Positions 1 to 64,000 of a stretch of DNA of 64,000 nucleotides are shown here, one piece after another. A model generated the notes under the pieces. That model saw only the letters and a list, made by a program, of their open reading frames with translations, was not told where the DNA came from and did not search any database. A program made the translations under genes and the position numbers. Source of the DNA: Siphonodentalium dalli (lineage: Eukaryota; Mollusca; Scaphopoda; Gadilida; Siphonodentaliidae). Position 1 is the first letter of the stretch, and each line of letters starts with the position of its first letter. The stretch spans positions 63,553,127 to 63,617,126 of the forward strand of contig CP136061.1 of assembly GCA_032622095.1 (NCBI GenBank). The letters are read 5' to 3'.

Positions 1-560
1 CCCTGATTTAAAATAGCAAATATGAACAAACACTTTTTTCGGTTGAATTCTACGAACACTGCAATGTTTTGACTCAATGCGTATGTACAAATTTAAACAG
101 ACCTATTTTAACACTGTGAATTGTAGATGTCATAAAACTTTGCAGTGGCGCATAGCAACATCAACTGTGCGGTGTGCTATTTCATATGCGACACAACATA
201 GTTCCTTTGCCAAAGTACCTTTTATTCGATATTATGGTGAATGAATTGTAAGAAAAATTGGTCATCACCAGCCCGTTTGTTCCCGAGATTGGTATTCAAG
301 TCTTGCTACTTCTCTGGGCTGTCAATCGACTCATACTCCCAGAGAAGGTAGATCCACTTGAATACGGATATCTGAAACCCACATGGTGGTGATAACCTGT
401 ATATAGATGGAGTTCTCCACCAGATGCATGTATCACTATCAGATTATGTAATTTGGTATTAGAAACATATGAAGATTAAAGGATATACCAAACATGTTAA
501 AACACATCAACAAGGGTTCACTGGCTTTCAATCAAAGAAGATATGGAACAACATACATAC
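1..560. other. Non-coding stretch downstream of the broken exon
   Basis: No supported gene. On the minus strand this is the sequence after the splice donor of the exon ending at 561, so it should be intron (or 3' flank) of the EB/EGF-like gene. The short ORF at 469-663 only overlaps that exon antisense and the start of an inserted transposon, and is not believed. Confidence 0.5.
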
Positions 561-1544
561 TCAGAAAACATTGATTTCCGCTTGCATAATAGCCGCTGGA
601 ACATTTGCAGACATATCTAGAGCTTCACGGTATCCACCTTCACAATACCGACTACGGTATTAATTTCCATACCGCGGTATGACTAAATACCGTCAAGAAT
701 AATGTCCAAACATTTCGCTAGTTAATATCCTTTGGGACATGCAGTACGAAATGCAATATTCACGTGTGAATGCAGTGTCACGCGGACACGCGAAAAGAGG
801 ACAACGCAATGCATGTCGATTGTGATCTTAACAATGTGTGGGGTACTACTGACGTCGCTTATGCAAAAAACAACAAACAAACAAGTATATACATGTACAA
901 TGAGGGGATTGAAGTCCAGATTATACTAAGAATGTCCCCAAGCAATATGTATTTATCCGTGGTGTCTCGATGGTGGACAAACATTAGCACGGAAACAATG
1001 GTAAGAGTATAGTTTACATTTCGTAATTGTATGGATGGCGACCATGGTCAAATTATTGCTTTGTGTACACTAATTTGAGCTGCATGTGAGGCGACAATAA
1101 ACACACATCCATCAGCGTACATGTTGTCGCTGCCTTCGTGATAATTGATTTTCGCACTTTGCTGCAGTTACGCGACTGGTTGGTTATCGTCTCGTCTCGC
1201 TGTTTTTCGTTTCGTCTCGCTGGTTCTCATTTCCTCTCGCTGATTCTCGTTCTCGTTCATTTCTTACAGGCACGCTTTAGTGCCTCAGAGTATGTATTTT
1301 ATTGACATTTGCTATCGTAAAACTAACTAAAAAGAAAATATAGTGTGCAGCGGTATACCGACTATTCAAGAAATCCAATACCGACTACACGGTATTAAAA
1401 ACCGCGGTATGACTAAATACCGAAAAACCGTGAAGCCCTAGACATATCCACTATTTCCAATGATATCTGTACAGTAAGCATTGGTGTCAGCACACTGGCC
1501 AGATATAGAACCATATAAGGGACAGCTGTTATCTAATTGTACAT
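561..1544 (-). pseudogene. Six-cysteine EB/EGF-like exon, interrupted by a hAT-like insertion
   Basis: Minus-strand exon of a cysteine-rich extracellular protein. An acceptor with a long polypyrimidine run ending TTCTTCAG precedes 1544; the donor A|GTATGT follows 561. Without the insertion (618-1440) and one copy of its 8-bp target duplication, the exon is 153 nt (51 codons), open, and phase 1 at both ends. The upstream half (1544-1449) encodes three cysteines, including GQCADTNAYCTD; the downstream half (617-561) encodes three more, including CKCSSGYYASGNQC. The spacing C-x9-C-x6-C-x10-C-x-C-x10-C matches the intact exons at 21425 and 15311. The family resemblance (EB/EGF-like, secreted or ectodomain) comes from the cysteine spacing. 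As it stands the exon cannot be translated through the insert unless the insert is removed or the exon is skipped. Skipping would keep the frame because the exon is symmetric. Confidence 0.75.
618..1440. mobile_element. Non-autonomous hAT-like element, 823 bp, inserted in an exon
   Basis: Terminal inverted repeats TAGAGCTTCACGGT (left) and the complement of ACCGTGAAGCCCTA (right) match at 13 of 14 positions. They are flanked by a perfect 8-bp target duplication GACATATC at 610-617 and 1441-1448. An 8-bp duplication and a TIR beginning TAG are typical of hAT elements. Subterminal copies of CCGCGGTATGACTAAATACC lie near both ends. There is no transposase ORF; the ~65-80-codon ORFs inside (732-1012) resemble nothing known. 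CT-rich motifs (CTCGTCTCGCT and relatives, 1190-1260) form a short internal repeat. Confidence 0.8.
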
Positions 1545-1550
1545 CTGAAG

Positions 1551-2380
1551 AAAAAAAAACAAGTTACATGTATTACTATCAATTTACTTGACAAAATATA
1601 TTTTGTTAACTCAAAATCAAGCTTCATGTTCCACCCTGCTGTAAATTTTGAAAGTGGTGCCATTGCCATGAAACTGCATGTTAACACATTTTGAGATTAT
1701 AAAAACCCTTCAGCAGATGGTAAAAACAAATTTAATCGCATTCTAAGACAGGAACAGACATTTAAGATAATTTTTGGATGGTATATTTCCATAACTATTT
1801 TTCAACTATTCCAGTAGTAACTAGGATGCACATATAGGTTATGAGGGTTTTATTGCCATTTTGGAGTGAAAAATAATTTGCATGCAATTAACAATTAAGC
1901 ATGCAGTGACTGCGTAGTGGGTAGGTGCTACTTATACGCTCAATATTGTTTATATAGGCTAAATCTGACGTCTGCGTGGTATGGATGGGGTCTCGACGTG
2001 ATATATATGAACGTTGTGAAGTCAGTTACATAATTGTACATTGACGCACACATCAGCCGTGCTCTTTAATATGAAAGCAAGTGATCACAATCGACTAGTC
2101 CACGCAATCGTGTATATCCTTCCCAAGAAACAATCAACACGCATTTCCTAATGAATAAATAACTCCTGGCATGTCAGGCACGAAGTCTATTGAAGCTGCC
2201 GAGCATTCCACAAATACACGGATCACGTGTGAGATACTGCTTTGAGCTTACGATATATACATGTATGTTTAAAAAATACGATTTGTTCACGCCTATTTTG
2301 GAGTGCAAACCACCAAGTGACTTTATTTGATAAATGAAGGTCTGTTGTTGAAAGTTTTAGGTGGGATATGTGTTCAATTC
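1551..2380. other. Intronic/intergenic DNA, nothing recognised
   Basis: Starts with the reverse of a splice polypyrimidine tract (1551-1559). It should therefore be intron upstream of the broken exon on the minus strand. No ORF or repeat could be supported. Confidence 0.4.
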
Positions 2381-2384
2381 TAGC

Positions 2385-2550
2385 CAGGGTTGGGGCGATT
2401 ACATTCCAATGTAATTGATTACGATTACAATTACTTTTGATTTACATGATTACGATTATTGATTAAATATTTTTCAAATGTAATTGATTACGATTACATT
2501 ACTTTAGTAAAATGAAACTGATTACTTTGGATTACATCTGATTACAATGT
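2385..2550. repeat. GATTAC-rich repeat, possible single end of a hAT element
   Basis: Begins CAGGGTTGGGGCGATTAC, which resembles hAT terminal repeats, and continues with many alternating TGATTACGATTACA motifs. I found no matching inverted end or target duplication, so this is either a solo end or a simple-sequence remnant. Confidence 0.35.
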
Positions 2551-3142
2551 TTAGTTTCCAACCATTTTGATCCCATAGGAATAACTAATGAAATAAATCA
2601 AATTAAAATATCAAATGTTATTTAATAACTATATAATACGTAAACAAGGAACGACTGAACAAATAAAACAACCAAGCAATAAGCACATAAACGTTTTTAA
2701 TTAATTTGTGATGTTTTGTCATGGAGTTGTGCACCAACATATTGGGAATAGACCATGTTTTGTGTGTATTTATTTAATTTTATTAAGTATAGTTTTCATT
2801 TAGCTCGAATCCAAAATATCATCGAGTGAAATGTTAATACGCTCGTATATGCTTAGCTGCTAATTTGTATACGAAGCATTTATATAAATGACCCAAATTG
2901 CACAAGTAAGCCCAAGATAGAGTTAAAACGAACTTAATTACAAACTATATACCTGTACACGGCCTGGCTAAATCGACAAGGACTCACTTTATCGTTCATA
3001 TTGCATCAATGTGAAATGACAACTGTGGACAAAATGAAATTAAAACATGTGACCACAAGACACCATAAACACTCCCCCGATCCAAATTCAGTTGACCGCC
3101 GTCAATTTTGATGGGGTTTGTGGTGACTGTTTAATGCGTCTT

Positions 3143-3400
3143 GGGGGGGGGGGGGGGGGGGGGGTAAATTACAGCACCCTTTGTTTGACCTTAATATATA
3201 AAGGAACCGAGAAATGGAATGGGTCACCTACATGAACCGCTCTGCGTTGGCGGCTGCCATGTTCGAATAAGGAATGGAAGTCACGTGGTTCGTATAAGTT
3301 TAATAAAAGCTGAAAAATGCGACTTTTTGAAAAAACAGTGGCGGCCATTTTGAAAAAAAAAGTGGCGTCCATATTGAAAAAAAGTGGCGGCCATTTTGAA
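3143..3400. repeat. 22-bp G run and GTGGCGGCCATTTTGAA short repeats
   Basis: A pure G tract occupies about 3143-3164. At 3337-3400 three imperfect ~25-bp units of AGTGGCGGCCATTTTGAAAA follow one another. No gene. The minus-strand ORF across this stretch is a translation of the repeats. Confidence 0.7.
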
Positions 3401-3419
3401 TCAGTCGACCATTATGATT

Positions 3420-4199
3420 GGTTTGTTGGGGGGAAAATCAGTCTTCGCAGTTCACATTGACCATTCATGTCAAATTGCATGCTTTGCGTCACAATAAAGT
3501 GAACGATTCTGTTACTACCGTTGATACATAATTACATGTATAAGAAGGCAGTGTAACTCACCAAAATTGATCATAAGTGGTGTAAATTCAACATAATTGA
3601 TATTTCGTTGTTTTCACTTGGTTATTTTCACGTATCCTTCCAAATAATAGTCATCGTATTTCCCGGACAGAACCGATTAAATTGGGAGAGAACCGACTCG
3701 ATCGGGAGAGAACCGATCGAGATATCACAATACGCAGTTTTCGTCGTTGTTATTACTCGCACAATAGGATTTTCATTATGACTACGTTATTTGGGACCAT
3801 AGATTATGAGGGGAATGGAAAAACGAATCGAATTATCTCCTAGATGGCTCAAAAATTGCGTTTTAACTGTCAAAAACTCACGAAAATGTATAATTTGGAT
3901 CATCAGGAACCGTCACAAATCAGTCAAGAACCATCACAAATCGGCGATAGAACGACTTCCGATGTAACAGTTCCTACACAGTGGGTGACCATTTCAGTCC
4001 ATAAATTTGGCCGAAATTATTTAAATTATCTAAATATGCGGGTTTTTCTTTGAAAACAATTTTGGCGATATCACGTACACGGGGGTGATCCAACTGGAAC
4101 ACAACCCATTTGCTAATTGTCATCTCAATACATCCAAAATAGCGTACAAAAGCCTCAATAGAGTATTTACGACCATCAAGTGTGTTCCATCCCATCCAA
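3420..4199. other. Unannotated; short GAACCGA repeats only
   Basis: Contains repeated (GG)GAGAGAACCGA motifs near 3685-3725 and two GAACCRTCACAAATC units near 3907-3945. No gene supported. Confidence 0.4.
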
Positions 4200-4510
4200 T
4201 TGGTTCATGAAACCACGAGACACTCGCTGGTTGGTTTGAGATATTCGATGATGGTTTTGTACACTAGTTGGGACACTCATAGGTTGGGTTGTGGGACATT
4301 TTGCATGGGATGGATTTAGACACCAGTTGTTTTAGACACTTCTGATGGTTTGAGGTAATCGTCGTGATACATGGGACACCCATTTGGATGGTTATGAACA
4401 GTCATTAAATGGCGTGGGACACCCAGTGGATGGTTTGGGGTTCTCAATTGATGGTTTGAGACGCTCGTTGAGTTGTTTGGGATGTTTTGGAATACTCATT
4501 TGAGCGGGGT
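4200..4510. repeat. Degenerate minisatellite (GATGGTTTG / GGGACAC units)
   Basis: Roughly 35-45-bp irregular units carrying GGGACACYC and GATGGTTTGRG recur about eight times. Unit boundaries are blurred by indels, so copy number is approximate. The rest up to 5820 shows no gene or repeat I can support, apart from a GGGGGGGGCG run at 4552-4562. Confidence 0.55.
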
Positions 4511-5824
4511 TGGACACCATCGTACTCATAAGTGCAAATATAGTCATTATGGGGGGGGGGCGTGGGGTCTCTGGAGGAATATGGAACCTAGAAAATCTGA
4601 TTTATTTGAACATTCCTGGGGTGTAACACATTTGAGGCATCAAACCTTTCGTACGCGATTGTGCAAATAAAACCCAGCAGGCTCTCGGGTTAATAGCCAG
4701 TTATGTTGGAAGGGCCACGTTAGAAGGTTTATCAATCTAAACCTCCCCATTATATGAAAATGTCATAGTGTATAATTGTATCTTTCTTCTGCTCATATTA
4801 CCTGAAAATCCCTCAGAATTAATATAATACACCCTTACACCAGTTTTTTTATAATTGAATGTCATTATTCCATTTAGTATAAAGAAAGGGCTAAATAATT
4901 CATCTCACATGGAGATACTTCGAATTGCGTAATGTCCATGATATACCTGGATATACAGGGTATTATGCTTATCCGTGCATGCTTGACGAGTGTTTCTATC
5001 ATATGGAAATTAATGGAGGGGAAAATGACGCTTCGTTGGTGCAGGTAATATATGCATACACAACAAAGAACAAATCGAGTACATGAGACACTGCGATTTA
5101 ATGACCGTTTCATGCATAACATCGAGATGTCGAGCTATCATGCAGGTGTTTTATGGGCTGAAACGTTGGAATCTCGATCATGAACCCCACGTAGCTATTA
5201 ATTGTATGATGCTGCAATACTCGCTATATCTATATTTGCGAATCTTGGAAGAACCCGTTGTAAACTCGATGAAAACTCGAACCTAACATGGGGTGCAAAT
5301 AGAAATTACTGGAAGGGGTGCATTTAGAAACTATAGGTGAACACCCCTAACAGGGACCTCCAGCCACGTCCCTGCTAACTTGTGAGTTACACTGATTTAA
5401 CACATCATAGCCTATACTATTAATGACATCAGAACATATATGAAACACATACAAACATACATGCCTTCACTCTTGCGCATGCACCCACACCCTAAAGATG
5501 ATCCATGTGCCGGTCTGTCCGAATGATAATTGGGATATTTTCAAGCAGAAACGGGCAAAATGTGAAGCATATCATTCGCATCTTTGACATCCCAGCTCTG
5601 GTGTGTCGACATTTCATCGCAGGATCGATCTGCGGCTTTGATACCCGAAGTTATGATGGGTACCCACACTTGGACTAAGCTAGTATTTTTGCGAACCGCT
5701 CTGCAGGTTGGACAATTTATGGTTAATTAAACATATATTTATCGGGTGAGAGCAAGCTGTGGTCGCTATCTCATTGAGGGGATATTCCGCTAAAGTTATG
5801 TTTTAATAGTGGATATCACCCCAT

Positions 5825-6313
5825 TTAAAGGTACTCAATCCGAACAGAGGGTCCCCATCTCAACAGATTCCAACAACAACAATCCGATCAAATGGTCCTA
5901 TATTACTATTTCTTTGGCTTTGGGGGTAAAAAATATTTGATTCAAGTCGAGGAACCCATCAAACAAAGCTCAGAGTTATTAGATATTGATTTTTGAAATT
6001 TGTTATTTACTCGAGATGAGTACTAATAATTGCCTTCAACTGCCGTAATCTGCTCGGGATGTGTACACCAAAATCTATTCAAACCGACAAGGATGGATAA
6101 CTCTAAAATCAAGTGGTAATAATAACGCAATTTTGACTGAGTTCTGGGCCAGAAAGTATTCCCGATAATGAAAAATAATAGATTTCTAAATATAGATATC
6201 TAACAAATCTGAGCTTTGATGGGTGACTTCCTCGACTCGAATCAAATATTTTTTACCCCCGAAGCCATTGAAATAGTAATTGAGAGGAGTTTTATCGGAT
6301 TGAGTACCTTTAA
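5825..6313. mobile_element. MITE with TTAAAGGTACTCAATCCG inverted ends
   Basis: Begins TTAAAGGTACTCAATCCGA and ends with its inverse, TCGGATTGAGTACCTTTAA. The ends are inverted over about 19 bp, giving a 489-bp element. TTAA at both outer edges could be the target duplication. There is no ORF worth keeping. A second family member with the same inner TIR lies at 44124-44509. Its right part is carried again at 8682-9041 because the 2.7-kb tandem duplication begins inside it, and a diverged relative appears around 16650-16800 and 29910-30060. Confidence 0.65.
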
Positions 6314-7193
6314 GGACAAGGGGGTCGATACAATTTTCCTCCATTTACCATCACTCTGAAGTCTGAAGTTAGCAGACGTAATTTCGTTGTGTTTTTGCTG
6401 TTTAACCATTCGGCAAACCTCGTCAGATTCCGTCATCCTTGGCCCGCAGAGGTCACAGGTCGAGGAGTTCAGAATGGCTGTTTAACGTCAAGAAAAATTA
6501 TCAATGGAAGCATCCGGCATCCGATATATGTGCCCGACGTCATCCGGCGTACGGTGGTCTGGCATCCGGAATACGCCATAACAGACACCGCATCCGGCGT
6601 ACGAAAAGGGGGGTCGTCACCCTCATATAACGTGACAGGACGAAAATGGATTGTCCCGTCAGGAGAACATTTTTGTATTTGTCACTGAAAAGTAGTCATT
6701 TCCTTGCACCTGAAATACTCATAAAGCAACCCAAAGCTATGTACATGTATATTACGCAAATTGATCATTTCCATGGGTGCAATAATTCTGTTAATGATAC
6801 CCAGAGCATTGATCATGAAATTACGCACGTGAGATCACCGTCTGATTGAAGACTAAATAAATGAACAAGCTACTAGTTAGTGTGCTTACAAATTTATAAG
6901 ATTCCGACACCGATAGGTATATTTAAACAATAAAAAGCGTATACGCATTGACCAATAATACCAAGCAAGGGGAATTGAATTAAGTATTTCCAAAAACGTC
7001 AACAGGTAGCTTCCGTGAAAATGAAACCAAAAGGATATATTCTGTCAATCGTAAAACTATTTGTGTGCTGTGACATCATATTGCAGAAGATATTTATAGC
7101 GGCATAGTATGAATGGTATTGAAATCGTTCAAACTCGAAACACGTAGATTGTTCAACAGTCTGCCATAGTCCAACAACTATATAAGTTAGGAC

Positions 7194-8514
7194 TAGAGCT
7201 GAAACGGTTAGACGGTTAACCGGTTAGCATCCGGTTAGCGACGTAACCGGTTAGAAAAAAATGAACCGGACGTAACCGCATCCCGTTGTCAGTTGAATGT
7301 GAACGTGAATAATCCTCTAAATATTAGGTTAAATGATGCAAAACTAATACTAAATCCTGTGTCACCGATAGTAGAGTGCAATGCAAGCATTAATTGGTAC
7401 ACGCGGTAGTATCAGATACTTAGTAGCAATTCTCGAACTGTCTGGAAGTGTCGGCGACCTTCAATCAATTCCGACCCTTTGAAGTTTTCTTCCGACAAAA
7501 GCACGTGCGCAGTCACTGTGTATCAAGCCTGAATGCACACAAGGAAGTGACAACGTAAAAGTGGCATTGTGTGGCATACTGCACGAAAGCAACATGGATT
7601 CAAATTGGAACCACACCACGACATACTTATATATATAAAACTGTTTTACAGTGGGGTTTATAAAAACTATGTAAGTCGACAAAGTTTGAAGATTGAGATC
7701 AGCTGCACAATGTCTTCACTCTTCCCGTTCTTCCTCCCTGTTGTGATTTAATATGATCAATTCAATTGAGTGACCAAACAGACATCGTAGTTGAAGCAAC
7801 CCAACACTTCTTCAATAATCTTCCCTTTTATCAAGGAAATTGATGCTCCATGCTACTCTGTAACTGGTTGTGCCTGTGGGACTAATTAACACTCAATTTG
7901 GCAGTAATTGCTATATGTTAAGTGATTGCATACTAAAACCGAAACCGAAACGTAAATTATATAACCTCCCAACACTAGTGTCCGCTATCATGATACCGAC
8001 GAATAGCTCGAATACGGAATAGGACTGCGAGTCTGACCTAACTGCATGACCTTCCTTTTTGTTCTCTAGTTATTACTTTCTTGTCTGTATATATAATGCA
8101 TTGGAGGATATACCAATGATGATAGTGATATATTACAGATCTTTAATATATAGTTGTGTTACTCGTTTTACCAATACCCATACTATTTTACTCGTTTTAC
8201 AAATGCCCAAACATATGCTGATCACGGCAAATAAGCGATCTCTCCTGCCATTCACAAATTTCACTTGCTCATTCCCCATCACGAGAGCCAGCAAAAGAAC
8301 AATGAATGCGTGTTTTTGAATATCGTTAAATGCCGTGAATAAGGTCTTTATTTCAGCTACTACTTCACACCTAGGTTTGTCCCTGGAGCATGGCATAATG
8401 TCGACATAATTAGTGTGAGAGAAGACCGCTAGAAATTTAGCGGTTAACCGGTTGAAATCCGGTTAACCCCGATGGTTAACCGGTTAGAAGAATGGGTCAA
8501 CCGTTTCAGCTCTA
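7194..8514. mobile_element. Non-autonomous hAT-like element, 1321 bp (copy 1)
   Basis: Terminal inverted repeats TAGAGCTGAAACGGTT and AACCGTTTCAGCTCTA are followed inward by clustered AACCGGTTAG motifs. A perfect 8-bp target duplication GTTAGGAC flanks it (7186-7193, 8515-8522). The paralogous loci near 17592 and 30851 hold a single GTTAGGAC and no element, i.e. empty sites. No transposase is encoded; the ORFs inside are short and also appear, altered, in the relative at 54032-55399. Confidence 0.88.
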
Positions 8515-8558
8515 GTTAGGACCACTGCTATGAACTAAGTTTTAGCCCCTGTGTTATG

Positions 8559-8681
8559 AAATATGAAAGTGTCAATGACACTGTAGCTCAACTTTGTAAA
8601 GAAGGTAATTTTTGTGTGATTGGCAATGAATAGAGAGATTAAAAAGGAGTGTAAAAAATGAGCAGTAAAGGATTTAGTCAT
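8559..8681 (+). mobile_element. Truncated 5' head of a Helentron-like element
   Basis: Contains the AAGTGTCAATGACACT hairpin and TAGCTCAACTTTGTAAAG start that open the full elements at 11287 and 17641. It is cut off at 8681 where the second copy of the tandem duplication begins, so it has no core array. Confidence 0.7.
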
Positions 8682-11409
8682 ACCCATCAAACAAAGCTCA
8701 GAGTTATTAGATATTGATTTTTGAAATTTGTTATTTACTCGAGATGAGTACTAATAATTGCCTTCAACTGCCGTAATCTGCTCGGGATGTGTACACCAAA
8801 ATCTATTCAAACCGACAAGGATGGATAACTCTAAAATCAAGTGGTAATAATAACGCAATTTTGACTGAGTTCTGGGCCAGAAAGTATTCCCGATAATGAA
8901 AAATAATAGATTTCTAAATATAGATATCTAACAAATCTGAGCTTTGATGGGTGACTTCCTCGACTCGAATCAAATATTTTTTACCCCCGAAGCCATTGAA
9001 ATAGTAATTGAGAGGAGTTTTATCGGATTGAGTACCTTTAAGGACAAGGGGGTCGATACAATTTTCCTCCATTTACCATCACTCTGAAGTCTGAAGTTAG
9101 CAGACGTAATTTCGTTGTGTTTTTGCTGTTTAACCATTCGGCAAACCTCGTCAGATTCCGTCATCCTTGGCCCGCAGAGGTCACAGGTCGAGGAGTTCAG
9201 AATGGCTGTTTAACGTCAAGAAAAATTATCAATGGAAGCATCCGGCATCCGATATATGTGCCCGACGTCATCCGGCGTACGGTGGTCTGGCATCCGGAAT
9301 ACGCCATAACAGACACCGCATCCGGCGTACGAAAAGGGGGGTCGTCACCCTCATATAACGTGACAGGACGAAAATGGATTGTCCCGTCAGGAGAACATTT
9401 TTGTATTTGTCACTGAAAAGTAGTCATTTCCTTGCACCTGAAATACTCATAAAGCAACCCAAAGCTATGTACATGTATATTACGCAAATTGATCATTTCC
9501 ATGGGTGCAATAATTCTGTTAATGATACCCAGAGCATTGATCATGAAATTACGCACGTGAGATCACCGTCTGATTGAAGACTAAATAAATGAACAAGCTA
9601 CTAGTTAGTGTGCTTACAAATTTATAAGATTCCGACACCGATAGGTATATTTAAACAATAAAAAGCGTATACGCATTGACCAATAATACCAAGCAAGGGG
9701 AATTGAATTAAGTATTTCCAAAAACGTCAACAGGTAGCTTCCGTGAAAATGAAACCAAAAGGATATATTCTGTCAATCGTAAAACTATTTATGTGCTGTG
9801 ACATCATATTGCAGAAGATATTTATAGCGGCATAGTATGAATGGTATTGAAATCGTTCAAACTCGAAACACGTAGATTGTTCAACAGTCTGCCATAGTCC
9901 AACAACTATATAAGTTAGGACTAGAGCTGAAACGGTTAGACGGTTAACCGGTTAGCATCCGGTTAGCGACGTAACCGGTTAGAAAAAAATGAACCGGACG
10001 TAACCGCATCCCGTTGTCAGTTGAATGTGAACGTGAATAATCCTCTAAATATTAGGTTAAATGATGCAAAACTAATACTAAATCCTGTGTCACCGATAGT
10101 AGAGTGCAATGCAAGCATTAATTGGTACACGCGGTAGTATCAGATACTTAGTAGCAATTCTCGAACTGTCTGGAAGTGTCGGCGACCTTCAATCAATTCC
10201 GACCCTTTGAAGTTTTCTTCCGACAAAAGCACGTGCGCAGTCACTGTGTATCAAGCCTGAATGCACACAAGGAAGTGACAACGTAAAAGTGGCATTGTGT
10301 GGCATACTGCACGAAAGCAACATGGATTCAAATTGGAACCACACCACGACATACTTATATATATAAAACTGTTTTACAGTGGGGTTTATAAAAACTATGT
10401 AAGTCGACAAAGTTTGAAGATTGAGATCAGCTGCACAATGTCTTCACTCTTCCCGTTCTTCCTCCCTGTTGTGATTTAATATGATCAATTCAATTGAGTG
10501 ACCAAACAGACATCGTAGTTGAAGCAACCCAACACTTCTTCAATAATCTTCCCTTTTATCAAGGAAATTGATGCTCCATGCTACTCTGTAACTGGTTGTG
10601 CCTGTGGGACTAATTAACACTCAATTTGGCAGTAATTGCTATATGTTAAGTGATTGCATACTAAAACCGAAACCGAAACGTAAATTATATAACCTCCCAA
10701 CACTAGTGTCCGCTATCATGATACCGACGAATAGCTCGAATACGGAATAGGACTGCGAGTCTGACCTAACTGCATGACCTTCCTTTTTGTTCTCTAGTTA
10801 TTACTTTCTTGTCTGTATATATAATGCATTGGAGGATATACCAATGATGATAGTGATATATTACAGATCTTTAATATATAGTTGTGTTACTCGTTTTACC
10901 AATACCCATACTATTTTACTCGTTTTACAAATGCCCAAACATATGCTGATCACGGCAAATAAGCGATCTCTCCTGCCATTCACAAATTTCACTTGCTCAT
11001 TCCCCATCACGAGAGCCAGCAAAAGAACAATGAATGCGTGTTTTTGAATATCGTTAAATGCCGTGAATAAGGTCTTTATTTCAGCTACTACTTCACACCT
11101 AGGTTTGTCCCTGGAGCATGGCATAATGTCGACATAATTAGTGTGAGAGAAGACCGCTAGAAATTTAGCGGTTAACCGGTTGAAATCCGGTTAACCCCGA
11201 TGGTTAACCGGTTAGAAGAATGGGTCAACCGTTTCAGCTCTAGTTAGGACCACTGCTATGAACTAAGTTTTAGCCCCTGTGTTATGAAATATGAAAGTGT
11301 CAATGACACTGTAGCTCAACTTTGTAAAGAAGGTAATTTTTGTGTGATTGGCAATGAATAGAGAGATTAAAAAGGAGTGTAAAAAATGAGCAGTAAAGGA
11401 TTTAGTCAT
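8682..11409. repeat. Tandem duplication, copy 2 (2728 bp)
   Basis: Almost base-identical to 5954-8681. The junction at 8681/8682 joins ...TTTAGTCATAC to CCATCAAAC. Such near-identity means either a very recent duplication or an assembly duplication. Confidence 0.9.
9922..11242. mobile_element. Non-autonomous hAT-like element, 1321 bp (copy 2, duplicated passively)
   Basis: Identical in structure to 7194-8514, with GTTAGGAC on both sides. It lies at exactly +2728, so it was copied with the tandem duplication and not by transposition. Confidence 0.88.
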
Positions 11410-12839
11410 ACACAGAGTAAAATCCAAGATGGCAGCTGGCGTTTTTTTTTTGTCTGAATGACCCCAAAATGACTCTTTCCCAACTACATTCCAATTTCAA
11501 TAGCCATGAAAATTTTTCCCATCTACATGTCAATATTAACATCCCTGACAAATTTTATGATGATCACACTAAAGGTACGACCTGTAGCCCGTGCTAAAGA
11601 ATTTAGTCATACAAAGAGTAAATCCAAGATGGCTGCCATGTTTTTTGGCCGAATGACCCCAAATGACTCGTTCCCATCTACATACTGTTAACATTCATTT
11701 TATGATGATCAGACTAAAAGTACGACCTGTAGGCTGTGCTAAGTGATTTAGTCATACAAACAGTAAAATCCAAGATGGCTGCTGGCAGCCATGTTTTTTG
11801 GCCAAATGACCTCAAAATGACTCGTTCCCATCTACATGTCATTGTTAACATCCATGACAAATTTTATGATGATCAGACTGAAGGTACGACCTGTAACCCG
11901 TGCTAAAGGATTTAGTCATACAAAGAGTAAAACACAAGATGGCTGCTGCGGCCATGTTTTTTGGTCGAATGACCCCAAAATTAATCGTTCCCATCTACAT
12001 GTCAATATTAACATCCAAGACAAATTTCATGATGATCAGACAAACAGTACGACCTGTAGCCCGTGCTAATGGATTGAATTTTGAAATCAAAGATGGCCAC
12101 TGGCGGCCATGTTTTTTGGCCGAATAACCCCAAAATGACTCATTCCCATCTACATGCCATTGTTAACATCCATGACAAATTGTATGATGATCAAATATTT
12201 TTTTGGCTGAATGACCCCAAAATGACTCGTTCCATCTACATGTCATTATTAACATTAATTATAAATTTTATGATGATCAGACTAAAGGTACGACCTGTAG
12301 CCCGTGCTAAAGGATTTAGTCATACAAAGAGTAAAATTCAAGATGGCTGCTGGCGGCCATGTTTTTCGGCCGAATGACCCCAAAATAACTCGTTCCCATC
12401 TACATGTCAATATTAACATCCATGTCAAATTTCATGATGATCAGACAAATTTCATGATGATCAGACTAAAGGTACGACCTGTAGCCCGTGCTAAAGGATT
12501 TAGTCATACAAAGAGTAACATCCAAGATGGCTGCTGGTGGCCATGTTTTTTGCCCGAATGACCCAAAAATGACTCGTTCCCATCTACATGTCATTGTTAA
12601 CATCCATGACTAATTTTATGATGATCCGACCAAAGGTACGATCTGTAGCCCTTGTCAAAGGATTTAGTCATGCAAAGAGTAAAATCTAAGATGGCTGCCG
12701 GCGGCCATGTTTTTTGGCCGAATGACCCCAAAATTACTCGTTCCCATCTACATGTCAATATTAACATCCATGACAAATTTCATGACAATAAGACGAACAG
12801 TACGGCCTGTAGCCCGTGCTAATGGATTGAATTTTGAAA
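11287..12839 (+). mobile_element. Helentron-like (HINE/'pearl'-type) element with 164-bp core array, 3' end lost
   Basis: The 5' end carries the AGTGTCAATGACACT hairpin and TAGCTCAACTTTG. The body is about nine units of a ~164-bp repeat, each with TTTAGTCATACAAAGAG, AAGATGGCTGCTGGCGGCC, GACTCGTTCCCATCTACATG and GGTACGACCTGTAGCCCG. It breaks off at about 12839 into unrelated sequence without the hairpin 3' end. The ORFs reading KMAAGGHVFWPNDPKMTRS are translations of the repeat. Confidence 0.75.
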
Positions 12840-13093
12840 TGGTGCACCCAGATGAATTTGTAATGACAATTCACACATCGCTCTAAAAGAAATACGCATC
12901 AACACTATATTATAATTCTATGTTTTGATACTCTATCTCAGTATCTTGTTTGTTTCTACTTGAGCAGGCCTTTACCTGATTAACTGATGGTTATATAAAG
13001 CAGTGTCATGGAATCTTCATTGTTGAAACAGAATCATCTAGTCAGAAATATAAAGATCAGAGTAGGTCTTGCAACAGTGTCAATCAATGTTTG

Positions 13094-13473
13094 AACTAGA
13101 GATGGGACTAAGGTATACCCCCCATATTCAACATGTTATTCCAATAAAGTAACCATTACCATAAATTGAAATTGGTCAATAGTTTCACTGTAAACATACT
13201 AGTTACCTGCAGCTACTCACATGTGAAAGCTTATATTCAAAGTAAAATAAAGTTACATAACTTGGCCAATATGAGTCTGACTGAACTCCAAATCGCAGGT
13301 GCAAAGGTTCACATGACGATTGACCCCTGTAGCAAATTTGATTCAAATTGAACAAGAAAGTTCTGAGAAAACATCCGGACAAAAAAAACTTCAAATCTGG
13401 AGAATTATTCCTAAGTCGAAAAATTATCATAACCCAGTCAAAATTTTTTGGACCGAACTCCAATTGCCACATT
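13094..13473 (+). mobile_element. Left part of a 'GCTCGGACAAAATTATGC' repeat element, split by a Helentron-like insertion
   Basis: Begins AACTAGAGATGGGACTAAGG, the same start as the element at 62628. It continues with CATAATCGCAGGTGC-type repeat units (degenerate here) until 13473, where a Helentron-like element starts. The right part resumes at 14938. Confidence 0.6.
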
Positions 13474-14937
13474 AAATGAAAGTGTCAATGACACTGTAGC
13501 TCAACTTCGAAAGGGAATAATTTTATGTGTCACAGTCAATGGAGTGATTAGGAATGTGGAAAGTTGAAAGGCCTAGTTTTGCAAAGAGTAAAATCCAAGA
13601 TGGCCACTGGCAGCCATGTTTTTTTGCCGAATGACCCCAAAAAGACTTGTTCCCATTTACATGTCATTGTTAACATCCAAGATAAATTTCATGATGATCC
13701 GACAAAAGATACGACCTGTACCCTATGTGAAAGGATTTAGTCATGTAAAGAGTAAAATACTGCTGCCGGCCATGTTTTTTGGGCGAATGACCTCAAAACG
13801 ACCCGTTTCCCATCAACATGTCATCGTTAACATCCATGACAAATATCATTATGATCGGACCAAAGATACGACTTGTAGCCCTTGATAAATGATTTAGTCA
13901 TGCAAATAGTAAAATCCTAGATGGCTGCTGGTGGCCATGTTTTTTGGCCGAATGACCAAAATTACTCGTTCCCATCTACATGTCAATATTAACATCCACG
14001 ACAAATATCATGATGATCAGACGAACAGTACGACCTGTAGCCCATGCTAATAGATTGAATTTTGAAATCCAAGATGGCCGCTAGTGGCCATGTTTTTTTG
14101 CTGAATGACACCAAAATGCCTCGATCCCACCTACATGTCAATGTCAATAGCCATTACAAATTTCATTATGATCCGAAAAAAGGTAGGACCTGTAGCCCGT
14201 GCCAAAGGATTTAGTCAAACAAAGAGTAAAATCCAAGATGGCTGCTGGCGGCCATGTTTTTTAGCCGAACGACCCCAAAATGACTCATTCCCATCTACAT
14301 GTCAATATTAACAACCATGACAAAATTAATGATGATCTGATAGAAGATACAACCTGTAGCCCGTGCTAATGGATTGAATTTTGAAATCCAAGATGGACGC
14401 TGGTGGCCATGTTTTTTGGCCGAATGACCCCAAAAGGACTCGTTCCCATCTACATGTCATTATTAACATCCATGACAAATTTAATGAGATCTGACCAAAG
14501 CTACGACCTGTAGCCCGCGCCAAAGGATTTAGTCATGCAAAGAGTAAAATCCAAGATGGCTGCTGGCGGGCATGTTTTTTGGCCAAATGACCCCAAAATT
14601 ACTTGTTCCCATCTACATGTCAATATTAACATCCATGACAAATTTCATCATGATCAGACGAACAGTACGACCTGTAGACCGTGCCAATGGATTTAATTTT
14701 GAAATCCAAGATGGCCGCCAGTGGCCATGTTTTTTGGCTGAATGACCCCAAAATGAATCGTTCCCATCTACATGTCAATGTCAACATTCATGACGAATTT
14801 CATAAAGATCAGACCAAAGGTACAACCTGTAGTCCACGCCAAAGGAAATTGTTGACGGACACACGCACATACGCACACACAGACAACGGACGCCAACCCA
14901 TGGCAATAGCTTAAACTTACAAAGTAAGTTGAGCTAA
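13474..14937 (+). mobile_element. Helentron-like element with 164-bp core array, both ends present
   Basis: 5' end AAATGAAAGTGTCAATGACACTGTAGCTCAAC; about nine degenerate 164-bp units; then a tail (TTGACGGACACACGCACATA, 14849 onward). The 3' end carries a short hairpin (AAACTTAC ... GTAAGTT) followed by GAGCTAA. The 3' hairpin plus CTRR-like end and a 5' TAGCTCAACTT that mirrors it are Helentron/HINE hallmarks. No Rep/helicase is encoded. It sits inside another repeat element (13094-15206). Confidence 0.72.
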
Positions 14938-15206
14938 AAAAATGGACAGAAAAATTTAGGAATAAAAGCTTGGACAAAATTATGCATCTTGACAAAATTT
15001 TCTAAATAAAAAAAGGAGGACAATTCCACACAAAAATGTCGGACGGACCTCATAATCGCAGGTGCCCAGGTTCCTATGGTACTAAATGTGCCAAGTTTTT
15101 TAAAGATTGACTGAAAATGTACGAATAAAAGCTCGGACAATATTGTCTCCACGAACGGACGAATGGCTAGACGGACGAACAAGCTGATTCCAGTATACCC
15201 CGCAAT
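14938..15206 (+). mobile_element. Right part of the split repeat element
   Basis: Resumes with AATAAAAGCTTGGACAAAAT units and ends in the GACGGACGAACAAGCTGAT tail and CCAGTATACCCC, like the tail at 63060-63137. Minus-strand ORFs here (duplicated at 28192-28440) are shadows of the repeat. Confidence 0.6.
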
Positions 15207-15310
15207 GAGTTGTGGGGGTATAATTATATAATGTTATCTCTAATTGATACAGCAATTTGATTTTACTAGGGTTAAGTGTGAAGAGTACCTGAGAATATTA
15301 TTAGCCTTAC

Positions 15311-15445
15311 TTGGTTTGCACACTGCACCATCAGCATAGTAATTGTCACCACACACACATCTACTATTGCTATTCTGATACAGACAACTAGAGTGAGGAA
15401 CACATGTATCTGTATTGAAGACACATATTGACCCTGGATAAATCC
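15311..15445 (-). CDS. EB/EGF-like six-cysteine module exon (copy 1a)
   Basis: A 135-nt exon (45 codons), phase 1-1. The acceptor AATTATTTCAG precedes 15445 and the donor A|GTAAGG follows 15311. It encodes six cysteines spaced C-x6-C-x5-C-x8-C-x-C-x10-C, with SSCLYQNSNSRCVCGDNYYA in the middle. The pattern fits a disulphide-rich extracellular module of the EB/EGF-like type and is very close to the exons at 21425 and 561. Neighbouring exons of the same gene lie ~6 kb upstream (21425) and ~14 kb downstream (561, broken) on the minus strand. Signal peptide and other parts of the gene were not found in this window. The long ORF that overlaps it (15272-15520) is in a different frame and is a shadow. 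Confidence 0.78.
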
Positions 15446-17640
15446 CTGAAATAATTTAACATAATTTATATTGATGTTCAATGAAGAATTTTTTATGGTA
15501 TGGGGAGAGTTAGGTAGCAAGTCGTGATTTAACAGGAAATGATGTATGATTTGAGATAATCTGAATTAAGCATGCAAAAGTAGTAATGTATAAATTGGTG
15601 CAGTGAAGTCATATCACAATAATCATGCACCCTCTATATTCACACAATTAGCATTCCGTAAGAATCAGAATCAATCACCATAAGGTTTGAACGAACGTTT
15701 CAAAGGTTTGAACGCAATAACTGAAGTAACATTTCATAAAAAGCAATGAACCATGGATGTCCCTTCAAGCCAAACACGCGCTCAGCATGTGTTGTTAAAT
15801 TGGTCGCACTTTCCATCTTCAGTTGTCGGGCTTTCCAATCAGCTGTTTTGACATGGGTAAAAAAATATACAGGAAGTATATATTGGAAAACGAGGCCACT
15901 GAAATCCTAATTTTATTTTGGGCTCATTTGTATTGCGATATGAATTAACTATATTAATACATGTACTCGCAAAAATCATAGATATTTCAGGAAATGTCCA
16001 TTTTTTTGCAGTGATGCCAGCGAATATACTGGTATATGATTATAAGGAATGACTGTCATCAGTTTTGACTGGCAGATTGATTAAACGAAGTTCATGAATC
16101 CATTCTTTGGTCAAAGGGCTGTAATTCCTTCGGGATTTACATACCAAATAACACAAATGGACCTTCCAGTCATTCCTTAATTGATACTAAAGACTTCACT
16201 GTCTAAATTTGAAAAGATAATGACAGTCACCCACACTCCACCCACCATTTGAAAAGGCAAAATGTTTATTGTGCATATACGCTGGCAGATATTACTTAAG
16301 GATTACTACCAGACAATGGAATGTAAAATTGTTTGTACTGCCAATCCTATGAAGTAATGTCAACTTATTTTATATGCATGAATTAACACTGTACATATGT
16401 ATATATAGGTGTATTCAAATTAAGACTCAAGGTCTATATAACCATAAACGTATATGTTATAGGTATATTCGCAGAGACTTACTCAAAATACACTTGGGGA
16501 TAATCGCTCATGATCGCCGACTGGTTCACCGGAAGTTGACTTCTCTCAGGTGCACTCAATCGTGGTTCTGCCCGGTCTACTCCATATGATCCATAGTTTG
16601 ACAGTATAGCAACTTTTATTCAATGGATCTAACTGGACCACTAATATTTCTCGATGGTAAAAAATAATAGATATAAAAAATTGATATCTAATAACTGTGA
16701 GCTTTGATAGGTGGGTTCCTCGACTTGAATCAAATATTTTTTACCCTGAAGCCAAATAAATAGTAATTGAGGGTGCTTAATCGGATTATGAATCTTTAAG
16801 CCGCCAAAGTCAGATAATGTAACTTGTAACTCATGGAAGACTTTTGATCTCGCGCAAGATTTCTAATACACGTAATTTCGACTGTATACCCCTCTAAGTG
16901 ATCAAGTTTTTAGCAAGCTACTGTTATCAGTCTCATGCTGACTAAAGACCTGAATACATTAGTTTTTGTCATTGGCATCGCGCGTGCGTATTACCAGGGT
17001 TTCCGCCTGGGGAAAATAAATGAGGCCTATTGTGCAAATATATAACGTGACAGGACGAAAATGGATTGTCCCGTCGGGAGAACATTTTTGTATTTGTCAC
17101 TGAAAAGTAGTCATTTCCTTGCACCTGAAATACTCATAAAGCAACCCAAAGCTATGTACATGTATATTACGCAAATTGATCATTTCCATGGGTGCAATAA
17201 TTCTGTTGATGATACCCAGAGCATTGATCATGAAATTACGCACGTGAGATCACCGTCTGATTAAAGACTAAATAAATGAACAAGCTACTAGTTAGTGTGC
17301 TTACAAATTATAAGATTCCAACACCGATAGGTATATTTAAACAATAAAAAGCGTATACGCATTGACCAATAATACCAAGCAAGGGGAATTGAATTAAGTA
17401 TTTCCAAAAACGTCAACAGGTAGCTTCCGTGAAAATGAAACCAAAAGGATATATTCTGTCAATCGTAAAACTATTTGTGTGCTGTGACATCATATTGCAG
17501 AAGATATTTATAGCGGCATAGTATGAATGGTATTGAAATCGTTCAAACTCGAAACACGTAGATTGTTCAACAGTCTGCCATAGTCCAACAACTATAGTTA
17601 GGACCACTGCTATGAACTAAGTTTTAGCCCCTGTGTTATG
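15446..17640. other. Intron between EB/EGF-like exons; no gene seen
   Basis: Contains diverged relatives of the 5.8-kb MITE (about 16650-16800) and of the 6.6-7.2-kb flank (17041-17640). The 17592-17599 GTTAGGAC is the empty site of the 7194 hAT-like element. The 71- and 67-codon ORFs here repeat exactly in the second duplicate and show no family features. Confidence 0.5.
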
Positions 17641-20543
17641 AAATATGAAAGTGTCGATGACACTGTAGCTCAACTTTGTAAAGAAGGTAATTTTTGTTTG
17701 ATTGGCAATGAATAGAGAGATTAACAAGAGCTACGCTGGGCGTGCAATATACGCCCTCTCTTGGGTCGGTGGAAACTGGTAAAAAAGGGGCATAACTCTG
17801 GTAAAAATTGGCGGACGGAACTCAAATTTGAACTTGACCTGGGTTTTGGTGGGAGAAAGTAATATACCAAATTATCATTGAATCCGATAAGCTCTAGTAA
17901 AGTTATCATCCGGACAACAAATTTCAGGGATTTTCTAAGTCAAATTACGTCAAATAAGGGGCATAACTCCGGTGAAAGTTGGCGGACGGAACCCAAATTC
18001 GAACTTTAGCTGTCTTTTCTCCTAATAAACCCACATACCAAATTTGATTGAAATCGGTTCACTCTAACTAAAGTTATCAAATTTCAGGGATTTTCTAAGT
18101 CAAATTACGTAAAAAAAGGGGCCATAACTCTCGCAAAAATTATCGGATTAAAACGAAATTCGGACTTGAGCTGTATTTTGATATATGTAATCCACAAAAA
18201 AACAGGTTTTGCGTATAAACATTCCAAAATCGAGTTATCATCCGGAAACAAAAAAACATAAGAAAAACTGAATTTTCTGAGTCGAAAAAGGGGCATAACT
18301 CTGCCAAAAATGGTCGGACAGAACCCAAGTTCGAACTTCACCTGTGTTTTGGTGGGAGAAAGTAATATACCAAATTTGGATTCATTCCGATAAACTATAC
18401 TAAAGTTATCATCCGGACAACAAATTTCAAGGATTTTCTAAGTAAAAAAACGTTAAATAAGGGGCATAACTCTGGTGAAAATTCGAACTTGAACTTACTT
18501 TTCGGCTAATAAACCAACATACCAAATTTTACTAATTTTGGTTCACCTAACTAAAGTTATCATCCGGACAACAGGTTAACGGACGGACGCCCGCCCGCCC
18601 GGACGGACAGACCAATACTATAATACGGCCTTTTTTTCAAAAGGGCGTATAAAAAGGAGTGCAAAACATGAGCAGTAAAGGATTTAGTCATACACAGAGT
18701 AAAATCCAAGATGGCAGCTGGCGGCCATGTTTATTGTCTGAATAACCCCAAAATGACTCTTTCCCATCTACATTCCAATTTCAATAGCCATGAAAAATTT
18801 CATGATGATCAGACTAAAGGTACGACCTGTAGCCCGTGCTAAAGGATTTAGTCATACAAAGAGTAAAATCCAAGATGGCTGCTGGTGGCCATATTTTATG
18901 GCCGAATGACCCCAAAATGACTCGTTCCCATCTACATGTCAATATTAACATCCCTGACAAATTTTATGATGATCACACTAAAGGTACGACCTGTAGCCCG
19001 TGCTAAAGAATTTAGTCATACAAAGAGTAAAACCAAGATGGCTGCAATGTTTTTTGGACGAATGACCCCAAAATGACTCGTTCCCATCTACATACTGTTA
19101 ACATTCATTTTATGATGATCAGACTAAAAGTACGACCTGTAGCCTGTGCTAAGTTATTTAGTCATACAAACAGTAAAATCCAAGATGGCTGCCAGCGGCC
19201 ATGTTTTTTGGCTGAATGACCCCACAATGATTCGTTCCCATCTACATGTCAATGTCAACATTCATGACAAATTTCATAAAGATTAGACCAAAGGTACAAC
19301 CTGTAGCCCGCGCCAAAGGATTTAGTCATGCAAATAGTAAAATCCAAGATAGCTGCTGGCGGCCATGTTTTTTGGCCGAACGACACCAAAATCACTCGTT
19401 CCCATCTACATGTCATTATTAACATCAATGACAAATTTCATGATGATCAGGCGAACAGTACAATCTGTAGCCCGCGCCAATGGATTGAATCTTGAAATCC
19501 AAGATGGCTGCCAGCGGCCATGTTTTTTGGCCGAATGACCCCAAAATGACTCGTTCCCATCTACATGTCAATGTCAACATTCATGACAAATTTCATAAAG
19601 ATCAGACCAAAGGTACGACCTGTAGCCCGGGCCAAAGGATTTAGTCATGCAAAGAGTAAAATCTAAGATGGCTGCTGGCGGCCATGTTTTTCGGCCGAAC
19701 GACCCCAAAATGACTCGTTCCCATCTACATGTCATTGTTAACATCCATGACAAATTTCATGATGTTCCGATCGAAGCTACGACCTGTAGCCCGCGCCAAA
19801 GGATTTAGTCATGCAAAGAGTAAAATCCAAGATGGCTGCTGGTGGCCAGGTTTATTGGCCGAACAACCCCAAAATGACTCGTTCCCATCTACATGTCAAT
19901 ATTAACATCCATGACAAATTTCATGATGATTAGACCAAAGGTACAACCTGTAGCCCGCGCCAAAGGATTTAGTCATGCAAAGAGTAAAATCCAAGATGGC
20001 TGCTGGCGGCCATGTTTTTTGGCTGAACAACTCCAAAATCACTTGTTCCCATCTACATGACAGTGTTAACATCCATGACAAATTTCATAAACTTCCGACC
20101 AAAACAACGACCTGTAGCCCGCGCCAAAGGATTTAGTCATGCAAAGAGTAAAATCCAAGATGGCTGCTGGCAGCCATGTTTTTTGGCCGAACGACCCCAA
20201 AATCACTCGTTCCCATCTACATGTCATTATTAACATCAATGGCAAATTTCATGATGATCAGATCAACAGTACGACCTGTAGGCCGCGCCAATGGATTGAA
20301 TCTTGAAATCCAAGATGGCTGCCAGTGGCCATGTTTTTTGGCCGAATGACCCCAAAATGACTCGTTCCCATCTACATGTCAATGTCAACATTCATGACAA
20401 ATTTCATGAAGATCAGATCAAAGGTACAACCTGTAGCCCGCGCCAAAGGAAATTGTTGACGGACACACGCGCACATGGACACACGGACGACGGACGCCAA
20501 ACCATGGCAATAGCTCAAACTTACAAAAGTAAGTTGAGCTAAT
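17641..20543 (+). mobile_element. Helentron-like element with 164-bp core array, full ends, split by an insert
   Basis: 5' hairpin AAGTGTCGATGACACT and TAGCTCAACTTTG at the left; 3' TTACAAAAGTAAGTTGAG hairpin plus CTAAT at 20539-20543. About eleven 164-bp units lie between 18676 and 20450; successive GGATTTAGTC starts at 19637, 19801, 19965 and 20129 give an exact 164-bp period. A ~0.92-kb foreign repeat (17725-18647) interrupts the 5' head. No protein is encoded, so it is non-autonomous. Confidence 0.8.
17725..18647. mobile_element. Insert with ~170-bp GGGGCATAACTC tandem units and short TIRs
   Basis: Inserted into the head of the Helentron-like element: the uninterrupted sequence GAGAGATTAAAAAGGAG exists at 8634-8650. 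The insert leaves TAA on both sides. ATACGCCC near the left and GGGCGTAT at the right are inverse ends. Inside are about five units of 160-174 bp starting GGGGCATAACTC (17787, 17957, 18116, 18290, 18461) and containing AAAGTTATCATCCGGACAA, then a CGGACGGACGCCCGCCCG tail. ORFs on its minus strand are shadows. Confidence 0.72.
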
Positions 20544-21424
20544 AAATGCCATGGTGCATACTATCATGACAATGACAGCAATGACGACATGTGTAAGGTT
20601 CTGTCAAGGCCAGAAATTCCTATGGAATTAAACATATTTGCCGGTGATTAAACTGAAAATGCGGTAGAAAATACAAGTAAATAGGTGACTGAGGTAAAAG
20701 TACGAGTTGAAAGGTGAAGACCGAAGTGTTAGATACAATATGTGATGACTTATCTGTTCAGAGCGTTACTGAACTATTCGGGAGAAATTTGGAACTTTTA
20801 TATACTGGTTAGTTTCTTTTTTGCATGTTTTGATACAATAATAGATAATTCACTTTATAAAAGTTTTATTTCATGTTACTCTCATGGTGATGACCGAGGG
20901 TTTGCCTATATATATATCAAATTAGTCATAACCATGGAAGATGTACATGGGGAGAAGCCGCAGAACAATGTATGTAATAGCCTTGGTGGGACAATGGTAG
21001 CACATATAAATGAAAAGCCTACCTGCCTCCTCGATAAAATTGTCACCATTAATAAATTAAAAATAAAAACCTGCCTCCCTCATAGTTAAAATCTGCCTCC
21101 CTCATAGTTAAAATTGGCCATAAATTATAAAAATAAATATCTGCCTCCCTCATCCCTTTGGAAAAAAGTGTCTGAGAAACAAACAACTTTTTTATTTGGC
21201 CTAAATGGATTCAGTCATAACGGTATACATTGGAATGGTCTATTATTCATTTGGAAGGGTCTTCAGGTAAATTAGTAGACAATAGTTTACAATTAAGTGC
21301 AGAAGACTTGATATTCATTGGTAAGAAATGTTCAGACAAATGATCGTTTGTTGAACTTATTATCTGGACATTTCCTTAGGAACTACCCATCAATGAGTAT
21401 TTATTAAAGAAAGGGTTAACCTAC
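20544..21424. other. Intron; CTGCCTCCCTCAT short repeats
   Basis: No supported gene. CTGCCTCCCTCATAGTTAAAA recurs three to four times at 21070-21155. The 115-codon ORF at 20742-21089 has no recognisable domain and runs against the gene on the other strand, so it is left uncalled. Confidence 0.4.
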
Positions 21425-21571
21425 TCTGGGTACAGCGTGAAGATTTCCAGTATAATCCATCATTACACTGACATCTGTTTGTGTTCTGGTCATCTGCTGT
21501 ACACTGTGTGTTGCTGTCAGCACACTGCTCTGAAGGTCCACCATCAGTGCAGATACCTTTAATGGCTATCT
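21425..21571 (-). CDS. EB/EGF-like six-cysteine module exon (copy 1b)
   Basis: A 147-nt exon (49 codons), phase 1-1. The acceptor TTCTCTTTCAG precedes 21571 and the donor A|GTAGGTT follows 21425. It encodes GICTDGGPSEQCADSNTQCT, then a CQC pair, and ends at a cysteine near the donor: C-x8-C-x6-C-x9-C-x-C-x10-C. Cysteine spacing and the shared Q-C-A-D-[ST]-N motif tie it to the exon at 561-1544. It is probably one repeat of a multi-module secreted or membrane-anchored protein. Its function cannot be assigned from this fragment. Confidence 0.82.
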
Positions 21572-21625
21572 CTGAAAGAGAAGTAGAGAATATCATCAAT
21601 TAGTATCATCAGTGATGCGGACCAG

Positions 21626-22300
21626 ACCGCAAACAAGAGCATTGCTAGGGCTTGGCAAAATACGACCTTTAGCCATTTTGAATTGAACTACCACAAAATA
21701 AATTAAAAATTTGAGGTTAAGTAGAATATCTGATATACCCCTAATTTCAATGCCAAAATGCTTTCACATTCTAAGTCGAAAAATGGCCGTGACTCATGTG
21801 AAAATAATTGGACAGAACCCATGTTTGAACTCTGCCTGTAGTTTAATCTGGGACCCACACATACCAGCTTTGGTCCAAATCAAATAATCCAAACAAGAGT
21901 TATCGGTCGGAAACCGAAATGTTATGAAATCGGTCAAATTCTGTAGAAAAAGTGCAGTAACCAATGTAAAAATAATTGGTTGGAATCCATATATGAACTT
22001 GGCCTGTATCTTTAGCTGGGAAATACAAATACCAACTTTTGTTCAGATCAAATAATCCAAACTGGAGTTATCGGTTGGAAACCATAAATGTTAACAGACA
22101 GTCAAATACTAAGTCGAAAAAGGGCCGTAACTCATGTAAAAATAATTGGATGGAACCCATATTTGAATATGGCCTGTATTTTTAGCTGCGATAATACACG
22201 TACCAACTTTGGTTCAGATCAAATAATCCAAACTAGAGTTATCGATCGGAAACCAAAAATGTTAACAGACGGCACTACCAACATTTGAGGTTAATGAGGC
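21626..22300 (+). repeat. Three-unit ~170-bp tandem array (GTAAAAATAATTGG units)
   Basis: GTRAAAATAATTGG recurs at 21797, 21966 and 22136, giving a ~170-bp period. Each unit contains CAAATAATCCAAACNAGAGT and TATCGGTCGGAAACC. The start ACAAGAGCATTGCTAGGGC resembles the start of the insert at 17725, suggesting a related element class. Confidence 0.7.
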
Positions 22301-22406
22301 AAAATTTTTATGAGCTAGTTAATTTATTGAGTCAGTTCAATTTTATGAGTTTTTTTAAACAAGTGCTAACATTTAGGGTTTATGAGCTCAACAAGTCCAG
22401 ATACTT

Positions 22407-22689
22407 GAGAGGTTAGTCTAAAAATAGAAAAGACCATCGAATGTGTAAAAATTTTAATACACTATTTCTAGCTTCCAAAAATAATCAACCACTCAACCAG
22501 TTAACTGGTTAGCATGTAAACCACGGGAAGGTAGTGTTGAATACAAATCTATCGAACTATTGTAACCTTGTAATACTCTAGAGCTATTCACTACCCTATA
22601 ATCCATGCTTGTATTGGAATCTCATTAAACTCATGGACAAGTTGATAACCCACAATCGATGGACTTTGCTATTTTTAGACTAACCTCTC
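22407..22689. mobile_element. MITE with ~30-bp inverted ends
   Basis: Left end GAGAGGTTAGTCTAAAAATAG and right end CTATTTTTAGACTAACCTCTC are perfect inverses. The match continues inward with a few mismatches to CCATCGA on the left and TCGATGG on the right. It is about 283 bp with no coding capacity and no clear target duplication. AACCGG-rich DNA around it (22497, 22723-22758) may be remains of another hAT-like element. Confidence 0.65.
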
Positions 22690-23469
22690 TAGTGCTGAAC
22701 GGCTGACCTATTTTTGTAGCTGGTTAACCGCGACGTGTAACCGGATCATAACCGGTTATCTGCTATTTTCAACCTATGACTTTATACTGATTATTTATAC
22801 TATAATTTGTACCAATATATCAGCATAATTTGATGTATTAACTGTATGGCAAACTCGCGTAATGTTTACAAAGACAGAGCTTGTATTAAACTAATGTAAA
22901 TCACCAAACACGAACGTCACAAAGCCACGTGTTGACAACTTGGCAGATGACACAGTGAACTAAAACTCGCAGTGTTTATAAATAGACGTGTCATGCTTGA
23001 CATATTTGTACTGCAGTTGCGACTGCTACCTGACTTGTTATCATTCTCATTTTGGGAAGAATATTGTGTGACCTATATACATGTTCATACATCGACAGTT
23101 TTGTATTGCCATTATAGCGATTGCGGGACTGGCCGATTATTAAGTCATGTGACTCAGGTATTCTAACCGCTGGGTGTTCTTTGGCGATTTGAGATAGATA
23201 GGATGACCAATAAACACAATTATGAAGTTTGTGAACTTTATGTAGTTAACAAATGAAAATTTAAAAAAACAGCTGAAAACCTGCTAAAAACACTGTTTTC
23301 TGTTAGAAGACAATCAAATGCTGAGAATTAGTCATTAGGATGCAAATAAGTCTGACTGCAGGGTAACACCATTTTTATTCGAGTTCATTTGAACTTCATC
23401 GACTGAGATTACTCAACGACTCGACCCGTCCAAAACACTCAGTGGACAAAAGTAACCCCACGTATCAAA

Positions 23470-23830
23470 TTTCGTCAAAATCCCATCAAAATTGGCGATA
23501 TGACCTTGAATTGACCCGATTTTAAGGTCAAGGTCACGTCGCACGGGCAAACGAATATGCTTATGAGACTCCCCATATGAAAGTACCCCCAGATACCAAG
23601 TTTCATCAAAATCCCGTAATATTCGGGCGTTTGACCTTGAAATTACCCAATTTCAAGGTCAAGGTCACGTCGCACGGGCAAATTAATAGGCCTATGCCCG
23701 TTCCCGGCCGAAAATACCCCCACATACAAAGTTTCATCGAAATCGGGTCTGCCGTTTTCGAGTTCATCGCGAACACACAGACACACAGATCTTCCAAAAT
23801 ATATAATAGATATATATATATACTAGGTGA
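23470..23830. repeat. GGTCA-rich repeat units (TGACCTTGA ... TCAAGGTCA)
   Basis: Units of about 130 bp contain TGACCTTGAATTGACCCGAT, then TTCAAGGTCAAGGTCACGTC, then ATACCCCCAGATACCAAGTT, TCATCAAAATC. The array ends with an ACACAGACACACAGATCTTCC stretch and TATATAATAGATATATATAT. Copy 2 (36730-37227) has one more unit. ORFs in both directions are shadows of the repeat. Confidence 0.7.
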
Positions 23831-26760
23831 CCCGACTTCGTCCGGGCTTTGACCTTGAATTGACCATTTTGAAGGTCAAGGTCAGGTGGGGTCAAACACC
23901 AACACCCCAAAAATGGTGGAAATCGGCCCAGCAGATACCGGGAAATCGGCCCAGCGGATACCGAGATACCCTATGCATCAAATTTCGTCCGTAAAAATCC
24001 GCCAGTTTAACCCGATTTGATTTCCACTCAAGTAAAAAACGCGCCTCATATACACACGCTCATTAATTATCAAGTTTCAATGTAAAGATAAATTACCATC
24101 GGTGCCCGAGATATCGCCAAGACGTCTGAAACAGTCAAATGCATCGGCCGGTTAAGCGTTATTGTAATACGACCCTGCCTAACTATGCTTAAAAGCCATG
24201 TCCTGATTGGCCAGTGGCCCGAGTTACCATGGCTATCTCGTTCCAGTTTTGTGGTACAATTCTACTTTTCCAATTGTACCACGAAAAAAATCGGTTTATT
24301 CAGATCGCCGCACGCGACTTTTCCCGTCTTTTCTAACTCCGCGCAAACGGGGCATCAACGGAGTACACCCGCACCCGTAATCCTTTGAAATTTGCTACAT
24401 CTTGACAATCTTGCGAATTTTCTAGCGATTTGTCGCTTGAAACCAGTTTGGTTGCCAATGAATATGGTCCAAATGATGTTATGGTATATTGATATATGTT
24501 ACGACCAAAGAAAGTTACTTAATAAGTATATTAAATGACAAAATAAATCCATGTGGCCGGGCTGTGCATTCGTCGATTCGAATCTCGATCATATTCGATA
24601 TTTCGGAATCAAGTTGAAAATGAAAGCGTTTGTTCACCAGTACAGATGGGGAATAAGATTAGTTTAGTAAACTAGATCATTTAGATCGCTTTGTGTAAGG
24701 AAATTGGTCCATAGTCGATGATATATTCATGTTGTCCCAACAACGTTTAAAACAGAAATGACCGCAATTGTATTTCCTGTACAATTTAAATGAAACACAC
24801 GGGCGCCGCTGAAAACACATCGTTTTTTAGCCAATCACAACGATTATTTCTAGAAGAGGTGCCTCGAAAAGTCAACGGGGGAATTTCATAACAAGACAAG
24901 ACATTACCAGAGTACTCCATGCAAAGAAATCGAGTACGCCCAATACGAATTACACCACGAAATGTTTTCTCACCTGAGACCGAAAAAGCGCAGTATTTCG
25001 TTGACTATTCAGTCGAATTGTGACCATAAACTTTCAGTCGTATTACAAAAGAAATAAATACACGGTGTATCGGTGTGTATGGTCAAGTTGTACCACAAAA
25101 AACTGATTGTAGGACTCCGCTACGCGTCGTCCTACAATCAGTTTTTTGTGGTACAACTTGACCATACACACCTCTACACCGTGTATTTATTTCTTAAACG
25201 TAATCTAATGTTATGACCTCTAACGACGTCATAGAAGTTACGCATTGTTTTTATCCTGATGGAAGATAGTACCAGATAACTAAAACGGATACATACGCAT
25301 TATATATCGTTGAAAAGAGGAAACACGAAAGATTCTCACAGTGTCATTATTATGACTGGCATTTTATTATTCGCGCTGTTTCGAATCGATTTGTAAGCAC
25401 CGAACTCAAATGAAAGTCCCGTAACACAGCGTAAAAACAGATTTGACCTCGGCACGTGAAAAGTTGACCTCGGATCTGAAAATCAATAGGCCTATGTCAC
25501 CCCCCGGCCGAAAATACCCCCACATACCAAGTTTCATCGAAATCGGGTCGGCCGTTTTCGAGTTCATCGATTACACACAAACAAACAAACAAACAAACAG
25601 ATCTTCCAAGATATATAATAGACTAGAAGGTGACCCGACTTCGTCCGGGCTATTCAAAAACCAAATTTCAAGTCGATTGCTCCACCCGTTTCCGAGATCT
25701 GGTCTGCGCATGCGTGAAGCTGGCGTCGCACGGGCTCGGCGACCCGATAAAATTCGTATCCGGGGCAAGATACATTCACATACCAAATTTCAAGTCGATA
25801 GCTCCACCCGTTTCCGAGATATATAGCCCAATGTCATTTGCGGATACCTCGGCCGGTGATGAGTTAACGCGACATCGGCCGGTTAAGAGTTAACGCGATC
25901 ACGTCACGATATGTTGATGGCGTAATATATTTACGCAATGATTTTCGATGAGCGAAGCATGGTCATGCGTTCTTCCCGATAATTAAGGTAGAAACTTTAA
26001 ACGTACACAGGCGTGTGATACATCATTGGAAAGATGAATTGCCACAGATTCTAACCGTGCAAATTATATAACTGGCAATTTATTATTCGCGCTATATCGA
26101 ATCAATTTGTGAGCACCGAATTGAAATATATTAGCGCAAAACGGCGTAAAAACAGATTTGACCTCGGCACGTGAAAAGTTGACCTCGGATCTGAAAATCA
26201 ATAGGCCTATGTTACTCCTGACCCGAAAATACCCCCACATACCAAGTTTCATCGAAATCGGCTGGGCCATTTTCGAGTCCATCGATTACACACAGACAGA
26301 TACACACACACACACACAGATCTTTCAAAATATATAATAGACTAGCCGATGAGCCCGACGTTGTCTGGGCTATTCAAAAACAAAATTCGTATCCGGGGCA
26401 AGATACATTCACATAGCAAATTTCAAGTCGATAGCTCCACTCGTTTCCGAGATCTCGTCTGCGCATGCGCGAAGCTGGTGTCGCACGGGCTCGGCGACCC
26501 GATAAAATTCGTATCCGGGGCAAGATACATTCACATAGCAAATTTCAAGTCGATAGCTCCACCCGTTTCCGAGATCTCGTCTGCGCATGCGCGAAGCGGG
26601 CGCCGCACGGGCTCGCCAATACGACAACGTTCACCGCCTGGTCAAACTACACACACGTACCAAGTTTCGTCCCGATCGGTCGAGAATCGTAGATTTGTAT
26701 AAATGACAGACAGACAGACAAACAAACAAACATACATACAGACAGAGGTCTTCAAAATAT
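23822..26760. repeat. Cluster of related repeats with ACCCGACTTCGTCCGGGCT heads and CA-rich/ATATATAATAGA tails
   Basis: Three heads (about 23826, 25630 and 26350) each follow an (ACAC/ACAA)n tract and AGATCTTYCAARATATATAATAGA, as if elements with simple-sequence tails had inserted next to one another. The last block holds ~122-bp units with TTTCAAGTCGATAGCTCCAC, CTGCGCATGCGCGAAGC and GCACGGGCTCGGCGACCCGA. The overlapping 70-127-codon ORFs on both strands are translations of these units. The quiet middle (23990-25040) shows no gene. Confidence 0.6.
25049..25195. repeat. Large near-perfect hairpin, two 67-bp arms
   Basis: Left arm 25049-25115 and right arm 25129-25195 are inverse with about two mismatches. 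They are separated by 13 bp (TCCGCTACGCGTC). Arms contain GTTGTACCACAAAAAACTGA. A smaller related hairpin (GTGGTACAAT ... ATTGTACCAC) lies at about 24251-24282. No target duplication found. It could be a foldback transposon, a cruciform-forming site or a small-RNA precursor; sequence alone cannot decide. Confidence 0.8.
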
Positions 26761-27374
26761 ATATGAGATAACTTTAGAATATAGTAGTTAATGTATCATG
26801 CAGGACAATGGTCGCAATGGTGATGTTACCAAGAAATCACTTGGTGTGCCCAACATATGTTGAACTGAATGCTAGAGCTCATCAATGTAACATTCCTCTG
26901 GATGTTCTTCGCGTTGAACATTTTACCCTTGTGTTGATGGCATTTGTACTTTCTTGAAACATACCGACCACCACCCAGCGTGAGTATGACATATCAGCCA
27001 ACTATCAAAGGCATTGCCTTTAAGACTACACCCCAGTCTGGGTGGGGCTTATACAGTAGTAGCCAATGGTACACGCCTGGTCCAGTTGATTAAGAACGGC
27101 TTCCAAACGGATGGGAACATACAATCTTAGCATACAAGGAAAGCAAAGCCATAAGATCCTGTCTGAATCTAAAACATACCAAAATAAGGGACGGTGCAGT
27201 CATGGTCCAATTTCATTTCCACTATCATGACACATTCCCACAAACTAGCACTGTGTGTATTGTTATCACCTGCTTGGATCTGTTCAGTGAGACGATTCCT
27301 GGACGCCAACAAGATTGTTCTTATGAAGTGTGGGCATATTATGTATTATGGTCTCCTGCGCCTTAGCAGAAAGG
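26761..27374. other. Unique sequence at the right end of duplication copy 1
   Basis: No gene supported. Contains the palindromic AAAGGCATTGCCTTT at about 27006-27020. The 93-codon ORF at 27194-27475 crosses the duplication junction and runs into the 164-bp array, so it is a junction artefact. Confidence 0.45.
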
Positions 27375-27379
27375 CATCC

Positions 27380-28195
27380 AAGACAAATTTCATGATGATC
27401 AGACAAACAGTACGACCTGTAGCCCGTGCTAATGGATTGAATTTTGAAATCAAAGATGGCCACTGGCGGCCATGATTTTTCATCCGAATAACCCCAAAAT
27501 GACTCATTCCCATCTACATGCCATTGTTAACATCCATGACAAATTGTATGATGATCAAACTAAAGGTACGACCTGTAGCCTGTGCTAAAGGATTTAGTCA
27601 TACAAAGAGTAAAATCCAAGATGGCTGCTGGCGGCCATATTTTTTGGCTGAATGACCCCAAAATGACTCGTTCCATCTACATGTCATTATTAACATTAAT
27701 TATAAATTTTATGATGATCAGACTAAAGGTACGACCTGTAGCCCGTGCTAAAGGATTTAGTCATACAAAGAGTAAAATTCAAGATGGCTGCTGGCGGCCA
27801 TGTTTTTCGGCCGAATGACCCCAAAATAACTCGTTCCCATCTACATGTCAATATTAACATCCATGTCAAATTTCATGATGATCAGAACAAATTTCATGAT
27901 GATCAGACTAAAGGTACGACCTGTAGCCCGTGCTAAAGGATTTAGTCATACAAAGAGTAACATCCAAGATGGCTGCTGGTGGCCATGTTTTTTGCCCGAA
28001 TGACCCAAAAATGACTCGTTCCCATCTACATGTCATTGTTAACATCCATGACTAATTTCATAAAGATCAGACCAAAGGTACAACCTGTAGCCCACGCCAA
28101 AGGAAATTGTTGACGGACACACGCACATACGCACACACAGACAACGGACGCCAACCCATGGCAATAGCTTAAACTTACAAAGTAAGCTGAGCTAA
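27380..28195 (+). mobile_element. Helentron-like array remnant: about five 164-bp units and the 3' end, no 5' end
   Basis: A fusion product. The left edge is the duplication junction, the middle matches 12013-12610, and the right matches 14800-14937, including the TTGACGGACACACGCACATA tail and the hairpin ending GAGCTAA-like at 28191-28195. Explained by duplication plus unequal exchange or deletion between units. Confidence 0.75.
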
Positions 28196-28465
28196 AAAAA
28201 TGGACAGAAAAATTTAGGAATAAAAGCTTGGACAAAATTATGCATCTTGACAAAATTTTCTAAATAAAAAAAGGAGGACAATTCCACACAAAAATGTCGG
28301 ACGGACCTCATAATCGCAGGTGCCCAGGTTCCTATGGTACTAAATGTGCCAAGTTTTTTAAAGATTGACTGAAAATGTACGAATAAAAGCTCGGACAATA
28401 TTGTCTCCACGAACGGACGAATGGCTAGACGGACGAACAAGCTGATTCCAGTATACCCCGCAATG
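28196..28465 (+). mobile_element. Repeat-element tail (duplicate of 14938-15206)
   Basis: Base-for-base the same as the right part of the split element, at an offset of 13258. Minus-strand ORF 28192-28440 is a shadow. Confidence 0.6.
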
Positions 28466-28568
28466 AGTTGTGGGGGTATAATTATATAATGTTATCTCTA
28501 ATTGATACAGCAATTTGATTTTACTAGGGTTAAGTGTGAAGAGTACCTGAGAATATTATTAGCCTTAC

Positions 28569-28703
28569 TTGGTTTGCACACTGCACCATCAGCATAGTAA
28601 TTGTCACCACACACACATCTACTATTGCTATTCTGATACAGACAACTAGAGTGAGGAACACATGTATCTGTATTGAAGACACATATTGACCCTGGATAAA
28701 TCC
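28569..28703 (-). CDS. EB/EGF-like six-cysteine module exon (copy 2a)
   Basis: Duplicate of the exon at 15311-15445 with the same acceptor (AATTATTTCAG), donor (A|GTAAGG), 45 codons and all six cysteines; I see no base change in the coding part. Phase 1-1, so it can be spliced into the same transcript in frame. On the minus strand it lies ~6 kb downstream of 34685-34831. Confidence 0.76.
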
Positions 28704-30899
28704 CTGAAATAATTTAACATAATTTATATTGATGTTCAATGAAGAATTTTTTATGGTATGGGGAGAGTTAGGTAGCAAGTCGTGATTTAACAGGAAATGA
28801 TGTATGATTTGAGATAATCTGAATTAAGCATGCAAAAGTAGTAATGTATAAATTGGTGCAGTGAAGTCATATCACAATAATCATGCACCCTCTATATTCA
28901 CACAATTAGCATTCCGTAAGAATCAGAATCAATCACCATAAGGTTTGAACGAACGTTTCAAAGGTTATCACGCAATAACTGAAGTAACATTTCATAAAAA
29001 GCAATGAACCATGGATGTCCCTTCAAGCCAAACACGCTCTCAGCATGTGTTGTTAAATTGGTCGCACTTTCCATCTTCAGTTGTCGGGCTTTCCAATCAG
29101 CTGTTTTGACATGGGTAAAAAAATATACAGGAAGTATATATTGGAAAACGAGGCCACTGAAATCCTAATTTTATTTTGGGCTCATTTGTATTGCGATATG
29201 AATTAACTATATTAATACATGTACTCGCAAAAATCATAGATATTTCAGGAAATGTCCATTTTTTTGCAGTGATGCCAGCGAATATACTGGTATATGATTA
29301 TAAGGAATGACTGTCATCAGTTTTGACTGGCAGATTGATTAAACGAAGTTCATGAATCCATTCTTTGGTCAAAGGGCTGTAATTCCTTCGGGATTTACAT
29401 ACCAAATAACACAAATGGACCTTCCAGTCATTCCTTAATTGATACTAAAGACTTCACTGTCTAAATTTGAAAAGATAATGACAGTCACCCACACTCCACC
29501 CACCATTTGAAAAGGCAAAATGTTTATTGTGCATATACGCTGGCAGATATTACTTAAGGATTACTACCAGACAATGGAATGTAAAATTGTTTGTACTGCC
29601 AATCCTATGAAGTAATGTCAACTTATTTTATATGCATGAATTAACACTGTACATATGTATATATAGGTGTATTCAAATTAAGACTCAAGGTCTATATAAC
29701 CATAAACGTATATGTTATAGGTATATTCGCAGAGACTTACTCAAAATACACTTGGGGATAATCGCTCATGATCGCCGACTGGTTCACCGGAAGTTGACTT
29801 CTCTCAGGTGCACTCAATCGTGGTTCTGCCCGGTCTACTCCATATGATCCATAGTTTGACAGTATAGCAACTTTTATTCAATGGATCTAACTGGACCACT
29901 AATATTTCTCGATGGTAAAAAATAATAGATATAAAAAATTGATATCTAATAACTGTGAGCTTTGATAGGTGGGTTCCTCGACTTGAATCAAATATTTTTT
30001 ACCCTGAATCCAAATAAATAGTAATTGAGGGTGCTTAATCGGATTATGAATCTTTAAGCCGCCAAAGTCAGATAATGTAACTTGTAACTCATGGAAGACT
30101 TTTGATCTCGCGCAAGATTTCTAATACACGTAATTTCGACTGTATACCCCTCTAAGTGATCAAGTTTTTAGCAAGCTACTGTTATCAGTCTCATGCTGAC
30201 TAAAGACCTGAATACATTAGTTTTTGTCATTGGCATCGCGCGTGCGTATTACCAGGGTTTCCGCCTGGGGAAAATAAATGAGGCCTATTGTGCAAATATA
30301 TAACGTGACAGGACGAAAATGGATTGTCCCGTCGGGAGAACATTTTTGTATTTGTCACTGAAAAGTAGTCATTTCCTTGCACCTGAAATACTCATAAAGC
30401 AACCCAAAGCTATGTACATGTATATTACGCAAATTGATCATTTCCATGGGTGCAATAATTCTGTTGATGATACCCAGAGCATTGATCATGAAATTACGCA
30501 CGTGAGATCACCGTCTGATTGAAGACTAAATAAATGAACAAGCTACTAGTTAGTGTGCTTACAAATTTATAAGATTCCAACACCGATAGGTATATTTAAA
30601 CAATAAAAAGCGTATACGCATTGACCAATAATACCAAGCAAGGGGAATTGAATTAAGTATTTCCAAAAACGTCAACAGGTAGCTTCCGTGAAAATGAAAC
30701 CAAAAGGATATATTCTGTCAATCGTAAAACTATTTGTGTGCTGTGACATCATATTGCAGAAGATATTTATAGCGGCATAGTATGAATGGTATTGAAATCG
30801 TTCAAACTCGAAACACGTAGATTGTTCAACAGTCTGCCATAGTCCAACAACTATAGTTAGGACCACTGCTATGAACTAAGTTTTAGCCCCTGTGTTATG
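28704..30899. other. Intron, duplicate of 15446-17640
   Basis: Same content as copy 1 with a few substitutions (for example near 28966 and 29036). An empty hAT site GTTAGGAC is at about 30855. No gene. Confidence 0.5.
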
Positions 30900-33803
30900 A
30901 AATATGAAAGTGTCGATGACACTGTAGCTCAACTTTGTAAAGAAGGTAATTTTTGTGTGATTGGCAATGAATAGAGAGATTAACAAGAGCTACGCTGGGC
31001 GTGCAATATACGCCCTCTCTTGGGTCGGCGGAAACTGGTAAAAAAGGGGCATAACTCTGGTAAAAATTGGCGGACGGAACTCAAATTTGAACTTGACCTG
31101 GGTTTTGGTGGGAGAAAGTAATATACCAAATTATCATTGAATCCGATAAGCTCTAGTAAAGTTATCATCCGGACAACAAATTTCAGGGATTTTCTAAGTC
31201 AAATTACGTCAAATAAGGGGCATAACTCCGGTGAAAGTTGGCGGACGGAACCCAAATTCGAACTTTAGCTGTCTTTTCTCCTAATAAACCCACATACCAA
31301 ATTTGATTGAAATCGGTTCACTCTAACTAAAGTTATCAAATTTCAGGGATTTTCTAAGTCAAATTACGTAAAAAAAAGGGGCCATAACTCTCGCAAAAAT
31401 TATCGGATTAAAACGAAATTCGGACTTGAGCTGTATTTTGATATATGTAATCCACAAAAAAACAGGTTTTGCGTATAAACATTCCAAAATCGAGTTATCA
31501 TCCGGAAACAAAAAAACATAAGAAAAACTGAATTTTCTGAGTCGAAAAAGGGGCATAACTCTGCCAAAAATGGTCGGACAGAACCCAAGTTCGAACTTCA
31601 CCCGTGTTTTGGTGGGAGAAAGTAATATACCAAATTTGGATTCATTCCGATAAACTATACTAAAGTTATCATCCGGACAACAAATTTCAAGGATTTTCTA
31701 AGTCAAAAAACGTTAAATAAGGGGCATAACTCTGGTGAAAATTCGAACTTGAACTTACTTTTCGGCTAATAAACCAACATACCAAATTTTACTAATTTTG
31801 GTTCACCTAACTAAAGTTATCATCCGGACAACAGGTTAACGGACGGACGCCCGCCCGCCCGGACGGACAGACCAATACTATAATACGGCCTTTTTTTCAA
31901 AAGGGCGTATAAAAAGGAGTGCAAAACATGAGCAGTAAAGGATTTAGTCATACACAGAGTAAAATCCAAGATGGCAGCTGGCGGCCATGTTTATTGTCTG
32001 AATAACCCCAAAATGACTCTTTCCCATCTACATTCCAATTTCAATAGCCATGAAAAATTTCATGATGATCAGACTAAAGGTACGACCTGTAGCCCGTGCT
32101 AAAGGATTTAGTCATACAAAGAGTAAAATCCAAGATGGCTGCTGGTGGCCATATTTTATGGCCGAATGACCCCAAAATGACTCGTTCCCATCTACATGTC
32201 AATATTAACATCCCTGACAAATTTTATGATGATCACACTAAAGGTACGACCTGTAGCCCGTGCTAAAGAATTTAGTCATACAAAGAGTAAAACCAAGATG
32301 GCTGCAATGTTTTTTGGCCGAATGACCCCAAAATGACTCGTTCCCATCTACATACTGTTAACATTCATTTTATGATGATCAGACTAAAAGTACGACCTGT
32401 AGCCTGTGCTAAGTTATTTAGTCATACAAACAGTAAAATCCAAGATGGCTGCCAGCGGCCATGTTTTTTGGCTGAATGACCCCACAATGATTCGTTCCCA
32501 TCTACATGTCAATGTCAACATTCATGACAAATTTCATAAAGATTAGACCAAAGGTACAACCTGTAGCCCGCGCCAAAGGATTTAGTCATGCAAATAGTAA
32601 AATCCAAGATAGCTGCTGGCGGCCATGTTTTTTGGCCGAACGACACCAAAATCACTCGTTCCCATCTACATGTCATTATTAACATCAATGACAAATTTCA
32701 TGATGATCAGGCGAACAGTACAATCTGTAGCCCGCGCCAATGGATTGAATCTTGAAATCCAAGATGGCTGCCAGCGGCCATGTTTTTTGGCCGAATGACC
32801 CCAAAATGACTCGTTCCCATCTACATGTCAATGTCAACATTCATGACAAATTTCATAAAGATCAGACCAAAGGTACGACCTGTAGCCCGGGCCAAAGGAT
32901 TTAGTCATGCAAAGAGTAAAATCTAAGATGGCTGCTGGCGGCCATGTTTTTCAGCCGAACGACCCCAAAATGACTCGTTCCCATCTACATGTCATTGTTA
33001 ACATCCATGACAAATTTCATGATGTTCCGATCGAAGCTACGACCTGTAGCCCGCACCAAAGGATTTAGTCATGCAAAGAGTAAAATCCAAGATGGCTGCT
33101 GGTGGCCAGGTTTATTGGCCGAACAACCCCAAAATGACTCGTTCCCATCTACATGTCAATATTAACATCCATGACAAATTTCATGATGATTAGACCAAAG
33201 GTACAACCTGTAGCCCGCGCCAAAGGATTTAGTCATGCAAAGAGTAAAATCCAAGATGGCTGCTGGCGGCCATGTTTTTTGGCTGAACAACTCCAAAATC
33301 ACTCGTTCCCATCTACATGACAGTGTTAACATCCATGACAAATTTCATAAACTTCCGACCAAAACAACGACCTGTAGCCCGCGCCAAAGGATTTAGTCAT
33401 GCAAAGAGTAAAATCCAAGATGGCTGCTGGCAGCCATGTTTTTTGGCCGAACGACCCCAAAATCACTCGTTCCCATCTACATGTCATTATTAACATCAAT
33501 GGCAAATTTCATGATGATCAGATCAACAGTACGACCTGTAGGCCGCGCCAATGGATTGAATCTTGAAATCCAAGATGGCTGCCAGTGGCCATGTTTTTTG
33601 GCCGAATGACCCCAAAATGACTCGTTCCCATCTACATGTCAATGTCAACATTCATGACAAATTTCATGAAGATCAGACCAAAGGTACAACCTGTAGCCCG
33701 CGCCAAAGGAAATTGTTGACGGACACACGCGCACATGGACACACGGACGACGGACGCCAAACCATGGCAATAGCTCAAACTTACAAAAGTAAGTTGAGCT
33801 AAT
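30900..33803 (+). mobile_element. Helentron-like element with 164-bp core array (duplicate of 17641-20543)
   Basis: Same 5' hairpin, about eleven core units and 3' hairpin plus CTAAT. Carries the same ~0.92-kb insert at 30984-31907, so the insert predates the large duplication. A few base differences from copy 1 (for example in the core at 32952 and 33056). Confidence 0.8.
30984..31907. mobile_element. GGGGCATAACTC tandem-unit insert (duplicate of 17725-18647)
   Basis: Same structure, boundaries and TAA flanks as copy 1. One extra A in an A-run shifts the shadow ORFs. Confidence 0.7.
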
Positions 33804-34684
33804 AAATGCCATGGTGCATACTATCATGACAATGACAGCAATGACGACATGTGTAAGGTTCTGTCAAGGCCAGAAATTCCTATGGAATTAAACATATTTG
33901 CCGGTGATTAAACTGAAAATGCGGTAGAAAATACAAGTAAATAGGTGACTGAGTTAAAAGTACGAGTTGAAAGGTGAAGACCGAAGTGTTAGATACAATA
34001 TGTGATGACTTATCTGTTCAGAGCGTTACTGAACTATTCGGGAGAAATTTGGAACTTTTATATACTGGTTAGTTTCTTTTTTGCATGTTTTGATACAATA
34101 ATAGATAATTCACTTTATAAAAGTTTTATTTCATGTTACTCTCATGGTGATGACCGAGGGTTTGCCTATATATATATCAAATTAGTCATAACCATGGAAG
34201 ATGTACATGGGGAGAAGCCGCAGAACAATGTATGTAATAGCCTTGGTGGGACAATGGTAGCACATATAAATGAAAAGCCTACCTGCCTCCTCGATAAAAT
34301 TGTCACCATTAATAAATTAAAAATAAAAACCTGCCTCCCTCATAGTTAAAATCTGCCTCCCTCATAGTTAAAATTGGCCATAAATTATAAAAATAAATAT
34401 CTGCCTCCCTCATCCCTTTGGAAAAAAGTGTCTGAGAAACAAACAACTTTTTTATTTGGCCTAAATGGATTCAGTCATAACGGTATACATTGGAATGGTC
34501 TATTATTCATTTGGAAGGGTCTTCAGGTAAATTAGTAGACAATAGTTTACAATTAAGTGCAGAAGACTTGATATTCATTGGTAAGAAATGTTCAGACAAA
34601 TGATCGTTTGTTGAACTTATTATCTGGACATTTCCTTAGGAACTACCCATCAATGAGTATTTATTAAAGAAAGGGTTAACCTAC
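33804..34684. other. Intron, duplicate of 20544-21424
   Basis: Same CTGCCTCCCTCAT repeats and the same unsupported 115-codon ORF. No gene called. Confidence 0.4.
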
Positions 34685-34831
34685 TCTGGGTACAGCGTGA
34701 AGATTTCCAGTATAATCCATCATTACACTGACATCTGTTTGTGTTCTGGTCATCTGCTGTACACTGTGTGTTGCTGTCAGCACACTGCTCTGAAGGTCCA
34801 CCATCAGTGCAGATACCTTTAATGGCTATCT
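34685..34831 (-). CDS. EB/EGF-like six-cysteine module exon (copy 2b)
   Basis: Duplicate of 21425-21571. Identical 49-codon frame, six cysteines, TTCTCTTTCAG acceptor and A|GTAGGTT donor. It is the most 5' exon of the gene that I can find in the window; upstream minus-strand sequence to 64000 shows no further cysteine module. Confidence 0.8.
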
Positions 34832-34885
34832 CTGAAAGAGAAGTAGAGAATATCATCAATTAGTATCATCAGTGATGCGGACCAA

Positions 34886-35560
34886 ACCGCAAACAAGAGC
34901 ATTGCTAGGGCTTGGCAAAATACGACCTTTAGCCATTTTGAATTGAACTACCACAAAATAAATTAAAAATTTGAGGTTAAGTAGAATATCTGATATACCC
35001 CTAATTTCAATGCCAAAATGCTTTCACATTCTAAGTCGAAAAATGGCCGTGACTCATGTGAAAATAATTGGACAGAACCCATGTTTGAACTCTGCATGTA
35101 GTTTAATCTGGGACCCACACATACCAGCTTTGGTCCAAATCAAATAATCCAAACAAGAGTTATCGGTCGGAAACCGAAATGTTATGAAATCGGTCAAATT
35201 CTGTAGAAAAAGTGCAGTAACCAATGTAAAAATAATTGGTTGGAATCCATATATGAACTTGGCCTGTATCTTTAGCTGGGAAATACAAATACCAACTTTT
35301 GTTCAGATCAAATAATCCAAACTGGAGTTATCGGTTGGAAACCATAAATGTTAACAGACAGTCAAATACTAAGTCGAAAAAGGGCCGTAACTCATGTAAA
35401 AATAATTGGATGGAACCCATATTTGAATATGGCCTGTATTTTTAGCTGCGATAATACACGTACCAACTTTGGTTCAGATCAAATAATCCAAACTAGAGTT
35501 ATCGATCGGAAACCAAAAATGTTAACAGACGGCACTACCAACATTTGAGGTTAATGAGGC
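34886..35560 (+). repeat. Three-unit ~170-bp array (duplicate of 21626-22300)
   Basis: Same units as copy 1 with an occasional substitution (for example CTGCATG for CTGCCTG near 35095). Confidence 0.7.
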
Positions 35561-35666
35561 AAAATTTTTATGAGCTAGTTAATTTATTGAGTCAGTTCAA
35601 TTTTATGAGTTTTTTTAAACAAGTGCTAACATTTAGGGTTTATGAGCTCAACAAGTCCAGATACTT

Positions 35667-35949
35667 GAGAGGTTAGTCTAAAAATAGAAAAGACCATCGA
35701 ATGTGTAAAAATTTTAATACACTATTTCTAGCTTCCAAAAATAATCAACCACTCAACCAGTTAACTGGTTAGCATGTAAACCACGGGAAGGTAGTGTTGA
35801 ATACAAATCTATCGAACTATTGTAACCTTGTAATACTCTAGAGCTATTCACTACCCTATAATCCATGCTTGTATTGGAATCTCATTAAACTCATGGACAA
35901 GTTGATAACCCACAATCGATGGACTTTTCTATTTTTAGACTAACCTCTC
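35667..35949. mobile_element. MITE with ~30-bp inverted ends (duplicate of 22407-22689)
   Basis: Same GAGAGGTTAGTCTAAAAATAG ends. The right arm reads CTTTTCTATTTTTAG here and CTTTGCTATTTTTAG in copy 1, so this copy matches its left arm better. Confidence 0.65.
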
Positions 35950-36729
35950 TAGTGCTGAACGGCTGACCTATTTTTGTAGCTGGTTAACCGCGACGTGTAA
36001 CCGGATCATAACCGGTTATCTGCTATTTTCAACCTATGACTTTATACTGATTATTTATACTATAATTTGTACCAATATATCAGCATAATTTGATTTATTA
36101 ACTGTATGGCAAACTCGCGTAATGTTTACAAAGACAGAGCTTGTATTAAACTAATGTAAATCACCAAACACGAACGTCACAAAGCCACGTGTTGACAACT
36201 TGGCAGATGACACAGTGAACTAAAACTCGCAGTGTTTATAAATAGACGTGTCATGCTTGACATATTTGTACTGCAGTTGCGACTGCTACCTGACTTGTTA
36301 TCATTCTCATTTTGGGAAGAATATTGTGTGACCTATATACATGTTCATACATCGACAGTTTTGTATTGCCATTATAGCGATTGCGGGACTGGCCGATTAT
36401 TAAGTCATGTGACTCAGGTATTCTAACCGCTGGGTGTTCTTTGGCGATTTGAGATAGATAGGATGACTGACGACCAATAAACACAATTATGAAGTTTGTG
36501 AACTTTATGTAGTTAACAAATGAAAATTTAAAAAAACAGCTGAAAACCTGCTAAAAACACTGTTTTCTGTTAGAAGACAATCAAATGCTGAGAATTAGTC
36601 ATTAGGATGCAAATAAGTCTGACTGCAGGGTAACACCATTTTTATTCGAGTTCATTTGAACTTCATCGACTGAGATTACTCAACGACTCGACCCGTCCAA
36701 AACACTCAGTGGACAAAAGTAACCCCACG

Positions 36730-37227
36730 TATCAAATTTCGTCAAAATCCCATCAAAATTGGCGATATGACCTTGAATTGACCCGATTTTAAGGTCAAGG
36801 TCACGTCGCACGGGCAAACGAATATGCTTATGAGACTCCCCATATGAAAGTACCCCCAGATACCAAGTTTCATCAAAATCCCGTAATATTCGGGCGTTTG
36901 ACCTTGAAATGACCCGATTTCAAGGTCAAGGTCACGTCGCACGGCAAATTAATAGGTTTATGCCACTCCCCGGCCGAAGATACCCCCACATACCAAGTTT
37001 CATCGAAATCCCGTGATATTCGGGCGTTTGACCTTGAAATTACCCGATTTCAAGGTCAAGGTCACGTCGCACGGGCAAATTAATAGGCCTATGCCCGTTC
37101 CCGGCCGAAAATACCCCCACATACAAAGTTTCATCGAAATCGGGTCTGCCGTTTTCGAGTTCATCGCGAACACACAGACACACAGATCTTCCAAAATATA
37201 TAATAGATATATATATATACTAGGTGA
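36730..37227. repeat. GGTCA-rich array, one unit longer than copy 1
   Basis: Units as in 23470-23830. An additional unit (about 36915-37050) with TTAATAGGTTTATGCCACTC is absent from copy 1. Confidence 0.7.
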
Positions 37228-40200
37228 CCCGACTTCGTCCGGGCTTTGACCTTGAATTGACCATTTTGAAGGTCAAGGTCAGGTGGGGTCAAACACCAAC
37301 ACCCCAAAAATGGTGGAAATCGGCCCAGCAGATACCGGGAAATCGGCCCAGCGGATACCGAGATACCCTATGCATCAAATTTCGTCCGTAAAAATCCGCC
37401 AGTTTAACCCGATTTGATTTCCACTCAAGTAAAAAACGCGCCTCATATACACACGCTCATTAATTATCAAGTTTCAATGTAAAGATAAATTACCATCGGT
37501 GCCCGAGATATCGCCAAGACGTCTGAAACAGTCAAATGCATCGGCCGGTTAAGCGTTATTGTAATACGACCCTGCCTAACTATGCTTAAAAGCCATGTCC
37601 TGATTGGCCAGTGGCCCGAGTTACCATGGCTATCTCGTTCCAGTTTTGTGGTACAATTCTACTTTTCCAATTGTACCACGAAAAAAATCGGTTTATTCAG
37701 ATCGCCGCACGCGACTTTTCCCGTCTTTTCTAACTCCGCGCAAACGGGGCATCAACGGAGTACACCCGCACCCGTAATCCTTTGAAATTTGCTACATCTT
37801 GACAATCTTGCGAATTTTCTAGCGATTTGTCGCTTGAAACCAGTTTGGTTGCCAATGAATATGGTCCAAATGATGTTATGGTATATTGATATATGTTACG
37901 ACCAAAGAAAGTTACTTAATAAGTATATTAAATGACAAAATAAATCCATGTGGCCGGGCTGTGCATTCGTCGATTCGAATCTCGATCATATTCGATATTT
38001 CGGAATCAAGTTGAAAATGAAAGCGTTTGTTCACCAGTACAGATGGGGAATAAGATTAGTTTAGTAAACTAGATCATTTAGATCGCTTTGTGTAAGGAAA
38101 TTGGTCCATAGTCGATGATATATTCATGTTGTCCCAACAACGTTTAAAACAGAAATGACCGCAATTGTATTTCCTGTACAATTTAAATGAAACACACGGG
38201 CGCCGCTGAAAACACATCGTTTTTTAGCCAATCACAACGATTATTTCTAGAAGAGGTGCCTCGAAAAGTCAACGGGGGAATTTCATAACAAGACAAGACA
38301 TTACCAGAGTACTCCATGCAAAGAAATCGAGTACGCCCAATACGAATTACACCACGAAATGTTTTCTCACCTGAGACCGAAAAAGCGCAGTATTTCGTTG
38401 ACTATTCAGTCGAATTGTGACCATAAACTTTCAGTCGTATTACAAAAGAAATAAATACACGGTGTATCGGTGTGTATGGTCAAGTTGTACCACAAAAAAC
38501 TGATTGTAGGACTCCGCTACGCGTCGTCCTACAATCAGTTTTTTGTGGTACAACTTGACCATACACACCTCTACACCGTGTATTTATTTCTTAAACGTAA
38601 TCTAATGTTATGACCTCTAACGACGTCATAGAAGTTACGCATTGTTTTTATCCTGATGGAAGATAGTACCAGATAACTAAAACGGATACATACGCATTAT
38701 ATATCGTTGAAAAGAGGAAACACGAAAGATTCTCACAGTGTCATTATTATGACTGGCATTTTATTATTCGCGCTGTTTCGAATCGATTTGTAAGCACCGA
38801 ACTCAAATGAAAGTCCCGTAACACAGCGTAAAAACAGATTTGACCTCGGCACGTGAAAAGTTGACCTCGGATCTGAAAATCAATAGGCCTATGTCACCCC
38901 CCGGCCGAAAATACCCCCACATACCAAGTTTCATCGAAATCGGGTCGGCCGTTTTCGAGTTCATCGATTACACACAAACAAACAAACAAACAAACAGATC
39001 TTCCAAGATATATAATAGACTAGAAGGTGACCCGACTTCGTCCGGGCTATTCAAAAACCAAATTTCAAGTCGATTGCTCCACCCGTTTCCGAGATCTGGT
39101 CTGCGCATGCGTGAAGCTGGCGTCGCACGGGCTCGGCGACCCGATAAAATTCGTATCCGGGGCAAGATACATTCACATACCAAATTTCAAGTCGATAGCT
39201 CCACCCGTTTCCGAGATATATAGCCCAATGTCATTTGCGGATACCTCGGCCGGTGATGAGTTAACGCGACATCGGCCGGTTAAGAGTTAACGTGATCACG
39301 TCACGATATGTTGATGGCGTAATATATTTACGCAATGATTTTCGATGAGCGAAGCATGGTCATGCGTTCTTCCCGATAATTAAGGTAGAAACTTTAAACG
39401 TACACAGGCGTGTGATACATCATTGGAAAGATGAATTGCCACAGATTCTAACCGTGCAAATTATATAACTGGCAATTTATTATTCGCGCTATATCGAATC
39501 GATTTGTGAGCACCGAATTGAAATATATTAGCGCAAAACGGCGTAAAAACAGATTTGACCTCGGCACGTGAAAAGTTGACCTCGGATCTGAAAATCAATA
39601 GGCCTATGTTACTCCTGACCCGAAAATACCCCCACATACCAAGTTTCATCGAAATCGGCTGGGCCATTTTCGAGTCCATCGATTACACACAGACAGATAC
39701 ACACACACACACACAGATCTTTCAAAATATATAATAGACTAGCCGATGAGCCCGACGTTGTCTGGGCTATTCAAAAACAAAATTTCAAGTCGATAGCTCT
39801 ACCCGTTTCCGAGATCTGGTCTGCGCATGCGCGAAGCTGGCGTCGCACGGGCTCGGCGACCCGATAAAATTCGTATCCGGGGCAAGATACATTCACATAG
39901 CAAATTTCAAGTCGATAGCTCCACTCGTTTCCGAGATCTCGTCTGCGCATGCGCGAAGCTGGTGTCGCACGGGCTCGGCGACCCGATAAAATTCGTATCC
40001 GGGGCAAGATACATTCACATAGCAAATTTCAAGTCGATAGCTCCACCCGTTTCCGAGATCTCGTCTGCGCATGCGCGAAGCGGGCGCCGCACGGGCTCGC
40101 CAATACGACAACGTTCACCGCCTGGTCAAACTACACACACGTACCAAGTTTCGTCCCGATCGGTCGAGAATCGTAGATTTGTATAAATGACAGACAGACA

Positions 40201-40244
40201 GACAAACAAACAAACATACATACAGACAGAGGTCTTCAAAATAT
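37228..40244. repeat. Repeat cluster with ACCCGACTTCGTCCGGGCT heads (duplicate of 23822-26760)
   Basis: Same three heads and tails. The 122-bp units at 39780-40110 number one more than in copy 1: copy 1 lacks ~87 bp between two AAAATT motifs. ORFs up to 127 codons here are shadows. Confidence 0.6.
38446..38592. repeat. Large near-perfect hairpin (duplicate of 25049-25195)
   Basis: Identical arms and 13-bp spacer at offset 13397. Confidence 0.8.
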
Positions 40245-40863
40245 ATATGAGATAACTTTAGAATATAGTAGTTAATGTATCATGCAGGACAATGGTCGCA
40301 ATGGTGATGTTACCAAGAAATCACTTGGTGTGCCCAACATATGTTGAACTGAATGCTAGAGCTCATCAATGTAACATTCCTCTGGATGTTCTTCGCGTTG
40401 AACATTTTACCCTTGTGTTGATGGCATTTGTACTTTCTTGAAACATACCGACCACCACCCAGCGTGAGTATGACATATCAGCCAACTATCAAAGGCATTG
40501 CCTTTAAGACTACACCCCAGTCTGGGTGGGGCTTATACAGTAGTAGCCAATGGTACACGCCTGGTCCAGTTGATTAAGAACGGCTTCCAAACGGATGGGA
40601 ACATACAATCTTAGCATACAAGGAAAGCAAAGCCATAAGATCCTGTCTGAATCTAAAACATACCAAAATAAGGGACGGTGCAGTCATGGTCCAATTTCAT
40701 TTCCACTATCATGAAACATTCCCACAAACTAGCACTGTGTGTATTGTTATCACCTGCTTGGATCTGTTCAGTGAGACGATTCCTGGACGCCAACAAGATT
40801 GTTCTTATGAAGTGTGGGCATATTATGTATTATGGTCTCCTGCGCCTTAGCAGAAAGGCATCC

Positions 40864-41630
40864 GTCAAATCTCAGGCTTTCAACATTCGAAGCCATATAC
40901 AGAAGTTGTCCGGGTACGTCAGTGCATTAGATGAGTATGTGAATTAATGAACCATATATTGAGAAGTGGCTGTTTGCGAAGATCACCAGGTGTACATGTT
41001 GTTATCCCCATTAGGTCACCAAAGCTGAAAACACGCAGATAGGTCCTTCTGAAAGCTAGTATACGCATCGACCGAGTACCTATCTAGTTTATCGCACAAG
41101 ATGACGCCCATACCCCATATGTAGCATCTGAATTATACCATAAGCTATACCACGAATGAAGCTCGAAAGAATAAGGATAAGAATTCAAAGCTTTCGAAAC
41201 AAACACGTGAGCTGGACACCGGCATATATATTGTTTGAAACATTCCGATTAGTGGACCCTTCTACAAAGAAGTGTAGAAAACTGTGTTGTTGTGAGCGAG
41301 ATAGATTAATCTGACGAAGAGACGGAAACTGGTCCAGATAATGCTGAATGTGGCAAATAAGAATAAGCTCAGGTACTGTTGTTTTGATTCTTGTAAGTCA
41401 TAATTTGACTATTCGGCGCACCTATATACGGTTACGACCAGTATGGGCCCTTTGTAGTCAAGAATGGATTTTGAAATGTCACATCGCGATTGTGGGTTTT
41501 CATCCCTCCAAAAGGCTACGACTTATATTGGAACTAATAGATGGCTTATATTATGTACCGTTTCGTCTATACAGATCGATATTATGACAAAAAGTTGAAA
41601 TTAGTATGTGATAATATCGACTTCTTTTCA
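40864..41630. other. Unique sequence outside the duplication; no gene seen
   Basis: First sequence beyond the duplicated unit. ORFs of 60-90 codons have no features and are left out. Confidence 0.4.
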
Positions 41631-41635
41631 ATTTC

Positions 41636-42740
41636 TGGCCGCCAGTTTGGCCGCCATCTTGACTGTGAGTATCAATTGCCAAACCATATTGAATACTTCA
41701 TATCAATATTCCATATCAACATGTAATGGTTGGTAAAATTCGCGAAACAATAACGCCCATCGTAAGAAAGTAAAGAAATATAGACGTGTTTTCAAATTTC
41801 GGTCGCCATTTTGGCCGCCATCTTCGATTTGGAAAACCATTTCTTGCATGAGATGTAAGGTAATTACTTCACTTCAGTATTCCAACTCAACTTTAAGCAT
41901 GGGTGGAGTTATCTCGACAATAATGCCCAATGATGTGAATATGAGGGAATTTCGGTGATTTTTCAAAATCTGTCTGCCATTGTGGGCGCCATTTTGGATT
42001 TGGGGGACTTTTATTTGGATATGGTACAAGGAAAGTTCTTCGCCTAAGTGTTTCCAACTCATAATAGTAAGCAGGTGTGGAGTTGTCATGACAATAATGC
42101 TCACTGATGTTAAAATCAGCAATTTTCGGCGATTTTTTATTTCAGGTGGCCATTTTGGCCGCCATCTTGGATTTGGGTGAATATTCCTCAACTCAGGTAT
42201 AAGAGGAATCCTAGCTCGTGTATCTCCTGCACATATATATGCATGGGTGTTGTTATATAGCAATAACATTCATTGATTCGAAACATTACATCGCTTTATT
42301 AACGTCGATTCGGCTTTGACCTATTTAATATACCGGCATTTGGGAAAACGTGATATCGGACAAAAATATCCCACAATGAATGTATATTATGGTCCCCATG
42401 TCTTCGCCAATGACTCTTCTATACGATAAATGTATAACATCACGCCAAGATGCCAATATTTTCCCACAGAGACAAACAAAAGGTGGTGAAATGTCAGAAA
42501 AATAGCATATTTTCACATTTCGGTGGCCATCTTGGCTGCCATATTGGATTCTGGTGTCGGATTTTTGGCTAGTTTGTAAGGGTTGTATATTAGCATAACG
42601 AATCGAGCGGAAAACAAGACCGCATGTAATATCATCTTTACTATAACAGCGTTCAAAGAGACCTGGTGCATATAAAAAAAATGGCTGCCATGATGGACGC
42701 CATCTTGTCTGGAGTCTCTGCAGCCACTTTTTTTTCTTGT
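41636..42740. repeat. Degenerate ~150-200-bp repeats with GGCCGCCATCTTGGATTTGG
   Basis: Blocks with TTTCGGTGGCCATTTTGG followed by CCGCCATCTTGGATTTGG recur at about 41636, 41800, 41970, 42140 and 42520, separated by ACAATAAYGCYCAYTGATG-like spacers. The 131-codon minus-strand ORF (41874-42269) reads through two of these blocks and is a shadow. Confidence 0.6.
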
Positions 42741-44123
42741 TAACAACCGAAATAAATTAGAGGAGACATTAAGAAATAAAATTAGTGGGGTGAAGTTGAG
42801 TCCTGGGGGGGGGGGGGGGGGGTGCAGAGGTCGACCAATATCTCCTGGACTAATTAGCTGCACTGGTTTTTAAAAAAATGTTTATAAACTTCCCTATCTG
42901 AACATGAAACATTTCACATTACTTCAACTGGTGTAGAATTATCTCTACGGGCGTAGCCAGTGTAGATATTCATGATATGATCTGGCTAAGTATATATGCA
43001 TAAAGTTTTTCACAATTTACGTAGATCCGTCCATTGCATGGTTGTATGTTGAAATCAACTGTAAACAAGTAGATAGGCGGGATAGTGTGTACACACGCAC
43101 GTAGAATAGGAACTGCGTTAATTATCTACTTGGATTAACTGTTTTGAATATATTTTTTTTAACACACAGAAAAATTAGACATCATATGACAGTAGAAGAT
43201 GTGAGCCTTGTGTTCCGCACTGCTGTATAATTTGAAAGTTGTGTCGTGGGAACGGCGTGTAAACAATGTAGACACATTTTGAGGAAAAATAAATTTAAAT
43301 AAATTTAATCCTATTCTACTTCTGAAACCGATGGTGAAGACGTTGTTTTTTTTGTGTTATTTTTCATGTCGATTTCTAACTATTCCAATATCAAATGGGG
43401 TAACAGGTGTGATATATGGCCATGTTGGGACAGACATTGTACATAATTATATGGTTTACGACTAAGCATTGTTTGTGTATATTTCATTTTATTGCTAACT
43501 TGGCGATAGTTGTTGCACCTAAAGCCACGTGTCACAGAAAATCAGCACTTTTCAATACCAATTGTCATCATGGATGCCATTTTGAATAGAACATTTTGCT
43601 CTAAGCGGATTTATCGGATTTTGGATATATTGTAGAGGATATGATTATTATTCCTCTTCAAAATGGAATAAAAACCAACTTAGTCCAAATATTTTCTAGG
43701 TCAAAACTTTTATCGACAAGACTATTTTGTCTTTTCAGCATTTACCCCTGACATGGAGGTCTTACATGTTTCCCCTTTTCCCACATTTCGTCTTGTGACT
43801 CAGAAGCAGGTGGTTTTAATTAAACTGATGGTGAAATAAAATAAACGAATTTTGAGTGCTCCAAGTAACCTATATGTACTGGTTGTGTCTATGTATATAG
43901 ACTCTAAACTCCACATGGATGCTAGTATGTCACCAGCGAAGTGACAGTTTTCAATATCGTTCCTTTTTATTAGAGGTAGAAACATATTTTCCCAATTTTC
44001 ATTTCGGTCCTAAATTAGTGTTTCTCTGGGTTAAAAAAATATTAGACTTGAGTCGAGGACCCATCAAAGCCCAGAGTTATCATATAACGATTTTTTATAT
44101 CTTTTATTTTTCACCACCTGTGT
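42741..44123. other. No gene seen; 18-bp G run at 42805-42822
   Basis: The homopolymer G run is the only clear feature. ORFs are short and featureless. Confidence 0.45.
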
Positions 44124-44509
44124 AGGTACTCAATCCGATCAGACGCTGCTAAATTACTATTTCTTTGGTTTGTTGGGGTTATTTCTCGAGATGTGTAATA
44201 ATATGTGGCCCAGAAACACGTGGTCAAGCGGAGGGTCTCGGAAAAAATTGCGGATGAAGATGGATAAGTCTAAAGTCAAGTGGTAATACGGTCAAATTTT
44301 GTGATACTTTAGTGATAATACGGCCATATTTTGTTGAACAAAATGTTGACAAACAACAAGTTTTGGGAAATTTGATACCATAGTTGACAGTGATTAGCAC
44401 ATTTTGTTGCAATACATCGATTCTGATAACTAAAGCGTAATTTGAAGAAATGTTGTTGCTGTTGTATCTTGATGGTATTATGGGGACCGTCTGATCGGAT
44501 TGAGTACCT
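44124..44509. mobile_element. MITE with 22-bp perfect inverted ends
   Basis: Left AGGTACTCAATCCGATCAGA (continuing CG) and right its inverse ending GATTGAGTACCT match perfectly for 22 bp. Same family as 5825-6313. About 386 bp with no ORF of note. No certain target duplication. Confidence 0.7.
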
Positions 44510-45220
44510 TTTAAAAGAACTACGGAATTGAACTAACTGCAGTTCATCGACACACTCAACTGAAAAGTATTGCCTACATAATTGCGATTAGAGTATATTT
44601 GAGAAAAATCAATGTGTTCCAAGGATCGATGTAAATGACTAAAATTCATGTTGACATTGTGTAAGAAACTGGAAAACCGTCACATCCTTGTCAACAGAGG
44701 TTATTATCTCGCATGGACAAATAGGACCCAACGGAAACACATTATCGCGTACCGAAAATGATAGAGACGCTGGGGAAACTTGGAAAATATTACGTCACAA
44801 ACATGGCGGTATCGAGAATGCACTCATTTCCGAAAACACACGAGCGCTGCCGGCATCACTCGGAAGATCGGCTGATTAGAAAAACTTAACCGGAACAGCG
44901 AAACGATATCAAATTTACGCAAAAATATAACTAACAAAACGCATTTTTTAGCGCTATATCGACGAATTAGCTCTGTAATAGTTTGCATATGCATGTTTTG
45001 AGACCCCATTTCTCGAATTACATATACATAAATTTTAGGGTTCGAATGAGCCATGTCCGTTTAAATGAGAATTTGATTCATTTATGGATAATATTTACAT
45101 TATATACCGACAATCACTTATCATCTTTGCGAAGTTAGAAAATTGGTACCGGTACAGCCACTCAGTCAAGTGATATCTACAACTTCACTATTGATACAAC
45201 TGATGTAATGATACGATTCA
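44510..45220. other. No gene seen
   Basis: Contains only short ORFs without domains. Confidence 0.4.
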
Positions 45221-45224
45221 AGAT

Positions 45225-45815
45225 TTGATGCGATCCAAGATTTGATGCAATTCGGAATCCAAGATTTGATGCAATTCCGAATCAGGTATATATGGGTAAT
45301 ACATTATATCTCAAGCAGTTTCTAATATAATTAGTTGAAACTTCACATGTATATAGACATAGGTATACCCTGTCGAATGCCGCTGTGGACACGCCCACCA
45401 AGGTCACGTGACATTGGCGGCCATCTTGGATTAGTCGCTATTTGCCGGTATATGTACAGTTTGTGTGGGTATGAATGGGTGTGTTGTTTGTTTTCTAATT
45501 TTCAACCCAATTATACGATGTCCAACAGTAAGGTACACGGGAGTAACCTATATGAACCCACTTTGGACATAAAATAGGTCACGTGACCTTGGCGTCCATC
45601 TTGGATTTATGCAAGTTGCCACCTATTTGTAGCAAAATGGGATACAATGGCGCACTTTGTTGAGTTCGTGCTTTTGTTGCTTGAATATTCCCTGATAGGT
45701 ACAATCCAAATATAGATATATTTATAACCATACCCATATGTATATATACCTGCAGGGGGACATATGACCCTGCTCCGCCCCTTATAAGTCACGTGATCTT
45801 GAAGGCCATCTTGAA
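45225..45815. repeat. CCAAGATTTGATGCAATTC minisatellite and GTCACGTGA-CCATCTTGGATT repeats
   Basis: Three short units of CCAAGATTTGATGCRATTC lie at 45225-45290. Three longer-spaced copies of GTCACGTGAYCTTGGCGKCC followed by ATCTTGGATT lie near 45403, 45577 and 45787. Confidence 0.55.
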
Positions 45816-45975
45816 TTTCAGGAAAATGGGGTTTTACGATGATTTATGTGAATTATATGGGTCACGCGGGCGTACGCATGGTCAACTCACCAGCATAATT
45901 AATTTAGTTGCCTGTTATCACCACTGGAAAACGATACAATAGACAAGGGTTGTTTAAAACCAGTAAAGGTGTATT

Positions 45976-46605
45976 ATAAATAATAGGTATAAGTATCTTA
46001 TGCGCCGCAGGCGTCCCTCGATCATTAGAGTATATAGGTTAGTTACCCACCCGCCACCCTATCCTGCCACCCATAGTATCTTATGCGCCGCAGGCGCCCC
46101 TATAGAGGCTACTGCCCACATAAATAATAGGTATAAGTATCTTATGCGCCGCAGGCGCCCCTCGATCATTAGAGTATAGAGGTTAGTTACCCAGCCACCT
46201 CCCCATCCCGCCACCCATAGCATCTTATGCGCTGCCCCTATATAGAAGCTACTGCCACATACATAATAGGTATAAGTATATTATGCGCCGCAGGTGCCCC
46301 TCGACAATTAGAGTATAGAGGTTAGTTACCCACCCACCACCCCATCCCGCCACCCATAGTATCGTATGCGCCCCTATAGTGGCTACTGCCCACATAAATA
46401 ATAGGTATAAGTATCTTATGCGCCGCATGCGCCTCTCGATCATTAGAGTATAGAGGTTAGTTACACACCCACCATCCCATCCCGCCACCCATAGTATCTT
46501 ATGCGCCGCAGGCGCCCCTATATATAGAGGCTACTGCCCACATAAATAATAGGTATAAGTATCTTATGTGCCGCAAGCGCTCCTCGATCATTAGAGTATA
46601 GAGGT
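45976..46605. repeat. Satellite-like array, ~133-146-bp period, about 5 units
   Basis: AATAGGTATAAGTATCTTAT recurs at about 45980, 46126, 46267, 46400 and 46546. Each unit has GCGCCGCAGGCGCCCCTCGA, TTAGAGTATAGAGGTTAGTT and CCATCCCGCCACCCATAG. Internal GCGCCGCAGGCGC is near-palindromic. The minus-strand 79-codon ORF is a shadow. Confidence 0.85.
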
Positions 46606-46923
46606 AATAACAATAACTTCTTCAGTCCTGAGTCTTTTGCGAGCAGCCCTTTTCAACTGATAACCACGTGCTAACAACAATGATGCAATATTCCAGCTCT
46701 GACTGTACTCCCATAACGTCAGAAATAGCATGACCTTGATGATATTGTCGCTTTAAATTGTTCGCGCGCAACAGTACTACAGATAAATACATTGTACACT
46801 GTCAAACATGCCAGGAAGAATAGTTATATCCCATACATTAGACTACATACCAAATTCGCAAAAATGCGCGATTGGCAGCGTCTTCGAAGTTCGCATTTAT
46901 GCGCGTTTGGCAGCGAAAGAGTT

Positions 46924-47405
46924 AAAGGTACGACCTGTAGCCAGTGCCAAAGGATTTAGTCATGCAAAGATTAAAATCCAAGATGTCTGCCGAAAGCCAT
47001 GTTTTATGGCCAAATGACCCCAGAATGACTCGCTTCCCATCTACATGTCAATGTTAACATCCATGAGAAATTTCATGATGATCAGACGAACACTCCAGCC
47101 TGTTGCCCGTGCTAATGAATTGAATTTTGAAAGATGGCCACTGGCGGCAATGTTTTTTTGCCGAAAGACCCCAAAATGACTCGCTCCCATCTACATGTCA
47201 ATGTCAACAGTCATCACAAATTTCATAATGATCTGACCAAAGGTACGACTTGTAGTCTGTGCCAAAGGATTTAGTCATGCAAAGAGTAAAATCCAACATG
47301 ACTGCCAGTAGCCATGTTTTATAACCGAATGACCCCAAAATGACTCGTTCCCATCAACATGTCATGATCATCAGATGAACACTCCGGCCTGTAGTCCATG
47401 CTAAG
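46924..47405 (+). repeat. Isolated remnant of the 164-bp Helentron-like core array
   Basis: Three degenerate units (GGTACGACCTGTAGCC, TTTAGTCATGCAAAGA, CCCATCTACATGTCAATG) with no 5' or 3' element end. More diverged than the arrays at 11-34 kb. Confidence 0.7.
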
Positions 47406-48117
47406 GTGACACTCCACAGTTTCTGCAGGGAATAGATGCATGAATAAGGGGGGGGGGGAACCAATTCATTGAACAATAACTCAATTGTGAACCGGTTCCT
47501 TGGAGACAGATTACCATGTCAGATTTTATATTGACCCCACTTAGCTCATTGTGTCAATGTGTGCAAATTGCCAGTAAAATGATTTGTGGACATGTGCCGT
47601 ACGGATCATGGCATTGCTAGCGCTTCAACAAACGTCAATTTCAAACTAATTGAACATGCCGACGCAAACTCATTTCATGTCAGCTTTTGCCTCAGCACTG
47701 CCCATTGCTGACGCTAATTCCCAGGGCTGCTGGATATGTACATTGAAGTCTCATGATGCTACCATCTGCCAATTCCCACTAATAAATAGTCTCACAAACA
47801 ACCAATTCCTCACTTAAATAAATAAAATGGCAATTTGAATCCGAATGCTGTGCTTAATGTGTAGTGTTAAGCTCTATGAACAAAGGGATATAACTCTAAA
47901 AATTTATGCGATCTGTTATTGTTATATGATTATATCCCTTTGTTTCATTGCATATGCAGATGCTTAACTCTCAATAATTGGTGCATGCTGCATCCATGTA
48001 GGTAGGTGGGAACTATGCATTCCCCTATTAAAGAATCAGGTGATGATGAAGTGATTTGGGGGGCTAACCCCGGGATCTTCGAAAGGGCTGAGTGGCCCTT
48101 TCCCTAACCCCTCATTT
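47406..48117. repeat. G run at ~47449-47458 and a short inverted repeat at 47878-47945
   Basis: ACAAAGGGATATAA at the left and TTATATCCCTTTGT at the right are inverse arms about 40 bp apart, i.e. a small MITE or hairpin. Nothing else supported. Confidence 0.5.
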
Positions 48118-49058
48118 TCAGCTTTTATTTGAAATACACATAAAAAAAATAATACATTTTTTAGCATTTTTGTTTTGATGTTCTTCAATTATTTCTTTTT
48201 CTTTTGTCGCTTTTTTGGGTGTTTCTCTGCTGATGAAATTTCTTTTTTCTCTTGTGCTCTTTCTTTCCCGCATCTCCCTTTCCTGCTGTGCAAGTGCAAT
48301 CTGTTCTTGTGCTTGCCGCAAGATTTCAGCTGTTCTTGGTGAAAGGGACGATGCAGATGATCCAGAAGTCTCCGGCTGGTGGTATTCCGGAGTCTTTGGT
48401 GTAGTGAAATGATCTGATGGATCTAAGATCATTTCCGCTTGGACCATGAAGTCGGCTACAGGGACGTCCGGGATGACGACAGAGTCCCTGTAGTTTCCGC
48501 TAGTGGTGGCAGGTACATCCACTGCAGAGGCTGTCTGGATGTCATCAGTCGGCCTCTGAGATGCTGTATCAGTGGATGTAGACCCGGGATGTTGGTCCTG
48601 TCCAGGGAGAGGAACCAAGTAGGAGGTATATAGCTGGGTGTCTCTCAGCCTTCCTCGCAATCCATCTGGCTCTTCTTTCAGCATCCCTGCGACGGTGTCC
48701 CGGGCCTTTCTTCTTCTTCTTCATCTTCTTCTCGGTCTGGGTAGCCCCTCTGCCGGTGTTCTTGGCTGGCCCGCAGCTGGTAGAGGGTGCGACCTCAAAC
48801 TCCAGCGCCACGTCCACCCGACCCTTATGTGCATGGATAGTCCAACGCACACAATGGGCCGAGTGGAAACCACTCAATGTGTGTAGCACCTGACTGGGGA
48901 CAAAAGCCATAATCCAGCCAGGTCTAACAAAAAACTCACAACCGCTCAACGGATTAGCACAGAAGTGCTGGTGCACGTCCTCTCCGTCGAACGATCGGAT
49001 CGAGAATGATGAATGAATCAGGTAAGCCGACAGGTGTTTATGAATACTCAGCTCATAT
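48118..49058 (-). pseudogene. Unknown minus-strand coding sequence, frameshifted and apparently cut by the copia insertion
   Basis: One frame is open from the copia LTR edge (49058) down to 48569. It has a hydrophobic, cysteine/histidine-bearing first part (for example SGCEFFVRPGWIMAFVPSQV), then a lysine/arginine-rich stretch (KKMKKKKKGPGHRRRDAERR). A second frame (48684-48118, 188 codons) continues with a Ser/Thr/Pro-rich part and a charged coiled-coil-like tail (RQAQEQIALAQQEREMRERK). The order suggests one protein with a -/+1 shift near 48620-48690. AATAAA overlaps the last codons (48124-48129). No ATG lies in the first frame before the LTR; the frame is open on the far side of the element too (from about 56093 up). 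I do not recognise the family. It could be a host orphan or part of another mobile element. Confidence 0.5.
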
Positions 49059-49251
49059 TGATAATGTGTATTATAATGTGATCAATTGTTTAATTGTTAC
49101 TGAGAGGTATTGTAAATTAGTATTGATGGTGTGTCAGCAGTATGTATCTGTGAGTGATATTAATTAATTGAATTTGGCATGTGTGAGTGAACTGTAAGGT
49201 GTGAACGGTTATTGTGGACTGTAAAGAAACACTTGTGGATAGAACTTTTCA
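49059..49251 (+). repeat. 5' LTR of the copia element
   Basis: 193 bp, TG...CA. Shares TGTGTCAGCAGTATGTATCT and GTGTGAGTGAACTGTAAGGT with the 3' LTR. Has lost ~19 bp near its end relative to the 3' LTR. Confidence 0.82.
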
Positions 49252-49265
49252 TGGTAGCAGCTATG
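49252..49265 (+). other. Primer-binding site of the copia element
   Basis: TGGTAGCAGCTATG starts right after the LTR. It resembles the TGGTA-CAG initiator-methionine-tRNA-type sites of copia elements. Confidence 0.5.
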
Positions 49266-49794
49266 AATTCCTACAAACAACCACCTCCATTAAGTTCAGA
49301 TGAGACTTATGGAAACAGGAAACAGGAGATCGGCATATGGCGCCTAGTTACTGATCTTGCTCCAGAAAAGCAAGCATTGGCTCTAACATTAACTTTGTCA
49401 GGAAAAGCAAGAAGGACTGCTTTGACCATTGAAGTCAAGGAGCTGAATGATAAAGATGGAGTAGTCAGATTATTAAAGGCCCTTGATGGGATCTTCTTGA
49501 AAGATGAAGTGGACTTAGCATATTCCGCATACACTACATTTGACAGTTTTAGACAAGAGGATGTAATGACAATGAATGACTATATCACTGAATTCCAGCA
49601 AAAGTACAACCAGTGTGCGAAACACAAGATGATACTACCAGATGCAGTTCTTTCATTTAAGTTACTCGATTGCGCTAATTTGGAAGCACAAGAAAGGAAA
49701 CTGGCATTGACAGCTGCAGCAGACTTGAAATATATAACAATGAAGTCATCATTGAGGAGAATTTTTGGGAATTCATCAGCACAAGATTCTCTGG
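49263..49794 (+). pseudogene. gag: copia gag, N-terminal part
   Basis: Open frame from ATG 49263 to the hAT insertion at 49795, about 177 residues. Has the helical copia gag pattern with KALDGIFLKDEVDLAYSAYT and DYITEFQQKYNQCAK. The gag protein would package the RNA into particles. The ORF seen to 49832 ends in transposon sequence. The zinc-knuckle part continues in the same frame after the insertion, at about 50730. Confidence 0.8.
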
Positions 49795-50726
49795 TAGTGT
49801 TGAAACGATTAGTGAATTTCAAAGTCGACTAGTCGAGGCCAAAAAGTAGCGTTGCATCGACTAGTCGGTACCCGATATCAAAACTTTCAAACATAACATG
49901 GTTCGGAATTCATCGTACATGGCGTACACTGATGACTGATGCAATGACGTCTATTGCGTAGCGCATTTCCCTGCATAGACACCAATTTATTTGGGAAATA
50001 ATACAGTAAACAACTTCATATTTATCCAACACACTGAATGTAATTATATAATTAGACATGTGGTGAATAATGATTAGAAACACGATCTTTTATAAAAGTT
50101 TTTAATTTAATATCAGCGTTCGAGATTTCGTTTAGTCACGTGATCACCAATAAACTGGTGCTGAGCGGGGTCACTATAAAATGTTAATGTTCCAACTAAA
50201 TATGCCCTATAGTATAGGCTATGTTGTAGAATACGATAGCCAGTTCTTAATGTCAGTATCATTTATATACGGTAGCACCAATGACGTCACATTAAGCAAC
50301 CTTCACACAGCGTCACATCATAACCTGACGGTGCGAGACCAATCGAAATATACACAGTGTCTAGATAAAAGCGGTCTCCGACAAACGATACAGCCGCGTC
50401 AATCATTGCCATCATGTCGCAGCGATGTCTTTGACATCAAACGACGAGTGAGACATTGTGTTGTCAATTTCATTCTTTCAATTAATACTAATAGTCGGGT
50501 CACCGTGTGTGTCTATACTAGTAAAACTGTCAATTACGGGTGCCACCAAACGTTATACTTACCGTAACTTACGCGCAGTTAACACTGTTTATGCCGGAAT
50601 CAATCTTGAAAACGTTATACATGTAACTAATACACTATGTTCCGACTAGTCGACGGCAAAATTCAGAGTCGACGTTCTGACATTTCAGTGTCGACTACAG
50701 CTAGTCGATTAATCGATTCAACCCTA
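49795..50726. mobile_element. Non-autonomous hAT-like element (932 bp) inserted in copia gag
   Basis: Left end TAGTGTTGAAACGATTA and right end TAATCGATTCAACCCTA are inverse at 15 of 17 positions. GTCGACTAGTCG-type motifs lie inside both ends (about 49826 and 50648). Target duplication is imperfect (TCTCTGG left, TCTGGG right). No transposase; ORFs inside are short. Confidence 0.75.
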
Positions 50727-50961
50727 TCTGGGAGCCTCTGGGATTACTATTAAACAAGAATCGGCATTATACACGGACGGTAAATATGTGAACAAGACAA
50801 AGTTATGGAATGCAAAGAAGGATGCATCTAATATTAGCGGTACTAATCCATTGGACAGGAATGGGAAAAGAACAGAATGTGCAATTTGCTGTTCTGTGTT
50901 TCACTGGGCCAACGACTGTGAGCATATTTTTTTAGAAATAGAAAACATGATGTCAAAATAA
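50727..50961 (+). pseudogene. gag: copia gag, zinc-knuckle part
   Basis: Same frame as the N-terminal part. Contains a CCHC knuckle, CAICCSVFHWANDC (C-x2-C-x4-H-x4-C), the RNA-binding motif of copia gag. Stop TAA at 50959-50961. Confidence 0.8.
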
Positions 50962-51028
50962 CTACATCTTTGGAACCAGAAGAATGTAACATTACTTTGT
51001 TCAGTGAAATGGAACATTACTATGTTCA

Positions 51029-51500
51029 GTGAAATGGAATTTTTTCTTGTTGAGTCTATGTGCTGTTACAGATACGGCCTGTACACAGACTGTATGTGGT
51101 GAAAAGCAGTTAACGACCTATCAGGAATGTTTGGATGAGAATGATAGACAATCGTGCAAGACTCAGGAATGTTTGGATGAGAATGATAGACAATCGTGCA
51201 AGACTTCTACAAGTAACCGGCTATTCAGATTTGGAGATGGGGGAAAAAGTGAGATCGAATAAACGTGTTATAATTCCAGCATATATATGTAGGGAATACC
51301 AAATGCAAAGTTGATGTCGAAGTTGTGACAGCTGACATTCCTCTATTGCTGAGTAAATCATCTCTAAAAAGGGCTGGAGCTATTCTTGATCTCAATGAGG
51401 ACAAAGCCGTTATATTTGGGGAGTCTATTCAGCTGCAATTCACTTCATCAGGACATTACTGTATTGATATCACCAAAGACATATGTAAGTACGATAATTA
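51029..51500 (+). pseudogene. pol: copia aspartic protease, frameshifted
   Basis: The active-site region reads DTACTQTVCG (usual copia form D-[ST]-G), so the third motif residue is alanine here. A 42-bp in-frame tandem duplication (51122-51205) repeats QECLDENDRQSCKT. After a frameshift near 51240 the C-terminal half continues with VEVVTADIPLLLSKSSLKRA. Stop at about 51500. Just upstream, GTTCAGTGAAATGGAACATT is also duplicated. Confidence 0.72.
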
Positions 51501-51509
51501 GGCAGATGA

Positions 51510-52437
51510 AGTTCTTATGATTGACAAACTTGATGGTGATGATAGAAAGAAGGCCTTAATTAAAATTCATCGTCAATTTGGACATGCTTCATCAGATAAT
51601 TTTGAGTTCAGGAAAATCAGATCCATCAATTCGTGGGCAATTGGAAGATGTGACCACATCATGTGAACATTGTCAAAAATATAAAAAGCCACCCCATAAG
51701 CCTGCGGTTGGATTGCCCTTAGCATATGAATTTAATCAGACAGTTGCTGTTGATTTACATGAACTGGAACCTTCAAAAGTTTGGTATCTTCATATAATTG
51801 ATGAATTTTCACGTTTCAGTGCTGGAGCAATAATGAGGAGCAAAAGAACTTCTGTATTCGTGGAAAAGTTCATAGAGAAATGGATCAGTATTTATGGAGC
51901 TCCAGAAAAGCTATTCAGTGACAATGGCGGTGAATTTAATTTGGACGAGGTAAGAGACATGTGTGAAAATTTCAACATTGAGGTGAAAACTACCCCAGCG
52001 TACAGTCCTTGGAGGAGTAATGGTCTCCTGGAACGGCTCAATTTCACCCTGACCGAAACTTTGATGAAACTAAAATCTGATCAGAAATGTAGCTGGGAAA
52101 CTGCACTTAATTGGCCATTGATGGCTAAGAATAGTTTGATGAACATTCATGGATTTAGCGCATATCAGCTAGTGTTTGGAAAGAACCCTTCACTACCTTC
52201 TGTTCTAGTGGACAAACTACCACCTTTGGAAGGAAGCACTAAGAGCCAGACTGTGTACACACATGTAAATTCTCTTTTTTCTGCTAGACAAGCGCACAAA
52301 CTGAGTGTTCAGAAAGAATCAGAAGAGCCTTGCGGAAGAATGTCAGACCAACCACTGAACCATGCGTCAGTGGAGAAAAGGTGTATCATAAGAGACCAGA
52401 TAGTTCTGAGTGGAAGGGACCAGCAGCAGTTATTGTA
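51510..52437 (+). pseudogene. pol: copia integrase
   Basis: An HHCC zinc-binding N-terminus (HRQFGHA, then CEHCQKYKK) is split by a frameshift near 51598. The DDE core is in the 286-codon frame 51578-52438: first Asp in VAVDLHEL, second in FSDNGGEF, Glu in SNGLLERLN. All three catalytic residues survive. The C-terminal end shifts frame near 52435 into the next ORF (KGPAAVI, then VVFLRNGGTVVRVHQCRIQK). Inserts the cDNA into the host genome. Confidence 0.85.
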
Positions 52438-52439
52438 AA

Positions 52440-53930
52440 GATGAAGCTGTGGTATTTCTTCGCAATGGAGGTACTGTAGTTAGAGTTCATCAGTGCAGGA
52501 TACAAAAGGTACATTCTGAAAATGACAGTTTAAATCCAATCATTGAACAAAGAATGCAACAAAATATTCTTGATTCTTCTGTGAGTAAACAGAACATTTC
52601 TATAAACATAGATGGCGCACATGATGACAGCGATTCTGAAATGGACTCTGAGAGGGATTTAAGTCAGCTTGATAATGAACAGAAAAATAGTAGGGAGATT
52701 CATCAGTTGAACCTTGATGTTCATTCAAACAGTGCACTTCCTACCTTGAAACCAGGACAGTTAATATCATATAATCATATGGAAACATCCAACCCTGTGT
52801 GTGCTAGGATTCTCAGAAAAGCTGTCAAGAGTTCAGGAAAGATTAAGGATTGGTATAATTTGGAATTCATTGCTCCATCTGATGTAGAAGGTGAAAAACA
52901 GTCTGTTGATTTGAGCAAAGTGGATAATTTTGAACTAATGGACACTCTATTGAATGAAAATTGCTCTAATGATTCTGAAACTGTGATGGTGATAGAACAT
53001 GATATCATGGAAGAGGCTAAGAAATCTGAATTACGAAGCTGGGTTAAGAATGGTGTTTTTGAGGAAATGGAAAATAAAGGACAAAAATATATAACTACAA
53101 GATGGGTTTGTACTGTGAAACAAACTGATGATGGTCCGAAATACAAGGCCCGTTTAGTTGCACGAGGATTTGAGGAGCCTCATGATGAAATTCAAAAGGA
53201 CTCGCCTACATGCTCCAAAGAATCATTGAGGCTGATCTTTTCAATTATGGCAAACAACGGTTGGAAAACTAATTCTATGGACATCAAAACAGTTTTTTTT
53301 ACAAGTACAAGAACTGGAACGAGATATTTTTATATTCCCACCAAAAGAAGCTAAGTGTTGTAACAAACTGTGGCACCTTCGTAAATGTGTATACGGACTG
53401 TGTGATGCATCTTTACAATGGTACAAGAGAGTTCGAAATGTGATGATCGGAACTGCATGGTGGTCATATATCAAAATTTGATCCTGCTGTATTCTATTGG
53501 AAAGACTCACTCGGAAACCTCACAGGCGTATTGGCGACTCATGTTGATGATTTTATTTGGGGAGGCGTTCAGGATTTTGAACGAGATGTCATAGGAAAGA
53601 TACAAACTGAACTAAAGGTCGGCAAAGAATGTTGCTTTCCAGTATGTTGGAATTGACCTTGTTAATTCAAATAATACTATACTTCTTTCTCAGGAAAAGT
53701 ATATTGATAGTTTACAGCTTGTAAATATCACAAAGGAAAGATCTTCCCAGAAAAACACAAGGCTTGATGATGATGAAAAAAGTGTGATGCGCACTAAGAT
53801 TGGATAGGTATTATGGGTTGCTAAACAAAGTCGTCAGGTGTTTTATTTGATGTATGCAATTTGTTATCTGGAATCAATGATGCAAAGGTGAAGGACCTTC
53901 TGAGAGTTAATAAGCTAGTAGGAAGAATTA
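52440..53930 (+). pseudogene. pol: copia reverse transcriptase, several frameshifts
   Basis: Frame 52410-53354 holds the linker and RT start (TRWVCTVKQTDDGPKYKARL, VARGFEE, NNGWKTNSMDIKT). A T-run (53291-53298) causes a shift, after which LWHLRKCVYGLCDASLQWYK and the catalytic box THVDDF (the copia YVDD equivalent, near 53540) appear in other frames. A TAG at about 53806 and further shifts follow. Not functional. Confidence 0.83.
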
Positions 53931-54031
53931 AATCGGACAGGGCAACACTGAAGTTTCAAAAACTGGGATCTGATCTATCACTGAAGGTATTTTGTGATGC
54001 CTCTTTTGGAAATTTGAAGGACGGTGGTAGC
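53931..54031 (+). pseudogene. pol: copia RNase H, first part
   Basis: Contains KVFCDASFGNLKDGG, whose Asp is the first catalytic residue of copia RNase H. Cut by the hAT-like element at 54032. Confidence 0.72.
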
Positions 54032-55399
54032 TAGAGCTGAAACGGATAGACGGATAACCGGTTAGCATCCGGTTAGCGACGTAACCGGTTAGAAAAAATG
54101 AACCGGACGTAACCACATACCGTTGTCAGTTGAATGTGAACGTGAATAATCCTCAAAATATTAGGTTAAATGATGCAAAACTAATACTAAATCCTGTGTC
54201 ACCGATAGTAGAGTGCAATGCAAGCATTAATTGGTACACGCGGTACTATCAGATACTTAGTAGCAATTCTCGAACTGTCTGGAAGTGTCGGCGACCTTCA
54301 ATCAATTCAGACCCTTTGAAGTTTTCTCTGATCTTCCGACAAAAGCATGTGTGCAGTCACTGTGTATCAAGTCTGAATGCACACAAAGAAGTGACAACGT
54401 AAAAGTGGCGTTGTATGGCAATGCGTGCTTTCGTAACTTAATAGTTAATACTGCACGAAGCAACATGGATTCAAATTGGAATCACCCCACGACATACTAA
54501 AACTGTTTTACAGTGGGGTTTATAAAAACTATGTAAGTCGACAAAATTTGAAGATTGAGATCAGCTGCACAATGTCTTCACTCTTCCCATTCTTCCTCCC
54601 TGTTGTGATCTAATATGATCAATTCAATTGAGTGACCAAACAGACATCGTAGTTGAAGCAACCCAAAACCTCTTTAACTTCTTCAATGATCTTCCCTTTT
54701 ATCAAGGAAATTGATGCTCCATGCTACTCTGTAACTGGTTGTGCACTCAATTTGGCAGTAATTGCTATATGTTAAGTGATTGCATACTAAAACCGAAACC
54801 AAGGTTTTTTTACCAAAAAAAACGAAACCGAAATGTAAATTCTATAACCTCCCAACACTAGTGTCCGCGATCATTATACCGATGAATATCTCGAATACTG
54901 AATAGGACTGCGAGTCTGACCTAACTGACCTTCCTTTTTGTTCTATAGTTATTACATTCTTGTCTTTATATATAATTCATTGGAGGATATACAATGTAGC
55001 AATGATGATAATGATATATTACAGATCTTTAATATATAGTTTTGTTACTCGTTTTACCAATACCCATACTATTGTTACTCGTTTTACATATGCCCAAACA
55101 TATGCTGATCACGGCAAATAAGCGATCCCCCCTGCCATTCACAAATTTCACTTGCTCATTCCCCATCACGAGAGCCAGCAAAGAACAGTGAATGTGTGTT
55201 TTTGAATATCGTTAAATGCCGTGAATAAGGTCTTTATTTCAGCTACTATTTCTCACCTAGGTTTGTCCCTGGAGCATGGCATAATGTCGACATAATTAGT
55301 GTGAGAGAAGTCCGCTAGAAATTCGCGGTTAACCGGTAAAAATCTGGCTAACCCCAATGATTAACCTGTTAGAAGAATGGGTCAACCGTTTCAGCTCTA
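54032..55399. mobile_element. Non-autonomous hAT-like element (1368 bp) inserted in copia RNase H
   Basis: Same family as 7194-8514. Left TAGAGCTGAAACGGATAG, right TCAACCGTTTCAGCTCTA. A perfect 8-bp target duplication GTGGTAGC flanks it (54024-54031, 55400-55407). Moderately diverged from the 7-kb copies, with indels (for example extra sequence near 54800). Confidence 0.9.
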
Positions 55400-55407
55400 G
55401 TGGTAGC

Positions 55408-55673
55408 CAAGGAGGACATGTTATTCTACTATGTGATAGCAATGGATCATTCTCACCTATTTCTTGGAACTCTAAAAGTATTCGCAGAGTTGCTCGTAGC
55501 ACTCTAGCTGCTGAAACTTTAGCAATGACAGATGCGTTGGATGTGGGTGTTTTTCTATCTGATCTGTTTGCTCAACTGACTGGAATAAAGTTGTCTTTGG
55601 AGTGTGTAACGGATTCGAAGTCACTTTATGAGGCAGTGAAATCGAACAAATGTGTGTCGGAAAGGAGACTTTG
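55408..55673 (+). pseudogene. pol: copia RNase H, second part
   Basis: Resumes in the frame interrupted at 54031 and runs to a TGA at about 55672. Carries SWNSKSIRRVARSTLAAETL (second catalytic Glu) and TDALD, then DSKSLYEAV. Some pol sequence after the stop (to ~55800, for example LSGVQWIETKSVSGLLNK) belongs to the same domain after a further frame change. Confidence 0.78.
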
Positions 55674-55870
55674 AGGTGAAATAAGCTCTGTACGAGAGCT
55701 TATTGGGGAGAAGATGTTGAGTGGAGTCCAGTGGATAGAGACGAAATCAGTTAGCGGACTGCTTAACAAAGTTAGGAGCATCACCACTTGTACTTTTGGA
55801 AGCTTTAGAAATAGGGCGGTTATCAAAGACACATTGATTTCATGTATATATGTATATCTATCTTCTATAT

Positions 55871-55884
55871 GGAAAAAAGGGGAG
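55871..55884 (+). other. Polypurine tract of the copia element
   Basis: GGAAAAAAGGGGAG immediately before the 3' LTR; the plus-strand DNA synthesis primer site. Confidence 0.7.
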
Positions 55885-55886
55885 TT

Positions 55887-56092
55887 TGATAATGTGTATT
55901 ATAATGTGATCAATTGTATTGTTACTGAGATGTATTGCAAATTAGTATTGATTGGTGTGTCAGCAGTATGTATCTGTGAGTGATATTAATTGAGTTAGGC
56001 ATGTGTGAGTGAACTGTAAGGTGTGAAAGTTTATTGTGGACTGTAAAGAAACACTTGTGGATGGAACCTTGAGAGAGCAAGTCAACTTTTCA
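55887..56092 (+). repeat. 3' LTR of the copia element
   Basis: 206 bp. Retains CCTTGAGAGAGCAAGTCAA near the end, which the 5' LTR lacks, and differs by several bases and small indels. The element is therefore not a fresh insertion. Confidence 0.82.
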
Positions 56093-56962
56093 ATATGCCT
56101 GACATCTCACACATGGCAACAATAACACATGCATGAGTATTCGTGATTGTTTGAAAAGTATTTATTATCAGTTTTCACTGTTCACTAATTTTGACAATGT
56201 GTCATCGAAATGGTGCTTTGAACAATTTTACAGTTTATATTATGCCTGACCAAATTAGAAAGGAGTTGAAAGTTTGTGTGTTCGCCATCGACAAACTATC
56301 AATTGTTGCAGATGAGTGGTTATTATTATATTGTGATGTTACTGATGTACAATCAATGTTCAATACACATTTATTCAACCTCACATGGCCCACAAATCAT
56401 AAATAAAATGTAGGGATGTATTGTGCAAACTTTATTTATGAAATATTGCATATATTATACATTGTACTTACCAATTGTTATATACCAAAATAATATCGTT
56501 TATCGCGATGTTGTCAACATAATATTGCGATATTTTTTTGGGCCAATATTGCCCAGCCCTAGTTATGCCGTTTGATTCTATGCCAGAAAAATGAAATCTT
56601 GATGCAAAAATCGCCAAAATAAGCAATTTTTGAACCCATGGGACAAGATTTTTCTGAGCATAGCTGCCTATATATTTTTAAAACTTTTTTTCATGCATAT
56701 GACGCATTTTAGGTGCCGGTGTCAGGAGACAGATGCAGAAATCGGTACTACTTGACACTGGTGGGGTCAAGGTCACATGAAACAATATTTTTCAAAACTC
56801 AAAGACATTCTCTAAAATTCCACAACTTCATAACTAACCTTCTCTCAATAAACATGCCACACCCATGCATGGTGTCAAAAACACTGGTACTCTATTCCAA
56901 GAAATTTACCCCTACTGATCATTCGTTGAGTTATTGTATTTTAACTGTATGATAAACAAAAT
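56093..56962. other. Right flank of the copia element; possible hAT end near 56561
   Basis: On the minus strand the first ~40 bases read in frame with the ORF at 48118-49058. A CAGCCCTA end preceded by AATATTGCGATATTTTTTTG (to about 56562) resembles common hAT termini. No clean partner end or target duplication was found. Confidence 0.35.
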
Positions 56963-59919
56963 CACCCCATGCATCCGGATATGCTTGTAGCGGAAGACAT
57001 GCTCGTAGCGGAATAACCACATGGCCCGCGATTTGCACATCGTATTTAGTTGCCGTAAGTTATTTCATAAAAACACGGTTTATTTTACCTTGATTTTTTT
57101 CAACGTTAACAGCGATAATCGGTCTACAGAAATGAGCGGTTGTGGTTTCCGAAATTTGCATATTACTGTTCGATAATCGGGTTTTATACGAAAATTATGA
57201 CCTGAAATACTTACTCGATAAAAGTTTTATCAAATTTTAATGAATCTTTGCATTGACACATTATATAACATACAGTCTCTCAAAGTATGATATCTTAGCT
57301 TCAAAATGAACTGGACATGTTTGCAATGTCAATCATATTAGTGCCCGAAAAATTAGTTTCCATGGTGGCACTCACTCGATTTTGGGGCATGTCTATATCA
57401 AACGTAAAACTTGCTATGATGTGCTCGTAGCATCGGGTGATATGCTCGTAGCATTATATAAAATATGTGTATATGCGAGAGAATCACATTTTTGTCAACT
57501 AAAAAGAGCGTCAAGATAGTGCAAGCATATACATATATCACAAGAATGACATGGTATATTGTATCGTGTTCTGAAGGACATACATGTGCAAAACTTTATA
57601 TAAAAAGGTAATTAGATAGTCGGCAGAGGGAAAATTAAAAGTACAACTACATATGGGGTGGTGAACAAAATTCACATAGTACCAACATGTATTTAATGCA
57701 AACGATATGACACTTATTTAACATTCTGGGAGGTCCAGTTTTCCCATCTGGCGGTGAGCGGGTATTCTGGACTCATTTCTCGCATGTATGCCAGGACGGA
57801 CACCACTCTCGCGTAACATGTACGTGTTAATTGAGACGACACCTGTGTCTCTTGACCTCGATTATCATAATTTGTGTAACAGTGAAGTGACACTAAGACT
57901 TTTGCAGAATGCCCTGGTATCACATAATAAGTGATCATTGTGGTATTGTAAAAAATAGAAACTATCGGAGGCACCAAATATCTGCTTTTAGACTAAGTGT
58001 AACAAAATACGATATCAAATTTTAGTTCCAAATATCTGAACAATAATCAGTATGGTATACACTTTACTAATAGCCCACATGTGCTATGAAAAACATGGTC
58101 AAAAGAATTTAATGGCATACAATTAGATTGAGTCAATGAAATGGTGGAATTAACGATCTAAATATATATATATAGTTTAGGTGTGATTATACTAGACAAT
58201 ATTATGGATTAAAATGTTGGCGGTATAGATTGCAAGCCCATGCAGTTTGTGTCTTCCATATGAAGTGTATCTGATCAATGACTGCATTGATTAAGAGAAC
58301 CTACCACCACTCCCAGGTCTCCCTCGTTGGATTTTATGTCTCCCATTCTACTAAGGGTACGACCAGACTTGTCTATTATAGCCTTTATATCTTTATGCTT
58401 CGTAAAACAACCGTGTAGTCTTAGTGTCCCTTTTAATGCGAAAGCCTCATATTTTAGTTGTAAATTCCGTAAATATACCTTTATTGTTTATTTTAAAAAG
58501 CAAAATGCCTCATATTTTAGTTATCAAATACGTTAATCTCAGATAAGAGCCTTTTTTATACATATATTATATATTTTTTAAAGCAGATTGCCTCATATTT
58601 TAGTTATCAAATACGTTTATTCATTTTAAATTTAGACAAGAGTCTTTATATACATTCATTAATTTATATATTTTAAAGGCAAATACCTCATATCTATTAT
58701 GTTTCTCGGGTGAAAAGTAGTTATCCATTCTTTTAGACAAGGTGGCCACTAATCGTATTAATATATATACTGTACAATAGTAGTTTATAGTTTTATTGAA
58801 ATAAATCGCCTGCAGTAATTGAAAACGTTTGTTATGAACACCGCACAAGAGGGTGTAAAGTTATCAATCATCCTTTAGAAAATCCTTCCGAAAAGTTCGT
58901 CTACAGATTTCTCAGAATAAACATTTAAACGATTAGTGACCTCTGTGATTTTAATAGTATTTCACATTTATGTTATATGTTCAAGTAAATAAAATATGTA
59001 ATTGCAAAAAATATCTGAATGATACCGATCCACAGCTGTTAATCAAATGTTCAAAAGTATTTTCGCACGATTACTACCAGATAATATAGACCACTCAGCC
59101 ATCGTGTCAGTCGTTTTTTCATTACCGATCATGCACGTCAGCATATTCGAAACAGACGCGTGTGGAACATCACTAATTTTGCATCTTTTCAATAAACTTT
59201 GTTGTCAAATCCTAATATTATATTACTAATTTGCGATTTACACAATAATATATAGTGTCCATACATGAAGATAAGCATGCATGTCATTTTGAATGCCACT
59301 ACTTATTTTTCATGCATGAAACCAAATGACTCTTTCGACTCGGGCTTGATTACTACTATCCACATGATTAGCATTGCGTTTTAACTTTAAAAAAGGTCTA
59401 GTTGTTGAAATTATCCTAAAAGCAAATCTGCTACGAGCACATCATTATAAAATCGCTGGTGCTATAGACATATCATACCACTGCTATAGACATTCCATAT
59501 TTTCTTGCTATGAACTGCATATATGGTTATTTTTTACTATGGAAAATGTAGATACATGACTGGAAATGTTGTCTATTATATTAAGGGAATATCCGCGGAA
59601 ATAGCAATGTATGCAAAGACTAGATTGTCTGGGCTGTTAGCACAGAAATCGTAATTTTATGTAAGAAATGCAAATTTTGCCACAATTTTTGACCTAACTT
59701 CCCGGTAAAATATGATTAAACTGCGTCCATGTTTAGAGAAGTTTGATGTACAGTTGGGTAAATTATAGCCACAAATAATACCACCACCGTCAACCACTGG
59801 TATGTGTTGGTTTCGGTGCAACATGTGTCTAACCGTGAACGGTGTGCAAATCACAGGCCATGTAATTATTCCGCTACGAGCATGTCTTCCGCTACGAGCA
59901 TATACGGATGCATGGGGTG
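56963..59919. mobile_element. 2957-bp element with long terminal inverted repeats and 5-bp target duplication
   Basis: Left CACCCCATGCATCCGGATAT and right ATACGGATGCATGGGGTG are inverse. The match continues through GAAGACATGCTCGTAGCGGA and GATTTGCACA to about 75-80 bp with a few mismatches. AAAAT flanks both sides (56958-56962 and 59920-59924). A second inner inverted pair is ATGTGCTCGTAGCA (57419) and CTACGAGCACAT (59429). No transposase ORF. CAC ends with a 5-bp duplication recall Transib elements, but beyond CAC the ends do not match the usual heptamer, so the superfamily is open. Confidence 0.72.
58443..58700. repeat. ~65-95-bp tandem repeats inside the TIR element
   Basis: GCCTCATATTTTAGTTATCA recurs at about 58443, 58507, 58589 and (diverged) 58684, each followed by AAATACGTT and AT-rich DNA. 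Confidence 0.65.
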
Positions 59920-59924
59920 AAAAT

Positions 59925-60694
59925 ATGATAACTGTTATCACTCAGAAACCAAAATATTCAGTAACTTCTGAGATAACCAACTTCCCATTTTAAATTGTAT
60001 AAGGTGATAAACTACATATGAAACTAAACTAGACATAAATTTGAACTTAGTCGGAATCTGCTAAATATATAACATAAAACAAGTTTCCTAAAATGCTTCA
60101 AAAATATTATTCAAACTCTTATTTTAAGTTATATCCTGTCTACTGAAATTTGATATTTCAAGTGAAAAGTTAAAAAGGTGAATGGTCATCAGAGATTATC
60201 AGAGCAAACTTTAATTCAAATATCATAGTATATCAAGAGTTTTTCAAATGTTGAACATACAGTATATATAAGGCAACATGCTCAATTTTCTGGTAGAGAA
60301 ACAGAAACTGAATGTAGGACATTCCAGGAATTCTGTCGCAGATAACTGGTCATACAGTACGACGTTCATTCAAGAACGTAATAGACCAGACATTTTAAGG
60401 TTTCTGTTGTTTCCACTAATATCCAGACCGATTCGGTGTTGATCTCAAATCGGGTGACCGATATTGACATCGAATCGAATCTCGAATATTTGCAGGTCCC
60501 TAATATTACTAGAGATTTAGAGACCCTTATAGGAGATGAGTTATTGTTGTTCTCTTCCAAATACCACTATGTCGTTTAGTGAACTTTCGGGAAAAGCTAG
60601 TTTGATCTGATATCATACCAGCATTCGCCATCTTAGGGACTATTAATATGCTTAAAACAGTTGTTTCCAGTTACTGATTCATCTCTTGGGCCTC
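59925..60694. other. No gene seen
   Basis: AT-rich; only short featureless ORFs. Confidence 0.4.
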
Positions 60695-61777
60695 TTAAGA
60701 GGGGGGGGGGGGGGGGACGGGTTTTTTTGGGACACCGGGATCGACCCTTTTTATTTTTCGGAAATTGGGATCATCAGATTTAATTTTCCGGGAATCGGGA
60801 ACAGAATTCCACCGGGACCCGGGAAAGGTTGAAATTATTTTCCGGGACCCGGGAAATTATCCCCAATTAATCGGGATTTCCATTTTTATTCACCTAATTA
60901 TGTATTCCAGCGATGAAAGATGAGTCAAGCATGTTTTGTTCCGTTTCATGTGTTTTGGTGATATATTCCACGATTTGGATTTTCCCAAGTTAGTCCCGCA
61001 GAAACATCAACAACATGGCGGAAGAGTCGTTATGTCAAATTAAAAATATATAATTTATTTAACTCTTTTTTATGCAAGTTCTCTGTAGGGAGTATTCAGC
61101 TGTTGTCGATACCGTGCATCTGTAACAACTACCAACAAAGTCTGCTGGTATCCAGTAAATTTTAAAGTCATTTATTTACACGAGTTTTACCACTTGGTCA
61201 ATCTAAGCTGTTGTATCTGGTGACTTGTGTACATCCGTGTTGTCTCCTATTTCTTCGTTGGTTTGTGACTTGGTTTTTCATACTAACATTCCAGTTATGG
61301 GGCACAATCTCAAATCACAAACCGTCTTAGATATATTGAGACCACATGAATTTGCATACATCACCTGGACATTTAGGGAATACCTGATTTGCGATGGTGT
61401 AGATCAGTGTAAAGAGTGATCTGTTGATTCTGTTCAATGGATTTGCATATAGGTCAGTATAGGTTCGCATTTTATGTCATGTAAAATGATGTAATTGACC
61501 AGACAGTAGCCAGTAAATCATAAGATAGCATAAAAATACAATATATGTACATTGATCTACATTACTTGTGAATATTGTATGTTTTGTCGATACTCTTTAT
61601 AATATTTTAATTCCTGGGAACTGGCTTTTTTTTTTACTGGGAACTGGGATTTGCTTTTTAATTCCTGGGAACTGGGAAATGGCATATTGTTTTCCTGGGA
61701 ACTGGGATTTGCTGATTTATTTCCTGGGAATCTGGGATTGGACCCCCCCCCCCCCCCCCCATTTCCCCCTCTCTTAA
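60695..61777. mobile_element. TTAA-bounded element with G-run/C-run ends and GGGAACTGGGA repeats
   Basis: Starts TTAAGAGGGGGGGG and ends CCCCCTCTCTTAA, giving inverse ends with TTAA at each edge (piggyBac/Kolobok-like target, inferred). Inside the left end are CCGGGAATCGGGAA and CCGGGACCCGGGAAA motifs. Inside the right end four units of TTCCTGGGAACTGGGATTTG with ~32-50-bp spacing occur at 61610-61740. No transposase. The two ORFs at 61557-61796 are shadows of these repeats. Confidence 0.55.
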
Positions 61778-62627
61778 CATGAATTTTGTCATTCAAATGT
61801 TTTATTTTGATTCAATACTCGTCATATAATAAAGTATCATGTTTCTTTGAAAAGGTCAGATCAGTTTGTATGATCCGGCAATCTACCTCTTCGACATGAT
61901 ACTATGGTCAGATCATTTCACTGTAGTGATACTAGCAAGGTTCAGCTATTATACGTGCAACTTATAACATGTATTATTATGGTATTGTTTTGGAGATGCA
62001 CATGGCGAGAACAGTCAGATGATCTTACTGCGCCAAACCAACATGTTTATGAATATCGGCCAACTTCTGGTGAAACTTGTAAATAGTAGGCGAGAACAAG
62101 CAGACACATTATGACAACAGATTTGCTTAATTGGCTTCAATCAAATTGACACCTACCACGCAGGAAAATCTCTGCCTCTACAGTTGACCACTCATTCAGT
62201 TAAAAGAAGATTCCATATCATACATGTTGGACACAAAACTTTTAAATGAGTTGACCATGTACATATAGGCAGAATATACACATGAGTCAGGTGACCTGCT
62301 TCAAAATAAATTGAAGCACACTGGTCTTTTCACATATTTCCTTGAATTTCAAGAAAATACACTCACACTGGGACCCAGGGTTCACGTTGTCATAGGCCAA
62401 ATTGGCTAATGGCAAATTATTTTTTTTTAAATGGCCACAAAAAATTTTCATTTCGCCAAACTTTACCCGAAAATTGGAAATCTAATTCAAAAACCCAAAT
62501 ATATTGTGAAACGGGAGCGACATGAGAATCAAATTTACAGTATTATGATCATCGGCCAATTGATTAGGTGATCCAGTTTAATGGTAACAAAAGACACTCA
62601 TGGCATTGCACTATCATCCAAATGTAA
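61778..62627. other. No gene seen
   Basis: No supported features. Confidence 0.4.
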
Positions 62628-63170
62628 CTAGAGATGGGCTTGTCTCAGATGGTATTCAAAATGTTATTTGAGTGAAGTAGCCATTACCATATATTGGGTA
62701 CTGAAATGATGTCAACAGGTATCCCTAACCCTAAACCCCCTAACCCTAACCCCTAACCCTAATCTTAAATCCACAAAAAAAGTCAGACAGACATCATAAT
62801 CGCAGGTGCAAAGGTTCCCATGGTACTAAATATCAGTGCCAAGATTAAAAAACATTGACCTAAAAATGTAGAAATAAAAGCTCGGACAAAATTATGCATG
62901 TTGCAAAAAAGTTTCTAAGTAAAAAAAGGGGGGATAACTCCTCCAAAAAAAGTTTGACATACGTCATAATCGCAGGTGATCAGGTTCCCATGGTGGTTGA
63001 TGTCTGTACCAAGTTTTACGGAAACTGATAAAAAAACGACTGAGAAAAACTCCGGACAAATTTGTGTCCATGGACGGATAGACAGACGGCACGACGGACG
63101 GACGGATGGACAAACGGACAAGCTGATACCAGTATACTGAAACAGTAATCAGGATTAACACTAATGGTAT
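62628..63170 (+). mobile_element. Repeat element with ~177-bp CATAATCGCAGGTGC units
   Basis: Starts TAACTAGAGATGGG, as at 13094. Two core units (AGTCWGACAKACRTCATAAT, CGCAGGTGCAAAGG, AAAAGCTCGGACAAAATTAT, GGGGGGATAACTCC) follow, then a tail GACGGACGGACGGATGGACA and CAAGCTGATACCAGTATAC. This is the uninterrupted form of the element split at 13474. No coding capacity. Confidence 0.68.
62722..62762 (+). repeat. Interstitial telomere-like CCCTAA tract
   Basis: About seven imperfect CCCTAA/CCCCTAA units inside the repeat element. TTAGGG is the usual animal and molluscan telomere unit. Too short and embedded to be a chromosome end. Confidence 0.75.
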
Positions 63171-63494
63171 ATATCGAGTAACAATGGTGGGATTAAAGAA
63201 GTCTAGACATGGTATTTGCAGGTATGGACATAATTATATAGAATGTTAGATGATAAATAAAACAAAAACATTCATTAATTGTGAGACCAGAAAATGAGGA
63301 TTTAATTTGTATTTTTTTAATTTGGCCGAAAAAAATTCATGAATTCTTTGTCTGTCATAAGGCTGAATGTCAGATGGTGGATAGTGGTATATTGTCAAGT
63401 AACAATGATGGATATGAAAGAACTCTAGACACAGAATTGGAAGGTATGGACATAATTATTTAAAATGTTAGATGTGAAATAAAACTAGAGGTGT

Positions 63495-64000
63495 GACTGT
63501 CCCTAATCTTAAACCTATTGACCGAAAAATGTAGGAATAAAAGCTCGGACAAAATTATGCATGTTGCGAAAATGTTCTAAGTCGAAAAAGGGGGATAACT
63601 CCACCAAAAAAGGACGGACAGACGTCATAATCGCAGGTGCACAAGTTCCCACGGTACTAAATGTCTGTGCAAAGTTTTAACAAATTGACCTAAAAATGTA
63701 GGAATAAAAGCTCAGACAAAAATTATACATGTTGCGAAAAGTTTCTAAGTCGAAAAAGGGGGGACAACTCCACAAAAAAAAGTCAGACAGACATCATAAT
63801 CGCAGGTGCAAAGGTTCACATGGTACTAAATATCAGTGCCAAGATTAAAAAACATTGACCTAAAAATGTAGAAATAAAAGCTCGGACAAAATTATGCATG
63901 TTGCAAAAAAGTTTCTAAGTAAAAAAAGGGGGGATAACTCCTCCAAAAAAAGTCTGACATACGTCATAATTGCAGGTGCACAGGTTCCCATGGTGGTTGA
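63495..64000 (+). repeat. Further ~177-bp repeat units running off the window
   Basis: At least three units in tandem with the same motifs. The block 63776-63990 nearly repeats 62774-62990. The array continues past the end of the window. Confidence 0.7.

Follow-up and report, generated by a model that had tools for sequence, protein, structure and literature searches.

A coding exon with three cysteines on one side of a long insert and three on the other raises the questions of what the insert is, whether the exon that it split can still be read and what would become of a message transcribed across it. The exon lies near the left end of the window, by which the whole stretch of DNA analysed is meant (64 kb, 38.9% G+C). 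The explanation that accounts best for the locus, at a probability of about 0.85, is the insertion of a non-autonomous hAT-like transposon into an EB/EGF-like coding exon. A hAT-like DNA transposon of 823 bp would have entered, by a cut-and-paste mechanism, an exon of 153 nt (phase 1-1, minus strand) and duplicated 8 bp of it; this exon would encode one six-cysteine module of a multi-module protein. The structural part of this explanation, namely the element, the duplication and the empty exon, is highly probable taken by itself.

The interrupted exon and its empty state

The disrupted exon, referred to as exon A, is read on the minus strand from 1544 to 561 and measures 984 nt with the insert. 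Without the insert and one duplicate it is reduced to 153 nt in one open frame, preceded by the acceptor TTTTTTTTTCTTCAG and followed by the donor GTATGT, both borders splitting a codon after its first base (phase 1-1). In gene sense, the first part (1441-1544, minus strand) contains three of the six cysteines and ends with one copy of the octamer GACATATC; it is delimited by its open frame, the acceptor and tblastn and profile matches. The second part (561-617, minus strand) starts with the other duplicate, contains cysteines 4-6 and runs to the donor. The insert, which in gene sense comes immediately ahead of cysteine 4, separates it from cysteine 3, and the exon carries no other damage. The first-pass annotation had proposed an empty exon that is open and shares its phases with two other exons, which is borne out by the single 153-nt frame and by phase 1-1 in all three. 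Since 15143 of 200000 random 50-codon stretches of the window are also open (7.6%), openness alone says little and the homology of the module matters more.

Borders and internal structure of the insert

The insert occupies positions 618-1440 and its two 8-bp flanks (610-617 and 1441-1448) are identical copies of GACATATC, a perfect duplication. It is terminated by 14-bp inverted repeats matching at 13 of 14 positions, TAGAGCTTCACGGT on the left (618-631, plus strand) and TAGGGCTTCACGGT on the right (1427-1440, minus strand). The earlier description of an 823-bp element between perfect duplications and between the third and fourth cysteines was thus verified in its coordinates and duplicates, with ends that agree at 13/14. 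Inside these ends lie direct subterminal repeats, at 643-692 and 1376-1422 (both plus strand), which are 84.6% identical over 52 columns and have in common an exact 22-mer (671-692 and 1401-1422).

Such an arrangement is rare in the window. Among 24694 pairs of identical 8-mers spaced 100-3000 bases apart in the 64 kb, five have inner ends matching at 13/14 or better: the insert, three pairs belonging to a second hAT-like family, and one pair at 5939-6243. In 10 control windows generated by a first-order Markov model, 25 pairs reached at least 10/14, four at least 11/14 and none at least 12/14. The pair at 5939-6243 consists of two AAATATTT 8-mers 305 bp apart, with inner ends matching at 13/14 (GATTCAAGTCGAGG); it may represent a further small element on the border of a 2.7-kb duplication. 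Apart from the insert's own ends, the window holds two near-matches to them, each with two mismatches, where 1.12 would be expected by chance for the whole pattern. The near-match TAGAGCTTATCGG is found on the minus strand at 17884-17896 and 31143-31155, once per copy of a 13.2-kb duplication.

Probable assignment to the hAT superfamily

hAT ends are of the type YARNG, with which the ends of the insert, TAGAG and TAGGG, agree. The hAT features listed in an excerpt of PMC3942097 are 8-bp target-site duplications and inverted repeats of 10-25 bp, and the insert has an 8-bp duplication and 14-bp repeats. The insert is accordingly labelled hAT-like and would be non-autonomous, a classification founded on its ends and on the length of its duplication.

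It is improbable that this label is wrong, whether because the insert belongs to another superfamily of cut-and-paste elements or because its features came together by chance. Both possibilities draw on the lack of a transposase: Pfam returned no hAT match for six of the nine open stretches of at least 40 aa within the insert, and the sub-threshold matches obtained were to COX2_TM (E 1.7e-4), Transposase_1 (0.066), IgD2_Trs65 (0.19) and Lsm_C (0.29). Transposase_1, the sole transposase-type match, is mariner-type rather than hAT-type and scores 13.5 bits against a cut-off of 24; mariner elements duplicate TA, not 8 bp. No second copy of 618-1440 was found elsewhere in the 64-kb window. As for the target, the recognized consensus is nTnnnnAn in the Ac group and nnnTAnnn in the Buster group. 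GACATATC fits neither of these forms, which is little evidence from one site and concerns a consensus that separates groups within hAT, not the superfamily. The hAT label is favored by the 8-bp duplication combined with short inverted repeats, and by the second family of the window, whose copies, with ends TAGAGCTGAAACGG, also lie between 8-bp duplications. The claim of the first-pass annotation that the element is hAT-like therefore stands as regards its ends and duplication, while membership in the superfamily is unproven for want of a transposase, of a second copy in the window and of a fitting Ac or Buster target.

The COX2_TM match, in a hydrophobic open stretch of the insert (862-1047, minus strand), reaches 22.2 bits against a cut-off of 22.8. 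Speaking for it, none of four shuffles matched any family at E<=1; reversal of the sequence gave a match to another family at 0.08. On the other side, among solved chains one that is not COX2 came first (E 0.046) and those of COX2 followed only at 0.71 and 0.84; an equal score, 22.4 bits, was moreover reached on this stretch by an unrelated NCBIfam model. Under the invertebrate mitochondrial code the frame extends further upstream, its downstream stop being unchanged. The match is probably fortuitous; that the stretch is a captured mitochondrial fragment is less likely.

Searches in other collections were uninformative. The 22-nt subterminal repeat had no match in viral contigs or in prokaryote genome contigs, which are the wrong place for such an element. 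Occurrences of the insert-end pattern in 36 viral stretches were dismissed as chance: the paired end was present in 0/36, and BLAST with the element gave a 17-base match in 4/36 and nothing longer. The peptide of a related exon (exon C, below), the second-family end and a tandem-repeat unit each gave no match in viral contigs, where absence says little.

Among known systems, the insert resembles non-autonomous hAT elements and hAT MITEs, such as Ds of maize and the Mar and BuT2-related MITEs of Drosophila, in its 8-bp duplication, short inverted repeats, subterminal repeats and lack of a transposase. It differs from them in being present as one copy in the window and in a duplication that departs from the Ac/Buster consensus. 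At 823 bp, it also lies just above the MITE size limit of 800 bp given in an excerpt of PMC9033116.

A second hAT-like family with a parallel insertion

The second hAT-like family has perfect 14-bp ends, matching at 14/14. One copy (54032-55399) is flanked by the duplication GTGGTAGC. Two further copies (7194-8514 and 9922-11242) have the duplication GTTAGGAC and the flank in common and are one insertion copied by the ~2.7-kb tandem duplication that carries it (5954-8686 and 8682-11414, 99.93% identity). Copies of the family are 88.3% identical. The copy at 54032-55399 interrupts a reading frame of a Copia-type retrotransposon (51560-55671), and when the flanking sequence is joined, 120 bases in all, this frame contains no stop. 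Pfam families for the integrase core (E 4.7e-12) and for RVT_2, the Copia-type reverse transcriptase (E 1.3e-11), were matched further upstream in the retrotransposon; no family was matched at E<=0.01 by 49191-49829 or 55333-55671. The event in exon A is the less singular because the 64 kb hold two coding frames entered by a hAT-like element, each with an empty state that can be reconstructed.

Homology of the six-cysteine module

Two sister exons of exon A were identified, exon B (15311-15445, 135 nt) and exon C (21425-21571, 147 nt, the closest relative of exon A in the window), both on the minus strand, phase 1-1 and with six cysteines. Each has an exact tandem copy, B' at 28569-28703 and C' at 34685-34831, so that the order on the minus strand is C', B', C, B, A. 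Neither these copies nor the minus-strand orientation of the gene was mentioned in the first-pass annotation. A pattern scan of all frames of the window returned no intact six-cysteine module besides B, C, B' and C'. The successive intervals between cysteines are 9-6-10-1-10 in exon A, 6-5-8-1-10 in exon B and 8-6-9-1-10 in exon C. The cysteine spacing, described earlier as the same in the three exons, is consequently similar only: the last two intervals agree and the first three differ.

Rejoining the two halves of exon A improves its recognition. E-values with exon C as a single query were 5.4e-5 for the rejoined exon and, for the halves, 0.05 and 1.7; with a profile of B and C, the values were 0.0017 for the rejoined exon and 0.058 and 0.59 for the halves. 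In both searches the sequence used for the rejoined exon stopped at its borders while the halves kept flanking residues, which may slightly favor the rejoined form; a profile including exon A itself is circular and was not counted as evidence. When the residues other than cysteine were shuffled, the A-C alignment score exceeded all 2000 shuffles, while the A-B score was reached by 52/2000 and the B-C score by 21/2000. The exon C query does not find exon B (E 0.81). On these shuffle scores and this search, exon A is firmly tied to exon C, and the link of exon B to the family is weak.

The modules themselves are best compared with EB (PF01683) and EGF_3 (PF12947), which they resemble in having six cysteines with a C-x-C and from which they differ in that each module alone remains below the Pfam cut-offs for both. 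Rejoined exon A matched EGF_3 at E 1.7e-4 and EB at 0.0044, whereas none of five cysteine-fixed shuffles of it matched any family at E<=1. Against the EB cut-off of 24.3 bits, the three modules score 17.5, 19.9 and 15.6 bits singly and pass when joined, with 33.7 bits. Exon A is therefore predicted to encode a six-cysteine EB/EGF-like module. EB/EGF-like exons separated by introns also suggest that the DNA comes from an animal. Among the matches listed, no title was on point for an EB module in a mollusc or prion-like context, and no paper was on point for hAT together with cysteine-rich proteins in oyster.

Tandem duplications and the state of the gene

Exons B and C are present twice in a near-identical tandem duplication of ~13.2 kb (14156-27382 and 27383-40874). 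Its copies differ at 116 of 13217 aligned columns, 89 of which fall within the first 834, a tandem array; outside these, 27 of 12383 columns differ (~0.2%), in addition to 13 runs of gaps, the longest reaching 130 columns. Such similar copies may reflect a duplication of recent date or one produced by the assembly. Large tandem arrays whose period is near 164 bp extend over 11516-14846, 18677-20450, 27375-28076 and 31937-33710, and a telomere-like unit of CCCTAA type is repeated about three times at 62723-62762.

The same region bears on whether the gene is alive. It is unlikely, though a reading with some weight, that the gene or its module array was already dead or unused and that the element merely entered a pseudogene, with no effect on a protein. 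The start, the end and the remaining exons of the gene lie outside the window, and transposons and tandem arrays abound in the region. The identity of B with B' and of C with C' was rejected as a sign of selection: at ~0.2% divergence, ~0.6 differences would be expected over the 282 nt and none was seen, the copies being too alike to be informative. A dead gene is nevertheless at odds with the open frames, splice dinucleotides and intact cysteines of all five exon copies, and with an exon A in which the insert is the only damage.

Predicted consequences for the message

The insert and the duplicate together amount to 831 nt, i.e. 277 codons, a multiple of three, and length alone therefore keeps the frame. 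The first in-frame codon of the insert in gene sense is nevertheless TAG. The unspliced exon, whose frame contains 15 stops in total, ends after 34 residues of exon A, between cysteines 3 and 4, which sharpens the earlier suggestion of a possible truncation. An internal exon of great length tends to be skipped, and a message with a premature stop undergoes decay. A transcript keeping the 984-nt exon would end 34 residues into the module and would likely be degraded, because a long distance separates its stop from the next junction downstream. Among productive transcripts, the commonest would be one in which exon A, now very long for an internal exon, is skipped, with the frame kept and one module lost. 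That skipping is in frame follows from the phase 1 of both exon ends and from the 153-nt length; the earlier claim to this effect holds by arithmetic, the next downstream exon being located outside the window. For a live gene, the odds of the skipping part are about even, and the likely outcome, taken more broadly, would be either exon skipping or a truncated message subject to decay.

Splicing of the insert itself, as a new intron leaving a changed but working protein, is very improbable. It would have precedents: an excerpt of PMC9860276 describes introners, including families that add or remove codons, and titles cited in PMC3260210 concern Ds1 acting as an intron and spliced from exons. 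The last base of the element and the first base of the duplication also form an AG in the right place. Splice pairs were enumerated for GT-AG introns only, each combining a GT of the first exon part with an AG beyond the element, and were scored with splice-site matrices. On these matrices the GT at 1495 scores -1.3, on a par with the native donor GTATGT, which itself scores only -1.5. Yet 0/24 pairs restore the 153-nt exon; three of the 24 keep the frame open, all from the GT at 1495, and the modules that they yield retain four, two and two cysteines out of six. Any donor within the insert lies behind the in-frame TAG. According to the excerpt of PMC9860276, introners are moreover known from only two groups among animals and land plants. 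One particular form of this splicing, more improbable again, would make the insertion a nascent intron or a splicing switch: paired with an AG that lies either at the element end or within the second exon part, the GT at 1495 would remove the insert in frame, and the module would lose two or four cysteines. If this is true, the transposon would make a new protein form rather than a null allele.

Exon A resembles the maize exons with Ds1, known here from cited titles, in that a hAT-like element sits in a coding exon, and differs from them in the lack of a GT-AG pair restoring it. With introners it has in common the inverted repeats, the target duplication and the position of the element inside a coding exon, in contrast with the absence of a GT-AG pair leaving the protein unchanged and of an intron-copy family in the window. 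Introners, which show that a DNA transposon can turn into an intron, are reported in PMC9860276 to be more frequent in aquatic species, and an excerpt of PMC6593561 links splicing changes to MITEs in mulberry. No literature joining introners, hAT, intron gain and target-site duplication was found.

Significance of the locus

Non-autonomous hAT elements in exons are classical, and the insertion in exon A fits the known picture as an ordinary event. As the trace of a well-known process, it would be of use in marking hAT-like activity. Its interest lies in a gene disruption that can be read in a modular gene of symmetric 1-1 exons, beside a tandem duplication carrying two such exons, so that one locus may show both the gain and the loss of exons without penalty to the frame.
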